The position numbers and the translations under genes are program-made. 35,706 nucleotides of DNA from Solirubrobacterales bacterium (GTDB lineage: Bacteria > Actinomycetota > Thermoleophilia > Solirubrobacterales > Solirubrobacteraceae). Below, piece after piece: positions 1 to 35,706 of the stretch; the first letter of the stretch is position 1; the number at the start of each line of letters is the position of its first letter. The DNA lies in the NCBI GenBank assembly GCA_025964355.1, contig JAOPZB010000162.1:1-35706 (forward strand), in the 5' to 3' direction. Below the pieces are notes generated by a model. That model was not told the origin of the DNA, searched no databases, and worked only from the letters and a program-made list of their open reading frames with translations.

Positions 1-236
1 GGCTCTACAAGATCGTCCAGGGCCACGCCCGACGGGCCGGGCTGCAGGAGAAGATGAGCCCGCACACACTCCGCCATACGTTCGCCACCCACCTTCTCGC
101 CGGCGGCTGTGATCTGCGCTCGCTGCAGGAGATGCTCGGGCACGCCGACCTCGCCACCACGCAGATCTACACCCACCTGTCCGCCGAGCGCCTGAAGGAC
201 GCATACTTCAGCGCGCACCCGCGCGCCACCCGTTGA
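1..236 (+). CDS. Tyrosine recombinase XerC/XerD, C-terminal part (5' truncated by window)
   Basis: The catalytic end of a Xer-type site-specific recombinase, which resolves chromosome dimers at dif with FtsK. The open frame is in phase from base 3, so the gene begins outside the window. Visible are the [12 protein letters not shown] box (the H-x-x-R pair of the family), [14 protein letters not shown] with the second His and the nucleophilic Tyr, and a short C-terminal tail ending in RATR. The spacing of these residues is as in intact XerD, so there is no sign of decay. Its TGA overlaps the TTG proposed to start deoB, suggesting translational coupling. XerC cannot be separated from XerD with only the C-terminus visible. 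Confidence 0.93.
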
Positions 237-1444
237 GCGCCCGCGCGCCAGTCGGGGGTCGAGGACGGCGCGCTGTCGTGCTGGTGATCGACGCCTGCGG
301 CGTGGGGGCGCTGCCGGACGCGGCCGCCTACGGCGACGAGGGGACGAACACGCTCGCACATGTGGCCGAGGCTGTCGGCGGCCTGCGCGTGCCGGCGCTG
401 GCGGGGCTGGGGCTCGGATCGATCCTCGCGCTGGATGGCGTGACGGCGGCGGCCGACCCGGTCATCCACGGTCGCCTGCACCCGCTCGGGCCGGGCAAGG
501 ACTCGATCACCGGGCACTGGGAGCTGGCGGGAGTCGTGCTCGACAGGGCCCTGCCGACGTACCCGAACGGCTTCCCGGCGGATGCGATCGCGCGGCTGGT
601 GGCGGCCATGGGCCACGAGGTGATCGGCAACCGTCCCTACAACGGGATCGCGGCGATCGAGCAGCTCGGCGCAGAGCACATGCGAACGGGCGCGCTGATT
701 CTCTACACCTCCCAGGACTCGGTGCTGCAGCTCGCGGCGCACGTCGACCGGGTCCCGCCCGCGGAGCTCTACCACGCCTGCGCGGCGGCGCGCGAGGCGA
801 TGGTGGCAGAGCACGCCGTCGGGCGGGTGATCGCGCGGCCGTTCGCGGGGGCCGCAGGCGCGTTCGTGCGCACCGACGGCCGGCGCGACTTCGCCTTGCG
901 CCCGCCGCGACCGAGCTATCTCGACGCGCTCGGATCCGCCGGCGTCGAGGTTCACGGGGTGGGCAAGATCCACGACCTGTTCGCCGGCGCCGGCGTCACG
1001 CACTCGCATCCGGGCGCGAGCAACGCGCAGGCGCTCGACAGCGTCGACGTGCTGCTCGGCCAGCTCGAGCGGGGACTGGTGTTCGCCAACCTGATCGAGA
1101 CCGACCAGGCCTACGGTCACCGCAAGGACGTCCAGGGCTTCGCCGGCGCCCTCGAGGAGCTCGATCGAAGGCTCGCCGGCATGCTGAGGCGCCTGCGCGA
1201 GGACGACCTGCTGATCGTGACCGCCGACCACGGCGTCGATCCGGCTCACCCGGGCAGCGATCACACGCGCGAGTATGCGCCGCTGCTTGCGGTGAGCGGA
1301 GCGATGCTAGGCCGCAGCGCCGCCGGGGGAAGGATCGGTGCCCGGCGCCACGACGGGCCGCTGGCGGACATCGGCGCGAGCGTCCTGCGCTGGCTGACAG
1401 GCCGTCACGCCGCCGCGCTCCCCGGGGCTGCGTTCATAAGCTGA
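233..1444 (+). CDS. deoB: Phosphopentomutase
   Basis: Interconverts ribose or deoxyribose 1-phosphate and 5-phosphate in nucleoside salvage; a cytosolic two-metal enzyme of the alkaline phosphatase superfamily. Family signatures appear in order: [16 protein letters not shown] with the metal-binding Asp near the N-terminus, [12 protein letters not shown] (the phospho-acceptor Thr region), [16 protein letters not shown], the [19 protein letters not shown] block, and [20 protein letters not shown] with metal-binding Asp and His residues. About 403 residues is the usual length. The TTG at 233 overlaps the upstream stop; an in-frame GTG at 278 would remove 15 residues and still leave the first motif. 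mutM follows after 4 bp, so xer-deoB-mutM is probably one transcript. Confidence 0.95.
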
Positions 1445-1448
1445 GAGC

Positions 1449-2405
1449 ATGCCCGAGCTTCCCGAGGTCGAGACGATCAGACGCCAGCTGGCGCCGCTCG
1501 TCGAGGGGCGCAGGCTCGAGCGCATCGAGATACTCGATGAGCGCTGGTCGCGCCCGCTGACGCCGCAGGAGCTCGCCGACGCCCTCACGGGCCGCGTGAT
1601 CGAGCGCCTCGGCCGGCGCGGAAAGTACCTGCTGTGGAGCTTCGACGGCGACGTCCATCTCGCCCAGCACCTGCGGATGACCGGGTCCGTGCTGTTGGAC
1701 CCCCGCCCGGAGCCGCGGCACACCCGCGTGCGCCTGCAGCTGGGCCCGCGCGGGGATGCCGGCGGATCGCCTGGGCACGACGGCGGCGCCGAGGACGTTG
1801 GTCTGCGTATGGTGATCGTGGACCCGCGACGATTCGGGACGGCGGAGCTGCTGCTGGGAGACGAGGCGCTCGAGAAGTTCTTTGGCGCCCGGCTCGGCCT
1901 CGAGCCGTTCGACGAGCTGTTCACGGTGGAGCACCTGCGCGCGCTGACCAGGGGACGGACGGCGCCGATCAAGGCGCTGCTGCTGGATCAGCGCAAGATC
2001 GCTGGCGTGGGCAACATCTATGCCGACGAGGCTCTCTTTCGAGCCGGCATCCACCCGCTGCGGGCCGCTGGAGCGTTGTCGACACGCCAGCTCGCCCGCC
2101 TTCGCGAGGGGCTGATCGAGGCGTTGAGCGCAGGCATCGACGCGCGCGGGGCGACGATCGACGACTTTCGCCACGTCGACGGCGTGCGCGGCTCATTCCA
2201 GGACCAGTTCCTCGTGCATCGCCGGGCGGGCGAGCCTTGCGGGCTGTGCGGCGGGACGGTTGTCAAGATGGTGGTCGCCGGCCGCGGGACGTACGTGTGT
2301 GAGAAGTGCCAGCCGCGGCCGCGACGAGCGGGCCGCCGGCGCTCTCAGGCCGCTAGCAGCTCATCGAGTCGACCGCTCTCGGCGGCGGCCAGCACGTCGG
2401 CGTAG
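1449..2405 (+). CDS. mutM: Formamidopyrimidine-DNA glycosylase (Fpg/MutM)
   Basis: Bifunctional DNA glycosylase/AP lyase that removes 8-oxoguanine and formamidopyrimidines. The N-terminus after Met removal is PELPEVETI, with the Pro nucleophile and the catalytic Glu. Lys59 lies in RRGKYLL, HLRMTG is at 74-79, and VGNIYADEALF is the helix-two-turn-helix. The C-terminal zinc finger (C-G-L-C ... C-E-K-C) closes near residue 288. Two oddities: a Gly/Asp-rich insertion around residues 101-118, and about 30 Ser/Ala/Arg-rich residues after the zinc finger, where the family normally ends. That tail is encoded in the 61 bp that overlap the convergent glutaredoxin gene. Confidence 0.96.
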   Translation: MPELPEVETIRRQLAPLVEGRRLERIEILDERWSRPLTPQELADALTGRVIERLGRRGKYLLWSFDGDVHLAQHLRMTGSVLLDPRPEPRHTRVRLQLGPRGDAGGSPGHDGGAEDVGLRMVIVDPRRFGTAELLLGDEALEKFFGARLGLEPFDELFTVEHLRALTRGRTAPIKALLLDQRKIAGVGNIYADEALFRAGIHPLRAAGALSTRQLARLREGLIEALSAGIDARGATIDDFRHVDGVRGSFQDQFLVHRRAGEPCGLCGGTVVKMVVAGRGTYVCEKCQPRPRRAGRRRSQAASSSSSRPLSAAASTSA

Positions 2406-2599
2406 CCGCCGAGTAGCTCACCGTCGACGAGCACCTGCGGAAAGCTCATCATGCCGGTGAGCTTGGCGAGCTCGGCCCGGCCAGCGGGATCCTTTGACAG
2501 GTTGATCTCCGCGTACTCGAATCCGCGCGCCGCCAGGAGATTCTTGACGCGGACGCAGAAACTGCAGGGGTCTGTCGTGTATACCGTGATCTGACGCAT
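2345..2599 (-). CDS. Glutaredoxin family protein
   Basis: An 84-residue thioredoxin-fold dithiol/disulfide oxidoreductase of the glutaredoxin or mycoredoxin type. The beta strand ITVYTT is followed by CSFC at residues 12-15 as the active site, then MSFPQV with the cis-Pro, and GGYADV as the thiol-cofactor-binding loop. The ATG at 2599 gives the standard family length; the frame stays open upstream but that part shows no homology. It lies convergent to mutM, overlapping its 3' end, and divergent from recO. There is no Shine-Dalgarno, but TACACT sits 10 nt before the ATG. The physiological reductant (mycothiol or other) is not visible. Confidence 0.9.
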   Translation of the reverse strand: MRQITVYTTDPCSFCVRVKNLLAARGFEYAEINLSKDPAGRAELAKLTGMMSFPQVLVDGELLGGYADVLAAAESGRLDELLAA

Positions 2600-2609
2600 T
2601 ACTTCATAA

Positions 2610-2615
2610 AGTGTA
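2610..2615 (-). promoter_or_regulatory. Putative -10 element of the glutaredoxin gene
   Basis: TACACT on the minus strand, 10 nt before the ATG and with no ribosome-binding site between. It implies a leader of only a few bases. No convincing -35 is seen. Confidence 0.45.
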
Positions 2616-2646
2616 GCCCGAGCCGTGTGGACGCCGTCCCGGCTCC

Positions 2647-2652
2647 TAGACT
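2647..2652 (+). promoter_or_regulatory. Putative -10 element of recO
   Basis: TAGACT ends 10 nt before the recO ATG, with no Shine-Dalgarno. It mirrors the arrangement at the divergent glutaredoxin gene; the two start codons are 63 bp apart. Confidence 0.45.
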
Positions 2653-2662
2653 CGACTGACCG

Positions 2663-3412
2663 ATGCCGGGACCTGTCAAGACGGAGGCTGTCGTGCTCCG
2701 ATCGATGCGCTACGGCGAGGCCGATCGCATCCTGCACCTCTATACCCCGAATCGCGGGCGAGTCAGCGCGATCGCCAAGGGCGTGCGCCGTGCGCGCAGC
2801 CGCTTCGGAGGCCGGCTGGAGCCGTTCTTCCGCCTGAAGATCGAGCTGCATGAAGGGCGCGGCGAGCTGCTCACCGTCACGGGCGCGCAGACCGTCGACG
2901 GCCACGCACGCCTGCGCGGCGACAGGCGGGCGCTCGACGCGGCCGCGCGGGCCTGCGACGCGGTGGGCCGGCTGTTTGAGACCTCAGAGCCCCATCCGGG
3001 CGTGTTCAACCTGCTCTGCCGCCAGCTCGCGCTGCTCGATCAGCAGGCGGGCTCCCCGGCGGGGGGCGCGTCCTCGACCGCATGGGCGGCCGCGCTCGCG
3101 TTTCGTCTGAAGCTGCTGCTCGCGGCGGGCCTGGCGCCGCAGCTTGGAGCGTGCGCGGCCTGCGGCGAGCGCGAGCATCTGGTGGGCTTCTCGGGAGCGG
3201 CCGGCGGAGTCGTATGCGGGGCGTGCGAGGCGGGGTCGTTTGCGTTGGGGCAGGACGCCTACGGCTTCATGACCGAGGCGCTCGCCCGCGGGCTCAACGA
3301 GGTACCCGACGCGCCCGACCCCGCGCTGGGCCAGGCCGAGCGGGCGATCGCGGCGACGCTCGAGCACCACGCGCACGTGCGCCTGATGCCGGCGGTAGGG
3401 CGGTCGCGCTGA
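2663..3412 (+). CDS. recO: DNA repair protein RecO
   Basis: Recombination mediator that loads RecA on SSB-coated single-stranded DNA in the RecFOR pathway and anneals strands. The N-terminal OB fold opens with KTEAVVLRSMRYGEADRIL, then YTPNRGRVSAIAKGVRRARS, typical of RecO. A C-terminal four-cysteine zinc site (C-A-A-C ... C-G-A-C) sits around residues 163-188. At 249 residues it is of normal length. The start ATG lies just after a TAGACT hexamer, giving an almost leaderless mRNA. The PRC-barrel-like gene, dgt and dnaG follow on the same strand. Confidence 0.95.
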   Translation: MPGPVKTEAVVLRSMRYGEADRILHLYTPNRGRVSAIAKGVRRARSRFGGRLEPFFRLKIELHEGRGELLTVTGAQTVDGHARLRGDRRALDAAARACDAVGRLFETSEPHPGVFNLLCRQLALLDQQAGSPAGGASSTAWAAALAFRLKLLLAAGLAPQLGACAACGEREHLVGFSGAAGGVVCGACEAGSFALGQDAYGFMTEALARGLNEVPDAPDPALGQAERAIAATLEHHAHVRLMPAVGRSR

Positions 3413-3423
3413 GCTGACGGCGG

Positions 3424-3429
3424 TATTGT
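3424..3429 (+). promoter_or_regulatory. Putative -10 element of the PRC-barrel-like gene
   Basis: TATTGT ends 6 nt before the ATG at 3436, which would put transcription initiation at or next to the start codon. There is no Shine-Dalgarno. Confidence 0.4.
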
Positions 3430-3435
3430 GAGCTT

Positions 3436-3792
3436 ATGGACGAGGGCTTGCCAATCGCTTATGAGGTGCTCGAGAAGGGCGTCGCCGTGCTGGCGTCCGA
3501 CGGGGAGCAGGTGGGCACCGTCGATCACGTCGTGGCGGCACCCCAGCAGGACATCTTTCACGGGCTGGTGATCTCCACCCCCGGCCGCGGACGTAGATTC
3601 GTGGAGGCGGCGGACATCGAGAGCCTGCACGAACGGGGCGTCGATCTGCGCATCGACTCGGCGGCGGCGCAGAGACTGCCGGAGCCAGGTGGCGGCGCGC
3701 CGGTCTACGACGAGGACCCGGCGACGCAGACGAAGTGGAGTCACCTGGCGCGCAAGTACACCGGACGTAGCGATTGGCACCGTCAACGCTGA
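3436..3792 (+). CDS. PRC-barrel/DUF2171-like small protein
   Basis: 118 residues. The N-terminal 75 or so look like a PRC-barrel-type beta domain: a GVAVLASDGEQVGTVDHV strand-turn-strand, then a conserved-looking GLVIST and a RRFVEAADIESLHERGVDL segment. The C-terminal 40 residues are polar and probably flexible, ending WSHLARKYTGRSDWHRQR. Such domains occur in RNA-processing and photosystem assembly proteins and as stand-alone stress-associated proteins, so no specific function can be given. It starts 23 bp after recO, and its last bases run close to the dgt leader. The assignment to PRC/DUF2171 is from sequence pattern only. Confidence 0.75.
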   Translation: MDEGLPIAYEVLEKGVAVLASDGEQVGTVDHVVAAPQQDIFHGLVISTPGRGRRFVEAADIESLHERGVDLRIDSAAAQRLPEPGGGAPVYDEDPATQTKWSHLARKYTGRSDWHRQR

Positions 3793-3837
3793 GCGCGCGC
3801 AGGCCGGGCGCCGGCCGGGCGCCGAGCGCGATCGCCG

Positions 3838-3843
3838 GGAGGA
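3838..3843 (+). promoter_or_regulatory. Shine-Dalgarno fixing the dgt start
   Basis: GGAGGA stands 7-8 nt upstream of GTG 3851. It selects this start over the longer open frame that begins at 3689 and overlaps the preceding gene. Confidence 0.7.
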
Positions 3844-3850
3844 TCGAGCG

Positions 3851-4903
3851 GTGAGCGTCGCCAGCGAGCAGGCCGTGGTGGCTTCGCGCTTCGCCGGGCG
3901 CGTGCGCGAGGAAGAGGACCAGCGGCTGTCGCCGCTGGCCGCGCGCTCATACCCGGCGCTGCGGTTGCGCCCGGAGGACGATTGCGCGCTGCGCACCCCG
4001 TTTCAGCGCGACCGCGATCGGATCGTGCACAGCAAGGCGTTCCGCCGGCTGACGCACAAGACGCAGGTGTTCGTCGCCCCCCGGGGCGACCACTACCGCA
4101 CGCGGCTCACGCACACGCTCGAGGTGACGACGATCTCGCGGACGGTTGCCCGCGCGCTGCGCCTCAACGAGGATCTGGCCGAGGCGGTCGGCCTCGGCCA
4201 TGACCTCGGGCATCCGCCGTTCGGGCATATCGGCGAGGAGGTGCTCGACCGGTGTCTGAAAGAGCGCTTCGGGGAGGACTTCCGTCATTACGAGCACTCG
4301 CTCCGCGTGGTCGACAGCCTCGAGCGAGACGGCGACGGCCTGAACCTCACCGAGCAGGTGCGCGACGGCATCGCCCACCACTCCAGCCGCACTCCGCCGC
4401 CGGCGACGCTCGAGGGGCGCATCGTGCGCGTGATCGACCGCGTCGCCTACATCAACCATGACATCGACGACGCCGTGCGCGCGGGCCTGCTGCGCGAGGA
4501 GGAGCTGCCGCGCGAGCCGATCGCGGTGCTCGGCGCCAGCGGCTCGGCGCGGATCGACGCGCTCGTGCATGACATGGTCGAGCACTCAGAGCGCGCCGGC
4601 GAGATCGTCCAGGGCCCTGACGCGGGACCGGCGATGAGCGAGCTGCGCGACTTCATGTTCGAGCGGGTCTATCTCGGACCGGCGGTGCGCGCGGAGCACG
4701 CGAAGATCGCGGCGGTGGTGAGGCGGCTGTTCGAGCACTACGTCGAGCACCCCGAGCTGCTCGTGGAGCCCCCCCGCGGCCGGCACGCGGACGGCGACGA
4801 GGGCCTGGCGCGACGCGTCACCGACTACCTCGCAGGGATGACCGACCGCTACTGCATCAGGGAGTACACCGAGCTTCAGGTGCCGCAGGCGTTCGCCCGC
4901 TAG
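3851..4903 (+). CDS. dgt: dGTPase-like deoxynucleotide triphosphohydrolase
   Basis: HD-superfamily enzyme that cleaves dNTPs to deoxynucleosides and triphosphate, controlling the dNTP pool. The signature FQRDRDRIVHSKAFRRLTHK is at about residues 51-70. Metal ligands are His88 in RLTHTLEV and His117-Asp118 in GLGHDLGHPPFGH. YEHSLRVVD and VIDRVAYINHDIDDA follow as in the family. The GTG at 3851 is chosen for its GGAGGA; the product is 350 residues. dnaG begins 10 bp after the stop, and dgt-dnaG adjacency is familiar from mycobacteria. Confidence 0.95.
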   Translation: MSVASEQAVVASRFAGRVREEEDQRLSPLAARSYPALRLRPEDDCALRTPFQRDRDRIVHSKAFRRLTHKTQVFVAPRGDHYRTRLTHTLEVTTISRTVARALRLNEDLAEAVGLGHDLGHPPFGHIGEEVLDRCLKERFGEDFRHYEHSLRVVDSLERDGDGLNLTEQVRDGIAHHSSRTPPPATLEGRIVRVIDRVAYINHDIDDAVRAGLLREEELPREPIAVLGASGSARIDALVHDMVEHSERAGEIVQGPDAGPAMSELRDFMFERVYLGPAVRAEHAKIAAVVRRLFEHYVEHPELLVEPPRGRHADGDEGLARRVTDYLAGMTDRYCIREYTELQVPQAFAR

Positions 4904-4913
4904 CGTTGCCGGC

Positions 4914-6725
4914 GTGGCCCTCTACACGAGCGATTCCAGGGACCGGGTGCGCGACGCGGTCGACTTCGTGGAGCTCGTCTCGGCCCGCACGGAGCTGCGC
5001 CGCGCGGGTCCGGCCCGCTATGAGGGGCTGTGTCCGTTCCACGACGAGCGCACCCCGTCGTTCGGCATCGATCCGGCGCAGAAGGTCTACCACTGCTTCG
5101 GCTGTCAGGCCTCCGGCGACGTGTTCACGTTCGTGCAGGAGACCGAGGGAGTCGACTTCAAAGGCGCCCTGGAGCTGCTCGCCGAACGCTATGGCGTCGA
5201 GCTTCAGCGCGAGCAGGAGGACCCGCGCGAGGCTGAGCGCCGCCAGCGCCGCGCGCGGCTGCTGGAGCTGCTCGACCGCACGGCCTCCTATTACGAGCGA
5301 TACCTGTGGGAGTCCGCCGAGGCCAAGCGCGCCCGCGAGTACCTCCAGGAGAGGGGCCTCGGCGAGGAGGTCCTGAGGGCGTTTCGGGTGGGGTATGCGC
5401 CGAGCGCCTGGGATCGCGTGCTGCTCGCCTCGCGCCAGGGCAGGTTCTCAAACCGCGAGCTCTATGACGCCGGGCTTGCGCAGCGCTCGCGCCAGAACGG
5501 ACAGCTCTATGACCGCTTCCGCTCGAGGATCATGTTCCCGCTCACGGACACGCGCGGGCGGGTGCTCGGCTTCGGAGCGCGCGCGACGAGCGAGCAGCAG
5601 CAGCCGAAGTACCTGAACACCTCCGACAACGACGTCTACCACAAGGGGCAGCATCTGTACGGCGCGAACCTCGCGCGGGCGCAGGCGGCCCGCGCGGGCG
5701 AGGTGATCCTCTGCGAGGGCTACACCGACACGATCGCGCTGCACCAGGCCGGCATGGACAATGCGGTCGGCCTCATGGGCACGGCGCTGACGGGCGAGCA
5801 GCTCGACGAGCTCGCGCGCATGGCGCAGACGGTACTGCTGGCGCTCGATGCCGACAGCGCGGGGCAGGAGGCGATGCTTCGCGCCGCGGGCCTTGCCGCC
5901 AGGCGCAAGCTCGAGCTGCGCGTCGTGCCGCTGCCGGCCGGCTTGGACCCGGCCGAGCTGATCGAGCGCGACGGGCCGGAGGCGATGCGCGCAGCGGTCG
6001 CCGAATCGGTGGCGTTCGTGCGCTTCCGCGTCGAGCGGGTGCTGGCGGGCGGCGATCACTCCACGCCCGAGGGCCGCGACCGCATGATCGAGGAGCTGCG
6101 TCCGGTGTTCGCGACGCTTCCGCCGAGCGCGATGCGGATGGAGCTCACGAGGATGGTCTCCGGCCGCCTGGCGCTGCCCGAGAGCCTGGCCGAGACGCTC
6201 CTGGCGCCCGGCCGCGGGCCGGCGGACCGCAGCACCGCAGCCGCGAACGGCTCAGGCGGGCGCGGCGCGGGCCCGTCCGGGCGAGAGGACACCGAGCGGG
6301 CGTTCCTCGCGCTGTGCATCGCCTCGCCGCAACAGGGCAGCGACGCGCTCGCGACCCTTGATGTGGACGAGCACTTCGCAAGCGAGCTGCTGCGCCGCGC
6401 CGCGCGGCGGCTGCGCGACGGCAGCCTGAATGAGCCGATGGCCGGCGACCCCGAGCGCCTCGGCGACCTCGATGAGGACCCGGAGCTGAAGTCGCTGCTG
6501 GCCGAGCTGGTCGTCGAGGCCGGGCGCGAACAGGCCCATCCGGCGATGCTCGAGGTGCAGCGGCTGCAGCTGCAGCTCGCCCGTCTGGACCGTGAGGTCC
6601 AGCGCGCACGAGGAGCGGGCGTCGGCGACGTGACCGGGCTCGCACAGCAGCGGGCGGAGGTCAAGCGGGAGTTCGACGTCGCGTACTCGCAGGTGCTCGA
6701 CGACACGGGGGAGAGGGAGAGCTGA
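4914..6725 (+). CDS. dnaG: DNA primase
   Basis: Synthesises RNA primers for lagging-strand replication. The N-terminal CHC2 zinc finger has Cys40, His43, Cys61 and Cys64 (CPFHDERTPSF ... YHCFGCQASGD). The RNA polymerase core with FGARAT and PKYLNTSDN follows. The Toprim domain has CEGYTD with the catalytic Glu at about residue 268 and LDADSAG with its two Asp at 312-314. The C-terminal helicase-interaction region is divergent, as expected. 603 residues is a normal length. The GTG start follows dgt by 10 bp. No rpoD follows; a double-HTH/HNH gene and tRNA-Asn come next. Confidence 0.97.
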   Translation: MALYTSDSRDRVRDAVDFVELVSARTELRRAGPARYEGLCPFHDERTPSFGIDPAQKVYHCFGCQASGDVFTFVQETEGVDFKGALELLAERYGVELQREQEDPREAERRQRRARLLELLDRTASYYERYLWESAEAKRAREYLQERGLGEEVLRAFRVGYAPSAWDRVLLASRQGRFSNRELYDAGLAQRSRQNGQLYDRFRSRIMFPLTDTRGRVLGFGARATSEQQQPKYLNTSDNDVYHKGQHLYGANLARAQAARAGEVILCEGYTDTIALHQAGMDNAVGLMGTALTGEQLDELARMAQTVLLALDADSAGQEAMLRAAGLAARRKLELRVVPLPAGLDPAELIERDGPEAMRAAVAESVAFVRFRVERVLAGGDHSTPEGRDRMIEELRPVFATLPPSAMRMELTRMVSGRLALPESLAETLLAPGRGPADRSTAAANGSGGRGAGPSGREDTERAFLALCIASPQQGSDALATLDVDEHFASELLRRAARRLRDGSLNEPMAGDPERLGDLDEDPELKSLLAELVVEAGREQAHPAMLEVQRLQLQLARLDREVQRARGAGVGDVTGLAQQRAEVKREFDVAYSQVLDDTGERES

Positions 6726-6847
6726 GCGGCACACGGCCGCGGTCGGGGTTGGGGTCGCCATGCGTGCCGGAGTGCGCCACCGAGCTCGAGCCGGAGAAAG
6801 TTGGCGTGCAAACGCCCGCACTTTGGAGCGTTTCGTCCCAAGCGCCG

Positions 6848-6853
6848 TAGACA
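6848..6853 (+). promoter_or_regulatory. Putative -10 element of the HNH gene
   Basis: TAGACA ends 9 nt before ATG 6863, which it favours over the ATG at 6854. The rest of the 127-bp gap after dnaG shows only a small GCGT/ACGC inverted repeat near 6805-6816. Confidence 0.35.
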
Positions 6854-6862
6854 ATGCGGTGC

Positions 6863-7582
6863 ATGGATCGTGTCTCCTTGGAGCAGCTTCTTGCCCGCGG
6901 CCTGTCGCTCGCCGAGATCGGGCGGCGGTTTGACCTGCACGAAGCGACCGTCAGCTATTGGGTCAAGAAATACGGGCTGGAGGCTGCGAACCGCGGCAAG
7001 CACGCGTCGCGAGGGGCCATCGGGCAGGACGAGCTGACGGCCTTGGTTGCCTCCGGGATGTCGATTGCGCAGATCGCAGAGACGGTCGATCGGAGCAAGG
7101 CCACGGTTCGGCATTGGCTCATCCGTTACGGGCTGCAAACGAGCGGTGGCCCGGGGAGGCGACCTTCGGGGCAAGCGAAGCTTGCAAAGGAGGCCGGGCT
7201 TGCAAACGTGACGATGGACTGTCGTCGCCACGGAGCAACGGAGTTTTGGCTAGACGGACGGGGCTACTACCGGTGCAAGCGATGCCGCTCGGAGGCGGTC
7301 GCCCGGCGACGCAGAAAGATGAAGGAGATCCTTGTCGCGGAGGCTGGCGGCGCCTGTCGCATCTGTGGATACGACCGCACGATGCGCGCATTGCATTTCC
7401 ACCATGTCGAGCCGTCTGAGAAGAGGCACGAGATCAACGCGAAGGGGGTAGCTCTCGCGCTCGATACGCTTCGCGCCGAGGCGCGCAAGTGCGTCCTTCT
7501 GTGCTCTAATTGCCATGCTGAGGTCGAGAACGGGATCGTGCCGTCGCCGATCGATCAGCGTTATAGCCGCCCTCCGGGGTAG
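6863..7582 (+). CDS. Double helix-turn-helix, zinc-ribbon, HNH-type protein
   Basis: 239 residues from ATG 6863. Residues 5-40 and 55-92 are two similar Hin/Mor-like HTH units (SLAEIGRRFDLHEATVSYWV and SIAQIAETVDRSKATVRHWL), an internal duplication. A possible zinc ribbon follows (Cys120, His123, Cys138, Cys141), then a basic stretch ARRRRKMKE. The C-terminal HNH-like module has Cys165-x2-Cys168, LHFHHVEP with His180-His181, and Cys214-x2-Cys217-His218. The layout suggests DNA binding with possible nuclease activity; I know of no characterised function. It sits between dnaG and tRNA-Asn, where related actinobacteria usually have nothing or other genes. Mobile origin is inference only. Confidence 0.8.
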   Translation: MDRVSLEQLLARGLSLAEIGRRFDLHEATVSYWVKKYGLEAANRGKHASRGAIGQDELTALVASGMSIAQIAETVDRSKATVRHWLIRYGLQTSGGPGRRPSGQAKLAKEAGLANVTMDCRRHGATEFWLDGRGYYRCKRCRSEAVARRRRKMKEILVAEAGGACRICGYDRTMRALHFHHVEPSEKRHEINAKGVALALDTLRAEARKCVLLCSNCHAEVENGIVPSPIDQRYSRPPG

Positions 7583-7596
7583 CACGGTATTGACGG

Positions 7597-7669
7597 TCCG
7601 GGGTAACTCAATTGGCAGAGTGCGACGCTGTTAACGTCGAGGTTGTGGGTTCGAGTCCCACCCCCGGAG
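7597..7669 (+). tRNA. tRNA-Asn (anticodon GTT)
   Basis: A full cloverleaf folds by eye. Acceptor 7597-7603 pairs with 7662-7668, D stem ACTC/GAGT 7606-7609/7618-7621, anticodon stem CGACG/CGTCG with loop CTGTTAA (anticodon 7630-7632), and T stem GTGGG/CCCAC around TTCGAGT. The discriminator is G, usual for tRNA-Asn. CCA is not encoded. Confidence 0.96.
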
Positions 7670-7777
7670 TAGACGTCCACGCGGCGTAGGATCGCCGTGA
7701 GCCTGGAGCAAACTCGGCCACGGCCTCGGTGATCGTGGCGTTGATTCGGACGTGCCCCGCGAGCTCCATTTCGTATG

Positions 7778-7805
7778 TTGACTTCCCAACGGCGTGGTCT
7801 ACACT
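7778..7805 (+). promoter_or_regulatory. Sigma70-type promoter ahead of the collagen-like gene
   Basis: TTGACT (7778-7783), 16-nt spacer, TACACT (7800-7805): the best -35/-10 pair seen in the window. Transcription would start near 7812, leaving a leader of about 85 nt that ends in a strong AAGGGGGG ribosome-binding site. The rest of 7670-7895 shows no gene. Confidence 0.6.
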
Positions 7806-7895
7806 CGTGCGGTCGGGTCGCGACTGAGCGCCCCTGAGGTGGGACCCATGGATGGGTTGAGAGGGAAATGGAAGGCCCAAAGGGGGGCTTGCTTC

Positions 7896-8735
7896 ATGCG
7901 CAGACATTTCAGCTACGCCAACATCGCCGCCACGCTCGCGCTCGTGTTCTCGATGAGCGCTGGAGCGGTCGCCGCGACTCACTATGTGATCAACTCGACC
8001 GGGCAGATCAACCCGACCGTGCTCAAGAAGCTGAAGGGCAAGACCGGTGAGGCGGGTGCAGCCGGGGCAACAGGCACAGCCGGGCCACCCGGGCTCGAAG
8101 GCAACGAAGGACAGGCCGGCAAAACCGGCCCGCCGGGGCCCACGGGCAACGAAGGGCTCGCCGGCAAACCAGGGCCCGCCGGCGTGGGGCCCGCAGGCCC
8201 CACGGGCAACGAAGGACCCGCGGGCAAAGAAGGAGCCGCGGGCAAAGAAGGACCCGCGGGCAAAACTGGGCCCGCCGGCAACGAAGGACCTGCAGGCAAA
8301 ACAGGGCCCGCCGGCCCAACAGGGCCGGCCGGCCAAACGGGGGGTACTGCGTTCAACACGAACTCCGGCACCGGCGTTCTAGGGTTCCCGCACACGTCCG
8401 GTGAAGAATTGACCGTGTCCACGCTCAACCTGCCCGCCGGCAACTTCAGCATCGTTGGCAAGTTGATAGCCGACAATGACGAACGTGAACCCGGGCTCAT
8501 GCGCTGCGAACTCATCCTGGGAGAAACCACGATCGACCCTGGCTTCGATGGTGTCGAGCTGGGCGACCACCCCGCCGATCGCCATTCACTGGTCCTCTCT
8601 GGCACCGGCTCGCTCAGAAGTCCTGGAACCGCCAAGATCGTCTGCCGGTTCACCCTCGCGAAACTGCCTGGGTTTGTCGAAGGCAGGTATGTCGATCGTT
8701 CCATCACGGCGATCCAGGTCGGAAACCTGGATTAG
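7896..8735 (+). CDS. Membrane-anchored or secreted collagen-like protein
   Basis: 279 residues. ATG 7896 is chosen because AAGGGGGG lies about 9 nt upstream and it puts a hydrophobic segment (residues 8-27, IAATLALVFSMSAGAVAA) at the N-terminus, as in a signal peptide or anchor. A NPTVLKKLKG linker leads into 33 Gly-x-y triplets (residues 48-148, bases 8037-8339) with a single two-residue break (Gly-Val) after the sixteenth. Triplets are rich in GPA, GNE, GKT and GKE, with opposite charges suited to triple-helix pairing. The C-terminal 130 residues form a beta-rich globular domain that could nucleate trimerisation. Probably a surface or exported stalk protein; the ligand is unknown. Confidence 0.85.
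   Translation: MRRHFSYANIAATLALVFSMSAGAVAATHYVINSTGQINPTVLKKLKGKTGEAGAAGATGTAGPPGLEGNEGQAGKTGPPGPTGNEGLAGKPGPAGVGPAGPTGNEGPAGKEGAAGKEGPAGKTGPAGNEGPAGKTGPAGPTGPAGQTGGTAFNTNSGTGVLGFPHTSGEELTVSTLNLPAGNFSIVGKLIADNDEREPGLMRCELILGETTIDPGFDGVELGDHPADRHSLVLSGTGSLRSPGTAKIVCRFTLAKLPGFVEGRYVDRSITAIQVGNLD
8037..8339 (+). repeat. Collagen Gly-x-y coding repeat
   Basis: Degenerate 9-nt periodic tract encoding 33 Gly-x-y triplets. Its local codon choice is unlike the neighbours: AAA for Lys and GAA for Glu are frequent, alternating with GC-only codons. Units such as GGCAAAGAAGGA recur almost exactly around 8224-8260, which suggests expansion by slippage. Confidence 0.85.
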
Positions 8736-8786
8736 CCGACGGGCTTCACGGCAGGCCACGCGTCCTGGCGGCGAGCCCGGCGCAGG

Positions 8787-9212
8787 TCAGCTTGACCGCT
8801 GCGGCCGCTGCAGTGCCCGCCAGACGGCACCGGGCTGGCGCGCGATCGTCGGTCCCAGTCGCAGCGCAAGCACTGTCAGGGCGAGCCAGGGGCGAAGATG
8901 CGGACGGATGCGAGCTATCCGGCCGTCGTCGTCGAGCTCGAAGACCATCGCGTCGTCGATCGTCACGCCGCCGATCCTGCCCCTGCTCACGGCGACACGG
9001 GTGCGACCATCGCCCATCTCCCGATCCCAGCGGAGGTCCGTGAGTCCGCGATAGACCGCCCCGAGGAGCAGCTGGACATCGTCGGTCCCGCGGAAGACCA
9101 TCCGTCCCGACAGCGGCGACACCAGCTCGACGTCGGGCGCAAGCGTGGCCATCATGCCGTCGATGTCCTTCGATTCGGAGGCGGCGAGGAAGCGGGTCAC
9201 GGCTTCGTCCAC
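8787..9212 (-). CDS. SnoaL-like/NTF2-fold protein
   Basis: 141 residues with the pattern of the SnoaL/NTF2-like alpha+beta cone fold: an N-terminal helix DEAVTRFLAASESKDIDGMMATLAPDVELVSPL, then GRMVFRGTDDVQLLLGAVYRGL, and later DDAMVFELDDDGRIARIRPHLRPW as the last strand pair. Members are isomerases, hydrolases or binding proteins, and nothing here identifies a substrate. It starts with GTG. A CATAAT hexamer lies 7 nt before it on the same strand, with no Shine-Dalgarno. It stands alone between the collagen-like gene (convergent) and the glycosyltransferase. Confidence 0.8.
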   Translation of the reverse strand: MDEAVTRFLAASESKDIDGMMATLAPDVELVSPLSGRMVFRGTDDVQLLLGAVYRGLTDLRWDREMGDGRTRVAVSRGRIGGVTIDDAMVFELDDDGRIARIRPHLRPWLALTVLALRLGPTIARQPGAVWRALQRPQRSS

Positions 9213-9219
9213 TCAAGCG

Positions 9220-9225
9220 ATTATG
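9220..9225 (-). promoter_or_regulatory. Putative -10 element of the SnoaL-like gene
   Basis: CATAAT on the minus strand (five of six to TATAAT), 7 nt before the GTG start. Consistent with leaderless transcription. Confidence 0.45.
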
Positions 9226-9263
9226 CCGTTGCGCCCCGCGCGGCGCCCTCAGCCGGATATCGA

Positions 9264-10487
9264 TCAGCCGGCGAGGCGCTCGACATGCTGTGCCGCGGCG
9301 CTGCCGGCATCATGGCGGGCGGCCCATCCGGCCATCTCGCGCGCACGCGCTCTGATCGAGGCATCACCGAGCGCGCGCTCCACCGCGAGGCGGACGGTCC
9401 GTGGGGAGACGAAGCGGCGCGGCAGCCGCACTCCCGCGCCGGCCCAGTCCAGGCGGGCCGCGTTCTCGTTCATGTCGCCGACCGCCGGGCACGCGACGAC
9501 GGCGCAGCCGCTGGCGAGCGCGCGGACGAGCGTGCCGTGTCCGGCGTGGCAGACGACGATGTCGCAATGCGGCATCGTGCGCGAGTAGGAGACCCAGTCG
9601 ACCAGGCGCGCGTTGTCGGGCACGGGCAGCGGTCGAGGGGGCAGGCGCCGGTTCCAGGTCGCGAGGACTCGCACGGGCGCGTCGGCGAGCCCGCGCAGCG
9701 CGGCTGACAGGAGGCGGTGCTCGGAGTCCTGAGCGGTCGACGGGGCGACGAGCACCAGCGGAAGCTCCTCGCGTCCGTTGGCCGAGCCGCTGCGCGGCAG
9801 CTCCACCTCGCCGGCGGGAGGCTCCCACATGAGCGGACCGACGATATGCACCCGCGCAGGCCAGACGCGCGGATACTCGAGCTGGGGAAAGGTGGCGACG
9901 AGGGCGAGCCGACGGCTGATGCCGCCGTGGACGTAGTCGAGCGGGCGCAGGCCGAGCCGCTCGCGCGTCTCGTTGAGCTCGCGCCTGCCGCGCTGCAGCC
10001 CGCGGTTGACGGGGCCCTGGGCGACGCGCCACATCCGCCTGCCGGCCTCGGTGCGCGCCAGGCGGGCGCCGAGCGAGTAGATCGGGAAGTCGGGCTCGCC
10101 GTGCGGATAGACGTGCGGTATGAGCGTCGCCGCGGGCACGCCCTCGAGCTCGGCGGCGAGCGCCGGCGCGAGCGTGAGGATGTCGGCGACGACGACCTCC
10201 GGGCGCAGCTCGCGCACGAGTGGGACGGTGTCGGTCGTCGCGTGGACGACGGCCTCGTAGAAGTCCAGTGGCTCGGGACCCGACGGAAACACCTCATACT
10301 CGGGCGCCGGCGCGAATGTGAGCCCCTCCGCCTCGACGTGCGCCCTCCAGCGCGTCCATGTCTGCAGCGTCACGTCGTGCCCGCGCGCGGCCAGCGCGCG
10401 GCCGAGGGCGATCATCGGAAAGGCGTGGCCCGGGTCGCCGAAGGCGCCGAGCAGCACCCGTCTCGGCGGACCTGCGGCGGTGCTCAT
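9264..10487 (-). CDS. GT1-like glycosyltransferase (UDP-glycosyltransferase/MGT type)
   Basis: 407 residues with the GT-B fold layout. The N-terminal domain begins RRVLLGAFGDPGHAFPMIALGRALAARGHDVTL, the acceptor side with the catalytic His in GHAFP. The C-terminal donor domain carries VDWVSYSRTMPHCDIVVCHAGHGTLVRALASG, the degenerate HxGxGT nucleotide-sugar motif of family 1, then CPAVGDMNENAARL. Related enzymes glycosylate macrolides, polyketides, sterols or lipids; the acceptor here is unknown. It starts 10 nt after the stop of the LLM oxidoreductase gene on the same strand, so the two are probably co-transcribed. Confidence 0.88.
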   Translation of the reverse strand: MSTAAGPPRRVLLGAFGDPGHAFPMIALGRALAARGHDVTLQTWTRWRAHVEAEGLTFAPAPEYEVFPSGPEPLDFYEAVVHATTDTVPLVRELRPEVVVADILTLAPALAAELEGVPAATLIPHVYPHGEPDFPIYSLGARLARTEAGRRMWRVAQGPVNRGLQRGRRELNETRERLGLRPLDYVHGGISRRLALVATFPQLEYPRVWPARVHIVGPLMWEPPAGEVELPRSGSANGREELPLVLVAPSTAQDSEHRLLSAALRGLADAPVRVLATWNRRLPPRPLPVPDNARLVDWVSYSRTMPHCDIVVCHAGHGTLVRALASGCAVVACPAVGDMNENAARLDWAGAGVRLPRRFVSPRTVRLAVERALGDASIRARAREMAGWAARHDAGSAAAQHVERLAG

Positions 10488-10497
10488 CTGCGAACGG

Positions 10498-11532
10498 TCA
10501 GGCCGCGAGCTCGGCGACGAGCCGCAGCTGCTCGAGACGCTCGTCGGCGGTGAACGCCGTCGGGGTCACTCCGAGCGTTCCCACGCCGGCGTCCCGGTAA
10601 ACGGCCAGGCGCTCGCGCACGACGTCCTTGGGCCCGCACAGCGAGACCGTGTCGATCAGCTCGTCGGGAATCGCGGCCATCGCCTCGTCGCGCTTGCCTT
10701 CCAGATAGAGATCCTGGATCTGCTTGGCCTCGGCCTCGTAGCCGTAGCGCTGGACGAGCTGGTTGTAGAAGTTCTGCTCACGTGACCCCATCCCGCCGAC
10801 ATAGAGCGCGATGAACGGCCGCATCGCGTTGCGTGCGCTCTCCAGGTCGTCGGTGACGAACACGTTGACGGTCGGCGCGATGTCGAAGCCGTCGAGGCTT
10901 TTGCCCGAGCGCTGCGCCCCCTCCTGCAGCAGCGGCCGCAGCTCGGAGACATGCTCGGGTGAGAACAGCGTGGGGATCCAGCCGTCGGCGATCTCGCCGG
11001 CGAGCGCGGTGTTCTTGGGGCCGATGGCGGCGAGGTAGATCGGGATGCGCTCCTGCACCGGCGAGATCGTCAGCTTGAGCGCCTTGCCGGGACCTTCGGG
11101 GAGCGGCAGCTCGAGCGTCTCGCCGTGGAACTCGACACGCTCGCGCGCGAGCGCCATGCGCACCACGGCGACGTACTCGCGCGTGCGCTGGAGCTGTTTG
11201 GCGAAGCGCTGCCCGTGCCAGCCCTCGGCGACCTGCGGCCCGGAGGAGCCGATGCCGAGGATCATGCGTCCGCCTGAGAGCTGATCGATCGTGGCGGCCG
11301 TCATCGCCGTCATCGCCGGCGAGCGGCCGGGCATCTGAAAGATCCCCGAGCCGAGACGGATCTTGGAGGTCTGACCGGCGAGCCAGCCGAGCACCGTCGC
11401 CGTGTCCGATCCGTAGGCCTCGGCGGCCCAGACGGAGTCATAGCCCAGGCGCTCGGCCTCTCCGACGATCTTGAGCTGGTCCTCGGAGCTGAGGCCGAGA
11501 CCCCAGTAGCCGATGTGCACGCCGAGCTTCAT
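10498..11532 (-). CDS. LLM-class F420-dependent oxidoreductase
   Basis: 344-residue TIM-barrel luciferase-like protein. The N-terminus MKLGVHIGYWGLGL, RLGYDSVWAAEAYGSD, then RIRLGSGIFQ-like and GRMILGIGSSGPQVAEGWHG segments are typical of actinobacterial LLM enzymes using F420 or FMN. IPIYLAAIGPKNTALAGEIADGWIP is the second family signature. ATG 11532 is preferred over an upstream TTG because AAAGGAAA lies 8-9 nt before it. The cofactor cannot be proven from sequence, and the substrate is unknown. It is the first gene of a pair with the glycosyltransferase, which hints at modification of a natural product or lipid. Confidence 0.9.
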   Translation of the reverse strand: MKLGVHIGYWGLGLSSEDQLKIVGEAERLGYDSVWAAEAYGSDTATVLGWLAGQTSKIRLGSGIFQMPGRSPAMTAMTAATIDQLSGGRMILGIGSSGPQVAEGWHGQRFAKQLQRTREYVAVVRMALARERVEFHGETLELPLPEGPGKALKLTISPVQERIPIYLAAIGPKNTALAGEIADGWIPTLFSPEHVSELRPLLQEGAQRSGKSLDGFDIAPTVNVFVTDDLESARNAMRPFIALYVGGMGSREQNFYNQLVQRYGYEAEAKQIQDLYLEGKRDEAMAAIPDELIDTVSLCGPKDVVRERLAVYRDAGVGTLGVTPTAFTADERLEQLRLVAELAA

Positions 11533-11609
11533 CTGCAAGTTTCCTTTCAGCGGAAGGGAATTCGTTGCCGGTGCGCAAGCCGTGTCCTAGGCTTCGCCGC
11601 GCACCGAAC

Positions 11610-11628
11610 GCGGGCGAGGGGCGCCCGC
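11610..11628. other. 7-bp GC hairpin with AGGGG loop in a divergent gap
   Basis: GCGGGCG/CGCCCGC stem with an AGGGG loop, between the divergent LLM gene and the following hypothetical gene. The loop resembles a Shine-Dalgarno but lies 21 nt before ATG 11643. A TAGGCT hexamer lies at 11588-11593. Confidence 0.4.
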
Positions 11629-11642
11629 GGCGGGCACAGCCT

Positions 11643-12146
11643 ATGCGAAATCGCCGCCGCCACCGCAGCCAGTCAGTGCAGCAGCTGCGCCTGGCGATCG
11701 ACTGCATGCCGGTCGCCACTCGCGAAGCGATGCTCGAGGGCGTTCACAGCAACGCGCGCATCATCGCCGGCGCCTACGTCGACGGAGAGGGCGGCGTCTG
11801 TCCGATGCTGGCCGCGCACCGCTGCGGTGGGCGCACGGACTTCCTGTCGTTCGCGAAGTCCTGGGACCGCTTCACGCGGGCGGCGCGCATGCGCACCGCG
11901 TCGCCGCGTGAGCTCGCCATCCTCGTCGCTCAGCTCGAACACAGCCTTTCGAGCTCGGGCGGCCTCGAGCTCGACCGTGCGATCCAGGAGCACCGCGAGC
12001 TGCGCGGCCGGCGGATGCGCCTGCGCCGTCGCCTCCTGGCCGGGTCCGACCCGACGGGCGAGATCGTCGCCCGGCGGACGCCGCGGCTCGACCAGCCCCG
12101 CGCTGAGACCGGCGACAGCGGCCGTCGTCCGGTCGCAGTCGCCTGA
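11643..12146 (+). CDS. Conserved hypothetical protein
   Basis: 167 residues from ATG 11643; the frame stays open upstream to 11565. The middle is compositionally protein-like: VQQLRLAIDCMPVATREAML, then DGEGGVCPMLAAHRCGGRTD, FLSFAKSWDRFTRA and a long helix LAILVAQLEHSLSSS. The ends are Arg-rich. No transmembrane segment or signal peptide is visible. I recall similar proteins in Thermoleophilia genomes without known function; this is memory, not a search. It is divergent from the LLM-glycosyltransferase pair. Confidence 0.65.
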   Translation: MRNRRRHRSQSVQQLRLAIDCMPVATREAMLEGVHSNARIIAGAYVDGEGGVCPMLAAHRCGGRTDFLSFAKSWDRFTRAARMRTASPRELAILVAQLEHSLSSSGGLELDRAIQEHRELRGRRMRLRRRLLAGSDPTGEIVARRTPRLDQPRAETGDSGRRPVAVA

Positions 12147-12204
12147 TTGTCTCCCCGCATCCGAGCCTGTCTGGGCGGCGCGGCGCCGGGCGAGGACGTT
12201 CCCC

Positions 12205-12930
12205 CTAGAGCGCGTCGCCGGGCCGCACGAACGTGACCTCCGGCACGATGCACGCGGGCGAGACCCTCAGCAGGAAGCGCACGGACTCGGCGATGTCCTC
12301 CGGGCGGATCATGTCCTCGGGGGCGACATGCTCCTTGACGAAGTCGGTCATCGGCGTGTCGACGAACGCCGGGCACAGGGCTGTGGACTTGATGCCTTCG
12401 GCGCCGAGTTCCTTGTTCATGGACTCGGTCCAGCCGACCACTCCATGCTTGGCCGCGGAGTAGACCGACAGCCACGCCTCGCCATGCTTGCCCGAGATCG
12501 ACGAGGTGTTGACGACGAGCACGTTCTTGTGCTCCGCGGCGGCCTCACGCAGCATGCCGATGCATTCGCGGTAGAAGAGGATGATCGAGCGCAGGTTGAT
12601 GTCGAGCTGCATGTCCAGGCGCTTGGTCTGGATCTCGGCGACCGTCGCGCCGACACCGACACCGGCGTTGTTGACGAGCACGTCGAGGCGTCCGTGGCGC
12701 GCACGGTGAGCCTCGACGACCTTCTGGATCTCGGCCTCGTCGGCGATGTTGGCGGCGACCGCCTGCACGTCGAACCCGTCGGCGGCGAGGCCGGCGACGG
12801 CGGCGTCGAGCTTCTCGGGTCTCCTCGCCGCCATCGTGAGTGCGAAGCCCTCCTCCGCGAGGACCCTGGCGATCGCCAGCCCGATCCCGCTCGATGCCCC
12901 CGTGACGATTGCTGCGCGCTCTGCTGACAT
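12205..12930 (-). CDS. Short-chain dehydrogenase/reductase (classical SDR)
   Basis: 241-residue NAD(P)-dependent Rossmann-fold oxidoreductase. TGASSGIG (10-17) is the cofactor loop, NNAG is at 87-90, and the catalytic Ser144, Tyr157 and Lys161 are in TSSISGK and YSAAKHG. CPAFVDTPM follows as the usual post-catalytic PG-like segment. The basic AARRPEK after the second strand suggests NADP(H). ATG 12930 is chosen over the longer frame for its AAAGGAAGGGA ribosome-binding site. Related to FabG and sorbitol/steroid dehydrogenases; the substrate is not identifiable. It is convergent with the preceding hypothetical gene. Confidence 0.92.
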   Translation of the reverse strand: MSAERAAIVTGASSGIGLAIARVLAEEGFALTMAARRPEKLDAAVAGLAADGFDVQAVAANIADEAEIQKVVEAHRARHGRLDVLVNNAGVGVGATVAEIQTKRLDMQLDINLRSIILFYRECIGMLREAAAEHKNVLVVNTSSISGKHGEAWLSVYSAAKHGVVGWTESMNKELGAEGIKSTALCPAFVDTPMTDFVKEHVAPEDMIRPEDIAESVRFLLRVSPACIVPEVTFVRPGDAL

Positions 12931-13043
12931 CTGCGTCCCTTCCTTTGATGAGCGAAACCGAACCGCCGCCCATCGGGACGGCGGCCGGGAGCATTCCACA
13001 TCTCGCTGGTAGCGTCTCCGAGGTCGCGCCCCAGGGCGCGAGC

Positions 13044-13117
13044 GGGCCCGTAGCTCAGTTGGTCAGAGCTGCCGACTCATAATCGGTAGGTCGCTGGTTC
13101 GAGTCCAGCCGGGCCCA
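13044..13117 (+). tRNA. tRNA with anticodon CAT (elongator Met or Ile2)
   Basis: Cloverleaf: acceptor GGGCCCG 13044-13050 with CGGGCCC 13110-13116, D stem GCTC/GAGC, anticodon stem GCCGA/TCGGT with loop CTCATAA (anticodon 13078-13080), T stem GCTGG/CCAGC, discriminator A. It is not initiator tRNA: there is no triple G-C anticodon stem and no 1:72 mismatch. The C4-G69 pair resembles E. coli tRNA-Ile2, whose CAT is modified to lysidine by TilS, so Ile2 is as likely as Met. Confidence 0.93.
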
Positions 13118-13118
13118 T
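13110..13118 (+). repeat. Possible attachment-site core at the tRNA 3' end (left copy)
   Basis: The nine bases CGGGCCCAT end the tRNA acceptor and recur in the same orientation at 15002-15010, just past an integrase fragment. Nine bp is short for an att core and contains the GGGCCC palindrome, so chance is possible. Confidence 0.35.
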
Positions 13119-13698
13119 TTATCGCAGTGGGGTGACGCCAGCCGACTTTCCTCGGCACCGCTGGACATTTGGCCTGCTGGAGCGGGACAGGAGGCGACTG
13201 AGCGCGACCAGCAAAGACGGCCTGTTTTCGGCGCGGCCTGCCGCGCAACGAGACAACTGGGAGGCAGGGCGCGGCGGGGGCGGAGGCAATCGTTCGGTGG
13301 CAGCGGCTGCCCGGATTCGTGAACGATGGCTGACCGCGGCCTGGCTGTTAGCGACGCTATTTGCCGGGAGCGGAGCTCCGTGTTGCGCACGAGCGGGGGT
13401 TCATGGCATGGGCCGAACTCGTAGCGGTCGAAAGGCCGGACCGTGGGCCCCCGCCCGTAGGCGTCGGCCCGCTGGTCTGAGCACGGACGCACGGCGGCGG
13501 AAGGGCGGACGGACGGCCGGTCGGAGCGCGCGATAGCGCCCCCGCCCGGACGGCCGCCCGTACCGCCGCTACCGAGCGCCTCGCGCCCAGTCCAGTCGCC
13601 TCCCGCTGCTGGGGAGGTCACCCTCGGACATGGCAAGCTGCATCTGTTGAGCGCCCGGCTCGAGCCAGTTCCTCAGACCCGCGCGCCGACGCGACTCA
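13119..13698. other. 580-bp stretch without a convincing gene
   Basis: Open frames exist on both strands but have Arg/Gly/Pro-biased, repeat-like translations and no motif. Around 13440-13570 the + strand is a purine/GC-skewed tract with GGACGGACGGCC-type near-repeats followed by the complementary CCCGCCCGGACGG type. Together with the tRNA before it and the integrase remnant after the next gene, it may be decayed element DNA. Confidence 0.5.
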
Positions 13699-14514
13699 TC
13701 ATGGCGCCCGCCCGCCCCTTGCCACTTGGGGTCGTCCGACCATAGAGCCGCCGGCAAGAATCGTTTGGAGGTCAATTGCCAGCATGACCCAGAGTGCGAC
13801 TTCACCGAACGCGACAACCGGAAGCACGCTGGCCGCGCCTACCCCGAGCATCAGGGCGACCTGGCGAACTTCATCCGGATTCCAGAAGCCCATCCCCGAG
13901 CCCGCCCGAGGCGGAAGCGGAAGGGGCTGGTGGCGGATCAGCCACAACGCTTGGAGTCCGTCCGAGGGCAGTCCCCGTGTGATCGGATTCCATGTGCCCC
14001 GCCGCGGGACCAGGTTGAGCGCCGCCTGAGACCCGCTTACGGCGGTGAGCATGAACATGATCGTCCGCGCGGTACCCGCGGTGAAGAGCCCTCCGAGGCA
14101 AAATAGGGCCGCCAGAACGAGGTTGGTCGCTGGACCCGCCAGTACTCTGATTAAGGCTTGGCGTCTGGACATGGCCGGCGAGCTTGTGCATCGGCCGCCA
14201 GCCCCAATCGGCGAAAACGCAACGAGAAGACGCCCGACTCGTAGCCGGGCCGATGGGTGGGCCCGGCCCACGCGTATCCGCACACCCTCCTGCGTAAACC
14301 GCAGAGCCGCCGCGGCGTGGCCGAGCTCATGCGCGAGCGTCAACAACGGCACTGCCAAGAAGGCTGAGACAATCACGACAGCGTTCTCCGACACCTTCGA
14401 TACATCGGGTTTGGCGTTCAGACACTTGAGGGAGGCGGGCTCGAGAGGCGCACCGCTTGCCCCTCGGGTCGCACGAGTGGGGAGTGCGGGCACATCACCG
14501 CCTAGCAGGGACAT
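13699..14514 (-). CDS. M50-like membrane metalloprotease (site-2 protease family)
   Basis: The frame is open to 14634; ATG 14514 is proposed, giving 271 residues, but the start is uncertain. A hydrophobic helix runs straight into LLTLAHELGHAAAALRF, the HExxH zinc site. Further hydrophobic segments include VLAGPATNLVLAALFCLGGLF, and then the loop NLVP ... GLPSDGLQAL, which corresponds to the N-P-x-x-x-D-G third-ligand motif of M50. A last membrane helix lies near the end. Members cut transmembrane anti-sigma factors or work in sporulation; no partner gene is nearby. The location between a tRNA and an integrase remnant suggests cargo of an integrated element. Confidence 0.78.
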   Translation of the reverse strand: MSLLGGDVPALPTRATRGASGAPLEPASLKCLNAKPDVSKVSENAVVIVSAFLAVPLLTLAHELGHAAAALRFTQEGVRIRVGRAHPSARLRVGRLLVAFSPIGAGGRCTSSPAMSRRQALIRVLAGPATNLVLAALFCLGGLFTAGTARTIMFMLTAVSGSQAALNLVPRRGTWNPITRGLPSDGLQALWLIRHQPLPLPPRAGSGMGFWNPDEVRQVALMLGVGAASVLPVVAFGEVALWVMLAIDLQTILAGGSMVGRPQVARGGRAP

Positions 14515-14618
14515 TCCCGCATGCTCGCTCAGGCGACGGCGTTCTCGCTTGGGCGACGCGCCGGAAAGTACTGTGGCAGAGCCGAGATCGGATCGTCGGA
14601 AGTAAGCTCGATCCGGAG

Positions 14619-14957
14619 ATGGCACGCCCAACAAACCTGGCCCTCATGAGGCTACGTCGCCGCGCGGAGGCGGCGACAAGCAATGCTTGTCGAGACCTTC
14701 GCCGACGGTTCGGGCAGCCATCGATGGACTTCTACGAGCTGCGGCACTTCTGCGGCGCATGGCTATTCAACGACCTCGAATTGCCTGCCCAGGAAGTCGC
14801 ACATCAGCTGGGACACAAGGACGGCGGTGCACTCGTCCAACGCCTCTACGGCCACCCCTCAGAGCGGCTTGCTAGGGAGCACATCAAGCGCGCTGTCCGA
14901 GGCAGATCACGCGAGGTGGTTCCGCTATCGGAGGCATCCCGGACGCAGACCTCGTGA
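14619..14957 (+). pseudogene. Truncated tyrosine integrase (C-terminal catalytic remnant)
   Basis: About 112 codons. MDFYELRHFCGAWLFNDLEL and VAHQLGHKDGGALVQRLYGH carry the second catalytic Arg, the His of LGH and the nucleophilic Tyr of a phage-type integrase; the usual first His of H-x-L-R-H is Tyr here. The core-binding domain and the first half of the catalytic domain, with the first Arg and Lys, are missing. The in-frame extension upstream (to 14457) is antisense to the M50 gene and not integrase-like. It cannot be a working recombinase by itself. With the tRNA at 13044 and the repeat at 15002 it looks like the relic of an integrated element. Confidence 0.75.
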
Positions 14958-15001
14958 CGGCGCTCAGCTATGTCGGCCCGGGGCGCGCTTGCGTAACCCA
15001 T

Positions 15002-15010
15002 CGGGCCCAT
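15002..15010 (+). repeat. Possible attachment-site core (right copy)
   Basis: Second direct copy of CGGGCCCAT, 44 bp after the integrase remnant's stop and 1.9 kb from the tRNA 3' end. It is the expected position for a distal att site if this region was once integrated. Confidence 0.35.
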
Positions 15011-15035
15011 GTCGCACGCACGTCTACCCGGGCCG

Positions 15036-15059
15036 GGCGGCCGGGCTGCATGGGCCGCC
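15036..15059 (-). terminator. Hairpin after the S15 hydrolase gene
   Basis: 7-bp GC stem (GGCGGCC/GGCCGCC) with a 10-nt loop, 2 bp past the stop of the minus-strand hydrolase gene. There is no U tract, as is common in high-GC actinobacteria. Confidence 0.35.
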
Positions 15060-15060
15060 G

Positions 15061-17472
15061 TCAGGAACCGTTGTTCGCGAACGCCTGGTAGGAGCGGCAG
15101 GGCTCGTTGCGCAGGCTCGGGCACGCGGGGATCCCGGTGGGCACGCTGACGCCCGGAACGATCGGGAGGACGAGGCTCGACGGCATGCTGGGCGAGAAGG
15201 CGATCGACTCCGTCGCAGTGGTGCCCGCCGGCTGTGTATGGCTGAACGACCAGATCGGCTGCGTTCCGTTGGGCGCGGCAATCGTGACCCTGATGCGCGA
15301 GCCCGCGCGGTAGGCGTGGCCCTGGAAGTAGAGCGGGATGACGACCGGGACGTATTCGTTCGCCGGCATGGGCTGTACATCGGATGCGAGGAATGTCGGG
15401 ATCGGCTGCAGCAACGTGGGCTTCTGCTTGAACATGTTCGTCGAGGTGGTGGCCAGCTTGCGCTCGCTCGCCCGGATCCAGCCATCCTGGACGAAGGTCT
15501 CGTTGCCGTCGGGGCGGACTTCGCTGACGGTCGCCTGGAAATCGACGTCGGGAGTGGACGACTTGACCCACAGGTGGACGGCGCCGCCGCCGATCGCGGT
15601 GGTGTCGGCCGTGAGCGGCGCCGACACGTAGGACACGGCAGAGCCCGCCGGGGGCTGCGCCCAGTTGTATTCCCACTTGGATGCGCTGCTCCAGAGACCG
15701 CCTCCGCCCGTGTTGGCCGAGTAGTCGGTCGGCGGTGTGGCGCTCGCATCGGAGGTGTAGGAGTCGACGCCTTCGGCGGTCGGCTGCTGTGCATTGAGCG
15801 TGCCGCCCGACCCGAAATACAATGACTGAGCCGTCGTGCCGGGGACCGGGAACGCGGAGAACGACCGTTCGAAGCCCGGGTACGGATTGCCGGCCGCCGT
15901 CGTGCCGCCGGGCGGCGCTTCACCTGCGCCGTTGTCGAATAGCACCCTGATCTGCGGGAGCGCTTCGAAGGCGGACAGCGCAGATTCGTAGGTCGGCTGT
16001 TCCTGGATCGGATCCGGCGGAAGCGTGACCACATCGCCTTCGGGCAGCCCCATCGCTTCCTTGTACACGAGCGGGGCTGCCGCACGTACCGGCGCCTGGT
16101 TTTCGATCGGCGCCTTGTGCGCGACGTAAAGCTCTAAGAAGTCATACAGCCGGTTGTAGGTGTATGGATCGAGCGAGTCGATATGGGCGCCGTTGGTGAA
16201 CGTGAACCACTTGCGAGCCGTACCGGTGAAGTGCTGAGCGAGATCGGCACAATGGCCGCCGGTCTGCTCGTCCTCCCATTGGCAGGCCATGAACGTCGGC
16301 ACGTTGATCTTCTTGACGAACGTGACCGGGTCGAGCGGGTCCGCCACAGACGGGCTGTAGGTCGAGTTCGCCTGGATCTTCGCCATCAGGTCAGCCGCCT
16401 GGCCGTGGAGGGCCTGATTGGCCGCGCAGGTCTGATCGCCTTCCTGGATCCGCTTGTATGCCCACGCCTGGCCGTGGCCGGGACCGGCCGGTTCGGCGTT
16501 CTGCTGGCGCTGTTCGGCCCAGGCCACCGCGAAACCGTCGTTGAGGACGCCGCCGGGGTAGAGGGTCGTCGCCGTCGAGTCGATCACCGACACCGGCGCG
16601 ATCGCTGCGAGGTCGGGCGGCTGGAGCTGCGCCGTGAACAGCTGGCTGATCCCGCCGTAGGAGATGCCGAGCATGCCGACCTTGTTGCCGAGCACCCACG
16701 GCTGGTGGGCGATCGTCTCGATCACGTCGTAGCCATCGAGGTTCTGCAGTGGTTCGAAGAAGTCGAAGGCGCCGCCCGAGCAGCCGGTCCCGCGCATGTT
16801 CACGTCGACGACGGCGAAGCCCATCAGGTTGGCGAGCACGGCGATGCCGCTTTCCGGGCCGGCCGGGTTCGCGTAGCCGTAGCCCGAGTACTCGATCAGC
16901 GTCGGATACGGCGGCGTGTAGCTCGGCGTCGGCACACCCGGCTGCGGGAAGTTCGGAAAGTGAAAGCTCGACGGCACGCCGGGCTCGCCCGCCGGACTGG
17001 TCGGCGGGTGGACGGTGATAGCCAGCTGGGTGCCGTCACGCGTCGTCAGATACGTGTATCCGTTGTTGGGGATCGACTGGTTGTAGATGCTGGGATTCCA
17101 CTGCGTCGCGGTTTCCGAGTGGACCGTGATCCGGCCCGAGGTTTCGCCCGTGGAGGTGGCCCGAACCCGATAGCCGTTCCCCGGCGCCACGTTGCGGAAC
17201 AGCAGACCTCCGAGCGAGTCCGCGTTCTGCGTGTACACGGTCGCGCCGCTCGAGCTCAGCAGAGACGCCTGAGCATTCGCCCCCAGGCCCGTGACATACA
17301 CCTGCTTCACGCTTCCCTGCGCGCTGAACGCCGACGCGCTCGCGGCCGCCACCAGACAAACGGCGAACGCCACGAGCGTGGCAATGACGCTGGTCCGCGC
17401 TCGAAGCGCGAACCCCGACACCACGCGTCGACCCTCGCCCGCGCGTCCCACCACCCGACGATTTATCAGCAT
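15061..17472 (-). CDS. Secreted CocE/NonD-type (X-Pro dipeptidyl-peptidase S15) hydrolase
   Basis: 803 residues from ATG 17472, chosen for its GGGGAG site and the signal peptide it exposes (TSVIATLVAFAVCLVAAASA, then ASAFSAQG as a likely cleavage region). The mature protein has an alpha/beta-hydrolase core: RGTGCSGG, then GMLGISYGG with nucleophile Ser271. Asp401 in CQWEDEQ and His430 in TNGAHIDS are proposed for the rest of the triad. The C-terminal third is a jelly-roll like the PepX C-terminal domain (DVDFQATVSEVRPDG, SRIRVTIA). Family members cleave X-Pro peptides, cocaine esters or acyl groups; an extracellular peptidase or esterase is inferred. Confidence 0.88.
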   Translation of the reverse strand: MLINRRVVGRAGEGRRVVSGFALRARTSVIATLVAFAVCLVAAASASAFSAQGSVKQVYVTGLGANAQASLLSSSGATVYTQNADSLGGLLFRNVAPGNGYRVRATSTGETSGRITVHSETATQWNPSIYNQSIPNNGYTYLTTRDGTQLAITVHPPTSPAGEPGVPSSFHFPNFPQPGVPTPSYTPPYPTLIEYSGYGYANPAGPESGIAVLANLMGFAVVDVNMRGTGCSGGAFDFFEPLQNLDGYDVIETIAHQPWVLGNKVGMLGISYGGISQLFTAQLQPPDLAAIAPVSVIDSTATTLYPGGVLNDGFAVAWAEQRQQNAEPAGPGHGQAWAYKRIQEGDQTCAANQALHGQAADLMAKIQANSTYSPSVADPLDPVTFVKKINVPTFMACQWEDEQTGGHCADLAQHFTGTARKWFTFTNGAHIDSLDPYTYNRLYDFLELYVAHKAPIENQAPVRAAAPLVYKEAMGLPEGDVVTLPPDPIQEQPTYESALSAFEALPQIRVLFDNGAGEAPPGGTTAAGNPYPGFERSFSAFPVPGTTAQSLYFGSGGTLNAQQPTAEGVDSYTSDASATPPTDYSANTGGGGLWSSASKWEYNWAQPPAGSAVSYVSAPLTADTTAIGGGAVHLWVKSSTPDVDFQATVSEVRPDGNETFVQDGWIRASERKLATTSTNMFKQKPTLLQPIPTFLASDVQPMPANEYVPVVIPLYFQGHAYRAGSRIRVTIAAPNGTQPIWSFSHTQPAGTTATESIAFSPSMPSSLVLPIVPGVSVPTGIPACPSLRNEPCRSYQAFANNGS

Positions 17473-17563
17473 GCAGCGACTCTCCCCACCCGCGCGCACG
17501 CGCAGAAGCTCGGCCCCTTGCGCCGGTCCGGTCCCTTGGCCCGGCACAGCTCGAATGGGCCCC

Positions 17564-17569
17564 TATATA
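17564..17569 (-). promoter_or_regulatory. Possible -10 element for the S15 hydrolase gene
   Basis: TATATA is the only such AT-rich hexamer in the 211-bp gap between the divergent hydrolase and secreted-protein genes. It would give a leader of roughly 85 nt. No good -35 is seen, and the hexamer is palindromic, so its direction is uncertain. Confidence 0.3.
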
Positions 17570-17683
17570 CCCACGTAGGCGCGTTCTAATCATCAATGCG
17601 AGAAAGGCCTCGGCCCGTCGACCGGGCCAGCGCAGGACTAGGATGGTGAAAGCGTCAGTACCGCGCATGGGGGGCGGTTACGG

Positions 17684-18211
17684 ATGAACAGATCTGGTGG
17701 ACGGCGGCCGACTGAGAAACGTTGCGGAAGCGCGCGCGGCAGGGCCACTGCAACGACCCTGATCGTCGCGAGTGCCCTGGCTGTCGTGCTCGCCGCCCTC
17801 ACCCTCGCCCCGGGCGCGGCGGGCGCCCGGCACGCGCGCGCCGCGCGCGTTCTCAACGTGCGCGACGAAGGCCATCTGCATTCCGTCGGGATCTCGGGCT
17901 CGCGCCTGACCGAGGAAGGGCCGGTCTCGGGCACGATCCCCGGGAGGGTGCGGGTCTTCTTCGCCTACAACGGCAGCCCAACCGTCGCCGCGCAGTTCAC
18001 GATCTACAGCCGTTACGGCTCGATCAGCGGGCGCGGTCAGGGAAGGGTGAGCGATCCGGCGAGTCCGGCGCCGAGCTTTCGCGGTGCTCTGTCGATCACG
18101 GGCGGCAGCGGACGCTACGCGCACGCCCGCGGCAGCGGTGAACTGTTCGGCGTGTTCTACCGCCGGAGGTTGGGGTTGACCGTACAAGCGATCGGCAAGC
18201 TCAATTACTGA
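17684..18211 (+). CDS. Secreted protein of unknown function (possible allene-oxide-cyclase-like barrel)
   Basis: 175 residues with a GGGGGG ribosome-binding site 9 nt before ATG. An Arg-rich n-region and the hydrophobic TTLIVASALAVVLAALTLAPGAA form a signal peptide (residues 22-44) ending near AGARHA. The mature part is beta-rich: EGPVSGTIPGRVRVFF, TIYSRYGSISGRGQGR, and GALSITGGSGRYAHARGSGELFGVFYRR. The last piece matches the G-x-Y-x-x-A-x-G-x-G pattern common to eight-stranded barrels of the allene oxide cyclase/dirigent type. That is fold-level guessing, and no active site can be assigned. The next gene overlaps or abuts its stop. Confidence 0.75.
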   Translation: MNRSGGRRPTEKRCGSARGRATATTLIVASALAVVLAALTLAPGAAGARHARAARVLNVRDEGHLHSVGISGSRLTEEGPVSGTIPGRVRVFFAYNGSPTVAAQFTIYSRYGSISGRGQGRVSDPASPAPSFRGALSITGGSGRYAHARGSGELFGVFYRRRLGLTVQAIGKLNY

Positions 18212-18980
18212 GCCCAGTCAGCGATCTCGGACCTGCGCGGCGTTCGCACTCGGCGCCCTCCTCACCTGGGCGCTCATGGCCGTGCTTCCGAGTCGGGCAG
18301 GCGCAGCGCAGGGCGCGACTCTGAGCGTGAAGTTCACGCCCGAGCGGCTCGGTGCGCCGACGACCCTGTCGTTCGGCTTTGCGGTCGCCCCGGGCGGCGC
18401 TGCTCGTAACGCGCTGACAGGCGTCGAGCTGTCCTACCCGGCGACGCTCGGCATCAGCACGAGCGGGCTCGGCCTCGCCTCCTGCTCTCCGGCCCTCCTG
18501 GAATCCGGTGGGCCCGCCGCCTGCCCGGCCAACTCGCACATGGGCTACGGCAGTGCGCTCGTCGAGATCCCGATCGGGCACGAACTGGTGGGGGAGACCG
18601 CCACCGTGGCGCTCCTCGCCGGGCCCTCGCCGAACACCTCCCTGCAGCTGCTCGTCAGTGTGACCGGCGAGTCGCCTGTCGCCGCGCGGATCGTGCTCTC
18701 CGCGCAGCTGCTGCCGGGGCGCCTGGATATCCGGGTGCCGCCGGTACAGATCCTGCCCGAAGCTCCCTACGTGGCGCTCGTGCGACTGCGCGCAACGCTC
18801 GGCGGGCGCCTGAAGTACTACGAACGCGTCCACGGCAGGACGGTCGCCTACCGCCCCAGAGGGATCGTTCTGCCCACGGTCTGTCCTCGCAACGGCTTCC
18901 GCTTCGCGGCTGCGTTGACCTTCCTCGACGGCAGCCGCTCGCTGGCGAGGGCCACGGTCCCATGCCCCCGACGCGGCTAG
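18204..18980 (+). CDS. Secreted protein of unknown function (start codon unclear, perhaps ATT)
   Basis: The first ATG (18276) gives 234 residues but cuts a signal peptide in half. Extending the frame upstream restores CAAFALGALLTWALMAVL with Arg residues before it and an AGA-AQG cleavage site, yet no ATG, GTG or TTG exists before the in-frame stop at 18177. ATT at 18204, overlapping the previous gene's end, is the only near-cognate start there in a suitable place. The mature part (LSVKFTPERLGAPTTLSFGF, ASCSPALLESGGPAACPANS) has paired cysteines and beta-strand character, like many actinobacterial exported proteins of unknown role. Conservatively the gene runs 18276-18980. Confidence 0.65.
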   Translation: MTEPSQRSRTCAAFALGALLTWALMAVLPSRAGAAQGATLSVKFTPERLGAPTTLSFGFAVAPGGAARNALTGVELSYPATLGISTSGLGLASCSPALLESGGPAACPANSHMGYGSALVEIPIGHELVGETATVALLAGPSPNTSLQLLVSVTGESPVAARIVLSAQLLPGRLDIRVPPVQILPEAPYVALVRLRATLGGRLKYYERVHGRTVAYRPRGIVLPTVCPRNGFRFAAALTFLDGSRSLARATVPCPRRG

Positions 18981-19013
18981 CCTGCCGCCGCCGGCTGACG
19001 GCGAGGCCGACGG

Positions 19014-19253
19014 CTAGTTACAAACGCGGCAACTTCCCGCCGCGCAGGAGCACGCCGGTGGCATGGGGCCCACGCACCGCGCCCCCCATCGTCGCACCCA
19101 CTCGATCGCGCCCGGCTCTCTGCGATCGTCGGAGCCGCCGGGCCAGTAGCGGCGAAGCATCGCTGAAACGAGCCGCTCGGTGTCGGCCTCGGCCCTGGTC
19201 GCGACCGACTCGATATGCAACCCGATTCGTTGATCGCGAGGGTGCTCTGCCAT
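19014..19253 (-). CDS. Small Cys-rich protein (C-x-C-x4-C-x2-C end)
   Basis: 79 residues. The N-terminal half is a charged helix (IESVATRAEADTERLVSAML); the end is PPACSCAAGSCRVCN, whose closely spaced cysteines could bind zinc or a metal cluster. I recall small proteins with such C-x-C ... C-x2-C-N ends in Thermoleophilia, without known function. No Shine-Dalgarno is seen; TATATC lies about 12 nt before the ATG on the same strand. It follows the 120-residue gene after a very strong hairpin. Overlapping frames on both strands exist but look like shadows. Confidence 0.55.
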   Translation of the reverse strand: MAEHPRDQRIGLHIESVATRAEADTERLVSAMLRRYWPGGSDDRREPGAIEWVRRWGARCVGPMPPACSCAAGSCRVCN

Positions 19254-19297
19254 TTGACACAGAGATATACCCCGTTGCGGCGGAGTTCATGCCCGAG

Positions 19298-19332
19298 CCC
19301 CGGTGCGTCGCCCCGCGGGCGACGCACCGGGG
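19298..19332 (-). terminator. Perfect 15-bp hairpin after the 120-residue gene
   Basis: A 15-bp perfect inverted repeat (CCCCGGTGCGTCGCC and its complement) with a 5-nt loop, which one more C-G pair can shorten to 3. It starts 15 nt beyond the stop of the minus-strand gene at 19348. There is no U tract on either side, so it may act as a U-less terminator or an mRNA-stabilising end. Confidence 0.6.
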
Positions 19333-19347
19333 CAAGCGGCTACGACG

Positions 19348-19710
19348 CTATGCGTTCTGCGGGACGCGCGCGACGCTCTCTTGATAGAGAGTCATCTGCC
19401 GTGCGACCTCGTTGTTGGTGAAGCCTTCGATGTGGCGCAGGCGCTCGACTACGAGGCTTGCGTCGATCGTGTTGCGCTGAAACTCGTCGTCCTCGCGGAC
19501 CGCGGCGAGCTGCTCGGCCGAGCCATGCAGCTCGATGTAGCCGTCGAGCTCGCCGTTCGGCCCGAGCAGGACGACGTCGAACTTCTCGATGCGCCCCTCT
19601 TGCTGCATTCGCCCGCAGATGCCCATAGCCTCGTTGAACACCTCGAGACCGCGCTCCTCGCGTCCGCGAACAGGCGTGCTCCAGCCGATAAACAGGACTC
19701 GGTCGGACAT
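19348..19710 (-). CDS. Conserved hypothetical protein, 120 residues
   Basis: ATG 19710 is preceded by AAGGGGGG. The sequence MSDRVLFIGWSTPVRGREERGLEVFNEAMG, then RIEKFDVVLLGPNGELDGYIELHGSAEQLAAVR and a helical end, suggests a small alpha+beta (ferredoxin-like) fold. No signal peptide, membrane segment or metal motif is present. I recall similar stand-alone proteins in actinobacteria but no function. It is 58 bp downstream of the HD-GYP gene on the same strand, with a hairpin between, and is followed by the strong hairpin at 19298-19332. Confidence 0.75.
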   Translation of the reverse strand: MSDRVLFIGWSTPVRGREERGLEVFNEAMGICGRMQQEGRIEKFDVVLLGPNGELDGYIELHGSAEQLAAVREDDEFQRNTIDASLVVERLRHIEGFTNNEVARQMTLYQESVARVPQNA

Positions 19711-19731
19711 GCCGGCCCCCCTTCTGCTCAC

Positions 19732-19752
19732 GGCCCGGCCCGTAGCCGGGCC
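19732..19752 (-). terminator. Hairpin between HD-GYP gene and 120-residue gene
   Basis: 8-bp stem (GGCCCGGC/GCCGGGCC) with a 5-nt loop, 16 bp past the HD-GYP stop. It could terminate that gene or sit in the leader of the next one. Confidence 0.4.
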
Positions 19753-19768
19753 TGTCCCGCGAACGCTA

Positions 19769-20890
19769 TCACCCAAACGGGTTAGCCGAGCGACTCGAGC
19801 GAACGGGCATCGGCTCTCCTGCGCCGGAGCCGCGGGTACTGACTGGGGCAAGCGTCGGTTCAGAGCGCGAGATCTGAGTGGCCGGCGTGCCGCGTCGTGG
19901 CGGTCTGGCGCGCTTGGAGAGGTCCTTGCGCGTCTGGAGGAAGGCCGCCACGACCCGCGGGTCGAACTGGCTTCCGGCCGCGCGCCTGATGTTGGCGATC
20001 GCCTGACTGACGGGCCATGCCGCTTTGTAGGGCCGGTCATGCGTGAGCGCGTCGAAGACGTCGGCGACGGCGACGATTCGCCCGACGAGCGGGATGTTCT
20101 CGCCGGCGAGCCCCTCCGGATAGCCGCTGCCGTCCCACCACTCGTGGTGGGTCATGGCGACGGTGGCCGCCATCTGTAGCGCCGGCGAGCTGCTGTTGGC
20201 GAGCAGGCTGGCGCCGAGCGCGGCGTGTCGTCCCATGATCTCCTGCTCATGGGGGTTCAGGTTTCCAGGCTTGAGAAGGATGTCGTCGGCGATCCCGATC
20301 TTTCCGACGTCGTGCAGCAATGCGGCCTCGTGCAGGAGCTCGACCTGATCGCTCGCCAGGCCCAGCCTCGTGGCGATCTCCGCCGCGACGGCCCCCACGC
20401 GCTGGGTGTGCTCAGAGGTGCCGTCGTTGCGGTACTCGGCCGCGCGGGCCAGCACGTGCAGCGTCTCGGCGCGAGCGTCGTCCAGCTCGCGAGTGCGCTC
20501 GTCCAGCGAGTCACCGTAACGACTCACGAGCTCTGCTTCGCGCGTGCGCCGCTGGTCGATGAAGCCTCCGAGCAGGGCGCTGAGGACGAAGAACGCCGCG
20601 GCGCGGTTCAGATAGCCCGGCAACGTCAGCGCTCGCTCGCTGGCGGTCAGATCCCACATCGCGACCAGCGCAAACGCCATCACCGCGCCCACCAGCCCAC
20701 CACGAAGCCCCATGGCGAGCGACAGCACCGCGATCGGTACGACGAACAGGAAGGCGCTCCCATCGCCGACGTTCGGATCGCTCACGCGAAGCGCATAGAT
20801 CACGAGAAACAGCGCCAGGGCGAGCGCGAGCACGCGTCCCCTCTCGAGGATCAGCCGACGAGCAGATACGAGCCGTGCATGCACTTCCAT
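19769..20890 (-). CDS. Membrane-anchored HD-GYP domain phosphodiesterase
   Basis: 373 residues from ATG 20890 (GTG 20893 and TTG 20896 also possible). The first 110 residues hold about four membrane helices (VLALALALFLVIYAL, AFLFVVPIAVLSLAMG, GLVGAVMAFALVAMW, AAAFFVLSALLGGFI), a sensor-like module. A charged linker follows, then an HD-GYP domain: SEHTQRVG, LLHDVGKIGI with His193-Asp194, HHEWWDGSGYP with the GYP at 256-258, and VADVFDALTHDRPYK. HD-GYP enzymes hydrolyse cyclic-di-GMP, and all core residues appear present. The C-terminal 60 residues are basic and disordered. A close paralogue lies at 23109. Confidence 0.93.
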   Translation of the reverse strand: MEVHARLVSARRLILERGRVLALALALFLVIYALRVSDPNVGDGSAFLFVVPIAVLSLAMGLRGGLVGAVMAFALVAMWDLTASERALTLPGYLNRAAAFFVLSALLGGFIDQRRTREAELVSRYGDSLDERTRELDDARAETLHVLARAAEYRNDGTSEHTQRVGAVAAEIATRLGLASDQVELLHEAALLHDVGKIGIADDILLKPGNLNPHEQEIMGRHAALGASLLANSSSPALQMAATVAMTHHEWWDGSGYPEGLAGENIPLVGRIVAVADVFDALTHDRPYKAAWPVSQAIANIRRAAGSQFDPRVVAAFLQTRKDLSKRARPPRRGTPATQISRSEPTLAPVSTRGSGAGEPMPVRSSRSANPFG

Positions 20891-21022
20891 CACCAATCGG
20901 TACCCCCGTCCCTCGAAAGTACCTATCGCACCTCGTCGGTGGACGGATATTAGTTATGAGGGAGCGCGTCTTTTTCGCCCTGCGGGCGCACAAACGTGAC
21001 CACATCAGACGCGGCGCTCCTC

Positions 21023-21028
21023 TACGGT
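21023..21028 (+). promoter_or_regulatory. Putative -10 element of the methyltransferase gene
   Basis: TACGGT ends 7 nt before GTG 21036 and overlaps the alternative GTG 21027, so it favours the shorter protein. The 145-bp gap to the divergent HD-GYP gene also has a small CGCCC/GGGCG hairpin near 20976. Confidence 0.35.
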
Positions 21029-21035
21029 GCGCTCC

Positions 21036-21794
21036 GTGGCGCTTCATCCTCTCGCCGCTACGTTCGCCGGGGCAGCAGACGCATACGAGCGCGGGCGGCC
21101 AGAGTACGCGCCCGCGGTCGTCGGCGCGATCTCCGCCGAGCTGAGCATTCCTCCGGGCGCGCCCGTGCTCGATCTCGCGGCCGGAACGGGGAAGCTCACC
21201 CGCGCGCTGCTCAGGTCGGGATTGGACGTCGTGGCCGTCGAGCCGCAGCTGGCGCTGCGCGAAGTGCTCGCGGCGACCGTCGGCGGCGAGCGCGTCCGCG
21301 ACGGGCTTGCCGAGGCGATCCCGCTTCCCGACGAGTCGGTCGCGGCCGTCACGGTGGCCGATGCCTTTCACTGGTTTGACCGCCAGGCCGCCTTGGAGGA
21401 GATTCGGCGGGTGCTGCGTCCCGGCGGCGGGCTTGCGGTGCTCTCCACGGTGCCGGACTTCGGTGGGGCGTCGTGGGCGCACGAGATCGGAACGCTGATG
21501 GCGGCCTTGCGTCCCGAGCATCCGCATTTCGACGGGCCGCCCTGGCAGGATGCAGTGCGTGCGGCCGGCGGCTGGAGCGCCCCGCGCGAGATCCGCGTCA
21601 CCACCTCCCAACCGGCGGTCCCGGAGCGATTCGTCGATTACCTCGCGTCCATCAGCTGGGTTGCCTCGCTCCCCGACCGCCAGCGCGCCGAGACGCTTGC
21701 GCAGATCGCCGCGCTCATCAGTGCGGGCGAGACGCCCGCCGAGCTTCCCGTGCACGTCCTGATCGGCCTCGCAGCGCCGGTCACGCCGGCTTGA
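21036..21794 (+). CDS. Class I SAM-dependent methyltransferase
   Basis: 252 residues from GTG 21036. The N-terminal AATFAGAADAYERGRPEYAP is typical of UbiE/Methyltransf_11-type enzymes. Motif I is VLDLAAGTGKLTRAL, then VVAVEPQLALREVL (motif II acidic position), EAIPLPDESVAAVTVADAFHWF (motif III/post) and EIRRVLRPGGGLAVL (motif IV). The acceptor substrate cannot be told. It is divergent from the membrane HD-GYP gene and is followed by the DUF2294 gene after about 285 bp. Confidence 0.9.
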   Translation: MALHPLAATFAGAADAYERGRPEYAPAVVGAISAELSIPPGAPVLDLAAGTGKLTRALLRSGLDVVAVEPQLALREVLAATVGGERVRDGLAEAIPLPDESVAAVTVADAFHWFDRQAALEEIRRVLRPGGGLAVLSTVPDFGGASWAHEIGTLMAALRPEHPHFDGPPWQDAVRAAGGWSAPREIRVTTSQPAVPERFVDYLASISWVASLPDRQRAETLAQIAALISAGETPAELPVHVLIGLAAPVTPA

Positions 21795-22080
21795 GCGTGT
21801 TCGCCTGCGCTCGGCCTTAGAGGAGGGAGAGCAGGTGGGCCGCTGGCGCGACGGGCTCTTGACTCCCCCTCACACTTGCGCGCCGGCGGGGAGTACGCTG
21901 GGGAGACGCGAGTTGGCGCCGGCATCGCGCACGACGCGGGCAGGATGCCGATTTACGGACCTGGCGGACGGATCACGCGTCTCTCTTCCTGCCTTTCGCC
22001 GTGGCCCCATACCAGGAACGAGGCGAGAAACCGAGTTCCAGGTGCTTCACTCCCAAGACGGGCATGTCGAGCGAGGGGTG

Positions 22081-22488
22081 ATGGCCGCAGCGATCGCCCG
22101 CTCGACCGTTCAGCTGCTGAGCGAGTACACCGGCCGGGGACCGACGAGGGCCCGCGCCTACATCACTTCCGAGCTCATCACCGTTGTGTTGCGCGACACG
22201 ATGAACCAAGGCGAGCGAAGCCTCGTCCGCGAAGGAAAGCGCGACCTCGTCCGGGCGGTGCGCAAGGCCTATCAGGACACCATGGGGCCGTCGCTGATCG
22301 ACGCCGTGGAACGTCACTCCGGCCAGCACGTGATCGCCTTCCTGAGCGACAACCATCTCGACCCCGACATCGCCGTCGAGTCGTTCGTGATGGCCCCTCA
22401 CACCGATGGCGACGGCGTGCTCAGCGACGGTTACGTCGCCGCGGCGGACGGCGCGGCCACGACGGACGGGCCCGGCGCGGCAGCCTAA
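22081..22488 (+). CDS. DUF2294 (Na+-translocating subunit-like) protein
   Basis: 135 residues from ATG 22081. GRGPTRARAYITSELITVVL, GERSLVREGKRDLVRAVRKA, YQDTMGPSLIDAVERHSG and VIAFLSDNHLDPDIAVESFV match the pattern I know for DUF2294. That family is sometimes labelled as a sodium-translocating decarboxylase subunit without experimental support. GAGGGG lies just before the ATG, with tight spacing. An in-frame GTG at 22078 and a long open frame upstream (to 21835) exist, but the upstream part lacks family features. It is convergent with the STAS gene. Confidence 0.75.
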   Translation: MAAAIARSTVQLLSEYTGRGPTRARAYITSELITVVLRDTMNQGERSLVREGKRDLVRAVRKAYQDTMGPSLIDAVERHSGQHVIAFLSDNHLDPDIAVESFVMAPHTDGDGVLSDGYVAAADGAATTDGPGAAA

Positions 22489-22496
22489 CGCGGACC

Positions 22497-22889
22497 TCAG
22501 GCAGCTGGGGCGGAGCTGTCGGGCTCGAACCGGAGGGCTGCGGTGACACCCGTCAGCTCGAACAGCCGCTGCACCGGGCCGCCGGCGCCGGCCAGTGAGA
22601 AGCTGTGGCCCTTCCCACCGCAGAGTTTGTCGGCCGCGAGAACCGCACGCAGGCCCGTCGAGTCCATGAACGTGAGCTCGCTCAGATCGAGGACGATCGC
22701 ACTCGTTCCGTTGTCGCAGAGCGACGCGATCGTCGATTCGAGGATCGGCGCCGAGGCGATGTCGAGCTCGCCGGCGAGAATCAGCCGGTGCCGACCGCCG
22801 GCGCTGATGTCGCGCACGGTCAGCCCGGCGAGTGAGCTCACGGCCGTACTCCGCGCTCGGTAGCGAGATTCGGTTGCGAAACTGGCCAT
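22497..22889 (-). CDS. STAS-domain protein (anti-sigma factor antagonist-like)
   Basis: 130 residues. LILAGELDIASAPILESTI and IVLDLSELTFMDSTGLRAVL are the STAS strand-helix pairs; Ser77 in the D-S-T-G motif is the residue phosphorylated in SpoIIAA/RsbV-type antagonists. The C-terminal VQRLFELTGVTAALRF helix-strand is also typical. It probably binds a partner anti-sigma kinase, but no such kinase gene is in the window. It is on the same strand as the second HD-GYP gene, about 220 bp downstream, and convergent with DUF2294. Confidence 0.88.
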   Translation of the reverse strand: MASFATESRYRARSTAVSSLAGLTVRDISAGGRHRLILAGELDIASAPILESTIASLCDNGTSAIVLDLSELTFMDSTGLRAVLAADKLCGGKGHSFSLAGAGGPVQRLFELTGVTAALRFEPDSSAPAA

Positions 22890-23061
22890 CTGCGACGAAC
22901 CACCGGCGCTCCCCTACGCTCAAGCGGTCTACGAGGATCCACCCCAGGGTCCCTCAAAGCTCCGCACACGAACGAATAATCATCTGACAGAGGTCGCCCC
23001 CGGTTTGGGCGCCGGCGCGGCCTCCGCCAATATCAGCCCTGGACCCCGTGGGAGCCCTGAA

Positions 23062-23096
23062 CGCGAGCGATGCTAGCGCTCGCGGCTGCCGCGAGC
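23062..23096 (-). terminator. Alternative hairpins after the second HD-GYP gene
   Basis: Two mutually exclusive 8-bp stems share one arm: CGCGAGCG 23062-23069 with CGCTCGCG 23077-23084, or GCTCGCGG 23078-23085 with CCGCGAGC 23089-23096. They lie just past the HD-GYP stop in the 220-bp gap before the STAS gene. There is no U tract. Confidence 0.4.
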
Positions 23097-23108
23097 AAGA
23101 AACCGTTC

Positions 23109-23858
23109 TTACTTCAAACGTCGCACGGAATCGACCCGGCTCAACGCGCGCGACGGCGAGCCCACGGAGCGCTTCGGCACGCGCCTCCGCGGCGGACGCT
23201 GCGGCCATAGTCCCGGGACCGCCGTCTCGCGGACGTCCGCGCGGGTCTGCAGAAACGCGTCGACCACGCCTGGGTCGAACTGGCTCGCGGCCGCTCGGCG
23301 GATCTCTGCGATCGCCTGCTCGGTCGGCCAGAGCGACTTGTAGGGGCGATCGTGGGTCAGCGCGTCATAGACGTCCGCCACCGCAACGATGCGCCCGACG
23401 AGCGGAATGCCCTCGCCGGCCAGTCCCGCCGGGTACCCCGACCCGTCCCAGCGCTCGTGATGGGCGCCGGCGATCACCGCAGCCATCTGAAGCACGGGCG
23501 AGCTGCTGGCGGACAACAGGCGCTGGCCGATGGCCGCGTGGGTCTTCATGACCTCGAACTCCTCCTCGCTCAGGCTGCCCGGCTTGAGCAGGATGCCGTC
23601 CGGTATCGCCAGCTTGCCGACGTCGTGGAGCGCCGCCGCGTCGCGCAGCAGCTCGACCTGCTCGCGATCCATCCCGAGCTGCGCGCCGATCTGTGCCGCT
23701 GTCGCGCCGACCCGGTCGGTGTGCCGGGAGGTGTCGTCGTCGCGGTTCTCGGCCGAGAGGGCCACGCGCTGAAGGGTGTCGACGTGCTCGCCCTCGAGCT
23801 CGCGCGTTCGCTCAGCGACCTTTCGCCGCAGCGACGCTGCACGCTGATCCTCCGCCAT
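23109..23858 (-). CDS. HD-GYP domain phosphodiesterase (cytosolic)
   Basis: 249 residues from ATG 23858, set by GAGGG 6 nt upstream; the longer frame to 24065 has no homology. A coiled-coil-like N-terminus (SLRRKVAERTRELEGEH) leads into the HD-GYP domain: SRHTDRVG, LHDVGKLAIPDGILLKPGSL with His78-Asp79, HHERWDGSGYP with GYP at 141-143, and VADVYDALTHDRPYK. The catalytic set for cyclic-di-GMP hydrolysis appears intact. It is very similar to the HD-GYP part of the protein at 19769 but lacks the membrane domain, so one probably arose by duplication. It is divergent from the aldo/keto reductase gene. Confidence 0.93.
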   Translation of the reverse strand: MAEDQRAASLRRKVAERTRELEGEHVDTLQRVALSAENRDDDTSRHTDRVGATAAQIGAQLGMDREQVELLRDAAALHDVGKLAIPDGILLKPGSLSEEEFEVMKTHAAIGQRLLSASSSPVLQMAAVIAGAHHERWDGSGYPAGLAGEGIPLVGRIVAVADVYDALTHDRPYKSLWPTEQAIAEIRRAAASQFDPGVVDAFLQTRADVRETAVPGLWPQRPPRRRVPKRSVGSPSRALSRVDSVRRLK

Positions 23859-24015
23859 GGGAATCCCTCGACCCCGCCGGCCCAGAGCATGACCCAGCCG
23901 CGGCGAACAGGACCGATGGCTGAGCGTCGAAAGGCGCGGAAATTGCGCGCCCTTCGGGCACGCGCCTGCTCGCGATCGGCGGTTTGCGCCGGGACCAGAC
24001 GGGCAAGAGTCCCAG

Positions 24016-24858
24016 ATGAGCACATCGACCACACGTGTCCCCGCGATCCCCCTGCGCGGCGGCACGCAGATACCACAGCTCGGCTACGGGGTCTTCCAGG
24101 TACCGCCGAAGGAGACCGTCGAGGCCGTGACACGGGCGCTCGCCACCGGCTACCGCCATATCGACACGGCGGCCGCGTACGGCAACGAGACGCAGGTCGG
24201 CGAGGCGATTCGCGCCTCCGGGCTGGAGCGCGGCGAGGTGTTCGTCACCACCAAGTGCCCGAACGAGGACCACGGCTACGAGGAGGCAAAACGAGCGCTC
24301 GATGGAAGTCTGCGGCGGCTCGGCTTCGACCACGTCGACCTGTATCTGATCCACTGGCCCGTACCGCTGCACGATCGCTACGTCGAGACGTGGAGGGCGT
24401 TCATCGACATGCGTGACGAGGGCCTCGCGCGCTCGATCGGCGTATCCAACTTCCTGCCGGCCCACCTGCAGCGGGTGATCTCCGACACGGGGGAGACCCC
24501 GGCCATCAACCAGGTCGAGCTGCACCCGTACCTCCAGCAGCGCGAGCTGCGTCGCGAGCACGAGCGCCTCGGCATCGTCACCGAGGCCTACAGCCCCCTT
24601 GCACAGGGGCGGGCGCTCGACGACCCCGTGATCGTCGCCATCGCCGAACGGCACTCCCGGACGACCGGACAGATCGTGATCCGCTGGCACCTGCAGATCG
24701 GCAACGTCGTGATCCCGAAGTCCGTCACCGCCGAGCGGATCAGACAGAACTTCGAGGTGTTCGACTTCGAGCTCTCAGACGACGAGATCGAGGCGATCGA
24801 CGGCCTCGACGCCGGGCGGCGCATCGGCGGAGATCCCGAGACGTTCGTGCACCCCTGA
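24016..24858 (+). CDS. Aldo/keto reductase (2,5-diketo-D-gluconate reductase type)
   Basis: 280-residue NADPH-dependent (beta/alpha)8 reductase. The tetrad is Asp50 (GYRHIDTAAAYGNE), Tyr55, Lys80 (VFVTTKCP) and His113 (YLIHWPVP). IGVSNFLPAHLQRVI, INQVELHPYLQQ and VVIPKSVTAERIRQNF, the cofactor-binding segment, complete the AKR signatures. It most resembles the AKR5/DkgA group, acting on small aldehydes and ketones; the natural substrate is unknown. The following PAS-GGDEF gene starts about 70 bp on, on the same strand. Confidence 0.93.
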   Translation: MSTSTTRVPAIPLRGGTQIPQLGYGVFQVPPKETVEAVTRALATGYRHIDTAAAYGNETQVGEAIRASGLERGEVFVTTKCPNEDHGYEEAKRALDGSLRRLGFDHVDLYLIHWPVPLHDRYVETWRAFIDMRDEGLARSIGVSNFLPAHLQRVISDTGETPAINQVELHPYLQQRELRREHERLGIVTEAYSPLAQGRALDDPVIVAIAERHSRTTGQIVIRWHLQIGNVVIPKSVTAERIRQNFEVFDFELSDDEIEAIDGLDAGRRIGGDPETFVHP

Positions 24859-24928
24859 AGGCTCGGGAGCGCAGGGCGGCGCGCGCTCGACTGTCAAGGA
24901 AGCAGCCGGATGCGCCGATGGGTGGGGG

Positions 24929-26233
24929 GTGCCGACATCTGCGCAGGACAGGACCCAGCATGTAGACCCGTTGCTCGCGCGGGCTGAGCAGGCGGCCGCG
25001 GCCGCGCTGCGCGAGCTGCCCGAGGCCCTCATCATCGTCTTCGACGACGAGCTGCGCTTCGTGGTGACGGCCGGGCAGGTCCTCGCGCGGGCCGGCGGTT
25101 CGGGCTTCGGAGGCGAGGGACAGGCCGTCGCCGGCGCGTTTCCGCGAGACGTCTGGGCGTCGATCGAGCCGCTGTTCGCCTCGGCGCTCGACGGTGAGAC
25201 CCGCTCGCGTGAGGTCTGGACCGCCGACCAGCGCCACTGCCTGATGGTCGATGCGGGTCCGCTGCGCTCCGGCGCGCCAGACGAGGAGGGCCCAGCCGGC
25301 GCGGCCGGCATCGCCGTCGTGCTCGACATCACGGCCCGCCGCCGCGCAGACCTGTTGTCGACGAGGACCGTCTCAGCCCTCGCCGAGGTCCCCGAGCGCG
25401 CTCCCGTCGGGACCGGTCTGCTCGACGGCGACGGCCGCTGGCTGCTCGTCAGCCGCCCGCTCTGCGACATCACCGGCTACACGGCCGAGGAGCTGCTCGG
25501 CACGCGCTTTGACGGGATCGTGCATCCCGAGGACGCCGACAACGACGCGGGCGAGCGCGCCCGCCTGCTGGCCGGCGAGATCCCCGCCTTCCAGACCGAG
25601 AAGCGCTATTTCGACGCCGCCGGCGAGACCGTCTCGGCGATCCTCTCGATGTCGCTCGTGCGCGACCGCGACGGTGCGCCGCTGCACTACGTCGCACAGC
25701 TGCAGGACATCTCCGAGCGCAAGCGCCTCGAGCAGAGCATGCGCGAGCTCGGCGACCACGATCCGCTGACCGGGCTGCGCAACCGCAGGCTCTTCGAGCA
25801 CGACCTCATGCTCCAGGTCGCCCGCTCGCAGCGCTACGGCGAGACGGCCGGGCTGCTCGTCGTCGATATCGACGCGTTGGGGCAGATCAACGACGACCAC
25901 GGACGGGGCGTCGGCGACGAGATCCTCGGTGTCCTCGCACGGGCGCTCACCCGCCGCCTGCGCCAGACCGACCTCGTGGCCCGCATCGGCGCCGACGAGT
26001 TCGCCGTGCTGCTCCCGCATATCGACCGCGAGGGAATCACCGTCGTTGCCGATGGGCTGCTGCGCGTGATACCCGCCTACAGCGTCGACACCGGTGCGAG
26101 CGTGCTCCATCCGTCCGCGAGCATCGGCTCGGTGCTGATCGACCGGCGGACCGCCAGCGCCGAGCAGGCGCTGACCGAGGCCTACCGCGCGATCCAGATC
26201 GCGAGGTACGCCACGCCCTCCCCGCCGAGCTGA
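24929..26233 (+). CDS. PAS-GGDEF protein with degenerate GADEF site
   Basis: 434 residues from GTG 24929. Residues 30-135 form a PAS-like domain ending VVLDITARRRADLL. Residues 160-265 are a clear PAS with GLLDGDGRWLLVSRPLC, DITGYTAEELLG, HPEDADND and QDISERKRLEQSM. The GGDEF domain opens DHDPLTGLRNRRLFEHDL and has DIDALGQINDDHGRGVGDEIL. The signature is GADEF (354-358) instead of GGDEF, with the I-site RQTD (345-348) exactly five residues before it. Replacement of the second Gly may reduce or abolish diguanylate cyclase activity while product binding is kept, so a sensor-effector role is possible. Confidence 0.9.
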   Translation: MPTSAQDRTQHVDPLLARAEQAAAAALRELPEALIIVFDDELRFVVTAGQVLARAGGSGFGGEGQAVAGAFPRDVWASIEPLFASALDGETRSREVWTADQRHCLMVDAGPLRSGAPDEEGPAGAAGIAVVLDITARRRADLLSTRTVSALAEVPERAPVGTGLLDGDGRWLLVSRPLCDITGYTAEELLGTRFDGIVHPEDADNDAGERARLLAGEIPAFQTEKRYFDAAGETVSAILSMSLVRDRDGAPLHYVAQLQDISERKRLEQSMRELGDHDPLTGLRNRRLFEHDLMLQVARSQRYGETAGLLVVDIDALGQINDDHGRGVGDEILGVLARALTRRLRQTDLVARIGADEFAVLLPHIDREGITVVADGLLRVIPAYSVDTGASVLHPSASIGSVLIDRRTASAEQALTEAYRAIQIARYATPSPPS

Positions 26234-26340
26234 CGGCCGTTCAGAGCCGCAGGCGCGGAGCTCGCCGCGCACGCCGGGATCGTTCGCCGCTGCGCGCGCC
26301 GCACCCCGGCCCGTACGCCCGACCCCTCCGCCGCTGTCAA

Positions 26341-26346
26341 TACGCT
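26341..26346 (+). promoter_or_regulatory. Putative -10 element of the ppx gene
   Basis: TACGCT ends 6 nt before the ATG at 26353. No Shine-Dalgarno is present. Confidence 0.35.
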
Positions 26347-26352
26347 CACGGC

Positions 26353-27891
26353 ATGAAGCCCGACGAGCGGCTAGCCGTCATCGACCTCGGCTCGAACTCC
26401 TTCCGACTGGTCGTCTTCACCGCCGGTGACGGGTGGTGGAAGCGCACCGATGAGATCTACGAGCCCGTGCGCATCGGCCAGGGATTGATGGCGACCGGCA
26501 AGCTGGGAGACGAGCCGATGGAGCGGGCGCTCGCCACGCTCGACGTGTTCGCCCACTTCTGCCGCGCCAGCGGGCTCGGCGCCGACTCGGTCGACGCGGT
26601 CGCCACGAGCGCCATTCGCGACGCCGAGAACGCCGCCGGTTTCCTGAAGCGGGCTCGCAAGTGCCTCGGGCTGCCGATCCGGGTGCTCAGCCGCGAGGAG
26701 GAGGCGCGCTATGGCTACCTGGCGGCCGTGAACTCGACGACGCTGGTCCGCGGCTCGGTGCTCGACCTCGGCGGCGGCTCCCTGCAGCTCGTCGACGTGG
26801 CCGATCGGCTGCTGCGCAGCTCGGGGTCCTGGCCGCTGGGCACGGTGCGCATGAGCGAGCGCTTCCTGCCCCCCAACGGGCCCGCCAAGCGGCGGCAGCT
26901 CGAGGAGCTCCGCGCCCACGTGGCAGGTGAGCTCGAGGCGGTTCCATGGCTCGCCGGTGCCGGCGAGGCCGACGGCGGGGGCCGCATCGTCGGCATCGGA
27001 GGAACGGTCCGCAACCTGGCAGCCGCCGCCCAGCGCGCGGCCGGGCTGCCCTCCAACGGCGTACAGGGGATGGTCATCGAGCGCGAAGCCCTCGACGGGC
27101 TGGTGCAGCGACTCGCCGCGCTGCCGGCGTCCGAGCGCGCGAGCATTCCCGGGATCAAGCCGGCGCGCGCCGACCTGATCCTCGCCGGGGCGCTGGTGGT
27201 GCAGGCGGTGCTCGAGACCGGCGGCTTCGACGGCCTGGAGACCACGGAGGCGGGCCTGCGCGAGGGCGTCTTCTTCGAGCGCCTGCTGGCCGACCGCGCG
27301 GAGCCCCTGTTCGACGACGTGCGGCGTACCAGCGTCATGAACATGGCCGCCCAGTACCAGGTCGACGCCCATCACACCCGCCACGTCGCCGATCTCGCGC
27401 TGGGGATGTTCGACGAGCTGGCCGAGGTGGGCCTGCACGACGGCGACCCGCGCGAGCGCGAACTGCTGTGGGCGGCCAGCATGCTGCACGACATCGGCAT
27501 GTCGATCGACTACGACGATCACCACAAGCACTCGCGCTATCTGATCCTCAACGGCGGCCTGCCGGGGTTCACGCCGGTGGAAACGGCGATCATCGCCCAG
27601 GCGGCCCGCTACCACCGCAAGGGCATGCCCGTGCCGGGACCGATGGCGCCGCTGTTCGGCGAGGGTGACGCCGCCCGCCTCAACCGCTGTGCCGCGCTCC
27701 TGCGCCTGGCCGAGGACCTCGAGCGCTCACGCGACCAGCTCGTGCGCCGCACCAGCATCGCCCTGCGCGACGACGAGGTGCAGCTGCGCCTGATCGTCGA
27801 CGGCGACGCCGCCGTCCCCCGCTGGGCGGCCGGGCGCGAGCGCGAGCTCTTCGCGCGGGCCTTCCATCGCGGCCTCGCCGTCGCTGCCTGA
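26353..27891 (+). CDS. Ppx/GppA phosphatase (exopolyphosphatase or pppGpp phosphohydrolase)
   Basis: 512 residues. The ASKHA-fold N-terminal half has LAVIDLGSNSFRLVVF, TSAIRDAENA, LSREEEARYGYLAAVNS with the putative catalytic Glu, SVLDLGGGSLQLVDV and IVGIGGTVRNLA. The C-terminal half is an HD-type helical domain (HHTRHVADLALGMFDELA, ASMLHDIGMSID, AIIAQAARYHRKGMP). This two-part build is that of long Ppx/GppA enzymes, which degrade polyphosphate or convert pppGpp to ppGpp; the sequence cannot separate the two. It lies 120 bp after the PAS-GGDEF gene and is convergent with the glycosyltransferase gene. Confidence 0.93.
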   Translation: MKPDERLAVIDLGSNSFRLVVFTAGDGWWKRTDEIYEPVRIGQGLMATGKLGDEPMERALATLDVFAHFCRASGLGADSVDAVATSAIRDAENAAGFLKRARKCLGLPIRVLSREEEARYGYLAAVNSTTLVRGSVLDLGGGSLQLVDVADRLLRSSGSWPLGTVRMSERFLPPNGPAKRRQLEELRAHVAGELEAVPWLAGAGEADGGGRIVGIGGTVRNLAAAAQRAAGLPSNGVQGMVIEREALDGLVQRLAALPASERASIPGIKPARADLILAGALVVQAVLETGGFDGLETTEAGLREGVFFERLLADRAEPLFDDVRRTSVMNMAAQYQVDAHHTRHVADLALGMFDELAEVGLHDGDPRERELLWAASMLHDIGMSIDYDDHHKHSRYLILNGGLPGFTPVETAIIAQAARYHRKGMPVPGPMAPLFGEGDAARLNRCAALLRLAEDLERSRDQLVRRTSIALRDDEVQLRLIVDGDAAVPRWAAGRERELFARAFHRGLAVAA

Positions 27892-27894
27892 GCG

Positions 27895-27917
27895 CCCGGC
27901 GGCGGCCCGCGGCCGGG
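27895..27917. terminator. Hairpin between convergent ppx and glycosyltransferase genes
   Basis: CCCGGC 27895-27900 pairs with GCCGGG 27912-27917 around an 11-nt GC loop. It fills the 26-bp gap between the two stop codons and could serve both directions. No U tract. Confidence 0.35.
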
Positions 27918-29972
27918 TCAGGACGCGGCGAGGGCCCGTTCGTGACCGGCGCAGTCGAACAGCGCCAGGCCGAACGTGTTCGGACCGTGCCAGACGTCAG
28001 GGGAGACCAGCCGGCAGGCCTCGAGCACCGCGGCGGTCGCCCGGTTGCCGCCGCGGGAGGCGAACTCGCCGCCGAGCAGGACGTAGCGGGCTTCGCGGCG
28101 GGCCACCAGGCGTGCCAGCCCGCGCCCGTCGATCGCCGGGTCGATTCCGCTGTACCCGGCGAGGGCGCCCGTGTCGAGGCCGAGCAGCGTGAACGGCGCG
28201 GCGGTCGGCGCCGAGTCGGTGAGCAGGGCCCAACGCCTGCCCGTCCCGGTTGACCGGACGTAGCGGACGAGGGCCCTGTAGGTCGCGAGGTGACTGCCGC
28301 TCACGCCCACTCCACCCGCACCCGCCGCCGATCTGGGCCCGGCGGCCGGGAACGTGCCCTCGACGGGCGCCAGCCAGGTGGTCGCCGCATACGCCGCCGG
28401 TGCCACGGCCAGCAGGCAGAACAGCAGCGCCATCCCGGGCGCCGCGAAGCGGCGACGGACCAACATCGCGGTGAAAGCGCCCGCCACGCCAACCATCAGC
28501 AGCGGGATGAACCAGACCATGTAGTGCTCGCGGTGCAGCAGCACGATCTGTGCGGCAACCGTCGCTAGCACGGCTGCGGCGAGCAGCGCAAGCCCCCACC
28601 AGCGTCGCGACCCGCGCACGAGTGACACGAACGCCACGGCACCCGCGCCCGCCATCGCGCCGGTGCCCGGAGCCAGCGCCGATGCGTAGTAGGGGTGGAC
28701 GATGCCCTTCGACAGGCTCAGCACCACCACCTCGATCACAAACCAGCCGCCGAGCACGAGCAGCGTGGCCGGGCGCGGGTCGCGCCTCGACCGCTCGGCA
28801 AAGGCGAGCAGTGCTAGCGCGAGCAGCCCGAACAGGGCGAACGGCAACAGCCAGCCGGCCTGGTCGCCGAGCCCCGTGCCGAACAGCCGAAGCGGACGCG
28901 GCGGTCCGCCGAAGGGGACCGGGTTCTTGCTTCTGCCGTTCGCCAGCAGCGAACTGGACGCGCCGGTGAATTCAGCGCCCGTCCCCTTCGCCGCCGCATG
29001 ACGGCTGCGGCTGCTCGCCGGCGCCTTGTGCAAAGACGGTACGGTCGCGCCGGGGCGCACCGGCACGCGTCCCGGTCCTCCCACCTGGCCGCTCACGCGC
29101 CCGAAGCCGTTGTAGCCGAACGTCAGCCCGAGCTCCGAGTTGTTCGTCGAGCTGCCGACATACGGGCGCTTGGCGGCCGGGGTCAGTTCCACGAAGGCCA
29201 TCCACGAGGCCGACACCACGACCAGGACGGCGCCCGCCGTCAGCAGCTGGACGGCTCGCCGCCGCAGCGAGCCGGGGGCCCAGAGCACGTAGGCGACGAC
29301 GATCCCCGGCACCACCAGCAGCGCGGCGAGCGTCTTGGTGTTGAACGCCAGGCCGACGAGCACCCCGCACAGCAGCAGCGTCCGCCAGCGCCCGGTCTCG
29401 ACCGCGCGGAGCCCCGCGCCGGACGCGAGCACCATCAGCAGTATCAGCAGCGGGTCGACGCCGTTGTCGCGCGAGACCGCTACGAATGACGGGAACACGG
29501 CCATCGCCAGGGCACCCGCGATCCCGGCCGCCGCGCCGAGCCGTGGCGCGAGCAGGCGGTACAGGAGCGCGACCGCCAGCACGCCCATGATCGCCTCCGG
29601 CAGCAGCAGGCTGAGGGGGGAGAAGCCGAACAGCTTCGCGCTGGCGGCCTGCACCCACAGGCCGAGCGGCGGCTTGTCCACCGTGACGAGGCCGCCGGGG
29701 TCGAACGACACGAACACGAAGTTGTGCAGCGAGCGCAGCATCGACTTCACGCCCGCCGAGTAGAAGACGTTGGCGTAGCCGTTCTGGGAGAGCCGGTAGG
29801 TGTTCAACACGGCCGACAGGGCGAGCACGCCCGCGAGCGCGACGTGGCGCGGATGCGCCCTGATGCCCAGCAGCCGCGCTCGCAGGCGCGCCGCGGGCGC
29901 AGGCGCCGGCGTGATCTCGGCGGCTCCCGGCACGCTGGCCTGCGGGGCGGCGGTCTGCGGCGCGGAGATCAT
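27918..29972 (-). CDS. Membrane glycosyltransferase, GT39/PMT (YkcA/YkcB-like mannosyltransferase)
   Basis: 684 residues with about 11-13 hydrophobic helices. After a Pro/Ala-rich N-terminus come NTYRLSQNGYANVFYSAGVK, then VTVDKPPLGLWVQAASAKLF and a SRDNGVDPLLILLMVLA loop with the acidic residue expected in the first external loop region of GT-C enzymes. The C-terminal extracytoplasmic domain (LATYRALVRYVRS ... AGYSGIDPAIDGRGLARLVA) is typical of the YkcA/YkcB group. It probably transfers a sugar from a polyprenyl phosphate to a cell-envelope acceptor. It follows the class V aminotransferase gene by 70 bp on the same strand. Confidence 0.88.
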   Translation of the reverse strand: MISAPQTAAPQASVPGAAEITPAPAPAARLRARLLGIRAHPRHVALAGVLALSAVLNTYRLSQNGYANVFYSAGVKSMLRSLHNFVFVSFDPGGLVTVDKPPLGLWVQAASAKLFGFSPLSLLLPEAIMGVLAVALLYRLLAPRLGAAAGIAGALAMAVFPSFVAVSRDNGVDPLLILLMVLASGAGLRAVETGRWRTLLLCGVLVGLAFNTKTLAALLVVPGIVVAYVLWAPGSLRRRAVQLLTAGAVLVVVSASWMAFVELTPAAKRPYVGSSTNNSELGLTFGYNGFGRVSGQVGGPGRVPVRPGATVPSLHKAPASSRSRHAAAKGTGAEFTGASSSLLANGRSKNPVPFGGPPRPLRLFGTGLGDQAGWLLPFALFGLLALALLAFAERSRRDPRPATLLVLGGWFVIEVVVLSLSKGIVHPYYASALAPGTGAMAGAGAVAFVSLVRGSRRWWGLALLAAAVLATVAAQIVLLHREHYMVWFIPLLMVGVAGAFTAMLVRRRFAAPGMALLFCLLAVAPAAYAATTWLAPVEGTFPAAGPRSAAGAGGVGVSGSHLATYRALVRYVRSTGTGRRWALLTDSAPTAAPFTLLGLDTGALAGYSGIDPAIDGRGLARLVARREARYVLLGGEFASRGGNRATAAVLEACRLVSPDVWHGPNTFGLALFDCAGHERALAAS

Positions 29973-30042
29973 CTGGCTGGGCGATCGTTTCCGGAGTGCG
30001 CTGCTCGGGCACCCGCAAGCGGACGCGGACGCTGACCGACGT

Positions 30043-31122
30043 TCATGTCAAGAGGGCCTCCAGCAGCCGATCGAGGTCACCCTCGTCGTTCCAGGCCCCG
30101 ACGGACGCTCGCAGCCAGGGACGAGACGGAATGTTACGGACGATTACCCCCTGTTCGGCGAGTCTTTCGCGCTCCGCCTCGGGGTCGGGGCTCGGAAAGG
30201 AGACGAGCGTCGTGTCGTCGCGAGGCGCCGGCTGTCGACCGCGCTCGGCGAGCTGCTCGGCGAGCGAGCGAGCGAGCGACCGGGCGCGCTCGTGAACCGC
30301 CGCCCAGCCCGCCGACTCGAGCACCTCCACCGCCGCCAGCGCGCAGGCGACCGTCTCTGCGTTCAGCGACAGGGTGTCCAGCCGGCGCGCGTCCTCGTGC
30401 ATGAGAGCCTCCAGGCCGGCGTCGGGGTCGGCCAGATTGGGATAGCCGCGCCGCGGCACCGCCAGGCGCTCCCGCAGGCCCGGGCTGACATAGAGCATCC
30501 CCGTGCCGTCCGGGCCGCACAGCCACTTCTGCCCGGCGCCCGCATACGCGTCGCAGCCGAGCGCGCCCACGTCCACCGCGACGGCGCCGACGCCCTGCGC
30601 GCCGTCGAGCAGCACCGGCACGTCCAGCTCGGCGAGCTCCGCCGGCGCGAGACACCCGCTCATCCAGCCCACATGCGAGCACGCCACCAGCCGCGTGCGC
30701 GGGCCGCTCGCCTCCGCGACCTGCGACAGCGGCACTTCGCGGATCCGCACACCGTGTAGCTCTCGCGCGGCGGCCAGCGCACCGAGCAGCCCCGGATGCT
30801 CCTCGTCGCTCGTCACGATCTCATCTGCCGCGCCTAGCTGCAGGCCGCCGATCGTCTGCGCGATCCCCTCGGTGGTGCTGGTCGTCAGCGCGACGTCGGC
30901 GGGATCGCAGGCGAGGGTCCTCGCGTAGGCTGCGCGCAGTGAGTCCGTGAGCTCGCCGCGGCGCTCGAAGTGGTGTTGTGCCCGTCCCTGCTCGAGCTCG
31001 CGCTGCAGCTCCCGGCCGGCCGCCGCTACGGCGCGCGCCGCCAGCGGCCCATCCGTCCCCGCGTTCAGATAGGCGAGTCGCCCGAGGACCGGGAACTCGG
31101 CGCGCAGGGCGGACAGGCTCAC
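30043..31122 (-). CDS. Class V aminotransferase-fold PLP enzyme
   Basis: 359 residues from GTG 31122; an ATG at 31143 would add 7 residues and overlap the divergent gene's ATG. PLP signatures: TTSTTEGIAQTIGGLQLG (phosphate-binding turn), SDEEHPGLLGAL, SHVGWMSG, VLLDGAQGVGA with Asp173 facing the ring nitrogen, and YAGAGQKWLCGPDGTGMLYV with the Schiff-base Lys199. It resembles cysteine desulfurase and isopenicillin-N-epimerase-like proteins; the Cys-loop of SufS/IscS is not obvious, so desulfurase activity is doubtful. TATTCT lies 8 nt before the GTG with no Shine-Dalgarno. The membrane glycosyltransferase gene follows. Confidence 0.88.
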   Translation of the reverse strand: MSLSALRAEFPVLGRLAYLNAGTDGPLAARAVAAAGRELQRELEQGRAQHHFERRGELTDSLRAAYARTLACDPADVALTTSTTEGIAQTIGGLQLGAADEIVTSDEEHPGLLGALAAARELHGVRIREVPLSQVAEASGPRTRLVACSHVGWMSGCLAPAELAELDVPVLLDGAQGVGAVAVDVGALGCDAYAGAGQKWLCGPDGTGMLYVSPGLRERLAVPRRGYPNLADPDAGLEALMHEDARRLDTLSLNAETVACALAAVEVLESAGWAAVHERARSLARSLAEQLAERGRQPAPRDDTTLVSFPSPDPEAERERLAEQGVIVRNIPSRPWLRASVGAWNDEGDLDRLLEALLT

Positions 31123-31129
31123 AAACCGC

Positions 31130-31136
31130 GAGAATA
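31130..31136. promoter_or_regulatory. Putative bidirectional -10 segment of two divergent genes
   Basis: On the plus strand GAGAAT (31130-31135) ends 6 nt before the acetoacetyl-CoA synthetase ATG. On the minus strand TATTCT (31136-31131) ends 8 nt before the aminotransferase GTG. Only 19 bp separate the two starts, so both promoters would have to overlap the other's coding region. Confidence 0.45.
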
Positions 31137-31141
31137 CCCGC

Positions 31142-33172
31142 ATGTCCAGCGGCGATCGACAGACGCCCCTGTGGGAGCCCTCACCCGAGGAGCGGGAGCA
31201 GGCGGAGATGACGCGCTTCATGCGCTGGGCGGCGCAGCGCAACGAGCGCCCCTTCGACGGCTACGAGGCGCTCTGGCGCTGGTCGGTGCAGGAGCTCGAG
31301 GAGTTCTGGGCGAGCATCTGGGAGTTCTGCGGCGTGCGCTCGTTCACGCCCTACGAACGCGTCCTCAGCTCCCGGGCGATGCCCGGCGCCAGGTGGTTCG
31401 AGGGATCCACGCTCAACTACGCCGAGAACGTGCTCGTTGAACGTGACCCCTCGGCGGTCGCGGTGCTGCACACCTCCGAGCTGCGCGAGCTCGGGGAGAT
31501 CACCTGGGGCGAGCTCTCCGCCCAGGTCGCCGCCGCCGCCGGCGGCCTGCGCTCGCTCGGCGTCGGCCGCGGCGACCGCGTCGTCGCCTACATGCCCAAC
31601 ATCCCCGAGACGCTCATAGCGTTCCTCGCCACCGCCAGCATCGGCGCCATCTGGTCGAGCGCCGCGCCGGAGTTCGGCGCACGCAGCGTCATCGACCGCT
31701 TCGCGCAGATCGAGCCCAAGGTGCTTCTCGCCGTCGACGGCTACCGCCATGCCGGCAAGGACTTCGACCGCACCGCCGTCCTCGAGGGGATCCTCGCGGA
31801 GTTGCCCACGGTCGAGCACACCGGCATGCTGCCCTACCTGTCAGAGGGAGACCTCCCCGACAGGAGCACCGAGGGTCGGTTGAGCTGGAGCAGGCTGCTC
31901 GCGCTCGGCGAGGGCGCGGAGCTCGCCTTCTCGCACGTTCCCTTCGACCACCCGTTGTGGGTGCTCTACTCGTCGGGAACCACCGGGCTGCCGAAGGCGA
32001 TCGTGCAGGGCCACGGCGGGATCCTCGTGGAGCAGCTGAAGAAGCGGATGCATCTCGACCTGCGCGCCGGCGACCGCATGTTCTGGTTCACGACGACCGG
32101 CTGGATGATGTGGAACTTCCTCGTCGGCTGCCTGCTCAGCGACGCGGCGATCGTGCTCTATGACGGCAGCCCCGCCTATCCAGACCTCGGTGGCCTGTGG
32201 AGCCTCGCCGAGCGCGCCCGCATCACCTGCATGGGCGTCAGCGCCGGCCTGCTCGCGAGCATGGAGAAGGCCGGGGTCGAGCCGTCGCGCGACCACGACC
32301 TCAGCGCCCTGCGCGCGATCGGCTCGACCGGCTCGCCGCTCGCTCCCGAGAGCTTTCGCTGGGTCTATGAGCACGTCGACCCCGACATCTGGTTGTTCTC
32401 CACCAGCGGCGGCACCGATGTCTGCACCGCGTTCGTAGCCGGCTGCCCGCTCCTGCCCGTCTACGAGGGCGAACTGCAGTGCCGCGCCCTCGGCTGCGCC
32501 GTCGAGGCATGGGATGAGCAGGGCCGGAGCCTCACCGACGAGGTGGGAGAGCTGGTGATCACCGAGCCGATGCCCTCGATGCCGCTGTTCCTCTGGGGCG
32601 ACACCGACGGAGAGCGCCTGCGCGAGAGCTACTTTGCGATGTACCCCGGGGTCTGGCGCCATGGCGACTGGATCCGCATCACGCCCCGCGGGGGTGCCGT
32701 CATCTACGGCCGCTCGGACTCCACCATCAACCGCCAGGGCGTTCGCATGGGCACGAGCGAGATCTATCGCGCAGCCGCCGCCGTGCCGCAGGTCCTCGAC
32801 ACGCTCGTCGTCGACGTCCCTGGGCGTGCGGGCACCCACACGGACCGCGAGCTGTCGATGATCCTGTTCGTCGTGCTCGCACCCGGCGTCGCCCTCGACG
32901 AGGAGCTCGCCGCGCAGATCAAGCGCCGCATCCGCGAGGACTGCTCGCCACGCCACGTGCCCAACGAGATCCTGCAGATCGACGAGGTGCCGCGCACGTT
33001 GTCGGGCAAGGTTCTCGAGGTGCCCGTCAAGCGGATCCTCATGGGCGCCGCGCCCGAGCAGGCCGCCAGCGTCGACTCGCTCGCCAATCCAAGATCGCTC
33101 GACTACTTCGTCGCGCTGGCCGCCGAGCTCGCCCGCGAGCCTGAGGCCGCCGACACGGCCGGCCCGCGCTGA
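31142..33172 (+). CDS. Acetoacetyl-CoA synthetase
   Basis: 676-residue adenylate-forming ligase activating acetoacetate (or a similar short acid) with ATP and CoA. The N-terminal part is of the acetoacetate type (ALWRWSVQELEEFWASIWEF, WFEGSTLNYAENVL). The AMP-binding motif YSSGTTGLPKAIVQG is at 276-290, with WFTTTGWMMWN after it. STSGGTDVCTAFVAG is the acyl pocket region, and GRSDSTINRQGVRMGTSEIY leads to the C-terminal domain. PRTLSGKVLEVPVKRIL holds the adenylation Lys. Length and motif order match AacS; the gene symbol is left open because the substrate is unproven. It is convergent with the acyl-CoA dehydrogenase gene. Confidence 0.93.
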   Translation: MSSGDRQTPLWEPSPEEREQAEMTRFMRWAAQRNERPFDGYEALWRWSVQELEEFWASIWEFCGVRSFTPYERVLSSRAMPGARWFEGSTLNYAENVLVERDPSAVAVLHTSELRELGEITWGELSAQVAAAAGGLRSLGVGRGDRVVAYMPNIPETLIAFLATASIGAIWSSAAPEFGARSVIDRFAQIEPKVLLAVDGYRHAGKDFDRTAVLEGILAELPTVEHTGMLPYLSEGDLPDRSTEGRLSWSRLLALGEGAELAFSHVPFDHPLWVLYSSGTTGLPKAIVQGHGGILVEQLKKRMHLDLRAGDRMFWFTTTGWMMWNFLVGCLLSDAAIVLYDGSPAYPDLGGLWSLAERARITCMGVSAGLLASMEKAGVEPSRDHDLSALRAIGSTGSPLAPESFRWVYEHVDPDIWLFSTSGGTDVCTAFVAGCPLLPVYEGELQCRALGCAVEAWDEQGRSLTDEVGELVITEPMPSMPLFLWGDTDGERLRESYFAMYPGVWRHGDWIRITPRGGAVIYGRSDSTINRQGVRMGTSEIYRAAAAVPQVLDTLVVDVPGRAGTHTDRELSMILFVVLAPGVALDEELAAQIKRRIREDCSPRHVPNEILQIDEVPRTLSGKVLEVPVKRILMGAAPEQAASVDSLANPRSLDYFVALAAELAREPEAADTAGPR

Positions 33173-33227
33173 GGCCGGCGAGGTCCGCCGTTCTGCGGGG
33201 CGCACGCGGGGTTGCCTCCCAAAGACG

Positions 33228-34394
33228 CTAGAGGCCCATCGAGCGTCCGACGATCTCCTTCATGATCTCGTTCGCGCCGCCATAGATCCGCGTCACCCGC
33301 GCGTCGGCGTAGGCGCGCGCGATCGGGTACTCGAGCATGTAGCCGTAGCCCCCATGCAGCTGCAGGCAGCGATCGACGACGCGTCCCTGCAGGTCGGTGG
33401 ACCACCACTTCGCCATCGCTGCGTCCTCGGCCGTGAGATCGTCCGAGTTCAGCGCCTCGGCGCAGCGATCGACGTAGGTGCGGGCGATGTCGACTTCCGT
33501 GCGCAGCTCGGCCAGCGTGAAGCGCGAGCTCTGAAACGAGCCGATCGGCTGGCCGAACGCCTGGCGCTCGCGCACGTAGTCGAGCGTCCAGCCGAGGGCC
33601 GCCTCGGCCGCCGCCACCGCCGACGCGGCGATCGACAGCCGCTCCTGCGGCAGGTTGGAGACGAGGTAGCGGAACCCGTCGCCCTCCTCGCCCAGCAGGT
33701 TCGACGCGGGGACGCGAACGTCCGAGAACGACAGCTCCGCGGTGTCCTGCGCGTGCTGGCCGATCTTCTCCAGGTTGCGCCCGCGCTCGAAGCCGTCCAT
33801 CCCGCGCTCGACCACGAGCAGGCTGATACCACGGTGGTCTCGTCGTTCCCCGCCGACCCTGGTCTTCGCCGCCACGATCACGAGATCCGCGTTGATGCCG
33901 TTGGTGATGAACGTCTTCGTGCCGTCGAGCACGTAGTCGTCGCCGTCGCGGATCGCGCGCGTGGACATCGCCGCGAGGTCCGAGCCGATCCCCGGCTCGG
34001 TCATCGCGATCGCGGTGATCAGCTCGCCCGAGGCGATCCCGCCCAGCCAGCGCTCGCGTTGCGTCGGGTCGCAATAGGTCAGGAAGTACGGCAGGCAGAT
34101 GTCGTTATGGAGCGTGATCCCCAGGCCGAAGCCCCCGACGCCGGCACGCTGGGTCTCTTCGCCGATCACGAGGTTGAAGCGGAAGTCCTGCGCCCCCGCG
34201 CCGCCCTCGCTCTCCGGGACGGCCATGCCGAGGAATCCGCCGCGTCCCGCCATCGCGAAGACCTCGCGCGGCACGATGCCCGTACGCTCCCATTCGCCGT
34301 AGCGGCCCTCCTCGCCGATCACCTCGCGCTCCAGGAAGGTGCGAAAGCTGGCGCGGAAGTCCTCGTGCAGATCCTCGAAGAGCGTGCGCCTCAT
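33228..34394 (-). CDS. Acyl-CoA dehydrogenase
   Basis: 388-residue FAD flavoenzyme of beta-oxidation or branched-chain acid breakdown. ATG 34394 is chosen because MRRTLFEDLHEDFRASFRTF is the canonical family start; the open frame to 34589 is not homologous. AMTEPGIGSDLAAM (131-143) is the FAD-binding signature, and RQAFGQPIGSFQS and LQLHGGYGYMLEYPI follow. The C-terminal IYGGANEI lacks the Glu that is catalytic in medium-chain enzymes (Gly372); as in LCAD/IVD-type proteins the base could be Glu251 in LPQERL. It is divergent from the RpiR gene with about 50 bp between. Confidence 0.93.
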   Translation of the reverse strand: MRRTLFEDLHEDFRASFRTFLEREVIGEEGRYGEWERTGIVPREVFAMAGRGGFLGMAVPESEGGAGAQDFRFNLVIGEETQRAGVGGFGLGITLHNDICLPYFLTYCDPTQRERWLGGIASGELITAIAMTEPGIGSDLAAMSTRAIRDGDDYVLDGTKTFITNGINADLVIVAAKTRVGGERRDHRGISLLVVERGMDGFERGRNLEKIGQHAQDTAELSFSDVRVPASNLLGEEGDGFRYLVSNLPQERLSIAASAVAAAEAALGWTLDYVRERQAFGQPIGSFQSSRFTLAELRTEVDIARTYVDRCAEALNSDDLTAEDAAMAKWWSTDLQGRVVDRCLQLHGGYGYMLEYPIARAYADARVTRIYGGANEIMKEIVGRSMGL

Positions 34395-34446
34395 GCCGCG
34401 CGCAGCATATGCCCGGGGAGGAGTGCGAGGCGGCGGCGTCGAACAG

Positions 34447-35346
34447 ATGCGCCGGATGAAGCGCGCCTCCACGAACATCACCGAGCGCCCGCCGGCCAAC
34501 GGCACGAGCGAGCACCAGAGCCTGTCGAAGTACATCCAGGCGCGCTTCGACGAGTGCTCGCGCTCCCAGAAGGACGTCGCGCAATACATCGTCGATCACC
34601 TCGACGAGGCCGCCTTCCAGACCGCCGAGGAGCTCGCGCGGCGGGCCAACACCTCGAGCTCGACCGTCGTGCGCTTCTCACAGGCGCTCGGCTTCGAGGG
34701 CTTCCCCGAGCTGCAGGCGGCCGCCCGCGAGGAATACCGGCGCGTCAACGCAAAGGCCGTCACCAACGGACAGAGCGCCGCCTCCACGCCGCTGTTCTCG
34801 CTCGACCAGAACGAGTTCGAGTCGGCACTCACCGCCGACCACCTCAACGTCGAGGACACCGCGCGCAAGGTCTCGCGAACCTCCGTAGAGGCGCTCATCA
34901 AGGCGATCGCCGACGCCGAGAAGGTGCTCGTCGCCGGCACCGACCAGATGGCCTTCTTCGCCAGCTACATGCGCCACCTGCTGATGCTCCTCGATCTCCG
35001 CGTCGACGTCGTCGCAAGCCCCTCTCAGGAGGCCCTCAGCCGGCTCGGGCGGATCGACGCCAACACGCTCGTCGTCGGCCTGTCGGCCGGTCGGCCGCAT
35101 CCGCTCGTCGTGCGCGCCATGAAGCTCGCGCGCCACCGCAACGCCCGCACGGCTGCGATCACCGACGCGACCCTCTCCGAGGTCGCCAAGCTCGCGCAGA
35201 TCAAGCTCTACTACTCCTCCAACAGCCCCGCCTACGTGCGCTCGCACACCGCGCTGCTGAGCATCATCCAGGCGCTCGCCTACGGCGTATATGCCCAGGA
35301 CACCGCCCAGTACGACGACCGCATCAGGGCCTTCAGGCTGAAGTAG
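34447..35346 (+). CDS. MurR/RpiR family transcriptional regulator
   Basis: About 299 residues from ATG 34447; in-frame GTG 34423 directly behind GGGGAGGA and ATG 34456 are alternatives. The N-terminal HTH_6 domain reads DVAQYIVDHLDEAAFQTAEE, then LARRANTSSSTVVRFSQALG and FEGFPELQAAAREEYRR. The C-terminal SIS (sugar isomerase-like) domain has KVLVAGTDQMAFFASYMRHL and TLVVGLSAGRPHPLVVRAMK, which would bind a phosphosugar or other effector. Divergent placement suggests control of the acyl-CoA dehydrogenase gene, and pdxS follows 41 bp downstream; both regulatory links are inferences. Confidence 0.92.
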   Translation: MRRMKRASTNITERPPANGTSEHQSLSKYIQARFDECSRSQKDVAQYIVDHLDEAAFQTAEELARRANTSSSTVVRFSQALGFEGFPELQAAAREEYRRVNAKAVTNGQSAASTPLFSLDQNEFESALTADHLNVEDTARKVSRTSVEALIKAIADAEKVLVAGTDQMAFFASYMRHLLMLLDLRVDVVASPSQEALSRLGRIDANTLVVGLSAGRPHPLVVRAMKLARHRNARTAAITDATLSEVAKLAQIKLYYSSNSPAYVRSHTALLSIIQALAYGVYAQDTAQYDDRIRAFRLK

Positions 35347-35372
35347 CGTCCTCGACCGGTCGTCGGCGCAGA

Positions 35373-35378
35373 TAAACT
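35373..35378 (+). promoter_or_regulatory. Putative -10 element of pdxS
   Basis: TAAACT ends 9 nt before the pdxS ATG, in the 41-bp gap after the RpiR gene. There is no Shine-Dalgarno and no clear -35. Confidence 0.4.
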
Positions 35379-35387
35379 GCATCTGCG

Positions 35388-35706
35388 ATGCGGGACGAGG
35401 CGACATTCGCGGTCAAGAGCGGGCTGGCAGAGATGCTCAAGGGGGGCGTGATCATGGACGTCGTGACCTCCGATCAGGCGCTCGTCGCCGAGGAGGCCGG
35501 AGCGGCCGCCGTGATGGCGCTCGAACGCGTGCCGGCCGACATCCGCCGCGATGGCGGGGTCGCCCGCATGTCCGACCCCGAGATGATCGCCGGAATCCAG
35601 GAGGCGGTCAGCATCCCCGTGATGGCCAAGGCTCGCATCGGGCATTTCGTCGAGGCGCAGGTGCTCGAAGTCCTTGAAGTCGACTACATCGACGAGTCCG
35701 AGGTGC
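35388..35706 (+). CDS. pdxS: Pyridoxal 5'-phosphate synthase lyase subunit PdxS (3' truncated by window)
   Basis: First 106 residues of the (beta/alpha)8 subunit that makes PLP from ribose 5-phosphate, glyceraldehyde 3-phosphate and ammonia supplied by Pdx[16 protein letters not shown] (with Asp24), [28 protein letters not shown] and [18 protein letters not shown] are highly conserved; Lys81 in MAKARIGH is the residue that forms the first Schiff base. VDYIDESEV ends the visible part. The reading frame is intact to the window edge. pdxT would be expected next. Confidence 0.97.

What the first reader, a model, noticed from the sequence alone, without database searches (positions are those of the whole stretch)
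13044..15010. Relic of an element integrated at a CAT-anticodon tRNA
A tRNA gene, 580 bp of gene-poor DNA, an M50-like protease gene and a C-terminal tyrosine-integrase fragment lie in a row. The last nine bases around the tRNA 3' end (13110-13118) recur in direct orientation at 15002-15010, 44 bp after the integrase fragment. This is the layout of an element inserted in a tRNA 3' end that has lost most of its body. The repeat is only 9 bp, so chance is possible.
Basis: partly seen in the sequence, partly recalled or inferred. Interest (0 to 1): 0.55.

Follow-up and report, generated by a model that had tools for sequence, protein, structure and literature searches.

The report
Mobile-element remnant beside a tRNA gene
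A soil bacterium carries the worn-down end of a mobile DNA element next to a transfer-RNA gene, and related species carry similar or different newcomers at the same spot, so this is an ordinary but clearly readable landing site for mobile DNA.

Summary
The tRNA (13044-13117, CAT) is most likely tRNA-Ile2, not tRNA-Met. The 9-bp repeat CGGGCCCAT (13110-13118, 15002-15010) is not significant alone: 10 of 100 shuffled windows held two or more copies. Comparison supports it. The 18-bp sequence holding the right copy (14991-15008) was sought in 146 family genomes with up to 2 mismatches: 38 hits, of which the only four with 0-1 mismatch are the window and three sites within 4 kb downstream of the same tRNA in two other species, beside remains of the same integrase. 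A relative has a 4.9-kb element with a full-length related integrase; its 13-bp repeat starts at the same base of a tRNA-Val. A third case uses tRNA-Pro. The integrase fragment lacks its N-terminal part and first catalytic Arg, so it should not act alone. The tRNA-to-ppx interval varies from about 2 to 43 kb in six genomes, and a second kind of element uses this tRNA. Correction: DNA right of 15010 is not shown to be the tRNA's native neighbour; no empty site was found, and the lost part cannot be measured. Best call: decayed tDNA element, a known kind.

The parts
13044..13117 (+). tRNA with anticodon CAT, most likely tRNA-Ile2; the integration target
   Evidence: 63 of 74 bases as in E. coli ileX, 53 of 74 as in another CAT tRNA of the same genome
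13110..13118 (+). left att core CGGGCCCAT: last 8 bases of the tRNA plus one
13442..13586 (.). noncoding stretch 84% identical to DNA about 170 bp after a probable tmRNA 3' end in G022; probably element DNA
   Evidence: tmRNA recognised by eye
13699..14634 (-). M50-type protease ORF, possible cargo
   Evidence: Pfam 6.3e-8; distant relatives in 5 of 145 other family genomes, all one other genus
14496..14558 (.). second short match to the G022 tmRNA-side stretch, inverted
   Evidence: 74.6% over 63 bp
14457..14957 (+). ORF whose part from about 14691 is the C-terminus of a tyrosine integrase (ELRH, LGH, YGHP kept; N-terminal domains and first Arg absent)
14991..15001 (+). element-side arm GCGTAACCCAT before the right core
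15002..15010 (+). right att core CGGGCCCAT (attR)
15061..17547 (-). S15/CocE-type hydrolase gene right of the remnant; not shown to be the native neighbour of the tRNA
24929..27891 (+). GGDEF gene followed by ppx/GppA gene: conserved chromosomal block at the far side of the variable interval

Best explanation
A tyrosine integrase of a family that also occurs on IMG/VR viral contigs inserted an element into the 3' acceptor strand of a tRNA-Ile2(CAU) gene. Crossover used a short core (about CGGGCCC) at the last eight tRNA bases. The element's own copy of these bases restored the tRNA, and the old 3' end was pushed to the far end, just after the integrase gene, as attR (15002-15010). Part of the element was then lost: the integrase keeps only its C-terminal part. 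What remains is about 1.9 kb with an M50 protease gene, an integrase stub and two att cores. Shown: the layout, the conserved attR sequence at this tRNA in three species, related integrases paired with repeats at the same position of other tRNAs, and a variable interval after this tRNA. Inferred: the recombination itself, the deletion, and that the protease is cargo.
For: 18-bp attR sequence with 0-1 mismatch only at this tRNA in three species among 146 genomes; in the window and G009 the integrase tail runs into it with 75.6% identity over 135 bp. G041: full-length related integrase, tRNA-Val(CAC), 13-bp repeat starting 7 bases before the last tRNA base, as in the window; 4865 bp from core to core. 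G003: tRNA-Pro(TGG), 12 bp, same start; G007: same tRNA, 12 bp, same start. Similar arm before the right core in these (AACCCAT, AACCAAT, AACCATT, CACCATT). No pair of 19 sequences after the tRNA shares more than about 33 bp directly after it at E 1e-5. tRNA-to-ppx distances of about 2.0, 3.2, 3.4, 8.6, 13.2 and 43.5 kb in G005, G008, G015, G017, the window and G002.
Against: The 9 bp alone are within chance. In the 250 bp after 79 integrase ORFs there is no excess of 8-bp tRNA 3' ends over controls (34 of 79 against 1230 of 3160) and a modest one at 9 bp (21 of 79 against 440 of 3160); only matches of 14 bp or more stand out (6 of 79 against 4 of 3160). G018 C82, a same-genus full-length relative, lies in an element with a 46-bp anticodon-loop-type repeat at tRNA-Val, and three more distant integrases (G056, G321, G130) also go with 45-47 bp repeats. 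The 43-kb interval of G002 holds no integrase of this family and no tRNA fragment, so interval size alone does not prove integration. No empty site was found.
Confidence: 0.82

Rival explanations
1. The integrase stub is a real remnant at a hotspot, but the 9-bp repeat is a coincidence and the true ends of that element lay elsewhere, for instance nearer to 24.9 kb.
For: 9-mer within chance; a 10-bp word on the control strand; no excess of 8-bp tRNA ends after integrases; DNA right of 15010 is not the tRNA's shown native neighbour.
Against: The sequence around the right copy recurs, exact or with one mismatch, after the same tRNA in two other species and nowhere else at that level in 146 genomes; same start base and similar arm with tRNA-Val and tRNA-Pro.
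Confidence: 0.12
2. The order tRNA, integrase stub, hydrolase gene is an assembly artefact of the genome bin.
For: 264 contigs, 84% complete; the right neighbour gene has other surroundings in relatives.
Against: tRNA, integrase tail and motif occur together in G009 (10 contigs) and G007 as well; GGDEF-ppx further right follows the order seen in seven relatives. The join right of 15010 itself is not tested by these.
Confidence: 0.05
3. The 1.9-kb piece is not dead but a small passive element whose two att cores can still be excised and inserted by a related integrase supplied by another element.
For: Both cores are intact and identical over 9 bp; related integrases exist in the genus.
Against: No second copy of the 13119-13700 piece in the own genome and no sign of an empty site; no intact integrase of this kind was seen at this tRNA in the genomes searched.
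Confidence: 0.08

Closest known systems
Genomic islands in tRNA and tmRNA genes (Islander database, PMC4383910; abstract and passages seen)
   Same: Intact tRNA, direct-repeat fragment of its 3' end downstream, integrase gene between them, tandem arrays at one tRNA
   Different: Very short fragment (9 bp), integrase truncated, outer flank rearranged
Actinobacterial integrative conjugative elements (PMC3218068; passages seen)
   Same: Actinobacterial host lineage, tyrosine integrase, insertion in a tRNA 3' end; related integrases may use different tRNAs
   Different: No replication or FtsK/SpoIIIE-type transfer gene recognised in what remains
SNJ2-type integration with a very short att in an archaeal tRNA (PMC8371274; passages seen)
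   Same: A very short att (14 nt) at the amino-acid-accepting end of the tRNA
   Different: Archaeal element, different integrase; no sequence link tested
BroJett022 (G041) tRNA-Val element, found here
   Same: Related full-length integrase, core starting at the same tRNA base, similar arm before attR
   Different: Not truncated, 4865 bp core to core, other tRNA, other genes inside

Membership tests
Genomic island in a tRNA gene | intact tRNA at one end | tested here: met
   ARAGORN and Rfam score a complete tRNA
Genomic island in a tRNA gene | displaced fragment of the tRNA 3' end in direct orientation at the other end | tested here: inconclusive
   9-bp copy, within chance alone, supported by three-species conservation of its surroundings
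Genomic island in a tRNA gene | integrase gene inside | tested here: met
   only a C-terminal fragment
Genomic island in a tRNA gene | empty site in a relative | tested here: not met
   none of the relatives compared joins the two flanks
Phage-integrase family (PF00589) | family match and catalytic residues R...HxxR...Y | tested here: inconclusive
   fragment itself below the Pfam threshold, but it aligns with five longer members, and 5 of the 7 aligned rows match PF00589; first Arg absent by truncation
Actinobacterial integrative conjugative element | replication and FtsK/SpoIIIE-type transfer genes | tested here: not met
   none recognised among the ORFs of the 1.9-kb piece scanned; a lost body cannot be excluded
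tRNA-Ile2 (lysidine type) | CAT anticodon and closer likeness to ileX than to tRNA-Met; C4-G69 and C5-G68 (recalled as TilS determinants) | tested here: met
   (63 of 74 against 53 of 74); pairs read from the sequence
tRNA-Ile2 (lysidine type) | C34 modified to lysidine | not testable with these tools
   needs tRNA sequencing

The most novel reading that the evidence does not exclude
This integrase family keeps a constant element-side arm ([AC]ACC[AC][AT]T) next to a short, exchangeable core of 9-13 bp copied from whichever tRNA 3' acceptor strand it targets (Ile2, Val, Pro). Elements could then switch tRNA targets by changing only the core, and the remnant pairs left behind could still be moved in trans.
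Probability: 0.22. Interest if true: 0.5.

Novelty: new member of a known kind. Interest (0 to 1): 0.27.

Why it matters
It points to tRNA-Ile2 in a little-studied soil lineage (same genus as the palsa_744 Solirubrobacterales bin) as a repeatedly used landing site for at least two kinds of element, and gives a short att signature with which other decayed or complete elements of this integrase family could be found. It does not change what is known of integration into tRNA genes.

Tried and rejected
Repeat alone as proof: rejected, within chance.

A general rule that a tRNA 3' end lies just after these integrases: only partly supported. Of 79 integrase ORFs 6 have a match of 14 bp or more within 250 bp (controls 4 of 3160), but at 8 bp there is no excess. 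Of the six, L080 is followed by a whole tRNA-Ser gene, L200 and L061 go with anticodon-loop-type copies (L061 is an ORF of only 34.6 bits), and L083, L178 and L179 are short copies 24-47 bp after the stop. In one search other exact words of 11 bp or more that cover a tRNA 3' end but are shorter than the 45-47 bp repeats start elsewhere than at -7: G018 C82 Val (11 bp, -4), G078 Pro (14 bp, -12), G164 Trp (11 bp, -10) and Pro (11 bp, -9); at -7 are G078 Trp (11 bp), G003 Pro, G041 Val and G007 Ile2. No control word exceeded 10 bp.

The hydrolase gene right of it: no tRNA-Ile2 in the stretches held around its eight copies; in G013 only 1.9 kb beyond its 3' end is held.

Structured RNA in 13440-13600: DNA-fold z -1.77, 10 of 200 shuffles as good, and no Rfam family in 12900-15100 except the tRNA; not pursued. 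N-terminal integrase remains in the window: nothing with a usable E-value, while G007 holds one. Solved-structure search with the fragment: one unrelated weak hit. Paper searches were seen as listings; passages were seen in PMC8371274, PMC4383910 and PMC3218068. Williams 2002 is only cited inside these and was not read.

Full report
What is there. The window is one whole contig of a 264-contig genome bin. The tRNA at 13044-13117 has anticodon CAT. It has 63 of 74 bases as in E. coli ileX, annotated tRNA-Ile(CAU), and 53 of 74 as in another CAT tRNA of the same genome, so it is most likely tRNA-Ile2. Then follow about 580 bp without a convincing gene, a minus-strand M50 protease ORF (13699-14634; Pfam 6.3e-8), a plus-strand ORF (14457-14957) whose last part is the C-terminus of a tyrosine integrase, and 44 bp later the second copy of CGGGCCCAT. 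Homology to integrases starts at about 14691, so the N-terminal domains and the first catalytic Arg are missing while ELRH, LGH and the YGHP tyrosine remain (the roles of these motifs are recalled).

Is the repeat more than chance? Not by itself. Two copies or more occur in 10 of 100 shuffled windows, and a 10-bp word for the same tRNA end lies on the opposite strand. The comparative evidence is better. In two other species, G009 and G007, remains of the same integrase lie after the same tRNA. G007 C46 has the length and match positions of PLYX01000025.1, a Solirubrobacterales bacterium, isolate palsa_744. The sequence GCGTAACC[AC]ATCGGGCCC is exact in the window, in G009 and once in G007, and occurs with one mismatch a second time in G007. 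The search covered 146 family genomes with up to two mismatches: 30 genomes had a hit, 38 hits in all, and the 34 hits other than these four have two mismatches. The reversed-pattern control gave 13 hits, none in these three genomes. In the window and G009 the integrase tail runs straight into the motif, with 75.6% identity over 135 bp; G007 holds tail copies in two related units one after the other.

Related integrases and their att cores. In G003 the same start is seen for tRNA-Pro(TGG) with 12 bp, and in G007 for the Ile2 tRNA with 12 bp. The bases before the right core are alike: AACCCAT, AACCAAT, AACCATT, CACCATT, an arm that these tRNAs do not have. A loose pattern of arm plus core gave 20 hits in the loci then held: 8 rows (7 different sites) are the att-like sites just named plus one in G018 C53 with the same 15 bases as G003, and 12 are not tied to such a site, 7 of them from loci that one search had chosen by a similar pattern.

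Results against a simple rule. A full-length integrase of the same genus, G018 C82, lies inside an element with a 46-bp anticodon-loop-type repeat at tRNA-Val, about 4.4 kb from the tRNA; three more distant ones (G056, G321, G130) also go with repeats of 45-47 bp; many integrase loci show no tRNA in the stretch held. After 79 integrase ORFs only matches of 14 bp or more exceed controls (6 of 79 against 4 of 3160); at 9 bp the excess is modest (21 of 79 against 440 of 3160) and at 8 bp there is none (34 of 79 against 1230 of 3160).

The site is variable. In 19 loci of relatives the SDR gene and the tRNA were found together, directly adjacent in 18 and 3.9 kb apart in G054; G024, of another genus, has a similar tRNA without the SDR gene. 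After the tRNA, no pair of 19 sequences compared (some cut short by contig ends) shares more than about 33 bp directly after it at E 1e-5. The conserved far side is a GGDEF-ppx pair (window 24929-27891): of eight relatives fetched for it seven have both genes in this order, and in the G007 stretch only GGDEF was found. The distance from tRNA to ppx is about 2.0 kb in G005, 3.2 in G008, 3.4 in G015, 8.6 in G017, 13.2 here and 43.5 in G002. The G002 interval holds no integrase of this family and no tRNA fragment, so its origin is open. A second kind of element uses the same tRNA through its 3' half: copies of about 37-51 bp occur in G012, G018, G020, G022, G023 and G054. The G022 copy in L063 is followed by sequence 84% identical over 151 bp to that after the tRNA in G013, as expected of an attR; the other copies showed no such long match.

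Right of the remnant. The S15-type hydrolase gene at 15061-17547 was fetched in eight relatives and none of these stretches holds the tRNA, although in G013 the contig ends 1.9 kb beyond the gene. Parts of 17600-26300 match 17 of 23 other genus genomes at E 1e-30. So the DNA between 15010 and 24929 has its own history, and the original size of the element cannot be read from the window.

Other traces of mobility. Window 13442-13586 is 84% identical to a stretch about 170 bp after what looks like a tmRNA 3' end in G022 (identified by eye; ARAGORN reports none, the gene being cut by the contig end), with a second short inverted match. In 146 genomes the next best match to 13119-13700 has E 3e-6 against 3e-33. 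The M50 protease has distant relatives in five other genomes of 146, all of one other genus. The integrase family was found on 12 IMG/VR contigs of 31-98 kb.

Verdict. A decayed element in the 3' end of a tRNA-Ile2 gene, by the known way of integration into tRNA genes (PMC4383910, PMC3218068, PMC8371274; passages seen). The core is at the short end of what those passages describe. The kind is known. The exchangeable-core idea is a hypothesis from three tRNA targets. Confidence in the best explanation was set slightly lower on rechecking (0.82), since the DNA to the right of attR is not a shown native flank.

Noticed in passing
window 6-188: C-terminal piece of a XerC/XerD-type tyrosine recombinase cut by the contig start.
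   Followed up: no
L041, L059-L066: Copies of the 3' half of the same tRNA in six relatives, one 1.3 kb after the tRNA itself in G012: traces of a second kind of element.
   Followed up: partly
L072 6114-10977 (G041): Element of 4865 bp core to core at tRNA-Val with a full-length integrase; by eye it also encodes an aquaporin-like protein and an ArsC-like arsenate reductase (not scanned against families).
   Followed up: partly
L178 near 11173, L179 near 10986: Two IMG/VR contigs carry 14-15 bases of a tRNA-Arg(TCT) 3' end 24-37 bp after their integrase stop codon: probable phage attachment sites.
   Followed up: no
L067 (G022 C70, contig end): Element-like DNA after a probable tmRNA 3' end shares a 145-bp GC-rich stretch with window 13442-13586.
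   Followed up: partly
window 15061-17547: Large S15/CocE-type hydrolase gene present in eight relatives (70-85% identical) with differing gene surroundings.
   Followed up: no
L034 8856-8878 (G009): The right att site of G009 is nearly palindromic, AACCCAT-CGGGCCCC-ATTGGGTT, as expected of paired integrase binding sites.
   Followed up: no
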